Shown in pieces: positions 1-64,000 of a DNA stretch of 64,000 nt. The stretch comes from Polyangium sp. 15x6. Its GTDB lineage: Bacteria; Myxococcota_A; Polyangia; Polyangiales; Polyangiaceae. The notes beneath the pieces were generated by a model. It was not told the origin of the DNA. It searched no databases and worked only from the letters and a program-made list of their open reading frames with translations. Within the stretch, counting starts at the first letter, position 1, and each line of letters opens with the position of its first letter. The translations under genes were made by a program, and so were the position numbers. The stretch is taken from the NCBI RefSeq assembly GCF_029960785.1, contig NZ_JASBQE010000039.1, positions 1-64,000 of the forward strand, written 5' to 3'.

Positions 1-99
1 TACCGGAAATCCGGCGGCGACTGATTCAAAGGCTCGCTGCGCCCCAAAGATGCGCGCGGTGCGGAGCGACGGTGCGGGCGCTCGTGCCGATATGAACGT

Positions 100-663
100 G
101 TGGGTGGATGTGGCAGAGTAGTGCTAGGGCTGCGTGGTTCGTCGGGAATCTTCGACGCGTGCGGGTCCGTGTTCACGTTGCAGAGCAAGCCCGACGAACC
201 GGCCCGAAGGCTCGTCCACGTCAAGCCCGCGGCCGAGTCCACTGGCGGGATGATCGAGCCCTTCTACCTCCGATTTGAAGACGTCGCGATCGGCAACGAT
301 CCCAAGGGAGGCGTGCGGGTCGTGTACCGGAGCGCGGAGCAGGAGCAGGACCAGAAACAGAAGCACGATCCGAAGCTGGAACGCCTGATGCGTAAGGTCC
401 TGGCGTACGTGAAAGACCACGAAGGATGCGCCGCGCGGACGCTCGTGGCCGGAATCGATGGCAGTAGCAACAATACCTACGGTGCTCGCGACGAGCTGGA
501 GCGGCGCAAATATGTGCGCGTCGACAGGCCAAAGGAGAGGCGCAAGCCCGTCTGTCACTACATAACCCCTGCCGGCCTCGCGTGGTTGGCGGGTGAGGCT
601 CCACCGGCAACGCCAGGCCCCGCAGACGCACCCGAACGCGAGCCCGACCCCGGCCCGCAGTAG
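100..663 (+). pseudogene. C-terminal remnant of a RepA/AAA_25-like replication ATPase
   Basis: The first residues contain a RGSSGIFDACGSVF stretch, which in RepA-like (RecA-fold) plasmid and element ATPases lies near the end of the ATPase core. The second half (about residues 90-165) looks like a winged-helix domain that could bind DNA. The Walker A and B part is absent: the frame is open only back to a stop at 22-24, and neither other frame at the window edge supplies a recognisable ATPase core. The 100 start is a GTG inside that open stretch and is not convincing. I read it as the broken or frameshifted 3' end of a replication or mobilisation ATPase belonging to the same element as the neighbouring integrase. 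A longer intact gene beginning outside the window and joined by a frameshift is also possible. Confidence 0.5.
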
Positions 664-1000
664 CGGGCGAGCGGCCCGCGCGCGGCCCGAGGATGCCCGT
701 GGACGCCTCGGGCGACGGGCGACGGGCGGACGGTCGCGGCGAGCTCGCAAGGCCCACGACGGGCCAGACATGCGGCGAGGAAGGCCCTACGGGTCCGGCC
801 CCCTCGTCGTGCTGCACCTTGACGCCGGTCCCCGCTTGTGCTCGTCTGTACGGGCTTTAACAAAAGCGGAGCCCGCCCGGTGCTGCAAACGCCGAACGGG
901 CCCCTTGCCGAACCCCGATTGCACCGAGGTCCAGCCATGCGCACCATACCGCCCGCGTGGGCGAGATCCAGCCATTTTTTAAGCGCGGAGGTCCTGTAAT
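664..1000. other. 337-bp gap between the ATPase remnant and the integrase; no gene supported
   Basis: Open frames exist on both strands here, but none has a ribosome binding site plus recognisable composition, and I see no excisionase-like HTH protein of the kind often found beside integrases. The only clear signal is the GGAGG at 986-990 just before the integrase start. Confidence 0.5.
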
Positions 1001-2326
1001 ATGGGCCGCCGTCGCACTGGTAACATATTGCCCGAGGGTGACCATTACGTGGCTCGCGTCCTTCTGGACGGTCGCTACGTGCGGATCCACCTCTCCCCGG
1101 GCATGTCCGAAGCGCGCGCCCGTGAGTCTGCGCAGTTCTACACGGACAATCCCGACCGGGCACGCGCACGCCTTGAAGAGCAGGCGCGCGAGCGCACCAA
1201 AGCCGCACCCATACCGAAGGGCGAGACCTTCGCAGAGTACCTCGAACGGTGGCTGAAAGACCGCGACGAGCGCGGCTACTCGAACGTAGGAAGCGACCGT
1301 TCGGCGTTCAAGCTGCACGTCCTGCCGCACATCGGCACAAAGCCGATCACAGCGATCACGCGTGGAGACCTTGAAAAGCTCGTGCAAGCCCTCGACGGGC
1401 AGATCGCCCGAAAGGAGTATTCATGGCAGAGCGTGTCGAAGCTATGGCTTGCCGTCGGAAAGCTCTTCAAGGATGCGTCCGCCTCCAAGAACCTCGCGCT
1501 GCGCGTGCGCGCGGATAACCCGGCGCTTGGCATCACGCCCCCCGACCGGGGGACCGAGAAGTCAAAAGCCTACCTCTATCCGGACGAGTTCCTGAAACTC
1601 GCATCGTGCGAAGGTGTAGACCTGGAATTGCGACGCCTCTACACGCTCGCAATTTATCTCTATTGCCGCGTCTCGGAAGTGCTGCAACTGAGGTGGACAG
1701 ACATCGATCTGGAACACGGCGTCGCGCACATCCGGCGCAGCTACGATCGCCAGCGGAAGCAGGAGAAGGGCACGAAGGGCAAGCGCCCGCGTGGGTTCCG
1801 GATAGAGCCGAACCTGCTCCCCCTGCTGCACGTGCTGTACGCGGAGCGCGATGACAGCGGGTTCGTGATACGCGTCCGAAATTGGGCGATGGCCCGGCGC
1901 TTCCGCAAGGCCCTGACGCAGGCCGGAATCACCCGGCCGGATCTCTTCATTGCCGACGAACTACACAAGCGTATTACTTTCCACGATCTTCGTGCCACAG
2001 GTTTGACCTGGATGGCATTGCGCGGCGACACGCCGCACGTCATCATGCAGCGCGCTGGACATCGGAATTTCGAGACGACGATGCTCTGCATTCGCGAGGC
2101 GGAGTCGGTGACGGGCAACGTGGGCGAGCCCTTCCCGCCGTTGCCCGCCTCCCTTCTCGGCTCGACCATGGAGCCCCCCCGGGCGAGCGGGGATTTGTCG
2201 GGGAATCTGTCGAGGGTTCCGCGCAGCGTGCGCGAAACCGCTGGAATCATAGGGCAAGCGAAGCGATCGCTATATCCTTCTCCAGGATGTGGTGTGCCTG
2301 GTACGATCCGCCGAGGTTCTTCGTGA
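1001..2326 (+). CDS. Tyrosine recombinase (phage-type integrase) with catalytic Tyr replaced by Cys
   Basis: A 441-residue tyrosine recombinase: an N-terminal arm-binding region (about 1-70), a SAM-like core-binding domain (about 75-180) and a catalytic domain (about 190-375). Catalytic residues visible are R223 (in CRVSE), H328 and R331 (HDLR) and H354 (AGH). The nucleophile should lie nine residues after H354, in a TTxxYIREAE motif. Here it reads TTMLCIREAE, with C363 encoded by TGC at 2087-2089, one base from a Tyr codon. The ATG at 1001 follows GGAGG with good spacing. The last 25 or so residues after the usual FPPLPASLLG end are a read-through tail, and the 3' end overlaps the antisense toxin pseudogene. 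Predicted to be unable to form the covalent DNA intermediate unless Cys can substitute. Confidence 0.9.
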   Translation: MGRRRTGNILPEGDHYVARVLLDGRYVRIHLSPGMSEARARESAQFYTDNPDRARARLEEQARERTKAAPIPKGETFAEYLERWLKDRDERGYSNVGSDRSAFKLHVLPHIGTKPITAITRGDLEKLVQALDGQIARKEYSWQSVSKLWLAVGKLFKDASASKNLALRVRADNPALGITPPDRGTEKSKAYLYPDEFLKLASCEGVDLELRRLYTLAIYLYCRVSEVLQLRWTDIDLEHGVAHIRRSYDRQRKQEKGTKGKRPRGFRIEPNLLPLLHVLYAERDDSGFVIRVRNWAMARRFRKALTQAGITRPDLFIADELHKRITFHDLRATGLTWMALRGDTPHVIMQRAGHRNFETTMLCIREAESVTGNVGEPFPPLPASLLGSTMEPPRASGDLSGNLSRVPRSVRETAGIIGQAKRSLYPSPGCGVPGTIRRGSS

Positions 2327-3352
2327 ACTCGCGCATGATCTCATAGCTTGCGATCGCGCCGTTCTGCTCCAGCGCATGCGCGATGTCCGCCCCGTACTGC
2401 TTCGCCAAAAACTCCGCCGTCTCCTTCGACAGCTCCTCGGTTCCCTGGAGGATGAGCGGCGCCTTCTTCGCGCACGCCTCCTCCAGCTTCTTCGCGAACT
2501 TGTCAGCCTGTCCGAGCAGCACGCCCGAGGCGATCGCCGCGGTGGCCACCGCGGCCTGGACGATCGGGTTGTCGACGCCGTCCTCGTTCGTGCCCCCGAT
2601 GATCCCGAACTGCTTGCCGTCCTTCCGCGAAAGGTCCGCGTTGAGCTCGCCGTTCGCGATGGCGGCGGCGATCGCGAGCTCCTGCGCGATCTCTTCGAGC
2701 CGCGTCTTCGGCTTGCCCTTGCCGGTCCCTCGGCCCTTGCACCCCTCCGTCGTCTGCTCGCACGGGACCGCGCTCACGAGCGGTCGCCCTTGCCGGTGCT
2801 GAAGCTCCGGCAGCGCGCCACCTCGATCCACCATCGTGCACTGCTCGTCCACGCACTTCGGCGGGTGCACCTCGTCCCGCTTCGGTAAAACGCCCTCCGA
2901 CGGCAACTGCGGCTCGTTCGAAAGCACGCCCTGCGGTGGAGGCGGCGCTGCCCTCGGCTTCTCCGGCGGACGCTCCGGCATCTTCTTCACGCCCGGCGGC
3001 ACGACGTCCCCCTGCGCGTCCTTGACCTGCTCGGACGGCGGCTTCTTCGACGCCGAGGCCTCGGCAGGCGCGGACGTCCGCAGGACACTTCAGATTGTTG
3101 TGCGGCGGCGGTAAAAACCGGACGTTTTCGGGCGGTGCGTAGGGGTCGTAGACGAAGACCGTGAGGCCATTCGTCTGTGAAGACCGCCCAGTCTTTCGTG
3201 ATGACGGTCGCGCTTCCCGACAGGGCAAACCGATCCATCTTCGGATGCCCCGGGAGCCTCACACAGACGGGGATCTCCGCGCGCGCGACCGTCGGAATGC
3301 ACAGGGCGAGAAGAACGAGCGGCAAGCACCAGGCAACGATGAAACGAAGCAT
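2247..3352 (-). pseudogene. Secreted AHH-family (HNH/EndoVII-like) nuclease toxin, frameshifted and truncated
   Basis: Reading minus from an ATG at 3352, a signal peptide (MLRFIVAW... cut near ARA/EI) is followed by KDWAVFTDE in one frame, NGLTVFVYDPYAPPENV in a second and PPSEQVKDAQGDVVPPG in a third. This implies frameshifts near 3175-3190 and 3070-3090. The last frame, intact from 3002, carries a Pro-rich linker, a Cys pair, a helical Ala-rich segment and ends SYQAHHILEK followed by nine odd residues. The AHH/HHIL motif (2289-2294) is the start of the AHH nuclease fold, whose C-terminal half is missing. The gene stops in sequence shared with the integrase 3' end, which suggests the integrated element cut it. 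Assembly errors could explain the frameshifts but not the truncation. Confidence 0.7.
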
Positions 3353-3703
3353 CGGCAGACCCCTCGGTGAACGCAGCGACCCGTGGAACCGGCGTGCAGC
3401 GTTCGTGCACGACGGGATACGGCCTCGCCGAGCCCTCGGCGACACGCTCACGCGACGCGCGCCCGCCGCGCCCATCCGTGGAAAGGCACTTGCACGCCGC
3501 GCAAAGCACCTCTCCACGACCCGGGCTCGTACAGCACATCACGCACAAGCGCCTTTCCGCGACGTTGGAAAGGCACTTGCTCGCCGCGCAGCCGGCGTTC
3601 CAACCTGGCGGAAGAACCTCCGCACGCCGCGCGAACGCCGTCCCTCTGCTCTGGAACCCCCGTTTCCCGACGGGAAGACGCGCCCCCCGCGATATCTCCC
3701 CGG
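3353..3703. repeat. Intergenic REP-like palindromic units
   Basis: This 351-bp gap has no supported gene. It holds three diverged copies of a unit built around GGAAAGGCACTTGCNCGCCGCGC: 3478-3517, with ends GTGGA/TCCAC; 3564-3604, with perfect 7-bp ends GTTGGAA/TTCCAAC; and a degenerate one at about 3611-3656. Between the first two, CAAGCGCCTTTCC (3546-3558) and GGAAAGGCACTTG (3567-3579) form a 13-bp inverted repeat with one mismatch and an 8-nt loop. The spacing of about 86 bp and the self-complementary units resemble REP/BIME elements rather than a CRISPR array, since the units themselves are hairpins and no uniform spacers exist. Confidence 0.6.
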
Positions 3704-4387
3704 CTATCCTTCCGCGCCCTCCGCCGGGGCGGCCTCTTCGCCTGCCTCCGCCGCCTCGCCCGGCGCGGTGGTGCTCGGCCGGAAGAACGAATCCGCGGCC
3801 TTCTTGTCGCCGAGGATCTGAAGCAGCTTTGCGTGCACATCCAGGCGACGCTTGTCGATGTGCAGCTTGAGCTGACGCAGCTTCGACCGGGCGAGCGACA
3901 GCGAGACCTCCGCCGTGTCGACCGCGGCGTCGGCCTTCTCCAGCGCGTCGATATCCTCTTTCAGCCCGACCTCGTATTGCGCCCGGAGCGGGTGGCCGTC
4001 CGGCAGCGCGCCGAGCTCGTCGGCGATTCGCTTGTTCTCCTTGAGCTGGCGATCCAGGGCCATCTTCGTCACCTGGCTCGGATTCGCGTTCGGGAACAGC
4101 AGCGCATAGACCTCCTTGTCCGTCGCGCGCGCCACGCCGCCGAGCTCGAGGGTCTTCTTGTCGACTTTCCGATCCCGCCTCGCGCGGAGCGCGAGCGCGA
4201 CGACGAGCAGATTCTCGGCCTCCTCGAACGCAGCACGCTCGGTCTGAAGCTGCTGGAGGACGTCGAGCACGGCGGGCGCGAGGTCCCTGACCTCGGGGCG
4301 CTCCTCCTCGGCGTTGAGGCCGGCATACAAATAGATGAGATCCCAGCGGAATGTGGAGAGGGGTGATTTCGATCCCAGCAAACGCAT
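3704..4387 (-). CDS. Hypothetical helical protein
   Basis: A 227-residue protein starting MRLLGSKSPL at the ATG at 4387; the same frame stays open much further upstream only as antisense of the next gene. Composition is strongly helical, with many Leu, Ala, Glu and Lys. Two long amphipathic stretches (about 35-75 and 130-185) could form coiled coils, and the tail (about 205-227) is an Ala/Glu-rich low-complexity segment. There is no signal peptide or membrane segment, and I do not recognise the family. It is transcribed divergently from the M23 lipoprotein gene, across a 111-bp spacer holding possible operator repeats. Confidence 0.65.
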   Translation of the reverse strand: MRLLGSKSPLSTFRWDLIYLYAGLNAEEERPEVRDLAPAVLDVLQQLQTERAAFEEAENLLVVALALRARRDRKVDKKTLELGGVARATDKEVYALLFPNANPSQVTKMALDRQLKENKRIADELGALPDGHPLRAQYEVGLKEDIDALEKADAAVDTAEVSLSLARSKLRQLKLHIDKRRLDVHAKLLQILGDKKAADSFFRPSTTAPGEAAEAGEEAAPAEGAEG

Positions 4388-4397
4388 GTGGGTGACG

Positions 4398-4438
4398 GTA
4401 CAAGGACTGCCGACCAAAGTACAAGGGGAAACTTGGTC
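4398..4438. promoter_or_regulatory. Candidate operator repeats in a divergent promoter region
   Basis: In the spacer between the divergent genes starting at 4387 (minus) and 4499 (plus), GTACAAGG occurs at 4398-4405 and again at 4419-4426, exactly 21 bp (two helical turns) apart. The second copy sits inside an inverted repeat GACCAA (4412-4417) ... TTGGTC (4433-4438). This is the layout of a dimeric regulator site, but no regulator gene is adjacent. Confidence 0.3.
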
Positions 4439-4498
4439 GTGCGTCGGGCTCGGTGGTAAGCGAGCGTCCCTCCAGAGACACGGAAAGGACGCGACGCA

Positions 4499-7400
4499 GT
4501 GAAGAAAAGGACCCTTCTCGCCTGCCTCCCCGGCATTCTCTTTCCATTCGGGTGCGGCGGCGCGGTCACGGACGAGATTGTCCCGGAGGCGCGGCGCGCG
4601 CCCCTCGGAGCGGCCGTCTTCTGGCAAAACATCGTCGAAGCCGAGGCCGACGGAAACCTCCTCCGTCGGCCGAACGGCGCGGGCTGGAATGCGGGCGCCT
4701 CCTCGACGCAATCCATCGTCGCGGGTGATGGATTCGTCGAGCTCTCCACCGGCGAGACCGACCGCGACAAAATGGCCGGCCTGAGCCACGGCGACGACCA
4801 CCAGAGCTTCGGCGACATCGATGACGCCTTTTATCTGCGGGGCGACGGCGCCTTCGACATCTACGAGCAAGGCTATAGCCAGGGCACCTTCGGCACCTAC
4901 CAGCCCGGGGACGCGCTCCGCGTCGAGGTCCACGACGGCGTGGTGCGATACCGCAAGAACGGGCTCGTCCTTCACACGAGCACGACCCCGCCGACCTATC
5001 CCCTCGTCCTCGACACGAGCCTCGCGAACGCCGGCGCGACCATCACCCAGGCGCAGATCGAGACCTGCACGCCCGGGGACACGAGCTGCATCCCCGACGT
5101 GTGGTGGAGAAACGTCCGGTATGCGACCGCCGACGGAAACGCGCTCACCCGGGACCCTCACATCGGCGCCAGTTGGTCCTCCGGTGCTTCCTCCGTGCAA
5201 TCGATCAGCGACGGGGATGGGTTCGTAGAATTCTCCACCGACGAGACCCACCTCGACAAGATGGCCGGCCTGAGCCACGGCGACGACCATCAAAGCTTCG
5301 GCGACATCGATTACGCCTTTTACCTCCGCAGCGACGGCGCCCTCGACATCTACGAGCAAGGTTACAGCCAGGGCACCTTCGGAACCTACCAGGTCGGCGA
5401 CGCCTTCCGCGTCGAGGTCCAGGACGGCGTGGTGCGATATCGCAAAAACGGCATCGTCCTTCACACGAGCACGACCCCGCCGACCCATCCCCTCGTCCTC
5501 GACACGAGCCTCGCCAACGGCGCCGGGACGATCACCGCCGCGCAGATCGTCTCCTGCGCATCCGGCGACACGAACTGCATCCCCGACGTATGGTGGAAAA
5601 ACGTCCGGTATGCGACCGCCGACGGAAACACGCTCACGCGGGACCCTCACATCGGCGTCAGCTGGTCCACCGGTGCTTCCTCCGTGCAATCGATCAGCGA
5701 CGGCAATGGCTTCGTCGAATTCTCCACCGCCGAGACCCACCTCGACAAGATGGCCGGCTTGAGCCACGGCGACGATCATCAAGGCTTCGGCGACATCGAT
5801 TACGCGTTCCATTTGCGAAGCGACGGATACCTCGACATTTACGAGCAGGGCTGGCACCAGGGCACCTTTGGAAGCTACCGGGCAGGCGACATCTTCCGTG
5901 TCGAGGTCGAGGACGACGTGGTGCGTTACCGCAAAAACGGGCTCGTCCTTCACACGAGCACGACCCCGCCCGCCTATCCCCTCGTCCTCGACACGAGCCT
6001 CGCCAACGGCGCCGGGACGATCACGGACGCCCGCGTCGTGAGCTGCGCGGCTCTCGACACGACGTGCATCCCCGCCGTGTGGTGGAAAAACGTCCGTTAT
6101 GCCGCGACAAACGGGACGACCCTCACGCGAAACCCGCACGTCGGCACCAGCTGGTCCGCCGGGGCCTCCTCGGTCAAGGACATCGACGAGGGCGACGGTT
6201 ACGTCCAGTTCTCCACGAAGGAAGCCAATCTCGACAAGATGGCCGGCCTCGGCCACGGCGACGCCCACCAGGGCTTCGGGGACATCGAGTACGCGCTCCA
6301 CCTGCGCAGCGACGGGTTCCTCGACATTTACGAGCAGGGCTGGCACCAGGGCACGTTCGGCGCATACAAGGCCGGCGACGTCTTCCGCATCGAGGTCCAC
6401 GACGAACAGGTGCGATACCGAAAAAACGGCCGCGTCCTGCACACGAGCCTGACGCCCCCCACGTATCCCCTCGTCCTCGACACGAGCCTCGCGAACGGCA
6501 GCGGGAGCGTCACCCGCGCGCGCGTCGTGCGTTGCGCCCCTGGGGACACGCTCTGCATGCCCGCGGTGTGGTGGAAAAACGTCCGTTATGCGACTGCGGG
6601 CGGGCGCTCGCTCACGCGCGACCCGCACGTCGGCACCAGCTGGTCCGCCGGCGCGTCCTCGGTCCAGGAAATCGGGCCCGAGGGCGGCGCCGTGGAGTTC
6701 TCCACCAAGGAGACGAACCTCGACAAGATGGCCGGTCTGAGCGAGGGCGATACCGATCAAGGGTATGTGGACATCGATTACGCGTTCCACTTGCGGAGCG
6801 ACGGCTACCTCGACATCTACGAGAGAGGCTGGCAGCAAGGCACATTCGGCACCTACCAGGCCGGCGACGTCTTCCGCGTCGATGTGCAGAACGACGAAGT
6901 GCGTTATCTCCACAATGGCGCCTTGCTCCGCACGAGCCCGACGCCGCCGACGTATCCGCTCGTGCTCGACACGAGCCTCGCGAACGGCGCCGGGACGATC
7001 ACGAATGCGCGCCTCGGCGACGGCGACGAGCCGACGCCGGAGAGCACGTGCACCGCCCTCCTGGACCTCCCGGCTTGTAATGCCGCGGGCTGCGCGTGGT
7101 ACTCCTGCGACGAGAGTTGCCATTCGCAGGACGCCGATCCCGAGCTCGTTTGTCCGGGTGGCGGAGCCTGCAACGACGACGGGACGGGGTGGACCCCGCC
7201 TTCGGGCGCGACCACCAAGCCTGCCGGCTTCGTGCTCGTCCCTCCCTGGGCCGACGGCGGCGAACACCTCGTGCTGAACGGGTATGGCCGGCACTGCCAC
7301 AAGAACAAGGACCATTATTCGCTCGACTTCGATATGGATACGGGAACGGCCGTGTTCGCCGCGGCGCCCGGAACGGTCATGAAGGCGGGTTATGCAGGAA

Positions 7401-8803
7401 AGCTCGGGTGCACGTTCAAGAGCTACGGCAACTACGTCCTCATCGACCACCACAACGGCTATCAGACGCTCTACGCCCACCTGAACACGATCGCCGTCGA
7501 GGAGAATGATCCGGTCGACGTCACGACGCGGATCGGGACCTCCGGCGACAGCGGCGGCTTCGATTGTACGGGCACCTGCGCGTCTTCGTGCCAGGAAACC
7601 TCGACGCCGACGTGTGAATGCGATCCGACCCCCCAGGACACGCCGCATCTCCACTTCACGCTCTACCAGGGCGCGACCTTGCCCTCGACCGGCAACCCTG
7701 TCGATCCCATGCCCTTCCTGAGCTGCACCAAAAATGGTGGACAGGCCCCGTGCAGCGACATCGACCCCTGGGACGATAAACTGCAAAAGGACCGGGCGCC
7801 GGTGGCCCTCGTCGAGGACCGTGCAGCGAACACGCTGCACCTCTTCGCGCGCGGAGAATCCAGCAAGATGTGGCACTGTGAGCTCACCCGGAACGGCGCG
7901 ACACTCCTTTGCAATGGCTGGACCGACATCGGCGGAGTCCTCACGACGGGGCCGGAGGCCGTATGGGACAGCGTGGCCGGTGGACCACGCGCCTTCGTTC
8001 GCGGCATCGACGGCCAGATTTGTGATGCGAGCCGACCGAGCCCCGGGAGCGCCTTCCACTGGACATGCGCGAGCAACAGCGACATGCGCGGTCGCCCCAA
8101 GCCCTTCTTCAACGCGGCCGCTCAGCGCACCGACGTCTTCTTCCGCGCCTCGAACGATGGCCTGTACACCATCGCCAGGAGTGCCCAGGGATATGGCTCG
8201 ATCACGCAGCTCGCGGGCACTCTATCGAGCGAGCCGACGGTCTCCGGCTGGGGGATTCCCCAGGTGTTTTTCGTGGATGGATCCCATCGACTGAACACCC
8301 TCGCGCCCAATGCCACCGGCGCATGGCCCGCGGCGGCAACCTACGTCGGCGATAGTGGTGTCGTCGTCGACAGCCCCGCGGCGCTGGTCCAGGTCCACGC
8401 GGCGCCTGATTCCAGCCAAGCTCATGTCTTTGCGCGTGACGGCGACAATGACGCCATGATCAGCGCGGCGTATTTCTTCACGACCCCGCCGAGCCAGGCT
8501 TCGTGGTCCAATCACGCGAGGATCCTGACAGCGACGCCAGCGCTCGGGCTCAACGTCGACGGCCGCCTCAGCGTGCTCGTGCGCGACACGTCGAACCGGA
8601 TCCGCGAACATGTCGAGGGGCAATTCGGCGATCCCATGGGGACCACGGTCGCCACCAGCACGCCCGTGGTGAGCCGCGTCGGGGATGGCCGCCTCGTCGT
8701 CTTCATCTGGTCCGGGACCGAGCTCTACTACGCCGTGCAAACCGACGCAGGCTCGACGGTTTGGTCCCCCTGGACCAAGCTCGCTTTGCCGGCGGGTTTC
8801 TGA
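4499..8803 (+). CDS. Lipoprotein with five SPRY-like repeats and an M23 (LytM) peptidase domain
   Basis: 1434 residues. The GTG at 4499 is preceded by AAAGGA, and the N-terminus is a short signal with a probable lipidation Cys at 19 (PFGC, a weak lipobox). Five tandem domains of about 163 residues follow (nucleotides about 4600-5095, 5098-5585, 5586-6073, 6074-6562 and 6563-7020). Each opens with VWWKNVRYATA-type sequence and carries GDGFVEFST, DKMAGLSHGDD, DIYEQG and VLDTSLAN motifs; they look like concanavalin/SPRY-type carbohydrate or protein binding modules. After a Cys-rich linker comes an M23 domain with the zinc ligands H939 and D943 (HYSLD) and the HxH pair H1050/H1052 (PHLHF). The rest resembles a beta-propeller lectin (PLL-like). 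Probably a surface peptidoglycan hydrolase or adhesin used on self or prey walls. Confidence 0.85.
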   Translation: MKKRTLLACLPGILFPFGCGGAVTDEIVPEARRAPLGAAVFWQNIVEAEADGNLLRRPNGAGWNAGASSTQSIVAGDGFVELSTGETDRDKMAGLSHGDDHQSFGDIDDAFYLRGDGAFDIYEQGYSQGTFGTYQPGDALRVEVHDGVVRYRKNGLVLHTSTTPPTYPLVLDTSLANAGATITQAQIETCTPGDTSCIPDVWWRNVRYATADGNALTRDPHIGASWSSGASSVQSISDGDGFVEFSTDETHLDKMAGLSHGDDHQSFGDIDYAFYLRSDGALDIYEQGYSQGTFGTYQVGDAFRVEVQDGVVRYRKNGIVLHTSTTPPTHPLVLDTSLANGAGTITAAQIVSCASGDTNCIPDVWWKNVRYATADGNTLTRDPHIGVSWSTGASSVQSISDGNGFVEFSTAETHLDKMAGLSHGDDHQGFGDIDYAFHLRSDGYLDIYEQGWHQGTFGSYRAGDIFRVEVEDDVVRYRKNGLVLHTSTTPPAYPLVLDTSLANGAGTITDARVVSCAALDTTCIPAVWWKNVRYAATNGTTLTRNPHVGTSWSAGASSVKDIDEGDGYVQFSTKEANLDKMAGLGHGDAHQGFGDIEYALHLRSDGFLDIYEQGWHQGTFGAYKAGDVFRIEVHDEQVRYRKNGRVLHTSLTPPTYPLVLDTSLANGSGSVTRARVVRCAPGDTLCMPAVWWKNVRYATAGGRSLTRDPHVGTSWSAGASSVQEIGPEGGAVEFSTKETNLDKMAGLSEGDTDQGYVDIDYAFHLRSDGYLDIYERGWQQGTFGTYQAGDVFRVDVQNDEVRYLHNGALLRTSPTPPTYPLVLDTSLANGAGTITNARLGDGDEPTPESTCTALLDLPACNAAGCAWYSCDESCHSQDADPELVCPGGGACNDDGTGWTPPSGATTKPAGFVLVPPWADGGEHLVLNGYGRHCHKNKDHYSLDFDMDTGTAVFAAAPGTVMKAGYAGKLGCTFKSYGNYVLIDHHNGYQTLYAHLNTIAVEENDPVDVTTRIGTSGDSGGFDCTGTCASSCQETSTPTCECDPTPQDTPHLHFTLYQGATLPSTGNPVDPMPFLSCTKNGGQAPCSDIDPWDDKLQKDRAPVALVEDRAANTLHLFARGESSKMWHCELTRNGATLLCNGWTDIGGVLTTGPEAVWDSVAGGPRAFVRGIDGQICDASRPSPGSAFHWTCASNSDMRGRPKPFFNAAAQRTDVFFRASNDGLYTIARSAQGYGSITQLAGTLSSEPTVSGWGIPQVFFVDGSHRLNTLAPNATGAWPAAATYVGDSGVVVDSPAALVQVHAAPDSSQAHVFARDGDNDAMISAAYFFTTPPSQASWSNHARILTATPALGLNVDGRLSVLVRDTSNRIREHVEGQFGDPMGTTVATSTPVVSRVGDGRLVVFIWSGTELYYAVQTDAGSTVWSPWTKLALPAGF

Positions 8804-8881
8804 ACGCTCCGGCCAAAAACTAGCCACCTCCCCACGCCCCCGGCTACGCTCCCCTGGCCCCTCGTGGGCTCGGGTGACCTC

Positions 8882-9271
8882 ATGGCCGTTCAAATCGCTA
8901 CCGGCGCCACCGCAATGTGCAGCTTCGGCATGGCGCCCGCCTCGATCATGGTCCTGCCTGCGAACATGGTCAATGCGACCACGTCCGCCGCGAACATCGC
9001 CGACATGGTGACCGCGACGAACGTCCTGCCTTTTGGCGCTTGCACATCGCTCGCGAATCCCACGGTCGCTTCGGCCACCGCCGCCGCCTTGGGCGTCCTC
9101 ACCCCCATGCCCTGCGTCCCCGTCCCCGCGGGCACGTGGCTCCCCGGCAGCACCAAGGTCATGCTGAAAAGCCTGCCCACCCTCCACAACTCCTGCAAGC
9201 TCATGTGTTCGTATGGCGGCGTGATCCAGATCCTCAGCCCGGGCCAGTTCAAGGTCATGGCCGGCGGATGA
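8882..9271 (+). CDS. DUF4280 PAAR-like protein
   Basis: 129 residues from ATG 8882; a GTG at 8864 is an alternative. The family pattern is plain: CSFGMAPASIMVLP near the N-terminus, then NVLPFGACTSLANP, ALGVLTPMPCVPVP, a WLPGSTKV strand and a final CSYGGVIQILSPGQ. DUF4280 proteins are PAAR-like caps associated with type VI secretion or related contractile injection systems, where they sharpen the spike tip or adapt an effector. Four conserved Cys are present. The stop is 7 bp before the start of the CHAT-STAND gene, so the two are probably translated from one message. The T6SS structural genes are 14 kb away on the other strand. Confidence 0.88.
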   Translation: MAVQIATGATAMCSFGMAPASIMVLPANMVNATTSAANIADMVTATNVLPFGACTSLANPTVASATAAALGVLTPMPCVPVPAGTWLPGSTKVMLKSLPTLHNSCKLMCSYGGVIQILSPGQFKVMAGG

Positions 9272-9278
9272 GCCCCCC

Positions 9279-12200
9279 GTGACCGCGCTCTCGTCCGGGA
9301 ACCTGCTCCTCGAATTCACCCGCACCGCGCAGGCCGACGAATCGTTTGTCTTGCCGGACGGCGAGGTCACGTATGTCCTGCGCACCGAGGGCGGCGGCGC
9401 CGAGACCATCACGATCGACTGGACGCCCGCGCTCTTCGCCGACCTCGACGCCGTCCGCCGCCCCGGCTGCGATCCCGCCACAGTCCAGCGCCTCGGCCGC
9501 GCCCTCCGGCGATTCCTCGCGCCCGCGGGATGGGCTCGCCACGAAGAAGACATCCTCGCCGCCTCCTCGCGCGGCGATCCGGTCAGGATCACGTTCCGCT
9601 CGAATGCCGCGGAGCTTTATGCGTTGCCCTGGGAGCTCCTGACGCTCAAATCGAGCGGCCAGCACCTCGGCGAGCTCCCCGAGGCCCTCGTCCGTTATGC
9701 CTGGCCCGAGAGCACCACGCGCCCCGAGGATCCCTCGCCTTTGCCCGAGGGCGGGCGAATCCTCTTCGGCTGGTCCGCCGTCGCCGGCGCCGTGCCCCTC
9801 GCCGAGCAATCGAATGCCCTCCGCGCCGCCGCCGAGCGTGGTCATCATTCCTTCGATCCCGCCCGCGACGTGATCGACCACCTCTCGCTCGGCCGCCTCT
9901 CCCGCGCCCTCGAAAAAGCCTCCGCGTCGGGAGAAAACATCAACGTCCTCCACCTCCTCTGCCACGGCACCCAGGTCGGACAAACCCACGGCCTCGCCTG
10001 GGACGCGGACGACGGCAGCGGCGAGCGCGTCTTGCTCGACGCGGGCAAACTAAGGCAGCTCCTCGCACCCCACGCGGGTCGCATTCGCCTCGTCGTGCTC
10101 TCCGCCTGCGACAGCGGCAATCCCGGGCAGATCGGCAATCACCTCGGGAGCGTCGCCCAGAACCTCCACCAGGCCGGCATCCAGGCCGTCGTCGCCTCCC
10201 GCTTCCCCCTCTCCGTCCCGGGCTCCATCACCTTCACCGAAACCTTTTACGACAAACTCCTCGTCGAGCCCGCGTCCGTCGAAGACGCGCTCCTCGCCGC
10301 CCGGCAGCGCCTCCTCCGCGAAGGCGCGGGAAGGCTCGACTGGGCGAGCCTCACCCTGCACGCGCGCCCCGAGGACGGCGACGATACCCGCCCGATCGCC
10401 TTTCGCCCTTATCGAGGCCTCCTCGCCTTCCACGCCGCGCATCGCCGGTTCTTCTTCGGCCGCGAGGCCGAAATCGAGGAGACGCTCGCCGACCTCGCGG
10501 CCCTCGCCGCCTCGGGAAAACCTCGTTTCCTCGTGGTCGCGGGCGCCTCGGGCACCGGTAAATCCTCCATGGTCCTCGCCGGCGTCGTCCCGCGCCTGCT
10601 CGATCGCGGCGCCGCGCGCGAAGGTGCCGTGGACGCCGAGGATTTCAACCGCGCGATCGAGCGGCTCGCGCACCTCCTCGGGCGCAGGAGCTTGGGCGCC
10701 ACGGCGCAACAAGCGCTCTCCGTGCTCCACCGCGAAATCACGACGCTCGCCACGGCCGCGGGCGGCGCGTGGGAGGCCGTCGTCATGCGCCCCGGCGCTT
10801 CTCCGCTCGCCGCCCTCGAATCGGCGCTCGCGGCGCGCCGCGACAAGGACATTCCTTTCCTCCTCGTCGTCGATCAATTCGAGGAAATCTTCACCCACGT
10901 ACACGATCCTGCCGAGCGGCAGGCGTTCGTCGCCGAGCTCTGGAAGCGCTGCGGCGGCGAGGACGCCATCCATTGCGTCACCAGCATGCGCGTCGATTTC
11001 GTGGGCGAGTGCGGGCAGATCGTGCTCGACGCGAGCACGGGCCTAAGGCTCGATCGCGTCGCCTACGACGAGGCGCACCGCGTCTTCGTCGCGCAGATGG
11101 GCCCCGCGCAGCTCCGCACCGTGATCGAGGAGCCCGCGCGCAAGGTCGGCCTCTCCCTTTCCCAGGGGCTCGCGAGCCGCATCATCGCCGAGGTCGGCGC
11201 CGAGCCCACGGCCCTGCCGCTCGTCGAATACGTCCTCGACCTCCTCTGGCAAAAACGCCAGGGAACAACCCTCGACGCGGCCCGGTACGAGGAGCTCGGC
11301 GGCGTGTTCGGCGCGCTCGAACGAATGGCGGACGCCGTCGTCGACGAGCTCGACGAGCCCTCGCAAAAGCTCGCGCGCCGGCTCTTCTCGCGCCTCACCC
11401 ATTTCGGCGAGGGCGGCGCCTCGAACACGCGCCGCCGCGTCCCCCTCGCGCGCATCCTCCCCGCCGATCCGGAGAAGCGCGCGCGCTTCGAGGCCTTGCT
11501 CGAACGATTCATCGACGCGCGCCTCGTCTCGCGTCAGGACGAAGGCGGCCGCATCGTGGTCGAGGTCGCGCACGAGGCCTTGCTCCGGCGGTGGAAACGC
11601 CTCGCGGCCTGGCTCGCCGAGGATCGGGCGCGCGTCGTCGAAATCGGCAAGCTCGAGCGCTGGGCCGCCGATTTCAAGGCCCACGTCGCCCTCCTTCGCG
11701 GCGCCCAGCTCGGGTATGCCAAGCAGATCCGCGCGCAGGCCGAGGACGAGCTCGACGACGACACGCGCGCCATGATCGAGGCGAGCGAACACGCGGAGGA
11801 AGCCGAAGCCGAAAAAGCACGCGCGAAGCAGAGCGTGGAGCGGCGCAAGCTCTACGCCGGCGCCGCGGGCGCGGTGATCGTGGCCGTCGCCATGACGCTC
11901 CTCGCGCTCCAGACGACCCGGGCCAAAGCCGAGGCCGACGCCTCGAGGAAGCAGGCGGAGCAGGGTCGCGCCGAGGCTGAAAAAGCGCACGAGCAGGCCG
12001 ACGCGGAGCGCGAGATCGCCGAAAGGCAATTGCGCATCGGCGGCGCCTTGAACCTCGTCGCGCGCAATCAGCACGCGGCCGCCGCGTCCGTCGTGTCGGA
12101 GCGAAGCGGCCCGTTCCCCGAGCTCCTCACGGATTTCAGGCACCTCTCGCTGGCGCAGCGCCTCCTCGCTTTGCCCATTCCGAAGGTCACGCTCGCCGGG

Positions 12201-14279
12201 CACCACGAGAAGTTGTGGCACGCCGCCTGGTCCCCGGATGGACGCCGCTTCGTCACGGCCTCGGAGGACAAAGTGGCCTACCTCTGGGACGGCAATGGCC
12301 GGGGCAAACCCATCGCCTTGCGGCACGACGGGCCGCTCACCTCGGCCGTCTTCGACGCCCAGGGGCGCCGCGTGCTCACCTCCTCCACGAATGGCGTCGC
12401 GAAGATCTGGGACGTCTCCGGCCCGGCGCCCCGCGTCCTCTCCGAGCTCCGCGGCAAGACGCGCGGCTTATGGACGGCCGCCTTCTCCCCCGACGGGACA
12501 CGCGTGGCCACCGCGACGGTCGAGGGCGCGATCGAGATGTGGGACCTCTCCGCGGTCACCGGCCCCGTCCTCGAAACCAGTTTGACCGGGCACACGCGCG
12601 TGGTCTCGTGGATCGAATTCGATCCCTCGGGCGAGAAGCTCGTGAGCTCCTCCTGGGACCGAACAGCGTGCATCTGGGACGTCCGGAGAGGGACACGCGC
12701 CTGCCTCGAAGGGCACACGGGCCCCGTCATGTCGGCCGCATTTTCCCCCGACGGCAAGGTCGTCGTCACCGCTTCGACCGACGGCACCGCGCGCATCTGG
12801 GACGTCGCGACCCGCAAGGAGATGGTTGCCCTGCGGGGCCATTTGGGCCCGCTCAACCAGGCGGTCTTTCATCCCAAGAGCAGCCGCGTCGTCGCCACGG
12901 CGAGCGACGACAACACGGTCCGATTCTGGACGAAAGAGGACGTGGGGCCGGGCGCGCGCGCTGCCGGGGTCGCCTCCTACACGGAGCTCGCGGACCTGGA
13001 TGGCCACGAGGCCGACGTCACCACCGTCGCCTTCTCGCCGGACGGAGAGCGGCTCCTGACGGCCTCCTGGGACGAGACGGCGCGCATCTGGGACCTCGCG
13101 CGCCTGCCGCGGCGCGTCCTTCCACGGATCCTCGGGCATTACGTGACGGGCGCGAGCGAGAGCCCGACCCAGGACCACCTGCTCCAGACCACGCCCGAGG
13201 GCGAGCTCGCCCTGTATCGCCTGCCTCCGAATCCCGAGGTCTACGAGGGCGTCCACCGGCTCGGCCTCCTCTCCCATGGAAAGAGGCGAATCCTATCGGT
13301 TGCGTGGAGCCGCGACGGGAGCCGCCTCGTCACCGGCGACGAGGTGGGCGGCGTGGCCATCACGCCCATCGAGCCTCGCACCGCGCCCCCGTCGCTCCCC
13401 GTCCTGCACACGCGAATGCTCCCCGCGCATCACCAGGCGCCCATCCTCGCGCTCGCCTGGAATGCGGACGGCAACCAATTCGTCAGCGTCGCCGCCGAGA
13501 AGGCGCCGCTCGTATGGGACGCGAACCATCCCGAACGTCCCCCGATCCCCGTCACGGCCTCCGCCGAGGGATGCGAGGATCCCGGCGCCTCCGCGGCACG
13601 TGCGCAAGTTTCTGCGAATTCGGGCGACTTCACGTCCGTCGCGTGGAGCGGCAAACCGGGCGCGCGCCATATCGTCCTTGGTCGCGAAGACGGCTGCGCC
13701 TGGTGGGTCGACCTCGATGGCCGGGAAAAACCCGTGGTGCTCGGCCGCCACCAAGCCGCACTCACCGCCGTCGCCTTGTCACCCGATGGCGAGCGCGTCG
13801 CCACGGCCTCGCAGGACAGGACCGTGCGCGTCTGGAAACGCGACGGCACCTACGTCGAGCTCGCGCATCCGGCGCCGCTCCTCTCCGTCGCGTTCGATGC
13901 GCGCGGCGAGCGCGTGATCACGCGGGCCCGGGACAACACGGTCAACGTGTGGAGGGTCGACGGTTCCGGCCAGGTGTTCGCCCTGGCAAACGACGCCGCG
14001 ACCTTCCCCATTGCAGCCTTCGACGTGAAGGGAAATGGAATCCTCACCGTGGACGCGCGTGGCTTCCTCCAGCGCTGGAACGCCGAGCCCGCCGCCATCG
14101 TCGCGAGCCTCGAGCGCGCGAACGACGACTGCGCCACCGCGGCGCTCCGCGAGCGTTACCTGGCCGAGGCCGAGGACGACGCGATCAAGGGCTGCCGCGC
14201 GTGCGCCGAAAAGCAAGGGCTCGACCCGGACAATTGCACGCACGACCTGAAGACCGGCGCGCTCGGGCCCCGGAAATGA
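9279..14279 (+). CDS. CHAT caspase-like protease fused to a STAND NTPase, membrane helix and WD40 propellers
   Basis: 1666 residues from GTG 9279, downstream of GGCGGATGAG. Domains in order: CHAT protease (about 1-365) with catalytic H229 (LCHG) and C277 (SACDSG); STAND-type NTPase (about 375-760) with Walker A GASGTGKS (K428) and Walker B LLVVDQFEE (D532); a helical arm; one membrane helix at about 857-877 followed by a charged coiled coil; and about 12 WD40 repeats (985-1620) with IWDV/VWDA ends, plus a short Cys-containing tail. The architecture is that of a signal-activated protease: the propeller senses, the STAND module oligomerises on nucleotide, and CHAT cleaves a target. The neighbouring DUF4280 protein and second caspase-like protease are the obvious candidates for partner and substrate. 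No key residue is missing. Confidence 0.9.
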   Translation: MTALSSGNLLLEFTRTAQADESFVLPDGEVTYVLRTEGGGAETITIDWTPALFADLDAVRRPGCDPATVQRLGRALRRFLAPAGWARHEEDILAASSRGDPVRITFRSNAAELYALPWELLTLKSSGQHLGELPEALVRYAWPESTTRPEDPSPLPEGGRILFGWSAVAGAVPLAEQSNALRAAAERGHHSFDPARDVIDHLSLGRLSRALEKASASGENINVLHLLCHGTQVGQTHGLAWDADDGSGERVLLDAGKLRQLLAPHAGRIRLVVLSACDSGNPGQIGNHLGSVAQNLHQAGIQAVVASRFPLSVPGSITFTETFYDKLLVEPASVEDALLAARQRLLREGAGRLDWASLTLHARPEDGDDTRPIAFRPYRGLLAFHAAHRRFFFGREAEIEETLADLAALAASGKPRFLVVAGASGTGKSSMVLAGVVPRLLDRGAAREGAVDAEDFNRAIERLAHLLGRRSLGATAQQALSVLHREITTLATAAGGAWEAVVMRPGASPLAALESALAARRDKDIPFLLVVDQFEEIFTHVHDPAERQAFVAELWKRCGGEDAIHCVTSMRVDFVGECGQIVLDASTGLRLDRVAYDEAHRVFVAQMGPAQLRTVIEEPARKVGLSLSQGLASRIIAEVGAEPTALPLVEYVLDLLWQKRQGTTLDAARYEELGGVFGALERMADAVVDELDEPSQKLARRLFSRLTHFGEGGASNTRRRVPLARILPADPEKRARFEALLERFIDARLVSRQDEGGRIVVEVAHEALLRRWKRLAAWLAEDRARVVEIGKLERWAADFKAHVALLRGAQLGYAKQIRAQAEDELDDDTRAMIEASEHAEEAEAEKARAKQSVERRKLYAGAAGAVIVAVAMTLLALQTTRAKAEADASRKQAEQGRAEAEKAHEQADAEREIAERQLRIGGALNLVARNQHAAAASVVSERSGPFPELLTDFRHLSLAQRLLALPIPKVTLAGHHEKLWHAAWSPDGRRFVTASEDKVAYLWDGNGRGKPIALRHDGPLTSAVFDAQGRRVLTSSTNGVAKIWDVSGPAPRVLSELRGKTRGLWTAAFSPDGTRVATATVEGAIEMWDLSAVTGPVLETSLTGHTRVVSWIEFDPSGEKLVSSSWDRTACIWDVRRGTRACLEGHTGPVMSAAFSPDGKVVVTASTDGTARIWDVATRKEMVALRGHLGPLNQAVFHPKSSRVVATASDDNTVRFWTKEDVGPGARAAGVASYTELADLDGHEADVTTVAFSPDGERLLTASWDETARIWDLARLPRRVLPRILGHYVTGASESPTQDHLLQTTPEGELALYRLPPNPEVYEGVHRLGLLSHGKRRILSVAWSRDGSRLVTGDEVGGVAITPIEPRTAPPSLPVLHTRMLPAHHQAPILALAWNADGNQFVSVAAEKAPLVWDANHPERPPIPVTASAEGCEDPGASAARAQVSANSGDFTSVAWSGKPGARHIVLGREDGCAWWVDLDGREKPVVLGRHQAALTAVALSPDGERVATASQDRTVRVWKRDGTYVELAHPAPLLSVAFDARGERVITRARDNTVNVWRVDGSGQVFALANDAATFPIAAFDVKGNGILTVDARGFLQRWNAEPAAIVASLERANDDCATAALRERYLAEAEDDAIKGCRACAEKQGLDPDNCTHDLKTGALGPRK

Positions 14280-14305
14280 TACCGTCCCTGTGAATCGAGG
14301 ACGCC

Positions 14306-16018
14306 ATGCCCGCGAATGACCTCCACCTCCTCCTCAGCCACGACGACGACGAGGGTGGCGCCTTCCTCGAAGGCGGCTTGCCCGCGGACGCGGCCGCGCA
14401 GCACGAAGAGCGCCCCGAGGCGCGCCCCGGCCCGACGCACCTCTGGGACGAAGGAGACGACCCGGACGACCTCGTCGCCCAGCGCTGGGGCGTGATCGTA
14501 CCGGAAGGCCAAACGGGCGATCGACTGCTGGAGCTCGCGCGTCCCCTCCTCGAAGCGCGCCGCGCGGCCCAGGGGGGCCACGAAATCAAGGTGTTCCGCG
14601 CGCCCGCGCGCCTCGACATGGCGGGCGCCGCGCGCTGGCGCAAGGATGTCTTCGATCGGGGCGCCGACCTCGCCGTCGATCTGCCGCGTTATCAGCTCAT
14701 CCTCGGCGATCTCGATCAGGTCCCCTTCGCCATCCAGCAGGTCCAGCAATCGGACGGGTTCGTCGGGCGAATCGCCTTCCCGGACGAACGCGGCTACGAG
14801 GCCTACGTCCACAAGATCCTCGCCGCCGAGCGCGCGGCCGCGCTGCCTTCGCCCCCGCACGCCACGTTTTACACCGTGCACGACGGCACGGCGGCGACGA
14901 CGGCGACGTACCGCGCGCTCGTGCGTCCGGGGCTCGATCTCGTGCGCCGCCGCCTCGAGGCGGGGCAATTCCCCGCGAGCACGATTGAAGAGCGGGGGCG
15001 TGCCGACGTGCCTTCCCCCGACGAGCTCTTCGAGGTCGCGTCCCGCCCCGACCCGGGCGTGCTCTTCAGCGTCAGCCACGGCGCCGGCGCGCCGCGCGAG
15101 GGCTGGAAGAACTTCGCCGAGCAACGCGCGCGTCAAGGGGCCATGCGATTCGGCCGCGAGGGCACGTTCGCCGCGAGCGAACTCGGCGAGCGCCCCTTCG
15201 CGCCGGGCGGCGTCTGGTTCATGGTCGCCTGTTATGGCGGCGGCACGCCGGATCGCAGCGCCTACCGCCACTGGCTCGAACGATTGCAGAAGCTCGGCCA
15301 TTACGGCGGCGAGGCCGAGGAGGTCCTCAAGGCACTCCCTCGCAATGCGCCGCCCTTCATCGCGTCGCTCCCCCGCGCGGCGCTGGCGAACCCGAACGGC
15401 CCCCTCGCATTCCTCGGGCACGTCGATCTCGCCTGGACCTACAGCTTCGAGGAGCGCGATGCGGGCACGCCGATCGCCCGCCCGGCGCGCTTCATGTCGG
15501 TCGTGCGTTCGCTCGTGCGTGGCGACCGCGTCGGCCTCGCGTTCCGCGAGCTCGTGCGATTCTTCGAGCAGGCGAACACGGAGCTCACGAGCCTCTACGA
15601 CCACGAGGCGAGCGGAGGCCGGCGCGACGAGGTGCGGCTCGGGCATCTCTGGATGCTCCGGCAGGACCTCTCGGGATACATCCTCCTCGGCGATCCCGCG
15701 GTGCGCCTGCGTGTTCCAAAGGCGCAAAAGAGCACGCCCGTCGAGCCCCCCGCCCCGACGGCGGCGAACATTCTCGGGTTTGGCCAGGCACAGGCGCCCG
15801 CGCCTGCCCCCGCGCCTGCCCCCGCGCCGATTGCGCAGGTCGAACCCGTCGCGCTTCCCATGGAGCTCGAGCGCCTCGAAGAGGCCTTCGGCCACATGCT
15901 CGTGGGCGAGCGCGGGCACAAGGAGATCGCCAAGGAATACGGCATCGAGCTCGGAGAGCTGCGCAAGCTCTTCGACCGGTACAAGAAGGGTGGGCGCGGA
16001 TCACTCGGGCATACCTGA
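14306..16018 (+). CDS. Caspase/gingipain-like (C25-type) protease homologue
   Basis: 570 residues, starting 26 bp after the CHAT-STAND stop at an ATG preceded by GAGG. The middle of the protein carries a His motif (SVSHGAG, H258) and, 51 residues later, a Cys motif (VACYGGG, C309), the His-Cys dyad order and spacing of caspase-fold peptidases such as gingipain-like C25 and CHAT. The 30 or so residues before position 70 are acidic. After about 460, an Ala-Pro linker of (AP)n type leads to a small helical C-terminal domain (about 515-565) that resembles a winged or HTH helix set. There is no signal peptide. Its position directly after a CHAT-STAND gene suggests a protease cascade or a protease with a decoy or substrate relation. 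The exact family is uncertain. Confidence 0.65.
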   Translation: MPANDLHLLLSHDDDEGGAFLEGGLPADAAAQHEERPEARPGPTHLWDEGDDPDDLVAQRWGVIVPEGQTGDRLLELARPLLEARRAAQGGHEIKVFRAPARLDMAGAARWRKDVFDRGADLAVDLPRYQLILGDLDQVPFAIQQVQQSDGFVGRIAFPDERGYEAYVHKILAAERAAALPSPPHATFYTVHDGTAATTATYRALVRPGLDLVRRRLEAGQFPASTIEERGRADVPSPDELFEVASRPDPGVLFSVSHGAGAPREGWKNFAEQRARQGAMRFGREGTFAASELGERPFAPGGVWFMVACYGGGTPDRSAYRHWLERLQKLGHYGGEAEEVLKALPRNAPPFIASLPRAALANPNGPLAFLGHVDLAWTYSFEERDAGTPIARPARFMSVVRSLVRGDRVGLAFRELVRFFEQANTELTSLYDHEASGGRRDEVRLGHLWMLRQDLSGYILLGDPAVRLRVPKAQKSTPVEPPAPTAANILGFGQAQAPAPAPAPAPAPIAQVEPVALPMELERLEEAFGHMLVGERGHKEIAKEYGIELGELRKLFDRYKKGGRGSLGHT

Positions 16019-16019
16019 A

Positions 16020-17702
16020 ATGCGTTCGCTCCCGCGAATCCTCTCGCTCTCGCTCGCCGCGCTCCTCGCGTTCGCCGCCCCCGCGCGCGCGGACGACATC
16101 GCCTTGCCGCGATTCCAGCCCGCCTTCGCCGGCGACCGGATGCTCGGCGTGCAGTCTCCCTACGCCGCCGGTGATTTCACCTTCCACGGCATGTTGCTCG
16201 TGGATTACGCCAGGAACCCCTACGTCCTCAAGACGGACGACGGCGCCACGGCGTCGGAGATCGTGGGCCGGCAGCTCTTCCTCCACGCGAACGCCACCTA
16301 TTCGATGTGGAATCGCCTGTCGGTGAACCTCGACGTGCCCGTCGCGCTCCTGCAGACGGGCGACGCCGACACATCCCCGACCACCGCCGCTTTCGGCGAC
16401 ATCCGCCTCGGCGCCCGCGTCCGCCTCTACGGCGCGTACGAGGACCCGTTGCAGGTAGGGATCGGCGGCTATTTCTGGATCCCCACCGGCACGGGCGCCT
16501 ACGTCACCGATGGCTACGTGCGTGGCCTGCCGCAGCTCCTCCTCGGCGGACAGCTCGGGGACCGCTGGGTCTGGTCCTTCGCCGTGGGCCCCGAGATCCG
16601 CGACAAACGCGCGACGGACGACGGCGTCGTGCTGGGCACGGCCATCACCGGCGGCGCCGGCATCGCGGTCCTCCTCGGGCAGGACCGCGCCCTGCAAATC
16701 GGCCCGGAGCTCGACATCTCGCAGGTGCTCCTCGACGCGACGAGCCAGAATCGCAACATCGAGCTCTCGCTCCAGGGCCGATACCGGTTCCTCGACAACT
16801 ATGAGGCGGGCATGAGCATCGGCGCCGGCCTGAGCGAGGGTGTCGGCACGCCTCTGTTCCGCGTGGTCGCGATGGTCGCCTACACGCCCTTCCTCTCGGA
16901 GCGCCTGCGGGACAGCGACGGAGACGGGATCTTGAACGATCAGGACGCCTGCCCCGAGGTCCGCGGCGATCGCAGCGTGTACGCCGTGGAGAATGGGTGC
17001 CCGTCCGTGTACCGCAAGCGCGCGAACGACGCCGACGGCGACGACGTCATCGATGATCAGGACGCCTGCCCGCGTGTCTACGGTATTCCGCAGAGCGACG
17101 AGACACGAAATGGCTGCCCGCTCGACGACGCCGAGGAGGCGGCGCTGCTCGAACAATACCGGGACAACCGCCCGGATTCGAAGGGCGACACCGACGGCGA
17201 CGGCCTCGCCGACGACGTCGACGCCTGCCCCGCGGAGAAGGGCGCGCCGAGCGAGGTGGCCGCGAAGAACGGCTGCCCGGAGCTCGTGCGGGTCACGGAC
17301 GGCGAGATCGTCCTCTTGCGCGAGCTCCTCTTCGACACGGGCCGGGCCACGTTACGCCCCTCGTCCCGGCAGATGCTGGAAGAGGTCGCCGAGGTCCTCT
17401 TCCAGCACCCCGAAATCACGCGGATCGAGGTGCAAGGCCACACCGACAATCGAGGAACGTTGCCGCGCAACGACGCGCTCGCACTGCAGCGAGCCCAGGC
17501 CGTGCGCGACCTGCTCGTTCGCCGCAGCATCGATCCGAAGCGCATCGTCATCAAAGCCTTTGGCCCGAACGCCCCGGTCGCGACGAACACGACGCCGGAG
17601 GGGAGGCAACGCAACCGGCGCGCGACGTTCGTCATCCTGGAGAAAACCCCTTCGCCCGCGCCTCCTTCTCCTTCCCCTTCAGGCGCCACGCCGGCGCCGT
17701 AG
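16020..17702 (+). CDS. OmpA-family outer-membrane protein with thrombospondin type-3 repeats
   Basis: 560 residues from ATG 16020, one base after the previous stop. A clear signal peptide ends at PARA/DD (about residue 25). Residues 30-300 look like a beta-barrel of the type common in myxobacterial OmpA-like proteins. Three calcium-binding thrombospondin type-3 segments follow (RDSDGDGILNDQDACP, NDADGDDVIDDQDACP, GDTDGDGLADDVDACP). Then comes an OmpA peptidoglycan-binding domain (about 430-545) with the LLFDTGRATL and VQGHTDNRG motifs, and a Pro/Ser-rich tail. It should link the outer membrane to peptidoglycan. Its start is almost coupled to the protease gene, so it may belong to the same transcript. 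Confidence 0.9.
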   Translation: MRSLPRILSLSLAALLAFAAPARADDIALPRFQPAFAGDRMLGVQSPYAAGDFTFHGMLLVDYARNPYVLKTDDGATASEIVGRQLFLHANATYSMWNRLSVNLDVPVALLQTGDADTSPTTAAFGDIRLGARVRLYGAYEDPLQVGIGGYFWIPTGTGAYVTDGYVRGLPQLLLGGQLGDRWVWSFAVGPEIRDKRATDDGVVLGTAITGGAGIAVLLGQDRALQIGPELDISQVLLDATSQNRNIELSLQGRYRFLDNYEAGMSIGAGLSEGVGTPLFRVVAMVAYTPFLSERLRDSDGDGILNDQDACPEVRGDRSVYAVENGCPSVYRKRANDADGDDVIDDQDACPRVYGIPQSDETRNGCPLDDAEEAALLEQYRDNRPDSKGDTDGDGLADDVDACPAEKGAPSEVAAKNGCPELVRVTDGEIVLLRELLFDTGRATLRPSSRQMLEEVAEVLFQHPEITRIEVQGHTDNRGTLPRNDALALQRAQAVRDLLVRRSIDPKRIVIKAFGPNAPVATNTTPEGRQRNRRATFVILEKTPSPAPPSPSPSGATPAP

Positions 17703-18249
17703 GTACGTTCGCCCACATGATCCGGACAAATCCGGACAAATTCGGACAAATTCGGACAAATCCCGCGAGATGTCCGGTCCTGCCGCCGTCTTGCACGTGA
17801 GCCATTTCACCACCTGAGCTCGACCCAAAGGTGGCGTGCACGCGTCTCCAGGTCGCGTGCACGCGTCTCCAGGTCGTGTGCACGCGTCGCCAAGTCACGC
17901 GGGCACGCCTTCCCCTCGTGCCCACGCGTCTCCGCGTCGCGGGCACGCACCGTCATGACATTCCCGAACGATCTCCACGTCATGCACGCGCGTCTCGACC
18001 TCACGCGCGCGCGCCTCGCCGCCCCCCACGCGCGCCTTCGCTCCCCGCCCACGCGTCATTTTCCTGCGCCCACGCGCCCCAGAGACACGCCCACACGCCT
18101 CGCGCCTCGCTCGCGCGTGAAGCCTCCGCGCGCCCTCGCCCCGCGCCTGGCATATCCCGTGCAATGGCTTCCTGCGCGGCGCACGAGACGGGACCTCTCC
18201 CGTCTACCGCCACACGACAACCCCAACCGCCCCCCATTGGAGGCTGATC
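17703..18249. repeat. Intergenic repeat region: 10-bp and 21-bp tandem arrays
   Basis: No gene is supported in these 547 bp. Directly after the OmpA stop, a 10-bp unit TCCGGACAAA or TTCGGACAAA is repeated four times (17721-17760). From 17834 a 21-bp unit GCGTGCACGCGTCTCCAGGTC is repeated exactly twice, then once nearly exactly (to 17896), then in increasingly degenerate copies with the same 21-bp step to about 18110. On the minus strand the array reads as a seven-residue RDLETRA repeat in an open frame (17807-18052), but without a start context I trust. GGAGG at 18239-18243 belongs to the next gene. Confidence 0.75.
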
Positions 18250-18747
18250 ATGAACGACCCCAAGAAACCCGTCTCCGGCGACAAGCACATCGACGCGAGC
18301 GACCTCGCGCTCATCGACGTCACCCCCGAGCAAATGCTGAAGTTCATCAAGATTCGCGAGGGCGTCGCGCACGCAATCGCCAACCTGAGGCGCCTCACCC
18401 CCGAGCAGATCGACCGCGCAGGGCTGAACGCGGGGGACGTGCAGCGCGCCCTCCATATCGCCGACGAGCACCAGCAACTCGACGCCATGGTCCCCGCAGC
18501 AGAGAAGCTCGCCGAGATGCTCATCGAGACCCGCGCCTCGCGGGGCCACGATCTCGCCATGCTCCTCGGCGAAATCGCCTCGCAAGCGCGGCGGCGCGGC
18601 CAGCGCGACCCAAAGGGCCCGGAGATCCTCGGCCCCCTCGAGGACCTCTTCGCCTATCAATACGGCCCCGCCCAGAAAAGCGCCGCCACCCGCGCCAAAT
18701 CGAGCAGCCCGGCCGAGCAGAACGGGCCAAGCCAAAGCACCGGCTGA
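18250..18747 (+). CDS. Hypothetical helical protein
   Basis: 165 residues from an ATG with a strong GGAGG seven bases upstream. Residues 20-135 are predicted to be almost all helix, with regular Leu/Ala spacing, and the tail is Ser/Ala/Gln-rich and probably disordered. There is no signal peptide, membrane segment or recognised motif; I do not know the family. It stands alone between the 21-bp repeat array and a large inverted repeat that may act as its terminator. Confidence 0.7.
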   Translation: MNDPKKPVSGDKHIDASDLALIDVTPEQMLKFIKIREGVAHAIANLRRLTPEQIDRAGLNAGDVQRALHIADEHQQLDAMVPAAEKLAEMLIETRASRGHDLAMLLGEIASQARRRGQRDPKGPEILGPLEDLFAYQYGPAQKSAATRAKSSSPAEQNGPSQSTG

Positions 18748-18762
18748 TCCAGGGACACGGGC

Positions 18763-19040
18763 GGCGCCTCGCCGGGGCGCCGCCCCGGACCCCGCGGGGG
18801 CTGTTCGCCCCTCGACCCGAACCAGCGCAAGCGCTGGACCATTTGGGGAAGAACTGCGCGATGCGCAGTTCTTCCCACGGGCCCGTGGCAAGACCCAAGG
18901 CAGCGTTGCCGATTGAGGCCTGTTCGATGAACTGCGCATCGCGCAGTTCATCGACCCCGGGTCCAGCGCTTGCGCTGGTCCGGGTCCAGGGGCGGATAGC
19001 CCCTGGTGGGGCCTGGGGCAACGCCCCAGCGAAGCGGCTC
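18763..19040. repeat. Large nested inverted repeat centred on 18900
   Basis: Two palindromes occur on each side of a single axis at 18900: CCAGCGC-AA-GCGCTGG at 18822-18837, mirrored by CCAGCGC-TT-GCGCTGG at 18963-18978; and a 14-bp-stem hairpin at 18846-18876 (GGGAAGAACTGCGC, loop GAT), mirrored at 18924-18954 (TCGATGAACTGCGC, loop ATC). Outside these, GC-rich arms (about 18763-18820 and 18980-19040) match each other imperfectly in inverted orientation. An extra palindrome CCACGGGCCCGTGG lies at 18875-18888. It fills the whole gap between two plus-strand genes and resembles a BIME made of two head-to-head repeat units; it could also serve as a bidirectional terminator. Confidence 0.8.
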
Positions 19041-19104
19041 CCAGATGAGACCCACGCTCAGCGCCAGGGTGGATCCGGCCGAGGCCGGCGGGCGTACCCT
19101 CGGA

Positions 19105-19920
19105 ATGAGCACGCCTATTTCCAGCCGCTTTCATTTCACCCACCTCCTCTTGCTCGCCGCCACCTGCGCGGGCGCGACCGCGTGCCTCGCCGCCGGGGAC
19201 GACGCCGTGCGTATCGGCGACGCCCCCGAGAGCGGCATTCAGGGCATCACGATCGTGCCCACGAACCCCACGTCGCCGCCCCCTCCGCCTCCACCTCCGC
19301 CGCCCCCGTGCGTCACGAACGTGAGTTCGAATCCTGCCTTCGGCTGCCTCACCGCGGCCTGGATTTATGGCCCGGGTGTGGGGCTCGAGTCCATGCTGAG
19401 CTCGGCCGTGGGGTGCGGCTGCGAGGCCGAGATCGTCACGACCGGCGTGGTGCCCGCCGCGTGCAACGTGCAACGCGTCGCCGTGAGCTGCGGGAGCGGC
19501 ACACCTCCGTTCAACGCCGTCTCGCCCATTCCTCCGGGCGAGTATCCGTGTGAAGGCCTCACGAACGACGACGGCACCCCGAGGGTCATCGAGGTCAATA
19601 CGAACGAGCTCCCGTTCATGGGCATCCACATCGATCCGGACAACAACGGCCAGCTCTGCGACGTCACCCTCGACCCCTTCGTGGGGCCCATCGATCGCGA
19701 GATCAAGGAAAAGTGCTCCAGTTGCCACACGGACAACGAACCCCAATGGTGGCCCGAGGAGACCGACACGGAAGAAGAAAGCTGCCCCTACTGCCACGCG
19801 AACAACGAGCCCCCATGGCGGCCCCAGGTGGCCGCCATGGCGGACGCCGAGTCCCTCACACGAGGCCCCCGCCCCGCGTCAGGGCGCTTCCGGCACGCAG
19901 ACTTTGCCCGATTTCGGTGA
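19105..19920 (+). CDS. Secreted protein with two CxxCH motifs
   Basis: 271 residues from ATG 19105. The N-terminus is a signal sequence (hydrophobic LLLLAATCAGATAC), with Cys residues that could be lipidated. An 11-Pro run (about residues 62-72) separates it from a Cys-rich domain with GCLTAAW, GCGCEAE and VSCGSG. Near the C-terminus two CxxCH motifs occur 34 residues apart (CSSCHTDN and CPYCHANN), each followed by a Trp-containing NEPQWW or NEPPW segment, as in a duplicated small module. CxxCH is the covalent haem c attachment motif, so a di-haem periplasmic protein is possible; a zinc-binding role is the alternative. The last 42 bp overlap the convergent gene. Confidence 0.7.
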   Translation: MSTPISSRFHFTHLLLLAATCAGATACLAAGDDAVRIGDAPESGIQGITIVPTNPTSPPPPPPPPPPPCVTNVSSNPAFGCLTAAWIYGPGVGLESMLSSAVGCGCEAEIVTTGVVPAACNVQRVAVSCGSGTPPFNAVSPIPPGEYPCEGLTNDDGTPRVIEVNTNELPFMGIHIDPDNNGQLCDVTLDPFVGPIDREIKEKCSSCHTDNEPQWWPEETDTEEESCPYCHANNEPPWRPQVAAMADAESLTRGPRPASGRFRHADFARFR

Positions 19921-22900
19921 CGACCGAAGCCCCCGGCGCCGCCGGCGCACGCACGCACCGGCGAGGACCAGCCCGAGGAACCAGCCGTCCTCGCCCGCCT
20001 CCGAGGCCGGGCCGCCCGCGCTACGGCACGCGCATCCGCCGCCGCTCGAGATCGACCCCTGGTCGGGACAGAGCTCGCCGTTTAGCGGGTAATCGCAGAT
20101 GCCCGTCAGCGGGTTGCAGATGCCGGCGCCGTGGCAATCGTCGGGCGGCGGCAGGCATTCCACGAGCTCAGAGCCCGTGCACGCGCCTGCCTGGCACGTA
20201 TCCGTCTTCGTGCAGGCATTTTCGTCGTCGCAAGCCGTGCCGTCCTCGGCCGCGGTGAACGAGCATTCTCCCGTTGCCGGATCACAGGTCCCTTTGCCGG
20301 TCTGGCAGACGCCGGCAGGTGGACAAACCACGGGATTGCCGCCCGTGCAGACCCCGCTCTGACAGGTATCGAGCTCGGTGCACGCGTCGCCGTCGTCGCA
20401 AACGAGCCCATTGGGCTGATTCGGGTACACGCACGCGCCGGTCGCCGGATCACAGGCGCCGTCCTCGCGGCACGCGTCGGGCGCTGGGCACGCTTTCGTG
20501 GCGCCGCCCGTGCAGACGCCCGCCTCGCAGGCGTCCTCGTCGGTGCACGGATTGCCGTCGTCGCAGGGGATGCCGTCGGGCAACGTGCCGTTGCATTCGC
20601 CCGTCGCGGGGTCGCAGATACCCGCGACGTGGCATGCGTCGGCCGCCGGACAGGACTTCTGCGTCCCCGCGCAGGTCCCCGCCTGGCAGGCGTCGTTCTC
20701 CGTGCAAGGATTGCCGTCGTCGCACGTATAGCCGTCCGGCAGCGTCCCCGTGCATGCGCCCGTGAGCGGATCACACACGCCCGCGATGTGGCATTGGTCC
20801 GGCGCCGGGCAGCTCTTTTGCGTGCCGGCGCAGGTGCCCTGCGCGCAGGCGTCGTTCTGGGTGCAGGGATTGCCGTCGTTGCAAGGGACGCCGTCGTCCT
20901 TGTTCACGTACACGCACTGGCCATTCTGCGGGTTGCACGTGACCGAGTGCTGGCAGGCGTTCGGCGGTGCGCACGCGATCGGGTTCCCCCCGGAGCAGGC
21001 GCCGCTCTGACACGTGTCCGTCTGCGTACAACCATTGCCATCGTTGCAGGGCGTTCCGTTCGGCAGCGCCGGCGTCGAGCACGCTCCCGTCTGTGGGTTG
21101 CAGGCGCCGGGCCCGTGGCAGTCGTCGATGGGCGCGCAGGTCACGCTCGCGCCCGCCATGCAGCTGCCGCCCTGGCAGGCGTCGTTCTCGGTGCAGAGGT
21201 TTCCGTCGTTGCACGGCGACCCGTTCGGCTTGACCGGGTTCGAGCACACGCCCGTCTGCGGATTGCATACCCCCGCGTCGTGGCACTGGTCCTGCGCCTG
21301 GCAGGTCACGGGGTTGCCCTGACAAGCACCCCCCTGGCAGGTGTCGACGAGCGTGCAGGCGTCGTTGTCGTTGCAGGGCGTCCCGTTCGCCTTGATCGGC
21401 GTAGAGCACAGCCCCGTCTGCGGGTTGCACGTCCCCGCGTCGTGGCATGCGTCGATGGGCTGACAGACGATCGGCGCGCCGCCGGTGCACACGCCGCCCT
21501 GGCACGAATCGGCCTGCGTGCAGGCATTGTTGTCGCTGCAGGCGGCGCCGTTCGGCTTCGGCGGATTCGTGCACATCCCCGTGGCGGGATTACACACGCC
21601 GGGATCGCTGCACGGTCCTTGCGCCTGGCAGACGATCGGCTGGCCGCCGACGCAGATCCCATTCTGGCACGAGTCGTTCGCCGTACAGAGGTTGCTATCG
21701 TTGCAGGGCGCGCCGCTCGGCTTGATCGGGTTCGAGCACAGGCCCGTCTGCGGATTGCAGACGCCGGGGTCGTGGCATGCATCGCTCGGCGGACACGGGA
21801 CGGGCGGGCCGCCCATGCACGCGCCGTTCAAGCAGATGTCGTTCTGCGTGCAAACGTTGTTGTCGTTGCAGGGCGTGCCATTGAACTTCGGCGGGTTCGA
21901 GCACAGGCCCGTCTGCGGGTTGCAGACCCCTGCGTCGTGGCATTGATCGAGCGGCATGCAGGTCACCGCTGGCATCCCTTGACAAACCCCGTTCGTGCAG
22001 GCGTCGTTCGCCGTGCACGCATTGCCGTCGTCGCAGGTCGAGCCGTCTGGATCATTTTGCACGGCGCAAGCGCCGGAGGCGTCACACACGCCTGATTTGC
22101 AGGCGCCCGGGTCCGGACAATTCAGGGTACCGACGCAGGTCCCCTCCACACACGTATCCGCGGTGGTGCAGCTCGCGCCGTCGTCACACGGGACATCCGA
22201 CAGGGGTTCATGGGTGCACAGACCACCGAACACCAGGATGCATACATCCTGGGTGCACGGGTTCTTGTCATCGCAATCGACCGGGATACACGCCTCCGGC
22301 GAGGAGGGTTCCCTCGGACGATCGCCGGCCGGCACATCTCCCTTCGACGCCCCGACCCGCGGCGCCTCCTTGGCCCAGCGAATCCCCGCGAGCGCCGCCT
22401 CGCCCCCCGCATCCACGCCGAGCGCCACGCGCCCCTCGTCCACCCAAAGCCGCGCCGTCACCTCGCGCCCATTCGCCGCGTGGGCCTCGGGCGTCGTCAC
22501 CCGCACACGCACCACGCCGCGCTCGTCCACGAGCGCGACCGCTTCCCCTTCTTGTCGCGGCGTCGCCCCCTCCACGTCCCACGTCGCCACGACGTGCTCC
22601 TCGGCGACCCCGGGCCCGAGGAGCAGCCACGCCTCGATTCCTCCGGTCGCGGCGGTCCAGAACGACGAACCCCCCTCGCTCGCGTACGCGACGGCGCCCT
22701 CGGCGTTCACGCCCGCGCCGCGCATCCCGGGCGAGCGTACGCGGATCTCCGCGCCGTCCGGCAAGACGAGCACGACCGCCCCGTCGCCCTCGCGTGGCAG
22801 ACGCGCCCCGAGTCCCTCCGATTGTGACGGCAAGACAAACGCGTCGTCTCCCGGGACAAACGCCTCCTCGCCCGCGAGCACGCGCGGCGCCTCCGCGGGG

Positions 22901-23031
22901 AAGCGGGTCCGAAGCTCCACGATCGCCGCCGGCTCGGCCTCGCCGCAGCCCAGGCACCCCTGCGCCACGGTGCCGAGGAAGACGAGGGGAGCGAGGACCG
23001 CGAGATGCCTACCGAGAGGACGAATCTGCAT
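19879..23031 (-). CDS. Giant Cys-rich lipoprotein with MYXO-CTERM-like tail
   Basis: 1050 residues from ATG 23031. A lipoprotein signal ends GTVAQGC (Cys about 26). Residues 30-245 form a beta-rich domain without recognised motif. From about 250 to 1000 there are some 25 Cys-rich units of two alternating kinds, CNDGNACTxxDxCxxGxC and CHDAGVCNPQTGLCSNP, which look like disulphide-knotted EGF-like or slime-mould repeat modules, each with Asp/Asn clusters that could bind calcium. The end has a GGCACRSAGGP Cys motif, a hydrophobic helix (WFLGLVLAGACV) and an Arg cluster, the layout of the MYXO-CTERM sorting tail, followed by an atypical extension of about 15 residues. A lipidated N-terminus plus a sorting tail points to cell-surface display. 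The repeats make both strands open in several frames. Confidence 0.85.
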   Translation of the reverse strand: MQIRPLGRHLAVLAPLVFLGTVAQGCLGCGEAEPAAIVELRTRFPAEAPRVLAGEEAFVPGDDAFVLPSQSEGLGARLPREGDGAVVLVLPDGAEIRVRSPGMRGAGVNAEGAVAYASEGGSSFWTAATGGIEAWLLLGPGVAEEHVVATWDVEGATPRQEGEAVALVDERGVVRVRVTTPEAHAANGREVTARLWVDEGRVALGVDAGGEAALAGIRWAKEAPRVGASKGDVPAGDRPREPSSPEACIPVDCDDKNPCTQDVCILVFGGLCTHEPLSDVPCDDGASCTTADTCVEGTCVGTLNCPDPGACKSGVCDASGACAVQNDPDGSTCDDGNACTANDACTNGVCQGMPAVTCMPLDQCHDAGVCNPQTGLCSNPPKFNGTPCNDNNVCTQNDICLNGACMGGPPVPCPPSDACHDPGVCNPQTGLCSNPIKPSGAPCNDSNLCTANDSCQNGICVGGQPIVCQAQGPCSDPGVCNPATGMCTNPPKPNGAACSDNNACTQADSCQGGVCTGGAPIVCQPIDACHDAGTCNPQTGLCSTPIKANGTPCNDNDACTLVDTCQGGACQGNPVTCQAQDQCHDAGVCNPQTGVCSNPVKPNGSPCNDGNLCTENDACQGGSCMAGASVTCAPIDDCHGPGACNPQTGACSTPALPNGTPCNDGNGCTQTDTCQSGACSGGNPIACAPPNACQHSVTCNPQNGQCVYVNKDDGVPCNDGNPCTQNDACAQGTCAGTQKSCPAPDQCHIAGVCDPLTGACTGTLPDGYTCDDGNPCTENDACQAGTCAGTQKSCPAADACHVAGICDPATGECNGTLPDGIPCDDGNPCTDEDACEAGVCTGGATKACPAPDACREDGACDPATGACVYPNQPNGLVCDDGDACTELDTCQSGVCTGGNPVVCPPAGVCQTGKGTCDPATGECSFTAAEDGTACDDENACTKTDTCQAGACTGSELVECLPPPDDCHGAGICNPLTGICDYPLNGELCPDQGSISSGGGCACRSAGGPASEAGEDGWFLGLVLAGACVRRRRRGLRSSPKSGKVCVPEAP

Positions 23032-23124
23032 ACGAACTCCGAGCGTCGAGGCCGTCAGCCAGCCCGGGACGATCTCAAAGAATCGCGATCGCGTCCATCG
23101 ATTCGCTCGCTCGTGCTGCGTGCG

Positions 23125-23580
23125 TCAGGGCGCGCCCGGCACGCACGTCTCGCCGGACTTGCTGACGCGGCACAACCTGCTCCGCTCGATGCGGACTTCG
23201 ATCTTCTCCGGCGGCGGCGACGACAGGAGCACCCGCCACGCGTCGCGGTCCGGCCGTTCGAGGAGCGCGTAAATCGCGAGCGTCCCCTTCTCCGGCACCG
23301 GCACCTTGATCACCTGCGCCTGCCCGGGCAGCACCACCACCGATTTCTGCACCGACTCGTCGGGCGTGGTCACGCGTGCCGCGACGGACTCGTACGACTC
23401 CGCGCCGAACGTCTTTTCGTCGATCGCGCGGGCGAGCACGTAGACCGAGCGCGCGCCATTCGCGTCGGCCGCCGGACGGAGCACGAGCTCCACCTGGGAA
23501 GCATTCGACGACGCGCAACCGGCCCCGAGCATCGAGGCGAGCAGCGCGGTCAGGCCGCAGAGGGAGGCGTGGCCTCGCAC
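23125..23580 (-). CDS. tssJ: Type VI secretion outer-membrane lipoprotein TssJ
   Basis: 151 residues using GTG 23580, which gives a compact lipoprotein signal (LLASMLGAGC) and begins 10 bp after the tssM stop. An ATG at 23616 would overlap tssM and spoil the signal. The mature part is a small beta-sandwich with the usual TssJ features: an Asn/Gly-rich first loop, a VVVLPGQAQVIKVPVP strand pair and a GTLAIYALLERPD strand before the end. TssJ anchors the TssJLM membrane complex in the outer membrane and contacts the periplasmic end of TssM, encoded just upstream. It is the last gene of the minus-strand T6SS transcript. Confidence 0.75.
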   Translation of the reverse strand: MRGHASLCGLTALLASMLGAGCASSNASQVELVLRPAADANGARSVYVLARAIDEKTFGAESYESVAARVTTPDESVQKSVVVLPGQAQVIKVPVPEKGTLAIYALLERPDRDAWRVLLSSPPPEKIEVRIERSRLCRVSKSGETCVPGAP

Positions 23581-23590
23581 GGGCGCAGTA

Positions 23591-26500
23591 TCAACGAGGC
23601 GTCGTGGCTTGTCCACTTAGCGTCGTGGAGGGCGGCGGCCGCGACGGGCAACGGTACCCGCGGTTCGGCGGCGGGAGGAGCACGTCCCATGGATCCGAGC
23701 CGAGATCGAAGGCCACGCGCGCGCCGAGCATCCACGACACCGCCGATCCTCGCCACGCCGGCGCCTCGCAGACGAGCCGGAGCGTCTGCCACGCCTCGCC
23801 CGTCCCCTCTTGCGACCGAGACGTCTTGCCGCCGCTCGAAAGGTCGGTGAGCTCCGCGCTCACGATCGCCGGCGTCGACGTCGACCAGGGCACGGGCAGG
23901 GGTTTCCACGCCGGCGCCTGATTGAACCCCGCAACGGTCGTCTCCCCCGCGCTGAGCGAGGACATCGTCACGGCCACCCGATCGTCCCGCTCCACCTTGG
24001 GCAGCGCGTGCGGCCGCACCGAAAGCGCGATCGCCTTGGGTTTGCCCGCCTCGTCCCAGAGCAGCCCCGAAAGCTGGTCGAACCAGCCGCCGACCTCGAG
24101 CGCCTCTTTCGGGAGCGCGACCGCGCGATAATCGAGCGGCCGCTTCGCCACCCACGCCCCGCCGTCGCTTCGCCGCGCGGCCGGCGCCACGCCGTCCTGG
24201 AAGGCGACGCGCATCGTGCCCTTGACGCCGAAGACTGAATCCACGTCGCTCGGCGGCGCCTCGACCTTCGCCGTCGGCATGAAGGGAAACCGCGTCCAGA
24301 GCGGCTCGCCGAGCGGTCGAATCTCGGTCTTGTAGATCTTGTCGACGGCCTTCTCCACGTTCGTCAGGGCATACTCGTAGACCTGATTCACCGGTAGAAG
24401 GAAAGGCCTCCGCATGTCCCCGCCCGGAATCCGGGCCGCGTCGAGCCACGCCTTCACCTGCGGCAGCGGCTGCTTCGGGTCGGGGTCGAGCAGGGACAAA
24501 CCCAGCTTTCCCACGAGCGGCAAACGATCCCCGAGCGGCGCGCCCGCCGCCTGGAGCGGCCCGTCCTCCAGCGAGGCGATGAGTGGCGTCAGGATCGCGT
24601 AATACTTGTCGAGATTGACGGGTTTGCCCTTCTCGGGCTGGAGCGCCACGATGGGATCGAACGAGCGGAGCGCATTGCGCAGGATCGCGAGGTACGGGTC
24701 GTTGCCCGGGTCGATCGCCGCGTTCTCCGCCACGGTGGTCCAGAACTGGCCGAACCACGAGCTCGGCGTCGTCATGTCCTGCAGATCGGTCCGCAGCGAC
24801 GCGAGCGAGCCCGACGAGAAGCCGAAGCCCTGCACGTAGGAAAACAGCGCGTTCTGGTAGGCCGTCGCGTACTGGTCCATCCCGTCGCGCGCGAGCCGCG
24901 CGAGCGCGTCGCGCTCGGTCTGCTGCACGCACGCCCCCGTGAGCGCGGCGTCGAGCTTCGTGAACGCGGGCACGAGCTCGTCATTGACGGCCCGCATCGT
25001 GTAGAGCCCCGGCAAAGGCCGGCTCGGGCCGCGCCCCGGCATGTCGCTCGCGCCCACCGCAGGGAACGATTGGTTTGGCCCAAAGAACGGCGAGCGCTGC
25101 TTGGCCCGGACATCCTCCACGAACGCCTTCACGTACGCCGACGATTTGCTCGACGCGACGAGCCGGTCCCAGTCCTCCGCGCGATAGACGCGGTTCTTGT
25201 CGATCGGGTACGTCTCCTTCGAGGCCGTGTCCCCCGCGGGGCATTTCATCCCCTCGAGATCACCCACGATCTGCCGCAGCGTCCGGTTCTCCGCGCTCGG
25301 CACCTCGACCTTCGATCCGTCGACCTCGCCGAGCAGCCCTTCGAGCTCCTTGCTCTTCACCTGCACCCAGTCCGGGATCTGGCGGCTGCCGCCGGGCCCG
25401 AGCAGTTTGTCCGCGTCCTCCGGAGCCTCCGTCCGAAGCAGCGATTCGAGCTCCTTCTGCGAGGGCGCGTCATCCACGCCGCGCAGCGCATCCGAGAGCC
25501 TGCGCGCGCTCTCCGAGAGCGCGTCGACCTCGCCCGGCGGGACCGCGCCCTTCTTCAAGGACGCGTCGAGCCCTTCCAGAAACCCTGCCCAATCGCCCCG
25601 CGGAATGCCCTGGTCGAGCCCTTCGATCGCCCCCCGCCACGGCGAATACGAGAACGTCACGTAATCGCCGACGACGCTGTCCGGCACCTCGAGCACCTGC
25701 GCGAACGTCTCCTTGTCGCGCAGCGCGAGCTCGCCGAGATCGTTCTCCTCCGAGGCCCGCAAAAGCGCCACCGCATAAAGCCGCACCGGCAGCGAGGACG
25801 CCCTCGCCGCCGGCAGGAGATACACGTCGCGGATCTTCCCGAGGAACGCCTCGCGTTCGCCGCCTCCGTCACGTTCGGTCCGCGGCCGGTCGATCTCCTC
25901 TTTTGCGTGCGGATAAGCGTATCGCAAAGGCCACCAGCGTGGCCGGAGCGCCGCCCGGAGCGCCTTCGCGGCTTTTCCTTCGGCCCGATCGATCTCCACG
26001 TTGCGCGGCGGGCGCAGCGTGGTGAACCCCGCGACCTGCGCGGGCACGGCCTTCACGTCTTGCCAGTGCCACAGATACATCCCGCCGATGAGCCCCGCGA
26101 TCGAGGCCCCGACGACGAGCGCGCCCAGCGTCCGCCGCCGCTCGTGCGCATTGAAATCGGATTGCACCGCCTGCGCGTCGAGGCCGAGCGGCTCGCCCAC
26201 CATCCCCGCGTCCGCGCCCTCGGGCAAACCCGCCACCACGATCCCATCGAGCGCCGGCGTCGCGACCTGCGTCGCGCTTCCCACGAACGCGTCCAGGAAC
26301 GGTTCGAGCGCCCCGAACACGCTGCCCCCGCCGCCCGCGAGCATCTTCGTCACCGCCGCCGTCTGCGCGGCCGGCAGCGTTTTGATCGCGGAGGACAAAC
26401 ACGGGTCGAGCGGCGCGAGCAGCCCTTCGAGGTCCGCCGCGCGCCGGCCCGCGGGCTTCAAGGTCTGCGTCGCGTGTCCCTCGTCCTCGGCCACGCGCGC

Positions 26501-27139
26501 GAGCGGGACGAAGCCTTCGAGGCGCTCGTCGAGGTGCGAAAGGACGACCCGCACCCGCGGCGCGCGCCCGCGCCGGAGCGACGTGAGCCTGTCGACCACG
26601 TCCCGCCCGAGCGCGCCGAGGCGCCTGAGGCCCGCGGGCGTGAACGAAGGCGCGCGCGCGTCGATCACGAAGAGGACGACCGGCACCCGGAGCGCGATGG
26701 GCTTCCAGAGATCCGCGAGCGAAGAGCGCGCCTCGGGCCGCGTGTCTTCGAGCAGCTCGCCGCTGATCTCCTGCACGAGCGCGTGCTGGCCCGCGAACAT
26801 CGAGAGCCGCGCGTCCGACGTATCGCTCGGCGCGACCTGCGAGGCCGAACCCGAGCGCGCGAGCCCCGTCTGGATCACGCTCGTCTTGCCCGCACGACGC
26901 TCGCCGAGCACGACGACGATCGGCGCGCCCTGCACGCTCTCCGGCAGGCGGCGCACGAAATCGTCCCACGTCCGGTCGAGCGAGCGCGGCGAGGGCAACG
27001 GCGGCGCCTCCTCGCCGGCTTTCTTACGGGACCGTACGAACAAATAAATGCCGAGGACGAGCAGCAAGACCCCCACGAGGGCGATCGCGGCGATCACCCA
27101 GGGGTTCAAGGACGCTCCCAGCGCTGCGGCCTGCTGCAT
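23591..27139 (-). CDS. tssM: Type VI secretion inner-membrane protein TssM (IcmF)
   Basis: 1182 residues, within the usual TssM range. Membrane helices lie at about 14-35 and 337-357, with a cytoplasmic GTPase-like domain between them (Walker A GERRAGKTS at 79-87; LFVIDAR and SHLDE motifs follow). The remaining 820 residues are periplasmic: a long helical IcmF-related region and a beta-rich C-terminal part. TssM forms the channel spanning the envelope together with TssL and TssJ. The neighbours are tssJ, ten bases downstream, and a 116-residue protein upstream. The helix directly after the first membrane segment is shorter than in TssM proteins with three membrane spans, so the topology here appears to have two. 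Confidence 0.92.
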   Translation of the reverse strand: MQQAAALGASLNPWVIAAIALVGVLLLVLGIYLFVRSRKKAGEEAPPLPSPRSLDRTWDDFVRRLPESVQGAPIVVVLGERRAGKTSVIQTGLARSGSASQVAPSDTSDARLSMFAGQHALVQEISGELLEDTRPEARSSLADLWKPIALRVPVVLFVIDARAPSFTPAGLRRLGALGRDVVDRLTSLRRGRAPRVRVVLSHLDERLEGFVPLARVAEDEGHATQTLKPAGRRAADLEGLLAPLDPCLSSAIKTLPAAQTAAVTKMLAGGGGSVFGALEPFLDAFVGSATQVATPALDGIVVAGLPEGADAGMVGEPLGLDAQAVQSDFNAHERRRTLGALVVGASIAGLIGGMYLWHWQDVKAVPAQVAGFTTLRPPRNVEIDRAEGKAAKALRAALRPRWWPLRYAYPHAKEEIDRPRTERDGGGEREAFLGKIRDVYLLPAARASSLPVRLYAVALLRASEENDLGELALRDKETFAQVLEVPDSVVGDYVTFSYSPWRGAIEGLDQGIPRGDWAGFLEGLDASLKKGAVPPGEVDALSESARRLSDALRGVDDAPSQKELESLLRTEAPEDADKLLGPGGSRQIPDWVQVKSKELEGLLGEVDGSKVEVPSAENRTLRQIVGDLEGMKCPAGDTASKETYPIDKNRVYRAEDWDRLVASSKSSAYVKAFVEDVRAKQRSPFFGPNQSFPAVGASDMPGRGPSRPLPGLYTMRAVNDELVPAFTKLDAALTGACVQQTERDALARLARDGMDQYATAYQNALFSYVQGFGFSSGSLASLRTDLQDMTTPSSWFGQFWTTVAENAAIDPGNDPYLAILRNALRSFDPIVALQPEKGKPVNLDKYYAILTPLIASLEDGPLQAAGAPLGDRLPLVGKLGLSLLDPDPKQPLPQVKAWLDAARIPGGDMRRPFLLPVNQVYEYALTNVEKAVDKIYKTEIRPLGEPLWTRFPFMPTAKVEAPPSDVDSVFGVKGTMRVAFQDGVAPAARRSDGGAWVAKRPLDYRAVALPKEALEVGGWFDQLSGLLWDEAGKPKAIALSVRPHALPKVERDDRVAVTMSSLSAGETTVAGFNQAPAWKPLPVPWSTSTPAIVSAELTDLSSGGKTSRSQEGTGEAWQTLRLVCEAPAWRGSAVSWMLGARVAFDLGSDPWDVLLPPPNRGYRCPSRPPPSTTLSGQATTPR

Positions 27140-27160
27140 CGCGCGCGCCTCCTCGCCGCC

Positions 27161-27511
27161 CTAACCCCCCGCGGGCATACGTCGCCCGGCGAAGAAAAAG
27201 GCCTCGAAGAGCTCCTCCACCCGATCGAAGGCCAGCGCGAGCGCCTTCGGATCCCGCGCCTCGGGCGGCAAGGCGAGGGCCTCGCGGATGGGTTTCACGA
27301 ACGGCGCGAGCACGTGGGGAGGCACGACGCCCGCGGCGCCCGCTTCGACCGCCGCGAGAAGGGCCGCCGCGTCCGGCGGAGGCGGCGAACGAGGCGCGGC
27401 CTCGACGTCGACCCGGGGAGGCGGTGGGGGCGCGGACGGACGGCGCCCGCTCGCTCGCCATCGTGCGAGCAGCGAGGACCGCGGATCACTCTCCTTGCCT
27501 CCGGCCGCCAT
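27161..27511 (-). CDS. Small T6SS-locus protein of unknown function
   Basis: 116 residues from ATG 27511, between tssL (12 bp upstream) and tssM (21 bp downstream). The first 50 residues are Pro/Arg-rich and probably disordered. Residues 50-110 form two or three helices with a conserved-looking core (LALAFDRVEELFEAFFF). There is no signal peptide or membrane segment. The spacing on both sides says it is co-transcribed with the membrane-complex genes, so it may be a cytoplasmic adaptor of TssL/TssM. I do not recognise the family. Confidence 0.7.
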   Translation of the reverse strand: MAAGGKESDPRSSLLARWRASGRRPSAPPPPPRVDVEAAPRSPPPPDAAALLAAVEAGAAGVVPPHVLAPFVKPIREALALPPEARDPKALALAFDRVEELFEAFFFAGRRMPAGG

Positions 27512-27523
27512 TCCCTCGGCACT

Positions 27524-28150
27524 TCACCACAGAAGGCTGACGAGGGCAAAAACCGCGTGAAAACCTGCCGCGACGCCCAGGGCAAGCAGGGCGTACCGCA
27601 GCGCGGCCCGGGCCCGGACCGTGGGGGCCGCGGCCGTCTTCTGCGGCGCCTCGCTCCGCGGCAGGCAGCGCGCGAGCCTCTCCTTCCAGGCGCGGATCTC
27701 CTGGGGCTCGTCGAAATGGCGGCCCACGAAACCACACTCCAGGCAATGCAGGTACGTCGCGACCACGAGCGGCTCGGGCTTGCTCTCGGGCGTGAGGAGC
27801 GCCGCCCGCTCGAAGAACTCGTCGCCGCCGTCGGTCTCGCCGAGCAGGTCCCATTGCAAGAGCGGCCACGGCGGGCTCTCCGGATCGCCCTCGCGCGCGA
27901 GCCGTGTCTGCACGCGTTCGTCCAGGAAAACCACGAGCGGGACGAGGACGCCCTCCATGGTGCTCGGCGAGACGATCTTGTCGAGCTTCGTGTCGAGGTC
28001 GTCGAGCCTCTTCCGGAGCTTCGCGCGGAGCGCCTCGACGTCGCGGGTCCTGTTGTTTCGCACGGCCGCGTCGACGATCCGCCCGGTGTCCTCGATACAG
28101 GCGACGATCTCCGCGAACGCGCGGGTATCGAGCGTGCCCGTCGCGCTCAT
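27524..28150 (-). CDS. tssL: Type VI secretion protein TssL (DotU family)
   Basis: 208 residues from ATG 28150, whose ATGA overlaps the tssF stop. The body is a helical DotU domain with the family signature LVVFLDERVQ and a DLLGETDGGDEFFERA segment, followed by CLECGFVGRHFD. A single C-terminal membrane helix (about 183-204) makes it tail-anchored. There is no OmpA-type peptidoglycan-binding extension, so cell-wall anchoring must come from elsewhere. It works with TssM as the inner-membrane platform that docks the baseplate. Confidence 0.9.
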   Translation of the reverse strand: MSATGTLDTRAFAEIVACIEDTGRIVDAAVRNNRTRDVEALRAKLRKRLDDLDTKLDKIVSPSTMEGVLVPLVVFLDERVQTRLAREGDPESPPWPLLQWDLLGETDGGDEFFERAALLTPESKPEPLVVATYLHCLECGFVGRHFDEPQEIRAWKERLARCLPRSEAPQKTAAAPTVRARAALRYALLALGVAAGFHAVFALVSLLW

Positions 28151-29766
28151 GCCTTCGTCCCTCCGGAAAGCGCGCGCTGGCCCGCCATCGGGCGCGTCGT
28201 GATCTCCACGTCCACGGGCTCCTCCGTCCACGCGTCGAGGAGCGCGGCGATCTGCGCCGAGAGCCGCCGCACGAGCGGCGCCTCCTCGGGCGTCCTTTGC
28301 CGCACCGCGAGCCGATACACGCGCCGGATTCCTCCGGCGCGCCGGGCCGGATCCGGCGCCTCGCGCGAATCGAGCTCGTCGACGAGCGTGGCAAACCCTC
28401 GATACGCCCCATCTCCGCTCGCGCCGAGGATCTCCAGCATCCCCACGAGATCCCGCCGCCCGAGCGACGGCCGCATGCGGAGCGACAGCACGTCGAGGCA
28501 CCGCGCCGGATCCCGCGCGAGCGGGCTCTCCGCGGGCGCGCGCATGCTGCCTACGAGCCGGAACGTCACGCCCGGCAAATGCCGCGTTTGCAAGCCGAGC
28601 GCGAGCTTTCCCGGCGACGCCGACCAGAGCACCGGCTGGGAAAACCGTGCTTCCGCGAGCACCTTGCAGGGCTGCTCGAAGGCGCCGTCGATGGAGAGCC
28701 TGAGCTCGGTCACCCCGTCGCCTTCTTCGATCTCGTACGTATCGCCGTCCTGCGCGAGCGCGGCGGGCAGAATCGGCACGAGCCCGCGATCCGTCGCCTT
28801 GTAGACCCCCCGCACCCCCGCGACCTCGACGCCTTCGAGCAGCGGCGAGGGCGAACGCACGGGCGCCGACGTCCGCGTCCCGTCCCAGAGGATCGGCTCG
28901 CCGAAATCGACCCACGCGTTCTCCACGGGGACGACGTGCAGGCGGAACGAATCGTTCGATACCGACAAACTCGTGGGGAACTCCTCGTCGAGCTCCAGGA
29001 AGAGGTCGAGCGTGTCCCACGGGGCGCGGGTCTGCGGGACCTCGACCTGCACGAAGAGCTCCTGCTCGGGCAGGTGGAAAAACGAGCGAACGCGGGCGAG
29101 CGCGCCGCGATCGTCGCCGTCTTCGAGGGCGCTCGCGCGCGGAGCGCCGAACGACACGCGGCAAGCCATCTCGGGCCCGTCGGTACCGGCCACCGCGAAG
29201 GCGCGCGTGAGGTGGCGCGAAAGCGCGTCGTGGAGCGCGAGCGACGCGCGATAATCGTCGAGACGCCGCACGTAAAACGAGAGCGTGGCCGCGTTTTTCC
29301 AGGAACGCCGGGCGCGGAGGCGGATCCGCACGAAGAGCCGCCGGTTCTGCTCGACGAGCCGCGCGCCGGTGACGTCGATCGGCAGGATCGAGAGCGGCCG
29401 CATCATCGCAAAGAGCCCGACCTTGCCCTCGGCCGACATCGCGCGGAGCAGCGTGCCTCGCGGCAAGACCGCAGGCTCGACGCGCTCCTCGCCGACCACG
29501 CATTCGACCATCATCGACGCGGGCGCCGGGGCGATCAGCTCGTCGAGCGTGCCGGCGGCGATGCGACGGACGGCCGCGGCCGTCGCGCGCTGGGCGGCGG
29601 CGCGTGTCCTCGCCGAGAAGAAGGCCTGCGCTTCGAGGATCCGGCGCACGTCGGGATCTTCGGCCCCGAGCGAGAGCGCGCCCTCGGCCTCGCGGCGCGC
29701 GGCGAACGCGTCGAGCGCGGAGAGCTCCTCGAGGAAGAGCGAATTCAAAATCTCGGCCTCCGCCAT
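28147..29766 (-). CDS. tssF: Type VI secretion baseplate protein TssF
   Basis: 539 residues. The N-terminus has the TssF pattern of a long helix ending in GAEDPDVRRILEAQAFFSAR, and the middle contains the FLPxE-type segment FFHLPEQELFVQVEV and a LDLFLELDEE strand. The C-terminal domain ends near TRPMAGQRALSGG, as in the family. TssF and TssG form the baseplate wedges with TssE and TssK. The gene lies directly after the detached spike gene (9 bp) and its last bases overlap tssL, so translation of the two is probably coupled. tssG is unusually far away, at the head of the operon. Confidence 0.88.
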   Translation of the reverse strand: MAEAEILNSLFLEELSALDAFAARREAEGALSLGAEDPDVRRILEAQAFFSARTRAAAQRATAAAVRRIAAGTLDELIAPAPASMMVECVVGEERVEPAVLPRGTLLRAMSAEGKVGLFAMMRPLSILPIDVTGARLVEQNRRLFVRIRLRARRSWKNAATLSFYVRRLDDYRASLALHDALSRHLTRAFAVAGTDGPEMACRVSFGAPRASALEDGDDRGALARVRSFFHLPEQELFVQVEVPQTRAPWDTLDLFLELDEEFPTSLSVSNDSFRLHVVPVENAWVDFGEPILWDGTRTSAPVRSPSPLLEGVEVAGVRGVYKATDRGLVPILPAALAQDGDTYEIEEGDGVTELRLSIDGAFEQPCKVLAEARFSQPVLWSASPGKLALGLQTRHLPGVTFRLVGSMRAPAESPLARDPARCLDVLSLRMRPSLGRRDLVGMLEILGASGDGAYRGFATLVDELDSREAPDPARRAGGIRRVYRLAVRQRTPEEAPLVRRLSAQIAALLDAWTEEPVDVEITTRPMAGQRALSGGTKA

Positions 29767-29775
29767 CGTCCCCTC

Positions 29776-30357
29776 CTATCCGAGATTGACCAGGTTTCCC
29801 TGCACGTTCGTCATGGCGCCCTTGAGGGTCGCGATGCCGGACGATTCGAGGTTCATCGTGCCATCGGCCTTCGCCTCGATCATCGCGCCCTTGGCCGAGA
29901 TCTGGCTCGTCCCTTCGAGCTTGAGCGTCGCCGTCGTCGACAGCGTCGCGCCCGCGCTCTCGAGCGTCAACGTATTCGAGCTCGCGCCCGTGAGCCCCAC
30001 CTTCGACGACCCCTCGACGGTCACGTTTTGCGCCCCCGAGATGGCCACGTTCGCGTCCGAGGAGATCGTCGCGTCCTTCGTGCTCTGCACGGAGAACGTA
30101 TCCTGGCTCGTCCAGCTCGACGCCTTGGTGGAGGTCATGGTGATCGTCTCGTCGGCCGTGACCTCGAATTGCTTGCAGGCGATCGCGATCTTCTCCGACG
30201 TCTGCGTGATCGTGCTCGTGGCCGAATCCCCGGCGACCTTGATCTCGATCTTCGTCCCGTCCATCACGATGGTCTGCGTGATGCTCGCGTCGGCGTTGAC
30301 CACGGTCACGGTGATCCCCGCCGTCTTGTCCATCTCGATGGTGCAGACCAGCGGCAT
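29776..30357 (-). CDS. Detached beta-helix spike protein (VgrG C-terminal/gp5-like)
   Basis: 193 residues, almost all short beta strands rich in Thr, Ser, Ala, Val and Gly with an 8-residue rhythm, as in the triple-stranded beta-helix of phage gp5 and VgrG needles. There is no OB-fold or gp27-like part. It follows vgrG by 6 bp, and the VgrG upstream ends shortly after its OB-fold without a needle of its own. I infer that the two polypeptides form one spike. Absence of Cys and His argues that it is not itself a PAAR tip. No toxin extension is present. Confidence 0.75.
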   Translation of the reverse strand: MPLVCTIEMDKTAGITVTVVNADASITQTIVMDGTKIEIKVAGDSATSTITQTSEKIAIACKQFEVTADETITMTSTKASSWTSQDTFSVQSTKDATISSDANVAISGAQNVTVEGSSKVGLTGASSNTLTLESAGATLSTTATLKLEGTSQISAKGAMIEAKADGTMNLESSGIATLKGAMTNVQGNLVNLG

Positions 30358-30363
30358 GGCCGA

Positions 30364-31998
30364 CTACCCTCCCGTCTCCTCGACCTTGAGGGTCATCTTG
30401 CCCTCCTCCAGCCGGAGGAGCACGGTGTCCTTGTCGTTCGTGCGGAGCACGCGCAGGACGGGTTTTTCGTCCTGGTAATCGTGGAGCACGGAGGTGTTGT
30501 TCGTCGAGGTTTTCCCGAGGAAGAGGTGCTGCCCCTGCCCGTCCTTGGCCACGCGCGCCTCACCGCGCCAATCGATCATCCGGATGACCGTGGCCTTGCC
30601 GAAATCGAGGGCCACGAGCACGCGCTGGTTCTTGTAGAGCGGCAGATACAGGTTCCCCGCCCCGCTCTCCGGCTCGTACGGCGCGCTGATCTCCTTGTTC
30701 TCGAAGAGCGGAATCTTGACCGTGTATTGATCGACCGAGGTGTCCTGGTCCGTCACGAAATCGTACGTGACGTCGGTATCTGCCCCGACGGCGCTCACCA
30801 CCTTGCCTTCGAGGTGACCCGGGAAGCGCGGCTCGACGATGGATGGCAGGCGAACGCGCGCCTCGCTCTTCTCTTCGAGGCGGGCCGTGCATTCGACGGA
30901 GAAGCTCGCCGCGGTGTCGCCGTAGGTCAGCTCCGGCCCGCCGTCGAGCGCGCGCGCTTCGAGCAAGAGGGAAAACACGCGGAAGGGCTCGGTCGCCGCG
31001 ATCAGGTTCGCGCTGTGACCGCCCGTCGTGGAGATGTCGAGCAAGCTGCCCGGTGAAACGGCCACCGTGGGAAACCGCCGGAACGAGAGCTCGACCTCGC
31101 GCTTGGGCAGGAGGGGCCGCGCGGTCTCCAGGGTGACGCGATCGTCGACGTCCTGCGCGATCGGCGTGCGGAGGAGCGTGTCGCGATACATGCCCGTCGC
31201 CGCATTCGTGTTGTCGATGAGCTGGGTCGCCGTGCTCTCGGTGTACGAGTTCAGGACGCGCGGCTTGTAGCGCGGGACCTCGGGGAAAAACGAGGTCATG
31301 GAGGAGAGGTCGTCGAGCAAGAGCTCCGAAGCCTCGCCGCTCGTGTCCTTGGCCCCCTTGATCGAATACGTGCCCTCCGCGTGATCGTACGTGAAGACGC
31401 CGTTCCGGTAGCGGACGTACCAGATCACGAGATCGTAAAAGCTCGATCGCGCGATGGGGTCGAGATGAAAAAAGACCTGCGAGACCGTCTTGGTGATGAC
31501 GTCCCAATCGTAGGTCAGGCTGATCTTGTCGCCCTTGTGGGCCTCGATCACGTCCTTGAACGTCGTCTGGGTGTAGAGCGCGCAGGGGAAATGCTGGCGC
31601 CAGAGGGCCTGCGCCGGGTCCACGAACGTGACGCGGTAGCGCCGACAGAGCACCGCCGGCTCGTCCATCACCCGCTGCGTCGTCTCCTCGCGCACCGACT
31701 TTTCGAGCACGAGGCCGCTCGTCTTGATCTCCGCGTCGTCGGCCTCGGTGTCGGTCTCGAGGTGCCCCGGCTTGATCGAAAGGGAGACTGCGCCGAGGTC
31801 GGGTTTCACGAAATCGGCGAGCAGGTCGTCGGTGTATTTCCCGCCCCACGACGAGTCGTCCTGCATGACGAACTCGACGGAGCCCGAGACGCCCCACGCT
31901 TCCATGCGCAAGGAAAAACCCCGCACGTTGCCGCCCGGGATCGTGTGCTCCGTCCCCCCGACCGTGAGCGCCAGCGTGATTTCGAGTTTTTCCTTCAA
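30364..31998 (-). CDS. vgrG: VgrG-type spike protein (gp27/gp5 OB-fold body)
   Basis: 544 residues from ATG 31998. The N-terminal two thirds correspond to the gp27-like trimer base: FVDPAQALWRQHFPC, TFKDVIEAH and RPLLPKREVELSF. The gp5-like OB-fold follows (about 400-480), with a VDQYTVKIPLFENK strand pair and PLYKNQRVLVALDFG. The protein stops soon after, without the long repeat needle or an effector domain. The next gene supplies that needle. It sits between tssE and tssF in the baseplate part of the operon, so it is a core structural copy rather than an orphan effector carrier. Confidence 0.85.
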   Translation of the reverse strand: MKEKLEITLALTVGGTEHTIPGGNVRGFSLRMEAWGVSGSVEFVMQDDSSWGGKYTDDLLADFVKPDLGAVSLSIKPGHLETDTEADDAEIKTSGLVLEKSVREETTQRVMDEPAVLCRRYRVTFVDPAQALWRQHFPCALYTQTTFKDVIEAHKGDKISLTYDWDVITKTVSQVFFHLDPIARSSFYDLVIWYVRYRNGVFTYDHAEGTYSIKGAKDTSGEASELLLDDLSSMTSFFPEVPRYKPRVLNSYTESTATQLIDNTNAATGMYRDTLLRTPIAQDVDDRVTLETARPLLPKREVELSFRRFPTVAVSPGSLLDISTTGGHSANLIAATEPFRVFSLLLEARALDGGPELTYGDTAASFSVECTARLEEKSEARVRLPSIVEPRFPGHLEGKVVSAVGADTDVTYDFVTDQDTSVDQYTVKIPLFENKEISAPYEPESGAGNLYLPLYKNQRVLVALDFGKATVIRMIDWRGEARVAKDGQGQHLFLGKTSTNNTSVLHDYQDEKPVLRVLRTNDKDTVLLRLEEGKMTLKVEETGG

Positions 31999-32020
31999 GG
32001 CCCGCCTCCGCCGGCGGAGC

Positions 32021-32380
32021 CTACCCTCGGCGTACGGAGACGTTCCGGAGGACGCTGTGAAAAAACACGTGATACGTCACCGGCAGTCCTCCCACGAGGC
32101 CCGTGAGCGTGAATCGCACCCAGAGGCCCCGGTCGCGGCCGATCAGGGTGAGCTTCGGTTCGAGCAGCCGCGGCTCGTACGCCCGCACGACCCCGAGCAT
32201 CTCGGCGCACAGCTCGTCGAGCAGGGGCTTCGTCGCGAAATGGCCGTCGTACCGGCCGAGCCCGTACACCTCGACCGCCGAGGCATATCCGGCCTTCGCG
32301 TTGAGCGAAACCTCGAGGTTGCGCGCGATGCTCTCCAGACGGGGCTCGTGATCGCCCCTGAGCTTGCCGTAAAACGACAA
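32021..32380 (-). CDS. tssE: Type VI secretion baseplate protein TssE (gp25-like)
   Basis: 119 residues with the gp25 lysozyme-like baseplate fold: an N-terminal MSFYGKLRG helix, IARNLEVSLNAKAG, then the ExR-type motif in VVRAYEPRLLEPKLTL, and paired strands WVRFTLTG and VTYHVFF. TssE connects the sheath to the baseplate wedge. It has no catalytic lysozyme residues, as is normal in this family. It lies 27 bp after tssK and 22 bp before vgrG. Confidence 0.9.
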   Translation of the reverse strand: MSFYGKLRGDHEPRLESIARNLEVSLNAKAGYASAVEVYGLGRYDGHFATKPLLDELCAEMLGVVRAYEPRLLEPKLTLIGRDRGLWVRFTLTGLVGGLPVTYHVFFHSVLRNVSVRRG

Positions 32381-32407
32381 CGACGGCCTCCTCCGCGGTC
32401 CCTTCTA

Positions 32408-33682
32408 TCACGACCGCCTCCAGGAGAGCAGCACCTGCAAGCCCTCGAGCTCCTTGGGCATCAAAAAACAGATCGCCCGCTCCCGGAGCACGGCCCCCCA
32501 CTCACGCGCGTCCTCGCCCGCCGACGAGCCCGCCCCCACGATCCGATAAAAATCCACCGGCCCGCCGAACCGATGCCGGAACGGCGGGTTCGGCGAATAC
32601 ACGAGGCGCATGCCACGGAGCGCATGCTCGCGCACGAGGCGGAGCCGCCCCGGGCTCGAGAGCACCGTGCCTTCGAGCGGCAGTTTGTCCGCGGTGCGAT
32701 TCTTGAGGACCACGACGTAAAGCTCGGTCGCGCCGAGGGCCTCTGGCGGGAGATCTCCCGCGACGAGACGACCATTCTCGGGGACGAACGAGATCGCCGG
32801 CTCCTCGGGCAGGGGCACGCGGGCGCGCGACGAGATCTCGTCGAGCACGACGCCGAAGACGCGGGCGAGATCGTGATGGTCGTAGGGAGGCGCCGCGAAC
32901 GGCGCGGCTCGCTCGTCGAGCAAGCCGAGCTCGAGCGCGAAATTGCGTAATGCCGAGTAGACCGGATACGGGTGCAGGTGCACCCCGCGGTCCATGTCGT
33001 CGAGCAGCCCGCCGAGCTTGCGGGCCTCGACACGCACGCGAAAGAGCGCCGCCGCCGAATCCCCGCGCGCCACGGCCTCCAGCGCGAGATCGTCGAGCGC
33101 GCCTTCGATCTCGGCGAGCTCGCCGCGCAGGCGCGTGAGGCGCGGCGCGAGGTAAGGCGTGGAGCCGAGCCGCACGAGCGGCGGGATGAAATCCGTCGAG
33201 AGGCGGAACTGGCCCCCGGTCGTGACCTCGAAATGGCCGAGCTCCGCCCGGCCAATGCTGCCCTCGATGCTCGCCTCGGACGAGAGCACGACGCGGAGGA
33301 AGACGCGCGGGATTTCCTTGGGCGAGGGCGGCTCGAGCGCCCCCTCCGCATTCGCCTCGTCGTCCGGAGGCAAGACGTGGGCGAACACCTCGACGCGGCG
33401 CCGCCCGACGGCCTTGAGATCGAGCGGCGCGCTGAGGCGGGCATTGCCGGGCACGTCCACGAGCGCCCCGTCCGGCAGGACGGCGGAGAGGCCCGACACC
33501 CAGAGCACGCCATTCCTGGGATCGTCGCCGTTCCATTCGAGCCGCGCGATCCCGGTGAGGGGCAAACCGAGGAGGCTCGCCCGCAGCGCGGCTTCGGCCG
33601 AGAGCGCATCCTCGAGACCGAGGAAATGCTCGGGGAGCAGGACCTGCCCGATCCGCCATTTCGGCCGTGCCAGCGCCGCCAC
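32408..33682 (-). CDS. tssK: Type VI secretion baseplate-membrane connector TssK
   Basis: 424 residues. The N-terminal shell domain has the usual opening KWRIGQVLLPEHF and a beta-rich segment with LPDGALVDVPG. The middle helical bundle contains the ELAEIEGAL and LHPYPVYSALRNF regions, and the C-terminal domain ends FLMPKELEGLQVLLSW. TssK links the TssFGE wedges to the TssL/TssM cytoplasmic domains. The length is close to the family norm. It starts 12 bp after the hcp stop. Confidence 0.92.
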   Translation of the reverse strand: MAALARPKWRIGQVLLPEHFLGLEDALSAEAALRASLLGLPLTGIARLEWNGDDPRNGVLWVSGLSAVLPDGALVDVPGNARLSAPLDLKAVGRRRVEVFAHVLPPDDEANAEGALEPPSPKEIPRVFLRVVLSSEASIEGSIGRAELGHFEVTTGGQFRLSTDFIPPLVRLGSTPYLAPRLTRLRGELAEIEGALDDLALEAVARGDSAAALFRVRVEARKLGGLLDDMDRGVHLHPYPVYSALRNFALELGLLDERAAPFAAPPYDHHDLARVFGVVLDEISSRARVPLPEEPAISFVPENGRLVAGDLPPEALGATELYVVVLKNRTADKLPLEGTVLSSPGRLRLVREHALRGMRLVYSPNPPFRHRFGGPVDFYRIVGAGSSAGEDAREWGAVLRERAICFLMPKELEGLQVLLSWRRS

Positions 33683-33694
33683 GGTTCGTCCCGG

Positions 33695-34264
33695 CTAGCT
33701 CTGCGCCAAGCCCCAGAGCTTGGCGAAGTTCTTCCCCTTGCCGACGGCGACCTGCAGCGATTGCGCCGAGGGCTGGGGCTTGATGCCGGTGTTGAAGGTG
33801 AAATTGATCGGCGACTGCACCTCGCCCGACGCGTCGTCCGCCACCGAGAGGTTCAGCTCATCGCCCCGCTTCTCCAGGATCCCATTCATGTCGGTCGAGT
33901 TCGAGTGGAAGCAGAGGTAATACTCCTTCTGCACCGGGTCGTACTCGTAGACCGAGAACTGGAACGTGACCAGCACGTTCGTCATGGATGTGTAAATCAG
34001 GAGGGCGATGTTCTGCTTGTTCGTCGCGGAGACCTGCCCCGTCAGATAGACCGCGTCGGTGACGCCCGTCTCCCAGAGGATGTCGCGCAGGACCGCGACG
34101 ACCGCCAGGTCCTCGGTCGGGTTCATGGGATTCTTGCAGGTGAGATCGGCGGTCAGCGTCGTATCTCCGACCTTGATGGACGTGATGAAACCGACCGCTG
34201 TCTGCTTGTCCTTCTTGTAGTTGAAGCCCTGATAAACGTCGAGGACTTTACGAAATTCCGGCAT
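33695..34264 (-). CDS. hcp: Hcp-family tube protein
   Basis: 189 residues from ATG 34264, situated between tssC and tssK. The sequence is mostly beta strand (VGFITSIKVGDTTLTADL, YLTGQVSATNK, NVLVTFQFSVYEYD) with one helix near FAKLWG at the end, in keeping with the Hcp barrel. It is divergent from classical Hcp and longer by about 20 residues. The assignment rests as much on the position after the sheath genes as on sequence. Other possibilities are an Hcp-like tail-tube paralogue particular to this T6SS subtype. Confidence 0.65.
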   Translation of the reverse strand: MPEFRKVLDVYQGFNYKKDKQTAVGFITSIKVGDTTLTADLTCKNPMNPTEDLAVVAVLRDILWETGVTDAVYLTGQVSATNKQNIALLIYTSMTNVLVTFQFSVYEYDPVQKEYYLCFHSNSTDMNGILEKRGDELNLSVADDASGEVQSPINFTFNTGIKPQPSAQSLQVAVGKGKNFAKLWGLAQS

Positions 34265-34299
34265 GGCCGCTCATCCTTTCCTGAATGCTCGATCCCGTA

Positions 34300-35946
34300 T
34301 CAGGGCCCGCCCAGGGCCGCTTCGAGCCGGAGCTCGACGTCCATTCCTTCGAATTGCGCGTGCGGCAGGACCGAGATGATCGACTTGTACCAGCCGAACG
34401 GCCCGGGCTTCGGCTCCACGGTCACGTCCACGGCCTTGAACGGATAGAACCGCAAGGTCAGATCGTCGGGATTGACGACCGTCGTGACGTATCCGCCGAG
34501 CCAATTGGCGAGCACCTGCTGGATGTACGGGCCATCGGCCGTGCTGCCGATGTACTCGCGCATCATGCGCTTGACGAAATGCGCGATGCGGGTGATCGAG
34601 AACGTGTAGGCGAGGTTCGTCACGAGGTGCGCGTTCTTCGTGTTGAGGTCCTCCACGAACGTGCGCGCCTTCTTAATCGACTGCGAGCTGAAGAACGTCG
34701 CCACCGACTCGTTCTTCTTGTGCACGAGCGGGATGAACCCGTTCGAGGCGAACTGGAGCTCGCGGAAATCGGGAATCGCGATCTCCACGGGCGGCTGCAC
34801 GTGCTCGTAGCCGTTCTTCTCGTACGTGAAGACCGTGAGGCCCTCGACGAGGCCGCCGCCGCGCGGACCGCGGATGTGCTGGGCCCAGCCGGAGCTCTCG
34901 AAGGAGCGGACCATGTTCTTCGCGAACAGGATGGCCGCGTTGCCCCAGAGGAAATGGCTCGCGTCGTCCGTGCGGCCCGGATGCACCGTCTCCTTGTAGC
35001 CGACGACGTTGCCCGGCTCGAGCTTGGACGCATGGCCGTACGGGCCGCGCAGGAGGTAGCGCGGCAGGACGAGCCCGATGTACGCGGCGTAATCGGTCTC
35101 GCGCAGCTCGTTGTATCTGCCGAAATGCGGGTGCGTGAGCACCGCGTCGAGGTCGCCGATCTCCGCGACCTCCTGCATCGTCTTGCAGGGGTTGAAGAAC
35201 GTGGGGGAGACCGCGGCGACGAACGGGCAATGGGAGGCGTTCGACACGCGGCCCATGGCGCGCAGCCAGTCGATATCCTCGTCCGACGAGTCGAACTCGT
35301 AGAGACCGATCATCGTGGCGAAGGGCTTGCCGCCGTAGCGATCGTACTCCTGGATGTAGACCTTGTTGAAGAGGCTGCCGCCGAAGATGTCGGTGTCGTG
35401 ATCGATGACGTCGGCGCCGATCTCGTCCTTGCTGCCGTCGAGGAAATCGATGATGACGTCCTCGCTCTCGACGCCGGACGCGAGGTGGTTGAGGCCCCGC
35501 CAGGACGCCTCGAGCGCCTGGAGATTGTCGTCGTGGAAGACGTCGTCGAGGTGCTTGCCGAGCTTCTCGTCGATCTTCTGCGCGACGAGCGCGATGGCCT
35601 CCACGACGTTCGAGTAGCTGGCGAAGGCCTTCAGCGGACCGAGCTCTTCGCCGCGCGAGAGCTCGAGGTTGTCGTCGCAATTGACGAGCAGCGCCGCGAG
35701 GTCGTTCATGAACCGCGCGCCGTCGTTGATGTCGACGTTGCGATCGTCGAACTTGAGCGGCGCCACGGCGCCCGACTCGTCGGCGAGGGAGAGGGCGCCG
35801 CCATCCGTCGGCGCAGGCGTCGCCGGCGGCTTGATGTAGCTGATCAGCGACTTCAGCGAGTCGCCTTCCTTGAGGTCGCCCGGGGTCTCACCAAATGCGC
35901 CGAGCAGATCGCCTTTGAGCTCTTCGGCTGTTCTTTGCGTAGTCAT
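34300..35946 (-). CDS. tssC: Type VI secretion sheath large subunit TssC (VipB)
   Basis: 548 residues from ATG 35946, 15 bp after the tssB stop. TssC hallmarks are present: ALEASWRGLNHL, the LLNK-type SLFNKVYIQEYDRYGGKPFATMIGLYEF region (split here), AVSPTFF, RYLLRGPYGH, and the C-terminal handshake segment FSITRIAHFVKRMMREYIGS. The 40 or so residues at the very N-terminus are an extra acidic/Pro-rich extension. TssB and TssC polymerise into the contractile sheath around the Hcp tube. Confidence 0.94.
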   Translation of the reverse strand: MTTQRTAEELKGDLLGAFGETPGDLKEGDSLKSLISYIKPPATPAPTDGGALSLADESGAVAPLKFDDRNVDINDGARFMNDLAALLVNCDDNLELSRGEELGPLKAFASYSNVVEAIALVAQKIDEKLGKHLDDVFHDDNLQALEASWRGLNHLASGVESEDVIIDFLDGSKDEIGADVIDHDTDIFGGSLFNKVYIQEYDRYGGKPFATMIGLYEFDSSDEDIDWLRAMGRVSNASHCPFVAAVSPTFFNPCKTMQEVAEIGDLDAVLTHPHFGRYNELRETDYAAYIGLVLPRYLLRGPYGHASKLEPGNVVGYKETVHPGRTDDASHFLWGNAAILFAKNMVRSFESSGWAQHIRGPRGGGLVEGLTVFTYEKNGYEHVQPPVEIAIPDFRELQFASNGFIPLVHKKNESVATFFSSQSIKKARTFVEDLNTKNAHLVTNLAYTFSITRIAHFVKRMMREYIGSTADGPYIQQVLANWLGGYVTTVVNPDDLTLRFYPFKAVDVTVEPKPGPFGWYKSIISVLPHAQFEGMDVELRLEAALGGP

Positions 35947-35961
35947 GATCGCTCCTCGACC

Positions 35962-36903
35962 TCAGATCTCGAGCACCTTGTAATTGGTCTTCGCCCACTT
36001 CTGGAGCTCCTTGAGCCCCTCGGGCGAGGCGAGCGCGCGCTTCATCTGGGCGCGCAGCTCGGGGCGGTTGCGCAGCATCGACTGGAGCTCGAGCATCATC
36101 AGCTTGAGGACGCGGAGGCGCTGGAGCTCGGGGATGCTGCTCGCCACGGCGTCCGGCGAGAAATGCTTCAGCGACGCGAAGGGCACCGTGCGCTCCGCGC
36201 TGACGTCAATCGGCGTGGTGATCGGCAGGGCGTACACCCGGCCCTTCGTGGTGTCCGTCTCGCCGTCTTCCTCGGCCACGGGCGTGGGCACCTTGTCCTT
36301 CGCGAGCGCGATCTGGCGATTGTGCAAGATGCCCGTCACGAGGCCGACCTTCTTGCGGGTCGACGGATCGATCGTGTCGCCGGCGACCTCGCCGGAGAAT
36401 GTGATCGTCGCGGATTCGACGGTGAGGTTGCCCGCGTCGTCGATCGCGCTCACCTCGAGCGTGCCGCCAATGACGATGCTGCCGTCGATGCGGCTCACGC
36501 CATTCTGCTCCACCGTGCTCTCGAAATGCGCCGTGCCCGAGAGCGGATACTTGCCAGGCTCCTTGCGGGCGATGGCGCCGCTCGGGACCGTGCAGACGAC
36601 CCGGTCGAGCTTCACGGTGCCGGGCAGCGTCGATCGGAGGTACGAAAGCGTTTTCGGCAAATGCCAGGTGGGCACGATCTCGTGGAGGTGATCGTCGACG
36701 GTCGTGCCGCGCTTGATGGAGCGGACGTTCCGCTCGGAGAGGGCCGGGAGCAGCCCCGCGGCGCGCTTGGAGCGGCCCTCGAACTCACCCAGGACCAGGA
36801 TCCGGTAGGGCAGCTTCTCCTGCTGCGGCGTGCCGGTAATGTTGGTCCGGTAGGTGATGGTGAGCCTGGACTTGAAAATCTGGTCCTGGATGTACTTGCT
36901 CAA
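35962..36903 (-). CDS. tssB: Type VI secretion sheath small subunit TssB (VipA) with a large insertion
   Basis: 313 residues, nearly twice the usual 165-180. The family start is clear (RLTITYRTNITG, LPYRILVLGEFEGR with the following RNVRSIKRG), and so is the end (VPFASLKHFSPDAVASSIPELQRLRVLKLMMLELQSMLRN). Between about residues 90 and 240 is an insertion of roughly 130-150 residues rich in beta strands, with GTVKLDRVVCTVPSG and SIVIGGTLEVSAIDD. In the assembled sheath this part should project outward from the TssB core. The gene begins the second half of the operon after a 184-bp gap. Confidence 0.88.
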   Translation of the reverse strand: MSKYIQDQIFKSRLTITYRTNITGTPQQEKLPYRILVLGEFEGRSKRAAGLLPALSERNVRSIKRGTTVDDHLHEIVPTWHLPKTLSYLRSTLPGTVKLDRVVCTVPSGAIARKEPGKYPLSGTAHFESTVEQNGVSRIDGSIVIGGTLEVSAIDDAGNLTVESATITFSGEVAGDTIDPSTRKKVGLVTGILHNRQIALAKDKVPTPVAEEDGETDTTKGRVYALPITTPIDVSAERTVPFASLKHFSPDAVASSIPELQRLRVLKLMMLELQSMLRNRPELRAQMKRALASPEGLKELQKWAKTNYKVLEI

Positions 36904-37087
36904 GATCGGTTCTCCTTCCCCACCACCTCGTCCAAACGAGGCAAGGCGCGCGTGTGCCAGCGATGCGCCGCTCGCCTTTGCCCCCCTCGTGCAGAAAACC
37001 CGAGGACCGAACCGTGGGGGCTCGGGGCTTTACGGTTCCAATCGCGCATAGCGTTCCACGGGCGCGCTCCCTCGGACAAATTTGCCG
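36904..37087. promoter_or_regulatory. 184-bp spacer within the T6SS locus, possible internal promoter
   Basis: This is by far the longest gap between T6SS genes (others are 4-70 bp, apart from the gene pair at the operon head), so an internal promoter or processing site for tssB onward is plausible. It contains a short stem CCCGAG (36999-37004) and CTCGGG (37021-37026). I do not find a convincing sigma-54 site: TGGCAC and TTGC occur on the minus strand but with the wrong spacing. Confidence 0.3.
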
Positions 37088-37984
37088 TCACATCGGGCGG
37101 TCGGGCGGGCGCCCCTCGAAGAGCGTGTGGATCTCGGAAGGCCGCGATTTCGCAAGCGGGTCCCAGCCGAGCTCGCCTGGCCCGCGGACGATGAGCTTGC
37201 CCGACGCCTCGTGATCGACGAGCAACACGCGCAGGTGCACGGCCGCGCCGGAAAGCGCGGGCAAGACGTGATCGAAGAGACGTGCGCGCGCCTCGCGTGT
37301 CCACGGCTCGTTCGTCCAGGTCCGCGACGCGTCCGTGACCAGAATGGCATCGATCCCGGGCACCGAGACCTCGGCCTCGCCGCCGAGCGCGGAAATGCCG
37401 AGCGTCGCCTGTCCAATCCGCGCGTCGGGCGCGGGCAAGCGACGCTCGTGTCCGGCGCGGCGCACCGAGACGTCGAGCTCGGGATAGACCTTGCGAAAGA
37501 GCCAGCCGAGCGTGATCGGCGACGAGGGGCGGGCGAGCGTGAATGCCGAGCCGCGCAGGGAACGAGGGCGCGGGACGAGGCGCTCGTTCTCCACGGGCGC
37601 GCGCGACGCGGCGTGATCGTCGAGGAGGCGATGGTCGGCGAGCCCGACGATGCCTTCGAGCGCCGGACCCGCTTGTGGATGCGCGAAGAGCTCCTGAAAA
37701 TACGAGGGCAGCGGGGTCGTGACCGCGCGCATGCCGAGGTTCAGGGTGACGGCGATATGGTCGCCGAAAAACTCGACCGCGCGCACGAGCGTGGGTTCGA
37801 GCGCGAGCGAGGGGTGACTGCGAAACCGCAAGGCGCGGTCGGGAAAACGCGCGCGGAGCAAGGCCACGAGAGCCGGGAGCTCGAAGGCGGGGGCGGCGCG
37901 CGAAATGGCCTCCTCCAGCGCGGCGCGGCCTGCGCCGGGCGGAGCGGGGGGCATTTCGGAGGACAGCGGCGCCGGCCCGTCCAT
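37088..37984 (-). CDS. tssG: Type VI secretion baseplate protein TssG
   Basis: 298 residues. TssG features include FPDRALRFRSHPSLALEP near residue 50, the LGMRAVTTPLPSYFQELF segment, LGWLFRKVYPELDVSVR, and a C-terminal LGWDPL repeat-like element. It forms the baseplate wedge core with TssF. It follows tssA by only 3 bp, so the two are probably translated together. The first 20 residues are Pro/Ala-rich and flexible. Confidence 0.85.
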   Translation of the reverse strand: MDGPAPLSSEMPPAPPGAGRAALEEAISRAAPAFELPALVALLRARFPDRALRFRSHPSLALEPTLVRAVEFFGDHIAVTLNLGMRAVTTPLPSYFQELFAHPQAGPALEGIVGLADHRLLDDHAASRAPVENERLVPRPRSLRGSAFTLARPSSPITLGWLFRKVYPELDVSVRRAGHERRLPAPDARIGQATLGISALGGEAEVSVPGIDAILVTDASRTWTNEPWTREARARLFDHVLPALSGAAVHLRVLLVDHEASGKLIVRGPGELGWDPLAKSRPSEIHTLFEGRPPDRPM

Positions 37985-37987
37985 GCG

Positions 37988-38983
37988 TCAGGTCCCGACG
38001 AACGCGTCGAGGTCGACCTGATAGAGCTGCTCCAGCGCCTGCCACGCGGCCCCCCCCTCGGCTTCCCAGTGCGGCGCGATGTCGCCGATGTGCGCCGAGA
38101 GAAGGCGGAAATGGGGCGCGAGCAAGGCGGGCAGGTACACGCGCGGATCGAATCGATCGAGGACACGGCGCACGTCCTGCGCCACGATCGCGGCCTTGCC
38201 CATATCGCCGCGGCTCACGAGGAGCTCGAACGCTTCGAGCTTGCGGATGAACTGCTCGAGCGCGGGCGAGACCTCGATCGTGCGTGCGGGCGGCGTGCTG
38301 GGATGGAGTTTTTCCGAATCGAACACAGGCTCGGGATCGGAAAGTGGTTTCTCTTCGAGCTCGTCCACGACTTGTTCCTCGATCAGCTCCAGCTCCGCGG
38401 GCGTGACCTCCGCCGGGGGCGGCGGCGGCGGCGGCGGCGGCGGCGGCACGCGCTGGAAGACGCTCTCGCTGCGTGCGCGGAGCGCGGCGAGCTCACGCAC
38501 GGATTGCGGGGACTCGATCACCGTCGTGATCGCCTTGGCGAGCGCCTCGGCCTCGGCGGCGGTCCTCGCCGGCAAATCGCGCTGGATCGTCGTGGCCCAG
38601 GTCTTCCACGTCGCGTCTCGTTTGGCTTCGTAGAAATCGATGGACGATCGAATTCCGCGAAACAAGAGCGTCCAGGCCGAATCGGCGACGCGTGTTTTGC
38701 GCTGGAACGGCCGGAGCGCGCGAAAGCCTCCTTCGAGGGCGAAACGTACTGTCGCGAGGATCTCGGGCAATGCCACCGGGCCTCGCTCGGCGAAGACCCC
38801 GAGCAGGAAGGACGCGATGAGCCGGGCGTCGGTCGCGCCGTCCTCGATCGAGAGCGAGGCACGCTCGGCGGCGGCGCGGAGCTCGCCGCCCTGGGCGAGG
38901 CGCAACGTATCGTCCACGGCCGCGGTGGTCGCATCCATTCCGGGGCCGGAGAGGGCGTGCGTGACGAGGTGCGGATCGAGCAT
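37988..38983 (-). CDS. tssA: TssA/VasJ-like type VI secretion protein
   Basis: 331 residues from ATG 38983. The N-terminal part (about 1-175) is helical. An 11-residue poly-Pro run and an acidic linker (about 180-240) follow, then a helical C-terminal domain with the VasJ-type pattern: LEQFIRKLEAFELLVSRGD, FDPRVYLPALLAPHF and the final LYQVDLDAFVG. TssA proteins recruit and guide sheath and tube polymerisation. The N-terminal ImpA motif is weak, so it belongs to a divergent TssA branch. Confidence 0.7.
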   Translation of the reverse strand: MLDPHLVTHALSGPGMDATTAAVDDTLRLAQGGELRAAAERASLSIEDGATDARLIASFLLGVFAERGPVALPEILATVRFALEGGFRALRPFQRKTRVADSAWTLLFRGIRSSIDFYEAKRDATWKTWATTIQRDLPARTAAEAEALAKAITTVIESPQSVRELAALRARSESVFQRVPPPPPPPPPPPAEVTPAELELIEEQVVDELEEKPLSDPEPVFDSEKLHPSTPPARTIEVSPALEQFIRKLEAFELLVSRGDMGKAAIVAQDVRRVLDRFDPRVYLPALLAPHFRLLSAHIGDIAPHWEAEGGAAWQALEQLYQVDLDAFVGT

Positions 38984-39023
38984 GACGAGGACCTCGGACC
39001 GGACGTATGTCGGGACAGACTCT

Positions 39024-40673
39024 TCAGGTCCCGAGCATCTGCGCCCGGAGGGCGGTCAGATCACGGAAGACGGGGCTGCCCGCCTTCCGCAGGAGGATGC
39101 CCGAGGAGTATTGCCGATGGCACCAGTCGAGGTCCAATTCCTTGCCGACGCGCCGGGGGAAGAGGGGGAAGACCTCCACGCGCTCGGGGAGGAAGTCCTC
39201 GCCGAGATCCGCGCGGATCGTGCGGGAAACGAGGGCGGAGACGTCCTTTTCGGAGACGTCGTTCGCGCCCGTGAAGACGAGCAGGAGGAAGGCCCAGCGG
39301 GCGCCCGGCTCGCCGGCCGGCACGGGCACGACGGCGGCGCCCACGACGCCGGGCAGCGTGGAGACGCGGGCCGTGACCTCGCTCGCGGGATACACGCGCG
39401 CGGCGCGGCGCGGGAGGAGGGTGGAGCCATAAAGGAACTCGGCGCCGAGGCTCGCCAGAATGAAAAACCCTTCTTTGCCGGGCAAGGGGACGAAGATCCC
39501 GGTCGCGCCCACGGCAGGTTCACCGCTGCCGCCGGAATCCAGCAGGAGGTACGGGCGACCGGGCGCGGGCAAAACGCGGGCGTTGCTGCTGCCGGGCCGG
39601 CGGGTGGAGACGAGCAGGCAGCCGCCGCTGGCCGCGTCGACGAGGACGTTGCTCACGGGAACACGCGCCAGATCGTTTCTCTTGACGAACTCGTTGTGGG
39701 CGATCCAGTCGAGCGGCTCGTCGACGCTCCGGAAGACATGGCGGAGGCGCGCGAGGCGCGCGGGTTTGCGGCGAAGGTGGGCCGCGACCGCCGGGGCCAC
39801 GCCGAGCACGGTGATCGGCGATTTTTCGAGGAGGGTCGGGTCTTCTTCGAGATCGGCCTTTCGAATGTGAACGAATGTCGCGCCCGCGAGCCAGGTCGCG
39901 AGGAGCAGGGCCGGCATGTGCTGCTGCATCGGGAAATCCGGCGCTGCGAGGGCGTCACCGGGTCCGATGCGATAAGCGAACACGGCGTCGCGCAAGGCGT
40001 CTTCGAGGGCACGCGCGGCGGGTAGATCGACGGGGACGAGCAGGGGCGCGCGCAGCGGGGAGAAGAGGCGGGCGCAGGGTTCGTCGGGCGCGTACGCATA
40101 TGGGGGCGCGCGCAGGGCCGGGCCATTCTCGACGAGGGGCAACGCGAGCGCGGCGAAATCGCCGAGCGGCGGAGGGTCTTCGGGATCGAAGACGACGTGC
40201 GCGGGTCCGAGCGCTTCGAGGCGCGCGGCGAGCGCGTGGGCGCCCGCGGGTTCGAGGATGGAGACGCAAAGGCCGAGGCGCAGGGCCGCGGCGAGGGCCA
40301 CGACGAACGCGGGTCCGAGGGGAAGGACGAGGGCGATCGGCGCGCCGGCCTTGGCGCCGCGCTTTGCCCAGGCGGCCGCGCACGCGGAGGCGCGCGCGTC
40401 GAGCGCGGAGAACGAGAGCGAGCGCGCCGTGAAACGTTCATACCAGACAAACGCCGGCCGGCCCGCGGCGACGTGGCGCAGGACGGCGTCGTGATAGAGA
40501 TCCTGCGGCTTTCCCGGCCGGCTCCGGAGCGGCGAGCCTATTTCGCGAGCGAACTCGAAGAGGGCGGACCAGAAGGAATCCGGGGTCTCGCAGCTCTCGG
40601 CGAGCCAGCCGATCGAGGGGACTTCGTCCTCGCGGGAGAGGTCGAGGCTCTGGACGAGGGCGGGGATCTCCAT
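39024..40673 (-). CDS. ANL-fold (acyl-CoA synthetase-like) protein lacking the AMP-binding P-loop
   Basis: 549 residues using ATG 40673 (another start lies 14 codons upstream). The overall course is that of an AMP-binding adenylating enzyme: an N-terminal WYERFTARSLSFSALD segment, LVLPLGPAFVVALAAALRLG, and a small C-terminal domain with FPRRVGKELDLDWC that matches the A10 motif with its catalytic Lys. But the place where TSGTTGxPKG should be reads FSPLRAPLLVPV, and the TGD-type motif is also altered. It is probably not an active ligase, or binds a nucleotide or acyl group without catalysis. It is encoded between tssA (40 bp away) and the operon-head lipoprotein, so it likely serves the T6SS. 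Confidence 0.65.
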   Translation of the reverse strand: MEIPALVQSLDLSREDEVPSIGWLAESCETPDSFWSALFEFAREIGSPLRSRPGKPQDLYHDAVLRHVAAGRPAFVWYERFTARSLSFSALDARASACAAAWAKRGAKAGAPIALVLPLGPAFVVALAAALRLGLCVSILEPAGAHALAARLEALGPAHVVFDPEDPPPLGDFAALALPLVENGPALRAPPYAYAPDEPCARLFSPLRAPLLVPVDLPAARALEDALRDAVFAYRIGPGDALAAPDFPMQQHMPALLLATWLAGATFVHIRKADLEEDPTLLEKSPITVLGVAPAVAAHLRRKPARLARLRHVFRSVDEPLDWIAHNEFVKRNDLARVPVSNVLVDAASGGCLLVSTRRPGSSNARVLPAPGRPYLLLDSGGSGEPAVGATGIFVPLPGKEGFFILASLGAEFLYGSTLLPRRAARVYPASEVTARVSTLPGVVGAAVVPVPAGEPGARWAFLLLVFTGANDVSEKDVSALVSRTIRADLGEDFLPERVEVFPLFPRRVGKELDLDWCHRQYSSGILLRKAGSPVFRDLTALRAQMLGT

Positions 40674-40754
40674 GAGGCGCCCGGGCAGACGAGCAGGGCG
40701 CACGCGGCGGCGCAAGTTTTCTGCGAAGCTCGGGCGCCGCGGCGGCGCGCTCGC

Positions 40755-41879
40755 TCAATTGCAGGTGGCCCCGTCCTCGAAGCACTTCTGGAAGTTGCAG
40801 CGGCATACCACGCTCCGACCGCCCGGCAGGTCCGTGGTCCAGCCATCCTTGGAGCAATCGGAGAACGAGCACCGCGTGCGGGCCGTTTCACCGCCGGGCA
40901 GATCCGTTTCCCAGCCGTTCTTCACGCAATCGGAGAACGAGCATCGCGTCCGCGCCGTCGTGCCATCCGGAAAGCTCGTCTCCCAGCCGTTCTTCACGCA
41001 ATTGGAGAACGAGCACCGCGTCCGCGCCGTCGTGCCATCGGGGTAGCGGGCCTCCCAGCCGTCTTTCATGCAGTCGCCGAAGGAGCAACGCACGTCGATG
41101 TCGCCCTCGGGCGTCGAGGTCGTCCAGCCGTCCTTCAGGCAATTGCTGAATTTGCATCGGCCCGCGGCGAACTCCGCGGCGGCCACGTAACGGGTCGTCT
41201 TCGCTTGCGCTTTTCGTTCGGCTTCCTCTGCCGCGGCCTCGGCGGCGACACGCTCGGCTTCGATCTTGCGGAGCTGGGCGACGTCACTCGCCGCGCTCGC
41301 CCATTTCAATTTCTTCGGGTCGTCGTGGGCCCAGGAGAGGCACGCGCCGGTGAACGAAGGGACATCGGCCGCGGGGACCTTGGGCCTGACGCGATGGCAG
41401 GCCCGGAGAACGATGGCGTTGGCATCGGCGTGCGGCGCGACTTCGGTGAGCAGGTCGAACGATTCGAGTGAAGGGGCTTTCTCGATCGCCTTTTCGAGAT
41501 ACCCGGCGGCCTCGAGCTCCAGCTTGGCCACCTCTATTTCGCCGTTCCTCGCAGCCTTCGTGCGCCTCAGTTCGATCACGTGCTCGGCGAAGGACCTGGC
41601 GTCGTCGACCAGGTCTTTGCCCTCCGTGATCTTCGAGCGCAGCGACGCGAGCTCGACCTGGATCTCCTCCACGCGCGTGGCCTCCGCGTCCTCTTTCTTT
41701 TCGACCTCCGCGACCCGCGCGGCGGTGCGATTCTCCGGGGGGACCTCGACTGGCTCGGACTCTCCGAAGCCACTCGTCTGTGCTTGCGTCTGCACTTGCA
41801 GCGGGATGAACGAGCACCCCATGCCGAGGACGACGGGCAGCCCGAGGACGAGGGTCCAAGCCTTGGACATGCGCGACAT
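40755..41879 (-). CDS. Lipoprotein with six Cys-pair repeats at the head of the T6SS operon
   Basis: 374 residues using ATG 41879 (ATG 41870 is also possible). A lipobox LGMGC gives a lipidated Cys at about 22. Residues 55-115 and 195-235 are long charged helices, likely coiled coil. The C-terminal 140 residues are six repeats of about 24 residues, CSFSDCVKNGWETDLPGG and variants, each with CxxxxC, a conserved Gly-Trp and a final TRC; the last ends in CFEDGATCN. The repeats look like small disulphide-linked hairpins. It is the first gene of the minus-strand T6SS run and may be the outer-membrane or periplasmic accessory of the apparatus. Confidence 0.7.
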   Translation of the reverse strand: MSRMSKAWTLVLGLPVVLGMGCSFIPLQVQTQAQTSGFGESEPVEVPPENRTAARVAEVEKKEDAEATRVEEIQVELASLRSKITEGKDLVDDARSFAEHVIELRRTKAARNGEIEVAKLELEAAGYLEKAIEKAPSLESFDLLTEVAPHADANAIVLRACHRVRPKVPAADVPSFTGACLSWAHDDPKKLKWASAASDVAQLRKIEAERVAAEAAAEEAERKAQAKTTRYVAAAEFAAGRCKFSNCLKDGWTTSTPEGDIDVRCSFGDCMKDGWEARYPDGTTARTRCSFSNCVKNGWETSFPDGTTARTRCSFSDCVKNGWETDLPGGETARTRCSFSDCSKDGWTTDLPGGRSVVCRCNFQKCFEDGATCN

Positions 41880-42013
41880 ATCGCGTCGATCGTACGCGGA
41901 TCCGCGGTGATGCACAACCACGCGTGGTGAGCTGTCGCCAGCTACTTGGCCCTGCCCTCGCGACGCCTGGTACCCTCGTCCCGCCGGAGGAGGAAACTCG
42001 CCCGGAAGGCCCG
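41880..42013. promoter_or_regulatory. Divergent promoter region between the T6SS operon and the effector operon
   Basis: These 134 bp separate the minus-strand T6SS operon head from the plus-strand operon at 42014 and must hold both promoters or lie within a longer transcript. GATCGTACGCGGATCCGCGG and a CCACGCGTGG palindrome at about 41918-41927 are visible. I cannot name a regulator or a sigma-factor consensus. Confidence 0.35.
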
Positions 42014-42412
42014 ATGCTGGTCACCATTCGTATTCGAACCACGCGCGACGAGGGACGGACCGCGCTCTGCGAGCTCACGCTGGACCGCCGGCAGAGCTTT
42101 TCGGCGCTCGCCGAATCCCTCTTCACGCAATGGGAGATCGAGACCGCCGGGCCACGGCTCGACCCTGAAGATCGCGCGGGCCTTTTGCGCAAGCTCGAGA
42201 GCTGGCTCGTCACGCATCGGCACGACCTGCGCTTCGGGCAGGCGCCGATTTTCGAGTACACGTGCCTGCGCCCGCCCCCACCCCCGAAGCGGCCACGCCC
42301 CCTGCCCCGCCCCGCCGAGGCGCCTCCTTCCCCGCCTGTGGACGACAGCGGCGAGGACGGAGCCTTGAAGCGCATCGAGGCCCAGATCGATTGGCAAGGG
42401 GGTTCGCCGTGA
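42014..42412 (+). CDS. Small protein of unknown function, first gene of the effector operon
   Basis: 132 residues from ATG 42014 with GGAAGG upstream; an in-frame GTG at 41924 would add 30 unlikely residues. Residues 1-85 look like a compact alpha/beta domain (MLVTIRIRTTRDEG, LCELTLDRRQSF, then a helix with LLRKLESWLVTH). Residues 88-120 are Pro-rich, and the end is a short helix. The family is not recognised. Its stop overlaps the next start in a GTGA, indicating translational coupling. Confidence 0.7.
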   Translation: MLVTIRIRTTRDEGRTALCELTLDRRQSFSALAESLFTQWEIETAGPRLDPEDRAGLLRKLESWLVTHRHDLRFGQAPIFEYTCLRPPPPPKRPRPLPRPAEAPPSPPVDDSGEDGALKRIEAQIDWQGGSP

Positions 42413-43350
42413 GCGGGGTGAAATCGCTGCGCATTCGGCCGAGCAAGAGGGACGAGGTGGCTTTGCGGCGGGCCGCGGCCGAGCGCGCGAAACAGGCTCG
42501 CGAGGAGGCCGCGAAGGTGGAGGGCGCGAAGAATTCGCCGCCGGTCCATTTGCCAAGGACGGCTCCCGTGGAGGCATGCCTCCGGCGCGTCGAGCGGTCG
42601 GTCGGGCTATTGTCGGCATGCGTGGCGCTCGGCATCGTGCTCGATCGCGCGGCGGAGCAGGCCCGCGTCGAGCTCGTCGAATTCACGCGTCAGCCGGACG
42701 CGGCGCGGATCGGGGCGGTGGATGCGCTCATCACGCGGATCTCGCCGCGCACGCTGGAAGAAGCCATTGCAGCCCGGCAGGAGGCGCTCACGCGCGCGCT
42801 CGCCGTGCTGGAAGCGCCCGCGTGGCAGCAGCAGCTCGAAGCTTTTCGCCCCGGGCTCGCGGCCGACCTCCGAGGTTTGGCGGGACGAAGGGCCCAAGAG
42901 GGCCTTTCGAATGTCGCGAGCCTGCTCGACGAGCTCGACGCGCTCCTCTCGGCGCGGGCACGGGCGCGGGTCGTATCGCTCTGCGAGGGCGGCGTCGCTG
43001 CGGGGCTCCGGGCCTCGGAGGTCCGATTCGAGGCGCGCGAAGGCGCGTTCGTCGCCGAGCTCTCCGACGATCATGGCGTCTTCGCGCGGATTGCAGAGCA
43101 CCTCGTGTCGTGGGCCGTGCTCCCGGAGATCGACACGATCGAAATGCGCGGTCCCGCGGAGTGGGACGGGCCCGCGTGCGTGCATGGAGGGTATGCGGAC
43201 GTGCTCGCCGCGCTGCGGGCGCAGGGCGTCGAGGCCGAGCTTTACGGCGAGGACGGGCGCGCGTTGTGGCCCGCGGGGGGCGACGGCGCGGGCGGCGCGG
43301 TGGTTGTCCTGCAAAACGTGGCGGCGACGGGGAGGCAGGGTTCGTCGTGA
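42409..43350 (+). CDS. Coiled-coil protein of unknown function
   Basis: 313 residues from GTG 42409 (GTGA overlap with the previous stop). The N-terminal 60 residues are Lys/Arg/Ala-rich helix. Residues 65-215 are a long helical part with heptad-like Leu/Ala spacing (RVERSVGLLSACVALGIVLD). The last 90 residues appear alpha/beta (EVRFEAREGAFVAEL, WAVLPEIDTIEMRGP). There is no membrane segment or catalytic motif that I can name. It is likely a scaffold or substrate-binding subunit of the module formed with the radical-SAM and GTPase proteins that follow it. Confidence 0.7.
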   Translation: MSGVKSLRIRPSKRDEVALRRAAAERAKQAREEAAKVEGAKNSPPVHLPRTAPVEACLRRVERSVGLLSACVALGIVLDRAAEQARVELVEFTRQPDAARIGAVDALITRISPRTLEEAIAARQEALTRALAVLEAPAWQQQLEAFRPGLAADLRGLAGRRAQEGLSNVASLLDELDALLSARARARVVSLCEGGVAAGLRASEVRFEAREGAFVAELSDDHGVFARIAEHLVSWAVLPEIDTIEMRGPAEWDGPACVHGGYADVLAALRAQGVEAELYGEDGRALWPAGGDGAGGAVVVLQNVAATGRQGSS

Positions 43351-43937
43351 CGGACCTCCTGCTCAACCTCGCGGACGCCGTCGCGCCGTCGCGCGCGAAC
43401 GGGCCCGGCGCGCGCGCGGTCCTCTGGGCGCAGGGCTGCTCGCTCCGGTGCCGGGGTTGTCACAACCCGCAAACGTGGGCCACGGCGCCGCGGCGCGTTT
43501 GCACGGTGGATGCAGCCGTGTCCTGGGTGCGCTCGTTTCGAGGCTTGCGCGGGGTGACGTTGAGCGGCGGTGAGCCGTTCGAGCAAGCGCTCGGCTTCGC
43601 AGCGCTCTGCCGCGCGCTTCGAGCCGAGGGCGCGGACGTCGTGGCATTCTCGGGTTTTACCCGGGACGAGATCGAAGAAGGCGTGCGGCCTCACGCCCAG
43701 GCGCTGCTCGCCGAGGTCGATCTGCTGATCGATGGCCGATACGAGGCCGATCTCGCGGCACGGCTGCCCTTGCGGGGCTCGTCGAACCAGCGCTTGCATT
43801 TCCTGACGAGCCGGATTCGACCCGAGGAAATCGAACGTTTGCCGGCGGTGGAGTGGATCGGCAAAGGCGAGGGCGCGCGTGTGACGGGGTTTGCCCTCCG
43901 CGCCCTCCGTCCACGAACCGCCGAGGGGCGCGCATGA
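43347..43937 (+). CDS. Radical-SAM activase-like protein (NrdG/PflA type)
   Basis: 196 residues from GTG 43347 in a GTGA overlap. The 4Fe-4S motif is CSLRCRGCHNP (C31, C35, C38; CxxxCxxC), followed by TLSGGEPFEQ (GGEP at 74-77) for SAM methionine binding. The half-size core and HNPQTW sequence match glycyl-radical activating enzymes and related 4Fe-4S single-cluster proteins. No glycyl-radical enzyme gene is nearby, so the substrate may be an operon product. The C-terminal 30 residues after RLHFLTSRI are basic. Its stop overlaps the next start (ATGA at 43934). Confidence 0.85.
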   Translation: MTDLLLNLADAVAPSRANGPGARAVLWAQGCSLRCRGCHNPQTWATAPRRVCTVDAAVSWVRSFRGLRGVTLSGGEPFEQALGFAALCRALRAEGADVVAFSGFTRDEIEEGVRPHAQALLAEVDLLIDGRYEADLAARLPLRGSSNQRLHFLTSRIRPEEIERLPAVEWIGKGEGARVTGFALRALRPRTAEGRA

Positions 43938-45115
43938 GCGGGAGCCCCGCGCCGGATCGAGAGCGCGAGCCTGTGATCCTGCTGCTCGGCTGGCGTCGGT
44001 CCGGAAAAACCCGGACGCGGATGCGGTGGAGCCAGTACACCCGCATGGCGCCGGTGACGGCCGAGGGAATCGGGCCTCCGAAGGTGGAGACAGGGGCAAA
44101 CCCGGCGCCGACGGCGGCGGTGACGGAGCATCGGGTCGAAATCGGCGAGCGCGCGGTGCGGGTGATCGACGTGCCGGGGGCGATCGTGGACGCGGCGCGG
44201 GACGAAGCCGGCGCGCTGCGGGATGCGCTGGAGTCGCGGGTCGGTCGAATCGGAGGCATCGTCCTTTGCGTGGCTCCGCCGGTGCCGCCGCGGCGAAGAG
44301 GTCTGGTACCGGGGCACGTGCACCCCTCGCTCGTGCCCGCGTATGGCGACCTCTTCCCGGCTGGCGAAGGCACGGCCGAGCCCGCGGCTGCGCAGGTGGA
44401 GGAGGTGCGCGCGCGGATCGACGCCGTGATGGCGTTCGTGGAGCAACTCGCGGGGCGCATGGGCAAGGACGCGCGCGACGTGCCCATTTCCGTGCAGCTC
44501 AATTTCGCTGATCTCGTCGCGCTCGGGAGCACCGACGACGAGGACGCGGCGGCGCGGGATCGGCTCTTCGCGCAGTATGGTCGCATGCTGCCGGCCGATC
44601 GAGGGGCATTCACGAACCCCGCGCAGATCGAGGCGCGGCGCGCGGAGGCCGCGGCGGTGGACGCCGAGGTATCCGCCCTCGCGACGGACATCGCGGGCTT
44701 CATGCGGGCGCGATGGCCCGGGCACGATCTCTGGTTTTCGGCAGCCGCGAACGTGGAGGATCCGCTCGGGCATCGAAGCGCGGCGGCGGGGCTCGTCTAT
44801 CTCGTCGACCGGACGCTCGGGGAAGAGGCGCTCGCGGAGGCGCGCGCCGAGCGCGAGGAGGCGCGACGGGCGGAAATGGCGCGGCGCGTGGAAGCGCGGC
44901 GGGCGCTGTTGCGGCGCCTCCGGCCGGCGCTCGTCGGGGTGCCGGCGCTGGTCCTCCTTTTGCTGGCCGCGAGCACGGTGACCTGGGGGAGCCGCACGGA
45001 AAATGCCGCTCCGTTGCTGGTTCGTCGCGTGCGATGGTACGCTCAATCTTATCTGGCCCCGGAGGGCCCCGGGCATGGGCCCGGCCCCCGTGCAGCCCGG
45101 ACACGATCGCCATGA
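43934..45115 (+). CDS. GTPase-like P-loop protein with C-terminal membrane anchor
   Basis: 393 residues from ATG 43934 (ATGA overlap). G motifs can be traced: G1 GWRRSGKT (19-26), G3 DVPG (79-82), G4-like NFAD (190-193, in place of NKxD) and G5-like SAA (269-271). A basic helical arm (about 298-330) leads to one membrane helix at 331-350 and a short tail, so the GTPase faces the cytoplasm. The family resembles the GTPases found in NTP-dependent conflict and effector systems of multicellular bacteria, but I cannot place it exactly. The final ATGA overlaps the start of the DUF4157 toxin gene, so all five genes of this run are coupled. Confidence 0.75.
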   Translation: MSGSPAPDREREPVILLLGWRRSGKTRTRMRWSQYTRMAPVTAEGIGPPKVETGANPAPTAAVTEHRVEIGERAVRVIDVPGAIVDAARDEAGALRDALESRVGRIGGIVLCVAPPVPPRRRGLVPGHVHPSLVPAYGDLFPAGEGTAEPAAAQVEEVRARIDAVMAFVEQLAGRMGKDARDVPISVQLNFADLVALGSTDDEDAAARDRLFAQYGRMLPADRGAFTNPAQIEARRAEAAAVDAEVSALATDIAGFMRARWPGHDLWFSAAANVEDPLGHRSAAAGLVYLVDRTLGEEALAEARAEREEARRAEMARRVEARRALLRRLRPALVGVPALVLLLLAASTVTWGSRTENAAPLLVRRVRWYAQSYLAPEGPGHGPGPRAARTRSP

Positions 45116-46320
45116 GCCCGAAACAACGCGTCATTCAGGCGTGTTATCCCGCCAATCGTATCCCGGCCGCGATGCTGGCGCAGGCCTTTTTCCGGCCGCA
45201 CGCGACGAGACCGCCGCACGCCGCCAAGGCCATCCAGCGAAGCACGACGTCCCTGCCCCCGCATCCAGCCACGGTGGCGCAACGAAAAAGCATGGCTCCG
45301 GGGCCCGCCGAACGTCCGCCCCACGCCGCGACGCGCGGCGCCCCGCTGCAAAGGCGCGCCGCGGACGAATCGGCCACCGTCGACCCGGCGCAGCCCTCGG
45401 GCGTGCACGCCTTCCAGCCTCCGACGGGTTTCCTCGAAGGCAAGCCGGCGCGGGAGGGGCAGTCTCTGCCGCCCTCGGTGCTTCGAAAAATGGAAACCTT
45501 CTTCGAGGCCGATTTCTCCGATGTGCGGGTCCACGTCGGCGGCGAGGCGGCGTCGATCGGGGCGATCGCGTTCACGCTGGGCACCGACATCCATTTTGCG
45601 CCCGGGTTTTACGAGCCACACACGGCGCGAGGGCAAGAGCTCCTCGGGCACGAGCTGACGCACGTGGTGCAGCAGCGTGAGGGGCGGGTGGCGAACCCGC
45701 TGGGCGACGGAATCGCCGTGGTGCAGGATTTCGAGCTGGAGGCGGAGGCGGATCGCATGGGGAGGGCGGTGGCCACGGGGCAACCCAAGATGGCGGCGAA
45801 TGCGCGCCCCTTCCCCGCCTTCGGGCCGCCGGCGCAGAACGTCGGTCCGCTGCAAATGCGGGCGGCGCAGGCGAAGGGCGCGGGATACCGGCTCATCTTC
45901 GGGACGTACATGCACGAGAACGAGAGCCTCCCGGAGCCGCTCGCCGGCCATAGCTTCGTCGCGCTCGAGGAGCCGACCGGTGAACGGCACGCCTTCGGTT
46001 TTTCGCCCCGGAATTACGGCTCGTACGATCCGCACCGGGACCTCGGCAAGCTCATGTCGGGCGTCCCCGGCGTCGTGCACGATGATGGATCGGCCTTCGA
46101 GAAGCCCGGGGTGCGGCTCAAGGAGTATCCCATCGACGCGGCGCAGGCGCAGGCGGCGATGGCGAAGGTGGCCGAGTATCAGTCGGGGCGGCACCGGTTC
46201 AATCTGCAATCGAAGCAATGCTCGGCCTTCGCGCTCGACGTGCTCCGCGCGGCCGACGTGAAGACGCCCGTGAGCGGATCCACGCGCGGGCCGCGCGACG
46301 TGTACGAGAAGCTGCGATGA
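45112..46320 (+). CDS. DUF4157 metallopeptidase-like protein with permuted papain-like toxin domain
   Basis: 402 residues from ATG 45112. The N-terminal 80 residues hold PPHPATV-type repeats (three, two of them degraded). The DUF4157 domain spans about 95-245, with FFEADFSDVRVHVG and the zinc motif HELTH (H180, E181, H184). This domain is typical of proteins loaded into contractile injection systems. The C-terminal domain (about 255-402) shows AGHSFVALE (H280) and, 90 residues later, KQCSAFALDVL (C370). That His-before-Cys order is typical of permuted NlpC/P60 or LRAT-like papain folds, so an amidase, protease or acyltransferase toxin is likely. No immunity gene is recognisable beside it. Confidence 0.8.
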   Translation: MSPKQRVIQACYPANRIPAAMLAQAFFRPHATRPPHAAKAIQRSTTSLPPHPATVAQRKSMAPGPAERPPHAATRGAPLQRRAADESATVDPAQPSGVHAFQPPTGFLEGKPAREGQSLPPSVLRKMETFFEADFSDVRVHVGGEAASIGAIAFTLGTDIHFAPGFYEPHTARGQELLGHELTHVVQQREGRVANPLGDGIAVVQDFELEAEADRMGRAVATGQPKMAANARPFPAFGPPAQNVGPLQMRAAQAKGAGYRLIFGTYMHENESLPEPLAGHSFVALEEPTGERHAFGFSPRNYGSYDPHRDLGKLMSGVPGVVHDDGSAFEKPGVRLKEYPIDAAQAQAAMAKVAEYQSGRHRFNLQSKQCSAFALDVLRAADVKTPVSGSTRGPRDVYEKLR

Positions 46321-46356
46321 GGTTTTCCCGAGGGTAACGACGCGGAGGAGGCGGCG

Positions 46357-47100
46357 ATGGCGAACGGCGAGGGCGAGGGGAAAAAGCAGCGAGGGCCGCA
46401 CCCGGCCACGGTGCAGCGAAAAACGACGGCGACGCAGCCCGCAAAACGGCCGAGCAGGCCGCCGCACCCGGCCACGGTTCAAAAGAAGCCGGCCGCGAAG
46501 GCCGGCGCGCGCAAGGAGCGTCCGCCGCACCCGGCCACGGTGCAACGAAAAGCGTCCGCACCCGGCGGCGCGCGCAAGGAGCGGCCCCCGCATCCGGCCA
46601 CAGTGGCCCGGACAAACGGCTCCGGGGCCGCGCAACGCCTCTCGGCGACCGGCAAAACCGGCGCGCTCACGCTTGCGTCCGGCTCGGCGCTCTATCATGC
46701 GACGAGTTATGCCGGGCTCAGCGTCCTTTTGCGGGCGGGGATCGGGGCCAGCGTGAACGGGCGAACGGGCTCGGCGTTCCCCACGTCGACCGCGCTCGAC
46801 GCCGGGCGCGCGGGCTCGGGCGGGCCTTCGGCGGTGCTGGAGCTGCGGACGACGCGTGCGTTGCAAGGCGGTCGTGACACGCCGGCACAGCCGAAGATCG
46901 CGGCCCGGGCCGCGCCGGCCGAAGGCGAGACGCCGCCCGATTTCGCCGTCGATCGCCGCGGCTCGCGCGGGGTGCAGTGCAAGCTGCATCCTCGCGCGCT
47001 CGACGCCCTCGAACCCGTGGCCGTGCACCTGCGCGACGCGCGAGGCGCCTGGGCGCGCTTCACGGTCGCGCAGTACCGGGAAATGTCGGGCGCGGGCTGA
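46357..47100 (+). CDS. PHPATVQ-repeat protein with possible ADP-ribosyltransferase-like domain
   Basis: 247 residues from ATG 46357, with GGAGGAGG upstream. Residues 10-90 contain four copies of PHPATVQRK or variants separated by 14-20 basic residues. The C-terminal domain starts about 110 with LYHATSYAGLSVLLRAGI, then a GSAFPTSTALDAGR stretch and an AVLELRTTRAL strand. This resembles the YHGTS/H-Y-[E] arrangement of ADP-ribosyltransferase and RNA 2'-phosphotransferase folds, but the catalytic Glu is not certain. It shares its repeats with the DUF4157 protein 37 bp upstream, so both probably use the same carrier or processing route. Confidence 0.65.
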   Translation: MANGEGEGKKQRGPHPATVQRKTTATQPAKRPSRPPHPATVQKKPAAKAGARKERPPHPATVQRKASAPGGARKERPPHPATVARTNGSGAAQRLSATGKTGALTLASGSALYHATSYAGLSVLLRAGIGASVNGRTGSAFPTSTALDAGRAGSGGPSAVLELRTTRALQGGRDTPAQPKIAARAAPAEGETPPDFAVDRRGSRGVQCKLHPRALDALEPVAVHLRDARGAWARFTVAQYREMSGAG

Positions 47101-47156
47101 ACCGCTGCCGCGCCCTTGCCTCGGCGCTCCGGCTTCTTCACCATGCGCTCCCGCAC

Positions 47157-47891
47157 ATGGCGTCGCTCGAAGACATCACCAGGCGCTACTACGAGACGAC
47201 GGCCTCGCGTGGCCATCGCCCGACCGCGGAGTACTACAAAACGAGCGCCGCGGGCCTCCTGCGCCGCCTCGGGTCTTGGCTCCCCGAAGATCGCACGACG
47301 CCGTGCATCGACCTCGCGTGCGGCTGCGGCGAGCTCATCTACGCGCTCGAGCAGCGCGGGTTCGCGCGTACGCACGGCGTCGACCTCTGTGTCGAGGAGC
47401 TCGACGAAGCCCGGAAGTTCGTGCGCGGCGAGCTCGTCGTCGGCGACGTGATCGACCACCTCGCCGCGCAACGCGAGGGCGCCTACGGCTTCGTGACGGC
47501 TTTCAACATCGTCGAGCACCTGCCCAAGGATCGACTCATCGACTTCTTTCGCGAGGCGCATCGCGTGCTGCGTCCCGGCGGCGCGCTCGTGGGCATGGTG
47601 CCGAACGCCGTCTCTCCGTTCGGCGCGGCGGCGCGATACTGGGACATCACGCATCAGATCGCGTTCACGCCGAACAGCATCACGCAGCTCGCGGCGATGA
47701 CGGGCTGGGGTGACCGCGCGGAGTTCCGCGAGTGCGGCCCGGTGCCGTACGGCGTGAAGAGCGCGATCCGGTACGTCGCATGGCGAGCGCTGCGCGGCGC
47801 GATCGAGGCGTGGTTTCTCGTGGAAAACGGGGCGACGCGCGGCGGGATTTATTCGTCGGACATGCTCTTCCGGCTGCGGAAGGAATCCTGA
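47157..47891 (+). CDS. Class I SAM-dependent methyltransferase
   Basis: 244 residues from ATG 47157. Motif I is CIDLACGCGEL, with the acidic residue of motif II in HGVDLC, then DVIDHL, FNIVEHL (motif IV-like) and the HRVLRPGGALVGMV segment. It is the first gene of the surface-polysaccharide run and lies 6 bp before the CgeB-like gene. An O-methylation of a sugar or lipid carrier is the likeliest role; the substrate cannot be read from sequence. Confidence 0.88.
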   Translation: MASLEDITRRYYETTASRGHRPTAEYYKTSAAGLLRRLGSWLPEDRTTPCIDLACGCGELIYALEQRGFARTHGVDLCVEELDEARKFVRGELVVGDVIDHLAAQREGAYGFVTAFNIVEHLPKDRLIDFFREAHRVLRPGGALVGMVPNAVSPFGAAARYWDITHQIAFTPNSITQLAAMTGWGDRAEFRECGPVPYGVKSAIRYVAWRALRGAIEAWFLVENGATRGGIYSSDMLFRLRKES

Positions 47892-47897
47892 GAAGCC

Positions 47898-48878
47898 ATG
47901 CGTATCCTCGTCCTCGGCCCCCGATTCGCGGACGGCTTTGCCGACAACGTCGCCGAGACGCTCGTCGAGATGGGCCACGAGGTCCTCGGGGCGGAGGAGG
48001 TCGATCACGCTGCGTACTGGTCGGTCCCTCGGCGCGCGCTGCGCATGGTGGAGGAGCGCGTCTTCGGGGACGCGCCTTTGCCGCAGGATCGCAAGCTCCT
48101 GCGCCTCGTCACGGATCGACGTCCCGACGTCTTGCTCGCGCTCACGTGGGACGTGCACCCGGAGATCCTCGACGCGCTCGGCCGCTTCGTGTCGGGGCGG
48201 CGTATTCTCTGGTGGGGCGACGCGCCCGCGAACAGCCGCAGGTTCGGGCTCGTGAATCCCTTCTGGGACAAGGTGTACGTCAAGGATCCGGACGCCGTGA
48301 AAAAGCTCCGGCTCGCGGGCAAGGAGTGCGCGCTCCTGCACGAGGCGATGAATCCGAGGTGGCATCGGCCGCTCGCGAAGCAAACGAGTGATGCCGTGGT
48401 CGTCGCTGGAAACTATTATGCCTTCCGACAAGCCGTCCTCCTGCGGCTGCTCCGCGACGGCGCGCGGCTCGAACTCTACGGCACCGAGCCACCGCCCTGG
48501 TCGGCGAAGGAGATCCGGGCGAGTTTTTCCGGAAAATACGTCGTCCGCGAGGAGAAGAGCCGCGTGTTCGGGGCGGGAATGGCCTGCCTGAATACGTTCG
48601 CGCTGGCGGAGGGCAATTCGCTGAATTGCCGCGCGTTCGAGATCGCGGGCGCCGGCGGACTCCAGCTCGTGGAGTTCCGGCCGACGCTGCTCCAGTGCTT
48701 CGAGCCGGGGAAAGAGGTGCTCACCTTCGAGACGTACGAGGAGCTCCGAGGCCACCTCGAACACGCGCGACGCTTCCCGGCCGACATGCTCGCGATCCGC
48801 GAGGCCGGCGCGCGGCGCGCCCTCGCCGAGCACACGTATCGGCACAGGCTCGAAACCATCCTCGCGGATATCGCCTGA
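47898..48878 (+). CDS. CgeB-like glycosyltransferase
   Basis: 326 residues. A Rossmann start RILVLGPRFADGF is followed by the N-terminal domain ending ILWWGDAPA, then the C-terminal domain with FSGKYVV and the CgeB signature region CLNTFALAEGNSLNCRAFEIAGAGGLQ (split here). That region carries the sugar-nucleotide binding acidic residue (FEIAG). CgeB and related Glyco_trans_1_2 proteins transfer sugars onto spore or envelope glycans. It is followed 8 bp later by a GT4 enzyme. Confidence 0.85.
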   Translation: MRILVLGPRFADGFADNVAETLVEMGHEVLGAEEVDHAAYWSVPRRALRMVEERVFGDAPLPQDRKLLRLVTDRRPDVLLALTWDVHPEILDALGRFVSGRRILWWGDAPANSRRFGLVNPFWDKVYVKDPDAVKKLRLAGKECALLHEAMNPRWHRPLAKQTSDAVVVAGNYYAFRQAVLLRLLRDGARLELYGTEPPPWSAKEIRASFSGKYVVREEKSRVFGAGMACLNTFALAEGNSLNCRAFEIAGAGGLQLVEFRPTLLQCFEPGKEVLTFETYEELRGHLEHARRFPADMLAIREAGARRALAEHTYRHRLETILADIA

Positions 48879-48886
48879 CGTTTTTC

Positions 48887-50038
48887 ATGGCCCTCCGCGT
48901 CCTCCACGTCATTCCGAGCTTCTGGCCCGCGACGCGGTATGGCGGACCGATCGAAGGCGTCCTCCGGCTTTGCCAGCGCCTTCTCCGCCTCGGCGTGACG
49001 GTCGAGGTCGTCACGACGGACGCCGACGGCGCGGGGGATCTGCCCGTGCCCCACGCGGAGAAGACGCTCGCCGAGGGCGTGCCCGTTCGTTATTTTCCGC
49101 GCAGGCCCCGTACACGATTCGCGTTCTCCGCGCCCCTCGCGCTTCATCTCGCCCGGGAAATCCCGCGGTGGGATCTGATCCACGTCACGGCCCTGTTCTC
49201 CTTTTCCTCGGCCGCGGCCATGGCCCTCGCCCGGCGCGCGGCCGTGCCCGCCGTGCTCTCGCCCCAGGGCACGCTCATGCCCTGGGCCATCGGCTCGAAG
49301 CGCTGGAAAAAGGCGCCCTATTTCGAGCTCGTCGAACGGAAGAACGTGCTCTCCGCCGCGGGCGTGCACGCGACGAGTGACGAGGAGGCACGCGAGATCC
49401 TCCGCCACGTCCCCGGCGCGCGAACGTTCGTCGTGCCAAACGGCGTCGATCTGCCCGACGTGCTTGCCGACGTGCCGCGCGAAAGGGCACGGATCGTCTT
49501 TCTGGGCCGCATTCATCCGGTCAAAGGGTTCGACGTGCTCGTGCCTGCGCTCGCCCGCGTCGCGGCCGTGATGCCCGAGGTGGAGACGCTCGTCGCCGGG
49601 CCGGACGAGGACGGCGAACAGGCGCGCGTCGAGGCGCTCCTCACCCGCGTCACGCCCCGCCCCCGCGTGCGGTTTCTCGGGCCTGTGTACGTGAAAGACA
49701 AACTCGCGCTGCTCGCGTCGGCCACGGTCCTCGTGCTGCCCTCGCACGGCGAGAACTTCGGCATCGTGGTCGCCGAGGCGCTCGCCGCTGGGACGCCCGT
49801 CGTCGTGAGCAAGGCTTGTCCCTGGAAGATTTTGGAAGAGCGCGGCGCGGGCGCCTGGGTCGAGAATACGCCTGAGCGGATCGCCGAGGCGTTGCTTTCG
49901 ATCCTCGAAGACCCCGCGCGCGCCCGGCGCATGGGGGAAGCGGGGCGCGCCGTGGCCGCGGGGTTCGGCTGGGACGCTATTGCAAAGCAGATGCTCGGGC
50001 ATTACGAGGCGATCGTCGCCGGCGAGAGGCGACCATGA
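48887..50038 (+). CDS. GT4 family glycosyltransferase
   Basis: 383 residues from ATG 48887. The GT-B fold is plain: N-terminal VLHVIPSFWPATRYGGP with the acceptor-side GG, the SPQGTLMPWA loop, the linker IVFLGRIHPVKG, and the donor site LPSHGENFGIVVAEALAAGTPVV with the ExxxxxxxE motif of retaining transferases. It acts on the cytoplasmic face with a nucleotide sugar. The stop overlaps the start of the Alg14-like gene (ATGA). Confidence 0.92.
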   Translation: MALRVLHVIPSFWPATRYGGPIEGVLRLCQRLLRLGVTVEVVTTDADGAGDLPVPHAEKTLAEGVPVRYFPRRPRTRFAFSAPLALHLAREIPRWDLIHVTALFSFSSAAAMALARRAAVPAVLSPQGTLMPWAIGSKRWKKAPYFELVERKNVLSAAGVHATSDEEAREILRHVPGARTFVVPNGVDLPDVLADVPRERARIVFLGRIHPVKGFDVLVPALARVAAVMPEVETLVAGPDEDGEQARVEALLTRVTPRPRVRFLGPVYVKDKLALLASATVLVLPSHGENFGIVVAEALAAGTPVVVSKACPWKILEERGAGAWVENTPERIAEALLSILEDPARARRMGEAGRAVAAGFGWDAIAKQMLGHYEAIVAGERRP

Positions 50039-50481
50039 AAATCCTCGTCGTCTCCTCGGTGGGCGGTCACCTGACCGAGATCATGCAGCTCGCTCCTGTC
50101 CTCGCGGGTCACGAGGTCGTCCTGGTCCTCAACGACGAGGCCGCATTGCCCGATTTCCCGTTTGCCCGGGTCTACCGCATCGCGCACGCCGAGCGGGACG
50201 TCCGCGTGCTCTGGAACCTGCTCGAAGCCGCGCGGATCCTGCGCCACGAGGAGCCCGACATCGTGCTCTCGGCCGGCGCGGGGCCGGCGGTCCCGGTCGC
50301 GCTCGTGGCGCGGATGGGCACGCGGGCGCGGGTCGTGTTCGTGGAGACGGCCGCGGCGATCGTCCGCCCGACGCTCACGGGTCGGCTGATGGCGCCCCTC
50401 GCGCACCGGTTCTTTTATCAATGGGACACGCTCGCGCGGTTCTTCCCGCGGGCCGAGAAGGCGAGCATTCATTTCGGATGA
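50035..50481 (+). CDS. Alg14-like subunit of a two-component UDP-sugar transferase
   Basis: 148 residues from ATG 50035. It starts with KILVVSSVGGHLTEIMQL, the SxGGHxxE motif of Alg14/PssD/EpsE-like proteins, and has the LSAGAGPAVPVALVARM motif in the second half. It forms the acceptor-binding N-terminal half of a split GT28-type enzyme and recruits the Alg13-like catalytic half. The stop overlaps the partner's start (ATGA), as usual for this pair. Confidence 0.88.
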   Translation: MKILVVSSVGGHLTEIMQLAPVLAGHEVVLVLNDEAALPDFPFARVYRIAHAERDVRVLWNLLEAARILRHEEPDIVLSAGAGPAVPVALVARMGTRARVVFVETAAAIVRPTLTGRLMAPLAHRFFYQWDTLARFFPRAEKASIHFG

Positions 50482-51056
50482 GGATCTTCGTCACCGTCGG
50501 AAATGCGCTCGTCCCCTTCGACCGGCTCCTCCGCTGGGTCGACGAGGCCACGTCCGCGCTCGACGTGCCCGTCGAAGGGCTTTGCCAGCACGGCCCGAGT
50601 GAGGTTCGTCCGCGCGCGCTCACGCCGCGCGAGCACCTCTCGCGCGCGGAATTCGAGATCGAAATGAATCGGGCCGACGTGGTCGTCTGCCACGCGGGCG
50701 TCGGCACGCTCTCCGATGCCCTTCGCCGCGGCCATCGCCCGATCGTCGCCGCGCGCCGCGCCGGGTTTGGCGAGATCGTCAACGATCATCAGCTCGAAAT
50801 CGTCGCCGCCCTGGGACATGAAGGGCGCATCGAAGTCGCGGAGGATGCCGGCTCCCTTCGTGCGGCGCTCCTGCGGTATGCGCGGGGCGAGGCGCGGCGT
50901 GGTCCTCCGCGGGACGAGGATCCTGCGAGGCTCCTGCCCGTGGCCCGCGCGATCGCCGAAGGTCCCGCCCGCGCGCGCCCGCCGCGGCTCGGAAAACTCG
51001 CCATGGACGCGCTCGCCGCGCTGGGTCCGCGGCTCGATCGGCTGCGCGTGCGATGA
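50478..51056 (+). CDS. Alg13-like catalytic subunit of a two-component UDP-sugar transferase
   Basis: 192 residues from ATG 50478. IFVTVGNALVPFDRLLRWVD matches the family start (VTVGTxxxPFDRL), and CHAGVGTLSDALRRGHRPIVAAR is the UDP-sugar binding loop of GT28 C-terminal domains. With the preceding subunit it should add the second or third sugar of the repeat unit at the membrane. The last 35 residues are a basic extension not needed for the fold. Confidence 0.88.
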   Translation: MRIFVTVGNALVPFDRLLRWVDEATSALDVPVEGLCQHGPSEVRPRALTPREHLSRAEFEIEMNRADVVVCHAGVGTLSDALRRGHRPIVAARRAGFGEIVNDHQLEIVAALGHEGRIEVAEDAGSLRAALLRYARGEARRGPPRDEDPARLLPVARAIAEGPARARPPRLGKLAMDALAALGPRLDRLRVR

Positions 51057-51105
51057 AACCGCGCGCTTGCCCCCGCGCCGCGCTCCCGCTACGTTCGGCG
51101 GCGCG

Positions 51106-51987
51106 ATGAGCATGACCCGCGAAAACGCGCGTTCCGCGTGCCGGATCTGCGGGGCGCGTGGAGCGCCGGAGGAATCCTTCGAGGAGATCGCCTGTTTCCG
51201 CTGCGCCACCTGCGGCACCGTGCAATCGAACGTTCTGCCAACGGTAGAAGAACTGGCCCGACATTACGCAGGTTTTTCCGAGAGCTACACGGCCGGCATG
51301 GGCGCCGAGCGGTTCGCCCGCGAGATGCCGAAGCGTCACGCCGCGAAGCTCGCGCTGGCGCGTCGTCACCAGCCCCGAGGCCGCCTGCTCGACGTCGGCT
51401 GCGGCGAAGGCGGGTTCCTCTCGCAGGCCCTCGAAGCCGGCTTCGATGCCGTCGGGTGCGATTACTCCGTGCGGAAGGAATATCCGCCTGGCGTAAAGGT
51501 TTTTCCGGGCAATCTCGACGCCGAGGGCGGGCTGCCGTTCGAGGACGAAAGCTTCGACGCCGTCACATCCTGGGCCGTGATCGAGCACGTCCGCGACCCG
51601 CACGCCGCGATGCGCGAGGTGCGCCGCGTTCTCAAGCCCGGTGGTTTCTTCTTTTGCGATACGCCCCTCTGCGGCGACGCCTCGGAGCGCGACGTCGCGG
51701 CGCGCTCGCACTGGTTCTGCCCGCCCGAGCACATTCACGTCTTCTCGTACGGGTCGCTCTCGCGCCTCGTCTGGGCCGCGGGCCTCGACGTCGTGTATTC
51801 GACGCCCTCGTTCGAGCGCTCGGCGCCGAGGTACGTGGCGCGGCGCCTGCGAAACGTGCTGGTCGGCGTCGTCCTCGGGCGCGCGCTGCGCCATTTCGAC
51901 CCGGGCGCGTGGGAGCGCCGCAGGCAGAGCGTGGTCACGCAGATCGGGGACATCCAGCTCCTCGTCGCGCAGAAGCCGCGGACCTGA
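51106..51987 (+). CDS. Zinc-ribbon-containing SAM methyltransferase
   Basis: 293 residues from ATG 51106. A four-Cys zinc ribbon at the N-terminus (CRICG at 12-16 and CATCG at about 33-37) precedes a class I methyltransferase with LLDVGCGEGGFL, GCDYS, and SWAVIEHVRDP and VRRVLKPGGFF. This ribbon-plus-methyltransferase layout is common in sugar C- or O-methyltransferases of polysaccharide and antibiotic loci. It follows the Alg13-like gene by 49 bp. Confidence 0.88.
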   Translation: MSMTRENARSACRICGARGAPEESFEEIACFRCATCGTVQSNVLPTVEELARHYAGFSESYTAGMGAERFAREMPKRHAAKLALARRHQPRGRLLDVGCGEGGFLSQALEAGFDAVGCDYSVRKEYPPGVKVFPGNLDAEGGLPFEDESFDAVTSWAVIEHVRDPHAAMREVRRVLKPGGFFFCDTPLCGDASERDVAARSHWFCPPEHIHVFSYGSLSRLVWAAGLDVVYSTPSFERSAPRYVARRLRNVLVGVVLGRALRHFDPGAWERRRQSVVTQIGDIQLLVAQKPRT

Positions 51988-52045
51988 CCGTGCCGCCCGC
52001 TTGCCCCGCGGCCGATGGGCCGCTAGTTTCATCGGAGCTTCTGGC

Positions 52046-53314
52046 ATGAGCCCCGATCCTCGAGCGAAATTCCGCGCGCTGACCCGGGTCTTCGACCCGA
52101 TTTACCGGCCGTACCTCGACGCCGACGACGGACCCGGCTCGTCGTACGTCCCGGAAGCGCACGAGCACTATCGCGCCGAGCTCGAAGCCGCGCTCGACCT
52201 GAACGACAACGCCAAGCTCCTGCTCGCGGGCCAGCCCGGCTGCGGCAAGACCACGCTCCTGCTCAGCATCGCCCACCGGCTGCGGCGCGAGGGGCGGCTC
52301 GTCGCGTTCGTCGACCTCGAAGCGCAGACGGCCGTGCAGGACCTCGGCTCGCTCGAGATGTATCTCGCCGCCAAGGCCGAGCTCGTGGCCGAGGTGAAAA
52401 AAGCGGGAATCAGCCTCTCCGAGAAGACGACCGAGATGCTGCGCAGCGCCCTCGAACGGCTGCTCACCTCGCCCGTCGCGCCCGACCTCGACGCCCTCGG
52501 CGCCGCGCTCCGCCGGCTGCTCTCGACGGTGCGCGAGAGCAAGCTCCTGCGCGACGAGCTGCGCCGGCAAATCAAGGAGTCGGGCTTCGAGCCGATCGAC
52601 ATGCTCGCAGGCCTGCTCGACGATCTCGAAGAGCACAGGCCCGTCGTGCTGCTCGACGGCCTCGACAAACTCCCGCCCGTGCAGGCGCGCGACGCGTTCC
52701 TCGGCGACGAAAAGAAGCCGATGGTCGAGGCGCCGGGCGCGGCGATCCTGACGATCCCGATCTCGCTGATCTACGAGCCCACGTTCAACGTCCTCTCGGA
52801 GAGGTACAACAACGCGGGCAGCGCGGTCCTGCCCGCGGTTCGTCTCTACGATCTCAATCCCCACACGAACACGCGCAGGCGCTCCGAGCAGGGCGTGAGC
52901 ATCATGCGCCGGATCGTGGAGGCGCGCGTCGAGCCGATCGATGCGCGGATCGTGATGCCCGAGGCCGTCGAGCGCGCGATCGTGGGCTCGGGCGGCAACA
53001 TCCGCGAGCTCGCGCGGCTCCTCCAATCGAGCGTGGTCAAAGCGCACGTCCGCCGCGGCACGTTCATCGAGGAGCAGGACGTGGCCGCCGCGATCGCCGA
53101 TCAACGCGAGTCGTTCCGACGCGCCTACGATCCGCGCTTCTTGTCGGTGCTCGAAAGGGTCCGGCGCGAGTTCCGCCTCGAAGGCCAGGGCGACGTGACG
53201 AAGCAGCTCCTCTACGGGCTCTGGGTGATCGAATATCGCAATGGTATCGCGTGGTATTCGCTCCCCGATCCCGTCGAGCAGCTCCTCCGGCAAATGGAGA
53301 GCTGGGCCGGATGA
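52046..53314 (+). CDS. AAA/P-loop ATPase, partner of the metallophosphoesterase
   Basis: 422 residues from ATG 52046. Walker A is GQPGCGKT (62-69) and Walker B VVLLDGLDK (200-208), with a STAND-like sensor region near GGNIRELARLL (about 312-322) and a C-terminal winged-helix-like part ending WYSLPDP. The N-terminal 50 residues (FRALTRVFDPIYRPYL) are a short helical lead. There is no membrane segment. The stop overlaps the next start (ATGA), so it is coupled to the metallophosphoesterase-containing protein. The pair interrupts the polysaccharide locus. Confidence 0.85.
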   Translation: MSPDPRAKFRALTRVFDPIYRPYLDADDGPGSSYVPEAHEHYRAELEAALDLNDNAKLLLAGQPGCGKTTLLLSIAHRLRREGRLVAFVDLEAQTAVQDLGSLEMYLAAKAELVAEVKKAGISLSEKTTEMLRSALERLLTSPVAPDLDALGAALRRLLSTVRESKLLRDELRRQIKESGFEPIDMLAGLLDDLEEHRPVVLLDGLDKLPPVQARDAFLGDEKKPMVEAPGAAILTIPISLIYEPTFNVLSERYNNAGSAVLPAVRLYDLNPHTNTRRRSEQGVSIMRRIVEARVEPIDARIVMPEAVERAIVGSGGNIRELARLLQSSVVKAHVRRGTFIEEQDVAAAIADQRESFRRAYDPRFLSVLERVRREFRLEGQGDVTKQLLYGLWVIEYRNGIAWYSLPDPVEQLLRQMESWAG

Positions 53315-55521
53315 CGCCGGAAGCGCGCATCGAGGAGCTCTCCGCGAGGCTCTCGCTGGCGCAGGGCTCGCCGTCCCTGCTCGTCGTGGTGGCCGAATCC
53401 GAAGCGACGCTCGACGAGGCGCGTACGCTGCTCGTGGGCATTTTGCAAAGGGCGCCGATGCGCGTGGAGAACCTCGGCGCGTGCGGCGTCGACATGGGCC
53501 CCGCGCGCTGGGTGGAGCTCACACATGAACGCGCGGCCGACGCCTACGTGCTCTCGGCGGCGCCGTGGGGTCCGTTCAGCGGCGGCGCGTTCGCGGGTCT
53601 GCTGAATGCCGAGCGCGAGTTCTTGCGGCGGCTCGCGGGGCCCGTGCTGCTCGTCGTCTCCCGCGATACGGAGCGTATTCTCCGGCAAAAAGCACCAGAT
53701 TTCTTCACGTGGGCCGCGCGGACGTACGAGCTGCCCGCGCCCGCGGAGCTCGTCGCAATCGCACGGAAGCTCGGCGCCCTGCCGGACCGCGCGCCCGGCG
53801 TGCCCTCGGAGGAGCCGCCCATTCGATTCCTCCACCTCTCGGACCTCCATTTGAGGCCCCAGCGGGTGAAGCGATACGATCAGGATCGCGTGCTCCGCGG
53901 CCTCGTCGATTTCCTGGCGCAGGAGCGCCCGCGGTTCCCGCTCGATTTGATCTTCGTCACCGGTGACCTCGCCCATAGCGGCAAACCCGAAGAGTTCGAG
54001 CTCGTGATCGAGCTCTTCCAGCGCATCCTCGACGTGACGGGCGTCCCGCCGTCCCATTTCTTCGTCGTCCCCGGCAACCACGACGTCGACCGCGAGGTGG
54101 GCCGATGGCTCCGGCGCACGCTCGACAAGGACGAGGATGCCATCACATTCTTCGAGGACGAGCACGCCCGGCGATTCCACGCGCAGAAGCTCGAAGCGTA
54201 TCGCACGGCGCTCGCTCCGCTGCTCGGTGAGGACCGCGCGCTCGGCCTCGGCGTCGGCGCGAATGCCGTGGAAGTCGTGACGGTGCGCGGCGCGCGGATC
54301 GCGGTGGCGTCGTTCAATTCGGCGTTTTTCGCGCAGGGCGACGACGACCACGGAAAGCTATGGCTCGGCGAGCCGAACGTGGATCGCGCCGGCGATCGCA
54401 TCGCGGACGAGGGCGCGCGGGCCGCGATCGCGCTCATGCACCACCCGTTCGAGGAGCTGCACGAGCTCGAGCGCGACATCATCGAGCACCGCTTCGAGCG
54501 CCTGTTCGACCTCGTGCTGCGCGGTCACATGCACCAGCCGAAGAGCCGCGGCATCGCCTCGCAGCGCGGCGGGTTCGTCGAGCTCGCGGCGCCGTCGGCC
54601 TACCAGGGGAGCCCGTGGCCGAATGGCTGCCTGCTCGGCGAGCTCCGCCCGCGCTCGGGCAAGGTGAGAATCACCCCGTACACGTACGCCTCGGGCGCGG
54701 ATCCGTGGGTGCTCGATACCAAGGTGTTTCCGGACGACGCGAAGGACGGATACACGCACACGTTCAGCGTGCCCGAAAAGAAGCGGACGCCGAGCACATT
54801 GCGGAGGCATCTGGCCCAGGCGACGGAGGAAGCCGTGGAAGCCGCGCCGGAGGCCGTGCAAAGGCAGGTCGCGAAGGTGCTCGGCATCGAGGCGCCGAGC
54901 AGCCGGATGTCGAAAGAGGTGGCGAAAAAGGTGGCGCGGGCCGCGGCGGCGAAGGTGGACGATCCGGCATTGCTCGCGAACGTGGTGGACGAGCGGCGCA
55001 TGAGCACGGCGCTGAGCAAGACGGCCGCGGATGAGCTCGAAGCGGGAGGACCGACGCGGATTCCGCGGTCGGATCCGCAGTTCTTGGAAAAAGCGCTCGG
55101 GCGGGTGGCGGAGTTCATCCACCGGAAGGTCAGCGGCAAGGTGGCGAAGGACGCCGCCCGCGAGGAAATGCTCGTGCAGCTCATCGCCGCGGCGCTGAGT
55201 CACATCGTGGATGGGCCTGTGTCGGTGGAACGCTCGTTTCCGGACTCGCCGCGACCGGACATCCTCATCGGCAATACGAACGAGGCGCCGGCGGTCCGCT
55301 CAGTCATTGGAGTACGTTTGCTCCGGAAACTCGGGGACTGGAAACTCGGGGACGCTTTGGACAATCGGCTCAAGCAACTCGATCACTATATGGAGAGCAG
55401 CGACGCCGCGCACGGCGCGCTCGTGGTGATTCACACGGGCGAAGGCGATGCGGTGCCGCGCATCGAGCACGCGAAGACCCCGGCTGGGCGGGAGGTCCTC
55501 GTGTTGCATCTGTTCTGGTAG
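53311..55521 (+). CDS. STAND-associated domain plus calcineurin-like metallophosphoesterase with C-terminal nuclease-like domain
   Basis: 736 residues from ATG 53311. The N-terminal domain (1-150) has the LNAEREFLRRLAGPVLLVV and KAPDFFTWAARTYELPAP features found in front of bacterial STAND and TPR proteins. The metallophosphoesterase (170-470) is complete: SDLHL (D178, H180), GDLAHSG (D219), GNHD (255-258), HHP (377-378) and GHMH (405-408). Helical linkers lead to a C-terminal domain with SPRPDILIG (D650), suggestive of a PD-(D/E)XK fold. Its second half is odd: where ExK is expected it reads VIGVRLL, next to an in-frame 15-bp duplication. Probably a nuclease or phosphatase effector gated by the upstream ATPase. 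Confidence 0.8.
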   Translation: MTPEARIEELSARLSLAQGSPSLLVVVAESEATLDEARTLLVGILQRAPMRVENLGACGVDMGPARWVELTHERAADAYVLSAAPWGPFSGGAFAGLLNAEREFLRRLAGPVLLVVSRDTERILRQKAPDFFTWAARTYELPAPAELVAIARKLGALPDRAPGVPSEEPPIRFLHLSDLHLRPQRVKRYDQDRVLRGLVDFLAQERPRFPLDLIFVTGDLAHSGKPEEFELVIELFQRILDVTGVPPSHFFVVPGNHDVDREVGRWLRRTLDKDEDAITFFEDEHARRFHAQKLEAYRTALAPLLGEDRALGLGVGANAVEVVTVRGARIAVASFNSAFFAQGDDDHGKLWLGEPNVDRAGDRIADEGARAAIALMHHPFEELHELERDIIEHRFERLFDLVLRGHMHQPKSRGIASQRGGFVELAAPSAYQGSPWPNGCLLGELRPRSGKVRITPYTYASGADPWVLDTKVFPDDAKDGYTHTFSVPEKKRTPSTLRRHLAQATEEAVEAAPEAVQRQVAKVLGIEAPSSRMSKEVAKKVARAAAAKVDDPALLANVVDERRMSTALSKTAADELEAGGPTRIPRSDPQFLEKALGRVAEFIHRKVSGKVAKDAAREEMLVQLIAAALSHIVDGPVSVERSFPDSPRPDILIGNTNEAPAVRSVIGVRLLRKLGDWKLGDALDNRLKQLDHYMESSDAAHGALVVIHTGEGDAVPRIEHAKTPAGREVLVLHLFW
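55325..55354 (+). repeat. 15-bp tandem duplication inside the metallophosphoesterase gene
   Basis: GGAAACTCGGGGACT at 55325-55339 is followed at once by GGAAACTCGGGGACG at 55340-55354. It is in frame and gives RKLGD-WKLGD in the protein, inside the putative C-terminal nuclease-like domain. Confidence 0.9.
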
Positions 55522-55532
55522 GAGCGTCGTTC

Positions 55533-56165
55533 TCAGAACGAAAGGGCAAACCCGTCCGCCGTCGGCAGGAACCGGACTTTGCTCTCGTCCTTCCGCGCCG
55601 CGCTCATGGGTTTGTCCGAGCTCGACGGGCGCGTCGCCATGAAGACGATGCCGACGATCGTGAGCGGCAAACCCACGAGCATGGCCGTTCCGCCCGTCGA
55701 GATGAGCACGATGCCGAGCGGGTCATTCCCCTTGTCCCGCACGCGATCGATGCCCCAGGCGAGGCTCGCCGTGCCCATCCCGAGGGTGATGGCGCCTCCG
55801 ATCAAAAGCCCCACGCCGGACGAGCGCTTCTTCTTTTTCTTCTGCCGCCGCAGCCGCTCCAGGTCGACCTCCACGGGGGCCGCGGAGGCCACGGGCAGCT
55901 GCGGGACGTCGATCGTCACCGAAGCGCACGCGCACAGCGAGAAGATGCCCCGCGAATCGCAGGTCTGCGTGCCCGGACGCCCGTCCTGGCAGACGCAGCG
56001 AGCCTGCGCGCCGGCCCTGCACATCCGCGGCCCCGCCGCGACGAACGTGGGATCATAGGTGAACGGCGCGGCCGGCGCCGAGGGCGATGTCTCCTCCGCG
56101 CGGACGAGCGACGCCGTCGTGAGCAGCGCGGCGACCATCAAGCAAATACCAAGCAATCTCGCCAT
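55533..56165 (-). CDS. Secreted/membrane protein with Cys-rich segment, unknown function
   Basis: 210 residues from ATG 56165, with CGAGGA upstream. A signal peptide ends SLVRA/EE. A short Cys-rich module follows (CRAGAQARCVCQDG, then TCDSRGIFSLCAC), typical of myxobacterial envelope proteins. After a basic run (RRQKKKKKRSS) come two membrane helices (about 115-135 and 145-172) and a short tail. It may be an inner-membrane protein with a periplasmic Cys knot. It converges on the metallophosphoesterase gene, with only 11 bp between the stops. Confidence 0.75.
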   Translation of the reverse strand: MARLLGICLMVAALLTTASLVRAEETSPSAPAAPFTYDPTFVAAGPRMCRAGAQARCVCQDGRPGTQTCDSRGIFSLCACASVTIDVPQLPVASAAPVEVDLERLRRQKKKKKRSSGVGLLIGGAITLGMGTASLAWGIDRVRDKGNDPLGIVLISTGGTAMLVGLPLTIVGIVFMATRPSSSDKPMSAARKDESKVRFLPTADGFALSF

Positions 56166-56239
56166 GTTGGCATTCCTCGGCGTTAATGCGATATTGCAAG
56201 GTACCACGAAGCGGACGGGCGGCGCAATCTCGCGCCGCG

Positions 56240-56788
56240 TCAAGCGCGGAGGAGCTCTGCAAACCCCCGCGCCGGATCCTGCGGGTCGAAGACGAGCGTG
56301 ATCGTCCCTTTTCCCGCAAAGGCTCGCCACTGCTCCCGGAGGCGCGGGAGCACACGCCGCACCTCGCGCACCCGATCGGTCGTGAGCACGGCGCCGGCCT
56401 CGACGCCGGCACGGGCGCAATTCGACGCGATGACCTCCAGGATCGCGGCGTCGGAGACCTCTGCGTCCGACCACGGAGCGCCCGCGAGCCCCTCGGCGAG
56501 CAGGAGCTCCTCGAGGTCGTCCCCGAAGCCCGCGTACTTGCTTCCCCCGCCCTTGCGATTGGCCTCGTCGTTGATGCGCGCCGGATCCAAGCCCGCATCG
56601 ACCCGCCCCCAGAATCCTTTTTTCAGGCCAAACGCTGCTTCGACGACGATGTGCACGAGGTCGTGCGGCAGCTCGTCGCCGTAGGTAGGAAAGACCCAGG
56701 AGACCTCTGTGCCGTTGCTTCGGTGGACGTAGATGCGATCCCGCTGGCCGGGGACGCGGACGAAGGCGGCGCGGAGGTGGGAGGGCAT
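56240..56788 (-). CDS. Hypothetical protein
   Basis: 182 residues using ATG 56788 (MPSHLRAAFV); the open frame upstream is antisense of the Uma2 gene. Notable are the DELPHDLVHIVVEAAFG stretch with HDxxH, which could bind a metal, and a C-terminal VLPRLREQWRAFAGKG helix before a final strand, TITLVFDPQDPARGF. I do not recognise the family. It starts 10 bp after the Uma2 stop, so it is co-transcribed. Confidence 0.7.
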   Translation of the reverse strand: MPSHLRAAFVRVPGQRDRIYVHRSNGTEVSWVFPTYGDELPHDLVHIVVEAAFGLKKGFWGRVDAGLDPARINDEANRKGGGSKYAGFGDDLEELLLAEGLAGAPWSDAEVSDAAILEVIASNCARAGVEAGAVLTTDRVREVRRVLPRLREQWRAFAGKGTITLVFDPQDPARGFAELLRA

Positions 56789-56798
56789 GGCCGTCCGA

Positions 56799-57383
56799 TC
56801 AGGAGACGACCTCGGGCTCCTCGAAGGCTCCGCGGTAGACCGCGTCCACCGATAGCGAGCAGCCGATCGATACGAGGTCGATCGATCCGCTATGCGCCTC
56901 GTGCAGAATCCAGGCGCCTTCTTGGGCGCGTCGGTAGACCTCGATGCGCTTTGTACGGTACGAAACGAGTACGTATTCGCGGAGCGAGGCAATCTGCCGG
57001 TAATGGGCAAATTTCTCCACGCGGTCGTACCCCTCGGTGCTCTTCGAGAGGACCTCGACGAGGACGATCGGATTCACGATGGCGTTCGGATCGTCGGCGT
57101 CGCGCAGAAGCTTCCCACAGACAACGCTGACGTCGGGGTAGGTCAGGAGGTCCGTCGCCTGCACGCGGACACGAACGTCCGAGGTGTGCACGCGGCAGGG
57201 GCGCTCGCGGAGTTGGGCCCCGAGTTCCAGAATCACGTTCGCCGCGAGGAGCCCGTGATCTGGCGTCCCCCCGGACATGTCGTAGATCTGTCCGTCCAGG
57301 TACTCGTGCTTCGTCTCGCTCGCCTCTTCGAGCGCGAGGTACTCGGCGATCGTGACCTTGAGCTTCCCCGCCGGCTGCGCCAT
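56799..57383 (-). CDS. Uma2-family (DUF820) endonuclease-like protein
   Basis: 194 residues from ATG 57383. The family pattern is complete: TIAEYLALEEASETKHEYLDG, HGLLAANVILELG, TYPDVSVVCG (the PD element), IVLVEVLSKST (ExL in place of ExK, as is common here), then YDRVEKFAHYRQIASLREYVLV. Uma2 proteins adopt the PD-(D/E)XK restriction-nuclease fold, are abundant in cyanobacteria and myxobacteria, and have no settled function. It sits between the ATPase/phosphoesterase island and the carbamoyltransferase. Confidence 0.9.
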   Translation of the reverse strand: MAQPAGKLKVTIAEYLALEEASETKHEYLDGQIYDMSGGTPDHGLLAANVILELGAQLRERPCRVHTSDVRVRVQATDLLTYPDVSVVCGKLLRDADDPNAIVNPIVLVEVLSKSTEGYDRVEKFAHYRQIASLREYVLVSYRTKRIEVYRRAQEGAWILHEAHSGSIDLVSIGCSLSVDAVYRGAFEEPEVVS

Positions 57384-57427
57384 GACCAAACCTCTTCCCT
57401 CAGCGTAGCACGCCCGCCGATACGCCG

Positions 57428-59179
57428 TCAGCCCTCCCCGCCCGGTTTTTCCAGCCAGAACGACCCGATCCCCAGCGCATCCATCTTCGTGCGCCGATAA
57501 CAATCGATCGCCTCGTCGGGCGTGTGCACGATCGGCTCGTTTTCGTTGAACGACGTGTTGAGCAGCACCGGGATCCCCGTCTTCTCCTCGAAGACCCCGA
57601 GCAGGTCGTAATACAATTCATTGTCGGCCCGCCGCACCGTCTGCACCCGGCCCGTGCCGTCCTCGTGCGTGATCGCCGAGAGTTTGTCCTTCCATTCCGG
57701 GCGGACCTTGTAGACGATGATCATGAACGGCACCTCGTGATCCCCGCGGAAGCAGGTGCTCAGCTTTTCGAGCCGCACGACGGGCGCGAAGGGGCGGAAA
57801 GGCTCGCGGTTCTTGATGCGCGCGTTCAGCGTGGCCTTCATCCCCGGCCAGCCGGGGTGGCAGAGGATGCTGCGATTGCCGAGCGCCCGCGGGCCCCACT
57901 CCTCGCGCCCCTGGAACCAGCCCACGATCTTGCCCTCGGAGAGCGCCTGCGCCGCCGCCCCGAGCAATTCGTCCCGGCCGAGCTTGCGGAACGGGAGGCC
58001 CGAATTCACGAGCGCCGCCTCGATTTCGTCGTCGCGGAAGCTCGTCCCCCAGTACGCATGCCGCACCTCGGGTGTCCGCGCCTCGCCGTGCACGCCGTGC
58101 TTCACCCAGAGCGCCGCGCCCACGGCCGTGCCGTCGTCCGAGGCCGCAGGCTGGAAATAAGCCCGATCCACCCAGCCCTCGGTGATCATTCGACCATTGC
58201 CGACCGAATTCAGCACCGAGCCGCCTGCCATCGCCACGCTGCGCACGCCCGTGCGTTCGACCGCGTCCGCCACGAGCGCGAGATACACCTCCTCGAACCG
58301 CGTCTGCAGCGACGCCGCGACGTCACGCTCCCGATCCGTGATCGGATCCTCGCGCCGACGCGCCGGGCCGAAGAGCGAGGCCATCGCGTCCGACCAGAGC
58401 CGCGGGACCTGGATCTCCGCGCCGTCCACGGTCTCCATTCCCTCGCTCGTCTTGTGGTGCCTAAACCACGTCAAATCGAGCCGGATGCCCTGCTCCGGAT
58501 CCCAGCGCACGACGCGGCGCATCTCCCGGGCGAATCGATTCACGCCGTACGCCGACAAACCCATCACCTTGTATTCCTCGCCGAACCTGTCGAAGCCGAG
58601 GAACTGGCAGACGGCCGTGTAAAACACGCCGAGCGAGTGCGGCCAGAGGTTCTTGCGCAGGATCTCGATGCGATTGCCCTGGCAAAGGCCGACGAGGCTC
58701 GTCGCGAAATCGCCGGCGCCGTCGCAGGTGATCGCCGTGGCCCGGTCGAACGGCGACCAGTAAAACGCGCTCGCCGCGTGCGCGAGGTGGTGCTCGACGC
58801 GGTGGAATTTCGCGCGGATCGAGGCCTCCGGGACGCCGAGCGCCTCGGCGACGAGCCCGCCGCTCGTCGCGACCTCGCGGTGCACCGCGAGCCGCTTCAC
58901 CGCGCTCGGGACGCCCGTGAACGGCCTCGACGCGATGAACGCGACCTTCGACGCGACGTTCGCCCGCGGATCACGCGCGACGGCGATGTCCGTGAGGTCC
59001 CCCGGCGTCGCCCCGGCGAGGCGCAGGACCTCGGCCACGGCGAGGCGCGGGAAACCTGCGCAGTGCTTTTTCCGGTTGATCCGCTCCTCGGCGATCGCCG
59101 CGAGGATGCCCCCCTCACCGATGAGCGCCGCCGACGCATCCCCGTGGGCCGAATTGATGCCCAAGACCAGACGAGACAT
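57428..59179 (-). CDS. Carbamoyltransferase (NodU/CmcH family)
   Basis: 583 residues. The N-terminal Kae1-like domain starts LVLGINSAHGDASAALI and has RVEHHLAHAASAFYWSPF with the catalytic and metal His residues, then TCDGAGDF. The C-terminal YrdC-like domain includes EGKIVGWFQGREEWGPRALGNRSILCHP and VLLNTSFNENEPIV. The enzyme makes carbamoyl-AMP from carbamoyl phosphate and transfers the group to a sugar hydroxyl or similar acceptor. Within this locus it likely decorates the polysaccharide. It is divergent from the GT4 gene at 59281 across 101 bp. Confidence 0.93.
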   Translation of the reverse strand: MSRLVLGINSAHGDASAALIGEGGILAAIAEERINRKKHCAGFPRLAVAEVLRLAGATPGDLTDIAVARDPRANVASKVAFIASRPFTGVPSAVKRLAVHREVATSGGLVAEALGVPEASIRAKFHRVEHHLAHAASAFYWSPFDRATAITCDGAGDFATSLVGLCQGNRIEILRKNLWPHSLGVFYTAVCQFLGFDRFGEEYKVMGLSAYGVNRFAREMRRVVRWDPEQGIRLDLTWFRHHKTSEGMETVDGAEIQVPRLWSDAMASLFGPARRREDPITDRERDVAASLQTRFEEVYLALVADAVERTGVRSVAMAGGSVLNSVGNGRMITEGWVDRAYFQPAASDDGTAVGAALWVKHGVHGEARTPEVRHAYWGTSFRDDEIEAALVNSGLPFRKLGRDELLGAAAQALSEGKIVGWFQGREEWGPRALGNRSILCHPGWPGMKATLNARIKNREPFRPFAPVVRLEKLSTCFRGDHEVPFMIIVYKVRPEWKDKLSAITHEDGTGRVQTVRRADNELYYDLLGVFEEKTGIPVLLNTSFNENEPIVHTPDEAIDCYRRTKMDALGIGSFWLEKPGGEG

Positions 59180-59280
59180 TCATTTCTCCGTTGCGCTCGC
59201 GTCGCGCGGAGGCGAAAGGTAGCGATCGAAAGCGGGCAGCGTCAAGCCGGCTCGGCCCGGGCCCGCGGGATCTCCTTCGC

Positions 59281-60495
59281 ATGCGCGTCGTCGCCGTCAA
59301 CCAATTTTATGCCCCCGACCACGCCGCCACCTCGCAGCTCCTCACCGAGCTCTGCGAGGACCTCGCCGCCGCGGGCGACGACGTGACGGTCATTGCGAGC
59401 CGCGGCGGATACCTCGGCGGCGAGGCGCTGCCCGCCCGCGAGCGCATCCGCGGCGTCGACGTCGTCCGCCCCTTCGCCACGCGCTTCGGCAAGGCCACGA
59501 TGGCCGGCCGCCTCGCCGATTACCTGTCGTTCTGGGCCACGAGCGTGCTCGCCGCCGCCCGCGAAGCCAAACCCGACGTGCTCGTCGTGCTCACGACCCC
59601 GCCCATGATCGCCGCGGGCGGCGCGCTCGTCGCGCTCGCCCGCCGCCTGCCGCTCGTGACGTGGGTGCAAGACGTCTATCCGGAGGCGGCGATCCAGCTC
59701 GGCTACCTCGCGCCCCGCGGCCCCGCGTCGCTCGCGCTGCTCGGCCTCGGACACGCCACGCACCGCGCCGCCGCCCGCATCGTCGCGCTCTCCGAAGGCA
59801 TGGCCGACCGCCTCGTCGCGCAGGGCGCGCCCCGCGAGCGTATCCGCGTCCTGCCGAACTGGTCCGACGGACGCCTCGTGTCGCCGCGCGGACGCGAGGA
59901 CCATCCTTTCCGAAAAACCCACGGTTTGGACGGACGATTCGTGGCGATGTACAGCGGCAACCTCGGCATCGGGCACGACGTCCGGACGTTCGTCGAGGCC
60001 GCACGACGCTTGAAAGACAGGCTGCCCGAGCTCGTCGTGCTGTTCATCGGCGACGGCGCGCGGCGCGCCGAGGCCGAGGGACTCGCGAAAGGCCTCGAAA
60101 ACGTGCGTTTCCTGCCGTATCAGCCCCACGACGCGATCGGCGAGAGCCTCTCGGCCGCGGACGCGCACCTCGTGTCACTGCGCGAAGATCTCGAAGGTCT
60201 GCTCGTCCCGAGCAAGCTTTACGGCGCGCTCGCCGCGGGAAGGCCGGTGATCTACCTCGGACCGCCGCGCTGCGAGGTCGCCCGCGTGGTGCGCGAGGAC
60301 GATCTCGGCTGGACGGGCCGCCCCGGCGACGTCGAGGGCCTGTGCCGCGCGCTCGAGGACGCGGTCACGCGGAGGGCGGCGTGGGACGAGAAGGGCGCGC
60401 GGGCCCGCAGGATCTTCGACGAACGGTACGATCGTCCCGTATCCTCGGCCCGCTTCCGCGCCCTGTTGCAGGAGGCGTCGAAGGACAGCCCGTAG
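59281..60495 (+). CDS. GT4 glycosyltransferase (WbuB-like)
   Basis: 404 residues from ATG 59281. The GT-B fold starts VVAVNQFYAPDHAATSQLL, typical of WbuB/FucNAc transferases. The acceptor side has TTPPMIAAGG and the VTWVQDVYPEAA loop; the donor side has MYSGNLGIGHD and VPSKLYGALAAGRPVIYLG with the ELxxG-type Glu replaced by Lys-Leu-Tyr, as in this subgroup. It lies 125 bp before the initiating transferase and probably adds an early sugar of the repeat unit. Confidence 0.9.
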   Translation: MRVVAVNQFYAPDHAATSQLLTELCEDLAAAGDDVTVIASRGGYLGGEALPARERIRGVDVVRPFATRFGKATMAGRLADYLSFWATSVLAAAREAKPDVLVVLTTPPMIAAGGALVALARRLPLVTWVQDVYPEAAIQLGYLAPRGPASLALLGLGHATHRAAARIVALSEGMADRLVAQGAPRERIRVLPNWSDGRLVSPRGREDHPFRKTHGLDGRFVAMYSGNLGIGHDVRTFVEAARRLKDRLPELVVLFIGDGARRAEAEGLAKGLENVRFLPYQPHDAIGESLSAADAHLVSLREDLEGLLVPSKLYGALAAGRPVIYLGPPRCEVARVVREDDLGWTGRPGDVEGLCRALEDAVTRRAAWDEKGARARRIFDERYDRPVSSARFRALLQEASKDSP

Positions 60496-60504
60496 TAACC
60501 GCTC

Positions 60505-60539
60505 GGGGGCTACGCTCCGGCGAGCGGAGCTACGCCCCC
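60505..60539. repeat. Short hairpin with nested direct repeats
   Basis: In the 125-bp gap before the WecA-type gene, GGGGG-CTACG-CTCCG-GCGAG-CGGAG-CTACG-CCCCC forms an outer and an inner stem, with CTACG as a direct rather than inverted element between them. It could be a weak terminator for the GT4 gene or a REP-type remnant. Confidence 0.4.
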
Positions 60540-60620
60540 GAACCCCCGTCGCCTCGCGCGCGTGAATGTGGAAGACCCACCGCACAACCAAGATCCAGCG
60601 ATGATGGGAGGCATCGGCTC

Positions 60621-62141
60621 ATGAGGACCTACCTGGCGGCGTTCGCGCTCTCGGCGCTCGTCAGTGGGATTTTCACGCCGCTCGTGCGCCTCCTCGCGTT
60701 CCGGCTCGGCGCGGTTTCACGTCCCGGCGGCAGGCACGTGCACCGCCACGAGACGCCGAGGCTCGGCGGCCTCGCGATTTGCGCGGGCTTCTTCGCGCCG
60801 CTCGTGGGCCTGTTTTTCGTGCAATCGGTGGTGGCGCAGGCGTTCACGCAGGACGTACGCAAGGTCATCGGCCTCTTCGCGGGCGGCGCGATCCTCTGCG
60901 CCGTGGGCGCGATCGACGACACGCGTGGCCTCCGCGCGCTGCACAAGCTTTACGCGCAGGTCGCGGTGGCCGTGCTCGCGTTCGCCTGCGGATTCCGGAT
61001 CGAGGCGATCTCCTTGCCTTTCGTGGGCGAGCTCTCGATGGGCATCTTCGCCCTGCCCATCACGGTGCTCTGGATCGTGGGCATCGTGAATGCGGTGAAC
61101 CTCATCGACGGGCTCGACGGCCTCGCCGCGGGCGTGGTGTTTTTCGCGGCCCTGACGAATTTCGTCGTCGCGTATCTATCGTTCGGCACGCTGCCCGCGC
61201 TCTTCATGGCGACGATGATGGGCGCGATCATCGGGTTTCTCTTTTACAATTTCAACCCCGCGCGCATCTTCATGGGCGACTCGGGGAGTTATTTCCTCGG
61301 CTACGTCATCGCCGCGACGTCGCTCATCGGCGCGACGCAGAAGGCGTCGACCACGGTCTCGCTGCTCGTGCCCGTGGTCGCCCTCGGCGTGCCGATCTTC
61401 GACACGCTCTTCGCGATGGTGCGGCGCTGGCTCGAGCGCCGGCCGCTGTTCTCCCCGGATCGCGGGCACATCCATCACCGCCTGCTCGACATGGGCATCA
61501 CGCACCGCCGCGCGGTGCTCATCATTTACGGCGTGAGCGTGCTGCTCACGGTGGCGGCGATCGGCATCTCGCTCGGCCGGAGCTGGCAGGTGGGGCTCGC
61601 GCTCGTGGCGAGCAGCGTGGTGTTCATCGGGCTCGTGCGCACCGTGGGGTATTTCGAGCAGGTGCACGGGCGGCGGCGGCAAAAAGAACGGCTGCGCTCG
61701 CGCGACAGCGAGATCCTGCGCCGCCTCTTGCCCCGGCTTCCCGCGCGTTTCGAGGCGGCGCGATCCGAGGCCGACGTGCTCTCTACGATCGGGACCTTCG
61801 CGCTCGAAGGACATCTCGCATACGTCGAGATTCTCCCCGTGATCGAGGGCGAGCCCACGGCGTTTCGCTGGACGAACCCGACGGACGAGGATCCTTACGG
61901 CCGCGACGTGGTGTCGGCGCGTTATCCGATCGGCCGGGACGACGCGGCGCGCGCGGAGCTGAAATTCGGCCTGCGCAGCGATTTCGGCGACGTCTCGCCG
62001 CAGACCGAGGTGCTGCTCCAGGTCGTGACGGACATGGTGGAGGCGAGCCTCTCGCGCGTGAAGAGCCGCCTCGCGCCGCGGGTGCTCGCCGAAGCGGAGG
62101 CGGCCGAAGCGCCGGCGCTCGAGGCCGCGTCGGGGACCTGA
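60621..62141 (+). CDS. WecA/MraY-family polyprenyl-phosphate sugar-1-phosphate transferase with extra C-terminal domain
   Basis: 506 residues from ATG 60621. The membrane core (about 1-350, ten or eleven helices) has the family motifs AIDDTRGL (the Asp pair), NLIDGLDGLAAG, FNPARIFMGDSGSYFLG and the RGHIHHRLLD His motif. It transfers GlcNAc-1-P or a similar sugar phosphate to undecaprenyl phosphate and so starts repeat-unit synthesis. About 150 soluble residues follow (from QEKERLRSRDS-like sequence at about 355), including a GAF-like region with TFALEGHLAYVEIL. This extension is absent from standard WecA, and I infer a regulatory role. Confidence 0.92.
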   Translation: MRTYLAAFALSALVSGIFTPLVRLLAFRLGAVSRPGGRHVHRHETPRLGGLAICAGFFAPLVGLFFVQSVVAQAFTQDVRKVIGLFAGGAILCAVGAIDDTRGLRALHKLYAQVAVAVLAFACGFRIEAISLPFVGELSMGIFALPITVLWIVGIVNAVNLIDGLDGLAAGVVFFAALTNFVVAYLSFGTLPALFMATMMGAIIGFLFYNFNPARIFMGDSGSYFLGYVIAATSLIGATQKASTTVSLLVPVVALGVPIFDTLFAMVRRWLERRPLFSPDRGHIHHRLLDMGITHRRAVLIIYGVSVLLTVAAIGISLGRSWQVGLALVASSVVFIGLVRTVGYFEQVHGRRRQKERLRSRDSEILRRLLPRLPARFEAARSEADVLSTIGTFALEGHLAYVEILPVIEGEPTAFRWTNPTDEDPYGRDVVSARYPIGRDDAARAELKFGLRSDFGDVSPQTEVLLQVVTDMVEASLSRVKSRLAPRVLAEAEAAEAPALEAASGT

Positions 62142-62184
62142 GAGGGCTTGACGGCCGCTTTCGGATGGCCAACGCTGCCCCGCG

Positions 62185-62934
62185 GTGATTCTGCTTTATC
62201 ATCATATCCTGCCCGAGGGCGACGCCGCGGGCCTCTCCGACGAGGATGGGCTCTTTTTCCGGCACAGCCCCGAGGCCTTCCGATTTCACCTGGAGGAGCT
62301 TCAGCGGCGGGGATATCGGTTCGGCTCGCTCGATGGCCTCGTCCGCCAGATCGACGACGGCATCGCGGAGGACGAGCGCTCGGCATTCGTGACGTTCGAC
62401 GACGGATGGCGGAACCAGTACGAGCACGCCTTGCCGATCCTGCGGGCGCTCGGGATCCCGGCGACGTTTTTCGTCACGACGGACCACCTGCGGAAGGGCG
62501 TTTCGTGCACGAAGCGGATGGGCCCCGCGGAGCTCGGGGCGCTCGTGGATGCGGGCATGACGATCGGCTCGCACACGCGGACGCATCCGGATCTCGTGCG
62601 CCTCGACGATACGCGGCTGGAAGAGGAGCTCCGCGGCAGCCGGCAGGATCTCGAGGATCTGCTCGGCAGACCCGTCACGCTTTTCGCCTATCCGGGCGGC
62701 TCGCTCTCCGCGCGCGTGGTCCGCGCCGTGCGCCGCGCCGGCTACGAGGCCGCATGCTCGAGCTTCGGTCCGGCGCGGAACGACGCGACCTCGATTTTCT
62801 GGCTTTACCGCGACGTGATCAGCGCGTCGATGCAGAGCCCGCGGGATCGGTATCGTCTCTCGCCCGTCGCGCGGCAGCTCCTCACGTTCCGCGTCGAGCG
62901 CCGCTTGCGCGCGAGCCTGCACCGCCGCGCCTGA
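62185..62934 (+). CDS. Polysaccharide deacetylase (NodB family, CE4)
   Basis: 249 residues from GTG 62185 (MILLYHHILPEG). The CE4 motifs are TFDDGWRNQYEHA (catalytic Asp and metal Asp), GSHTRTHPDL (the two metal His) and FAYPGGS. There is no signal peptide or membrane helix, so it may act in the cytoplasm on a lipid-linked intermediate, or be exported without a recognised signal. It should remove N-acetyl groups from the polysaccharide or its precursor. It lies 6 bp before the GNAT gene. Confidence 0.9.
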   Translation: MILLYHHILPEGDAAGLSDEDGLFFRHSPEAFRFHLEELQRRGYRFGSLDGLVRQIDDGIAEDERSAFVTFDDGWRNQYEHALPILRALGIPATFFVTTDHLRKGVSCTKRMGPAELGALVDAGMTIGSHTRTHPDLVRLDDTRLEEELRGSRQDLEDLLGRPVTLFAYPGGSLSARVVRAVRRAGYEAACSSFGPARNDATSIFWLYRDVISASMQSPRDRYRLSPVARQLLTFRVERRLRASLHRRA

Positions 62935-62940
62935 GGAGCC

Positions 62941-63975
62941 ATGACGGAGCTTTTGGTTCGTGCATTCGCGCGTGACGAGGTGAGGGATCACGTCGCGTCG
63001 TTCGCGCTGCTCCACGGCGTGCGGCCGGAGGAATTCGACGCCGATTTCATGGACTGGTGGTTCTTCCGGAACCCCACGCACGAGGGGCTGCTCTCGGGCG
63101 CGTTCGACGGCGACGCGCTGGTCGGTTACGTGGGTTTCGCGGCGCAGCACCTCCGCGTGAACGGGCGGCGCGTCTCGGCCGCGATCCTGAGCAGCGCGTT
63201 CACGCATCCCGATCATCGCGGCAAGGGGCTCTTCCAGCGATTGATCCGGTTCCTCGTCGAGGCCGCGGGCGCACGGGGACACGAAGCCGTCTTCGGCTGG
63301 CCCAACGAGACCGCGCTGCGGATTTATCTGGGCCGCCTCGGCTTCTCGGCCATGTTCCCCGTGGACCGATCCGCCCGTCCGGTGTCCTTCGGCCCGCTCG
63401 GCGCGCGGTTCGGCAAGCCCGGCGTCTTCGTTGCGGAATGCGCGGGCGCCGCGTTCGACCGAGTGCTGCCGCTGCGCCTCGGACGCTATCGGTACGAGAT
63501 CGGGCCGGCCAGCGAGCACGAATGGGAAGGCTTCATGGCGAGGGTGCTCGCCGCCTCCGATTGCATGCTCGAACGCCCGCACGCGTACGTCCGCTGGCGC
63601 CTGTCCCGTCCACGGCGCGAATACATCGAGGTGCGGATACGCGACGAGCGTGGCGTGCTCCGCGGCTGGGCCGCGGCCCGCCTGCCCATCCCGAGCGAGC
63701 CGCCGCGCCTGCACGTCGGCGATTTCCTCGTCGACCCGCGGAGCCCCCGCGCGCTTCGGGCGCTTTTCGCGGCCTGCGCGATGGAGGCTCGCCGCCGTTC
63801 CCTCGAGCAGGTTTATACGATCGCGCGCTCGGCCCGGATCGGGAGCACGCTCGCGACGCTGGGGTTTGTATCGCGGCGCTCCGCGACGCCCATCGTGGGG
63901 ATCGCGACGTCGAACGCGGACCTCTCGCCCTATCACGCGTGGGAGTACCGCGACGCGGACATGGACATGTTCTGA
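62941..63975 (+). CDS. GNAT-family acyltransferase
   Basis: 344 residues. Two GNAT-like halves are suggested: the first (about 1-150) has the acetyl-CoA loop SSAFTHPDHRGKGLFQRLI with HRGKG and then FGWPNETALRIYLGRLGF, a full motif A and B. The second (180-330) is degenerate, with RALFAACAMEARRRSLEQVYT. The family includes FemAB-like and sugar N-acyltransferases, so it may acylate the amino group exposed by the preceding deacetylase. It is the last complete gene in the window. Confidence 0.85.
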   Translation: MTELLVRAFARDEVRDHVASFALLHGVRPEEFDADFMDWWFFRNPTHEGLLSGAFDGDALVGYVGFAAQHLRVNGRRVSAAILSSAFTHPDHRGKGLFQRLIRFLVEAAGARGHEAVFGWPNETALRIYLGRLGFSAMFPVDRSARPVSFGPLGARFGKPGVFVAECAGAAFDRVLPLRLGRYRYEIGPASEHEWEGFMARVLAASDCMLERPHAYVRWRLSRPRREYIEVRIRDERGVLRGWAAARLPIPSEPPRLHVGDFLVDPRSPRALRALFAACAMEARRRSLEQVYTIARSARIGSTLATLGFVSRRSATPIVGIATSNADLSPYHAWEYRDADMDMF

Positions 63976-64000
63976 GCCGCGCGCGGGCGGGTCGATCCGG

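What the first reader, a model, noticed from the sequence alone, without database searches (positions are those of the whole stretch)
9279..16018. Two caspase-fold proteases encoded back to back
The CHAT protein (H229/C277) is followed 26 bp later by a second protein with a H258/C309 dyad and a flexible AP linker to a small helical domain. Serial caspase-like enzymes are reminiscent of activation cascades in programmed cell death. The linker would be a natural cleavage site that frees the C-terminal domain.
Basis: inference. Interest (0 to 1): 0.65.

Follow-up and report, generated by a model that had tools for sequence, protein, structure and literature searches.

The report
Paired caspase-fold proteases with secretion-spike gene
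A soil bacterium carries a gene pair for two caspase-fold protein-cutting enzymes, one on a membrane-anchored sensor and one related to gum-disease gingipains; such pairs recur in many bacteria, and here the pair sits behind the tip gene of a neighbouring cell-puncturing machine.

Summary
Gene 9279-14279 encodes CHAT-nSTAND1-TM-WD40 (dyad H229/C277). Gene 14306-16018, 26 bp later, encodes a second clan-CD protease (H258/C309), a flexible Ala/Pro linker and a small helical domain. The second protein is not a caspase proper: its AlphaFold model (pLDDT 89) matches gingipain RgpB best (Z 26) and caspase-7 only at Z 9.5. The tail is helix-turn-helix-like. Both dyads are conserved: 89 of 91 C25-like enzymes, 74 of 75 neighbouring CHATs.

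The pairing recurs: 55 of 74 C25-like loci hold a CHAT domain within about 10 kb (about 1 expected from CHAT density in this genus), in several phyla. In six of six genomes of the genus the pair follows a DUF4280 (PAAR-like) gene beside a Francisella-like type VI secretion core. In 7 of 9 other Myxococcota clusters read, that gene lies by IglI, with no protease pair in the stretches read.

My reading: a membrane sensor-protease acting with, and probably upstream of, a cytosolic gingipain-fold partner, wired in Polyangium to a type VI system. Partnership is well supported; cleavage order, linker cleavage and cell death are inferred, not shown.

The parts
8864..9271 (+). DUF4280 (PAAR-like spike-tip) gene, 135 aa, directly ahead of the protease genes; operon inferred from spacing, transcription not tested
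   Evidence: PF14107 100.3 bits, cut-off 26.3; NCBIfam T6SS_IglG 58.9 bits, below its cut-off of 200; nearest relative outside the genus among those compared, 65% identical, lies in a T6SS core
9279..14279 (+). CHAT-nSTAND1-TM-WD40 sensor protease, 1666 aa
   Evidence: Pfam, TM by hydropathy, AlphaFold model of residues 1-376 with pLDDT 91.7
9570..10358 (+). CHAT protease domain (residues 98-360); dyad H229 (9963-9965) and C277 (10107-10109)
   Evidence: PF12770 71.2 bits; only invariant columns of 45 rows; best solved folds Craspase and SAVED-CHAT, both Z 23.4
10407..11681 (+). nSTAND1 NTPase domain (residues 377-801)
   Evidence: PF20703 320 bits
11850..11906 (+). predicted single transmembrane helix (residues 858-876)
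   Evidence: hydropathy scan; found at the like place in the three Polyangium orthologues scanned there (L039-L041)
12186..13967 (+). WD40 propeller region (about residues 970-1563), inferred to be periplasmic
   Evidence: WD40 260 bits, 9 stretches; side of membrane inferred from nSTAND being an NTPase
14306..16018 (+). gingipain-fold (C25-like) cysteine protease with linker and HTH-like tail, 570 aa
   Evidence: relatives L072, L034 and L106 pass the Pfam C25 cut-off, the window protein does not
14306..14383 (+). conserved N-terminal segment (residues 1-26) before a variable loop (27-51): candidate pro-segment
   Evidence: L8, L9, L10, P19, G24 kept in 60-66 of 73 rows; low pLDDT at 39-47; role inferred
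14459..15721 (+). C25-like catalytic domain (residues 52-472); dyad H258 (15077-15079) and C309 (15230-15232)
   Evidence: Z 26.0 to RgpB 4ief over 302 residues; 89 of 91 keep the dyad
15722..15862 (+). Ala/Pro-rich disordered linker (residues 473-519)
   Evidence: pLDDT under 50 at 488-511; length 15-210 in tailed rows
15863..16003 (+). C-terminal helix-turn-helix-like tail (residues 520-566)
   Evidence: three helices, pLDDT about 96 for 521-560; HTH_28 above cut-off in relative L072 only, of those scanned; present in 47 of 73 rows, window included
16020..17702 (+). OmpA-family outer-membrane protein; one base lies between the C25-like stop and its ATG
   Evidence: PF00691 83.2 bits; sequence
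23125..38983 (-). Francisella-like (IglI-type) T6SS core: IglE, TssM-like, DotU, TssF, VgrG-like, gp25, TssK, TssC, TssB, TssG-like, IglI
   Evidence: Pfam and NCBIfam; TssM-, VgrG- and TssG-like are weak matches below their cut-offs

Best explanation
The two genes encode one signalling unit. The first product is a membrane-anchored sensor: WD40 propellers outside, an nSTAND1 NTPase switch and a CHAT protease inside. When the sensor is triggered, NTP-driven clustering activates the CHAT protease. That protease acts on, and probably activates by cleavage, the cytosolic gingipain-fold protease encoded next to it, whose conserved N-terminal segment and variable loop look like a pro-segment. The second protease then cuts cell targets, guided or localised by its HTH-like tail. 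In Polyangium the unit is tied to the neighbouring Francisella-like type VI secretion system, because it lies directly behind that system's PAAR-like tip gene; it may gate tip production or firing in response to an envelope signal. Shown here: predicted folds, conserved dyads, recurrent pairing and the T6SS linkage. Inferred: the order of activation, the trigger, the targets and the effect.
For: Fold and dyad of both enzymes. A CHAT domain in 55 of 74 C25-like loci; among the 55 the median distance is 3.0 kb, 44 lie within 5 kb and 38 have the nearest CHAT on the same strand. Yardsticks: about 1.7% per locus from CHAT density in six genomes of the genus (61 Pfam hits in about 75.6 Mb); and 0 CHAT hits with the same local profile in 16 T6SS stretches (about 282 kb) of nine other Myxococcota genomes. 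Also 6 of 6 plasmid loci fetched of 8 records found. C25-like and CHAT distances correlate (30 non-redundant pairs r 0.42, 0 of 5000 permutations reach it; 26 Myxococcota-only pairs r 0.31, 6 of 5000). nSTAND, SIR2, ECF sigma and DdvA-like anti-sigma neighbours fit regulation or defence. T6SS link: DUF4280, CHAT and C25-like genes contiguous beside T6SS genes in six of six genomes of the genus, and DUF4280 absent from the T6SS core where the core was read whole (own genome, G001, G005), whereas it lies by IglI in 7 of 9 other clusters.
Against: No cleavage of one enzyme by the other was tested. 19 of 74 C25-like loci show no CHAT in the DNA held, some cut short, so the C25-like enzyme can occur without a near CHAT. 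In 17 of the 55 the nearest CHAT is on the opposite strand, so not in one operon. The 74 loci are not independent (three Polyangium orthologues, four Cupriavidus, several per genome), are the best 80 of 332, and the local CHAT profile was built partly from them, so it may be more sensitive than the Pfam count used as yardstick. Part of the distance correlation may be species relatedness. T6SS genes lie near only the three Polyangium loci of the 74. The C25-like protein is patchy: 8 of 97 near genomes, 22 of 377 of the phylum.
Confidence: 0.45

Rival explanations
1. The two proteases are cargo of the type VI system: genes directly behind a PAAR-like tip gene often encode effectors, and the proteases would be injected into prey.
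For: DUF4280 gene directly upstream (7-bp gap) and T6SS core beside it; PAAR and effector linkage is described in PMC11883445 (passages).
Against: The first product has an internal TM helix and an nSTAND switch, an architecture of resident sensors (recalled); C25-like/CHAT pairs occur in loci of other genera without DUF4280 or homologues of eight T6SS proteins within the DNA held. Immunity genes were not looked for.
Confidence: 0.15
2. The enzymes do not form a cascade but act side by side on a third protein, such as an anti-sigma factor, to switch on a transcription response.
For: In Corallococcus, Myxococcus, Hyalangium and Archangium loci the C25-like gene lies near an ECF sigma gene (cluster of 7 loci) and a zf-HC2/TPR/CHAT gene (cluster of 10 loci); the one representative of each that was scanned (L095) matches sigma-70 domains and anti-sigma factor DdvA (PDB 8rot, E 2e-134). 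The tail is HTH-like.
Against: No sigma/anti-sigma pair was recognised among the window operon genes scanned; elsewhere not every neighbour was scanned.
Confidence: 0.25
3. The pair is an anti-phage or abortive-infection system whose end is cell death; the T6SS neighbourhood in Polyangium is incidental.
For: nSTAND and SIR2_2 partners, match of the CHAT to the PADLOC SAVED_CHAT profile, and caspase-pair conflict systems described in PMC7159879 (passages).
Against: No match of the C25-like protein to PADLOC at E 0.01; no relative confirmed in one scan of viral contigs; the tip gene is in this gene group in all six genomes of the genus.
Confidence: 0.12
4. The C25-like protein is an ordinary degradative protease that sits near CHAT by chance.
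For: Gingipains are secreted degradative enzymes (recalled).
Against: No hydrophobic helix was found by a hydropathy scan (no signal-peptide program was run); pairing about 40 times above the genus-density expectation; correlated distances.
Confidence: 0.03

Closest known systems
SAVED-CHAT type III CRISPR/CBASS proteolytic cascade (Steens et al. 2024)
   Same: CHAT fold at 2.2 A over 193 residues, 21% identity; profile match to 8tl0 with H and C aligned; a second caspase-like protease downstream (recalled; paper not held)
   Different: No SAVED domain at this locus; sensor is nSTAND1-WD40 on a membrane anchor; partner is gingipain-fold; three SAVED-CHAT loci of other Myxococcota have no C25-like hit in the 13-20 kb read
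Gingipains RgpB/Kgp (peptidase family C25)
   Same: Best solved fold, Z 25.5-26.0 over 302-325 residues
   Different: No hydrophobic signal seen in a hydropathy scan; conserved N-terminal segment and HTH-like tail instead of Ig-like/secretion domains (gingipain domains recalled); identity 12-15%
Craspase TPR-CHAT (Csx29) and separase
   Same: Clan CD fold; Z up to about 16 for the C25-like model and up to 23.4 (Craspase) and 21.6 (separase) for the CHAT model
   Different: nSTAND1-WD40 sensor in place of TPR; no Cas7-11 partner was looked for
VMAP/vWA ternary conflict systems (Kaur et al. 2020, PMC7159879)
   Same: Two caspase-like domains in one system and a neighbouring alpha/beta-hydrolase (passages); a weak, below-cut-off alpha/beta-hydrolase match in the neighbour shared by eight Cupriavidus, rhizobial and other loci (one representative scanned)
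   Different: No vWA or MoxR recognised in the operon genes scanned; 'C25', 'CHAT' and 'gingipain' do not occur in that paper's main text
DdvA-type transmembrane anti-sigma factors
   Same: Membrane-anchored CHAT protein; Z 16.9 to the window CHAT model; a DdvA homologue (L095) lies near a C25-like gene
   Different: The window protein has nSTAND1-WD40, and no zf-HC2 in the Pfam rows shown (25 of 53)

Membership tests
CHAT (PF12770) | Profile match above curated cut-off | tested here: met
   71.2 bits against 24
CHAT (PF12770) | His-Cys dyad in the clan-CD fold | tested here: met
   H229 and C277 invariant in 45 rows; 74 of 75 CHATs in the loci, the exception truncated; fold Z 23.4
Peptidase C25 | Pfam C25 above cut-off for the window protein | tested here: not met
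   13.2 bits against 23; of nine full-length relatives scanned, L072, L034 and L106 pass (28.0, 30.0, 25.2) and six do not
Peptidase C25 | Gingipain fold | tested here: met
   RgpB Z 26.0, Kgp Z 25.5, ranked above all other rows
Peptidase C25 | Conserved His-Cys dyad | tested here: met
   89 of 91; residue-level superposition on RgpB was not shown by the tools
Peptidase C25 | Arg- or Lys-specific cleavage | not testable with these tools
   needs enzyme assay
Caspase C14 proper | Caspase as nearest fold | tested here: not met
   caspase-7 Z 9.5 against 26 for gingipain
SAVED-CHAT system | SAVED sensor domain | tested here: not met
   SAVED in the own genome only on contig C31, the window being on C208
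SAVED-CHAT system | CHAT cleaves and activates a second protease | not testable with these tools
   needs biochemistry
VMAP/vWA ternary systems | vWA, MoxR and VMAP components | tested here: inconclusive
   none in the operon genes scanned, but only 25 of 53 Pfam rows were shown for the 1666-aa protein
Francisella-like (IglI) T6SS | IglI, TssB/C, TssK, DotU, IglE | tested here: met
   IglI 244 bits (cut-off 100), TssC 394 (271.5), TssK 312 (100); Pfam VipA, DotU, TssF, gp25 and IglE_N above cut-off; NCBIfam IglE and TssB models, and all TssM, TssG and VgrG matches, below cut-off
IglG (PAAR-like tip of the Francisella T6SS) | NCBIfam T6SS_IglG cut-off | tested here: not met
   58.9 bits against 200; DUF4280 itself met

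The most novel reading that the evidence does not exclude
In Polyangium an apoptosome-like protease relay (membrane WD40-nSTAND-CHAT initiator and gingipain-fold executioner) directly controls, or is the payload of, a Francisella-like type VI injection machine, whose tip gene lies outside the secretion core at the head of the protease genes. This would be proteolytic control or arming of contractile injection by a caspase-fold cascade.
Probability: 0.3. Interest if true: 0.85.

Novelty: new variant of a known kind. Interest (0 to 1): 0.62.

Why it matters
Pairs of caspase-fold proteases are known in a few bacterial defence systems. A widespread pairing of CHAT with gingipain-fold enzymes would give a large natural set for asking whether bacteria use initiator-executioner protease relays, and what they cut. 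The Polyangium gene group offers a direct test of whether such a relay is coupled to a contractile injection machine.

Tried and rejected
Caspase C14 for the second protein: rejected on fold ranking. Identity with the SAVED-CHAT system: SAVED was found in 24 of 282 Myxococcota genomes; of 30 SAVED loci read, three also have CHAT in the same ORF (L120, L129, L130). No C25-like hit lay in the 13-20 kb read around each; two large neighbours were protein kinases, one had a weak deaminase match, and three ORFs near the third had no family. The PCaspase sequence itself was not available, so homology to it is untested. Tail as a shared adaptor domain: in eight genomes the 18 strong tail hits are all in C25-like genes, with weak partial hits elsewhere (only 150 first-look candidates per genome were scored); in the loci, outside recognised C25-like ORFs, it occurs in a 69-aa ORF at the edge of L083 and in a 1153-aa metallophosphatase/PG-binding protein in L100. 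Linker as conserved cleavage site: only a loose hydrophobic-GF motif in 8 of 47 tailed rows (window included) and two tailless ones. Viral origin: one scan of viral contigs gave 65 pattern matches, none a relative. RNA or tRNA features: none in the window. A profile of the C25-like family finds only gingipain chains in the PDB by sequence, and only weakly (E 0.14 and 0.21); the window CHAT alone finds no real PDB match.
Full report
Observation. The genome is a 13.4-Mb assembly. Five searched genomes are of its genus, and three of these have contigs of the same length as named Polyangium contigs that carry the orthologue (L039-L041). The first protein carries CHAT (98-360), nSTAND1 (377-801) and WD40 repeats, with one hydrophobic helix at 858-876 between nSTAND1 and WD40. 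Because nSTAND domains use NTP, I infer the CHAT-nSTAND half to be cytosolic and the propellers periplasmic. The second protein has no such helix and is inferred to be cytosolic. That the genes form one operon is inferred from strand and spacing.

What the second protein is. Its own Pfam match to Peptidase_C25 is weak (13.2 bits, cut-off 23). Of nine full-length relatives scanned, L072 (28.0), L034 (30.0) and L106 (25.2) pass and six do not. Plasmid records name three of eight relatives 'C25 family cysteine peptidase' (Sinorhizobium, Planktothrix, Nostoc). An AlphaFold model on a 73-row alignment has mean pLDDT 89.3. Foldseek ranks gingipains first. VIA-align gives RgpB Z 26.0 (302 residues, 3.4 A), Kgp 25.5, Csx29/Craspase up to 16.6, separase up to 16.4, SAVED-CHAT 13.4, DdvA 13.3, metacaspase 10.5 and caspase-7 9.5. 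The dyad is kept in 89 of 91 near-full-length sequences. One exception (L096, N/G) sits beside an intact copy. The other (L065, H/S) has no CHAT hit in its locus.

Linker and tail. The tail (520-566) folds confidently, and in relative L072 it passes the HTH_28 cut-off; the window's own tail matches HTH_29 only at 12.6 bits (cut-off 28.1). It is present in 47 of 73 rows; linkers run 15 to 210 residues with a median Ala+Pro fraction of 0.375. The tail is therefore a dispensable module and the linker is not a conserved site. A second place for processing is the variable loop 27-51, behind a conserved N-terminal segment. Which, if either, is cut is unknown.

What the first protease is. The CHAT half (residues 1-376, pLDDT 91.7) matches Craspase TPR-CHAT (Z 23.4, 297 residues, 3.7 A) and SAVED-CHAT (Z 23.4, 193 residues, 2.2 A, 21% identity). 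A profile of 45 such CHATs finds SAVED-CHAT 8tl0 at E 6e-11 with the dyad aligned, and the PADLOC SAVED_CHAT model matches at 1e-30. H229 and C277 are the only invariant columns of the 45. Of 75 CHAT domains found in the loci and the window, 74 keep H and C; the other is a fragment at a locus edge.

The pairing recurs. A genome scan confirmed 332 relatives of the C25-like protein; the best 80 gave 74 loci. 55 of 74 have a CHAT domain in the DNA held (up to 10 kb each side). Among these 55 the median distance is 3.0 kb, 44 lie within 5 kb, and 38 have the nearest CHAT on the same strand. Of the 19 without, several loci are cut short on one side, and one (L042) has fragments that cluster with CHAT genes but was not counted. 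In six genomes of the genus there are 61 Pfam CHAT hits in about 75.6 Mb, so about 1.7% of such loci would hold one by chance, or 1.3 of 74. This yardstick is rough: density in the other genera was not measured, the loci are not independent, and my local CHAT profile was built partly from these loci. With that same profile no CHAT was found in 16 T6SS stretches (about 282 kb) of nine other Myxococcota genomes. All six plasmid loci fetched (of eight records) have CHAT within 9 kb. Distances of paired C25-like and CHAT domains correlate (37 pairs r 0.63; 30 non-redundant r 0.42; both 0 of 5000; 26 Myxococcota-only r 0.31, 6 of 5000). Shared species history can account for part of this. The C25-like protein itself is patchy: 8 of 97 near genomes and 22 of 377 of the phylum, some by weak partial matches.

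Contexts elsewhere. Recurrent neighbours, named from one to three Pfam-scanned representatives each, are calcineurin-like phosphatases (cluster of 14 loci), a protein with a weak, below-cut-off alpha/beta-hydrolase match (8 loci), an ECF sigma gene (7 loci) with a zf-HC2/TPR/CHAT gene (10 loci), and a CHAT-SIR2 gene (L106) or a SIR2 gene beside CHAT (L110), both with STAND NTPases. The zf-HC2/TPR/CHAT protein of L095 is a homologue of anti-sigma factor DdvA (8rot, E 2e-134). These contexts point to regulation or conflict rather than digestion.

The type VI link. The window holds a Francisella-like T6SS core on the minus strand: IglE, DotU, TssF, gp25, TssK, TssC, TssB and IglI by family matches, and TssM-, TssG- and VgrG-like proteins by weak ones. 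DUF4280 proteins are described as PAAR-like (PMC5014421 and PMC5349215, titles and abstract starts; PMC11883445 passages). In all six genomes of the genus DUF4280, CHAT and C25-like genes are contiguous and T6SS genes lie beside them (window and L039-L041; G005 and G001). The T6SS core was read whole in the own genome, G005 and G001, and holds no DUF4280 there. Of 12 genomes outside the genus with IglI over its cut-off, nine were read. A DUF4280 gene lies by IglI or its AMP-binding neighbour in seven: five clear, and two divergent partial ones seen only with an iterated profile. None was found in the stretches of G048 and G017. None of the stretches read has CHAT or C25-like hits. The window DUF4280 is closest (65%) to one of these T6SS-core copies, in G083, with support 90/86; the genome's two other DUF4280 genes are 55% and 42% identical. 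The simplest account is that in Polyangium the tip gene moved to, or was joined by, the protease genes. Among the 74 loci, homologues of eight T6SS proteins are near only the three Polyangium ones.

Mechanism and confidence. A functional pair: about 0.8. CHAT upstream of the C25-like protease: about 0.45. Coupling to the T6SS in Polyangium: about 0.5. The trigger, the substrates and any cell death are not shown. PMC7159879 (passages) describes systems with two caspase-like proteins; PMC10907252 (passages) lists CHAT and nSTAND1 among domains of diversified sensors in multicellular bacteria; PMC8195603 was searched for terms only; PMC11229360 (passages) cites SAVED-CHAT as acting through a proteolytic cascade. 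The detail that its target is a second caspase is recalled.

Novelty. In the ten paper searches (listings, plus passages of the papers named above) I saw no description of a C25/gingipain-fold protease paired with CHAT, nor of either in a T6SS gene group. That library lacks most subscription journals, so absence in print is not shown.

Noticed in passing
23125-38983 (-): A Francisella-like (IglI-type) type VI secretion core in a myxobacterium, followed by an AMP-binding enzyme gene (39024-40715) whose homologue was found in 8 of the 9 other Myxococcota clusters read.
   Followed up: partly
4499-8803 (+): 1434-aa protein with five tandem copies of a roughly 163-residue repeat (starts near residues 41, 202, 365, 528, 691) ahead of an M23 peptidase domain.
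   Followed up: no
1001-2326 (+): Phage-type integrase gene (PF00589, 61 bits) near the window start.
   Followed up: no
L147 6207-9307 (own genome, contig C99): Another C25-like gene, broken by a stop and a frame change (or an assembly error), directly ahead of an open CHAT gene.
   Followed up: partly
L146 5516-17117 (own genome, contig C222): Two tandem CHAT-WD40 genes of about 1613 aa converge on a further C25-like gene on the other strand.
   Followed up: partly
15767-15784 (linker) and relatives: A short hydrophobic-GF motif (window residues 488-493) in 8 of 47 tailed rows and at or near the very end of two tailless ones.
   Followed up: partly
19006-19920 (+): 304-aa protein with weak multihaem-cytochrome-like matches, all below cut-off.
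   Followed up: no
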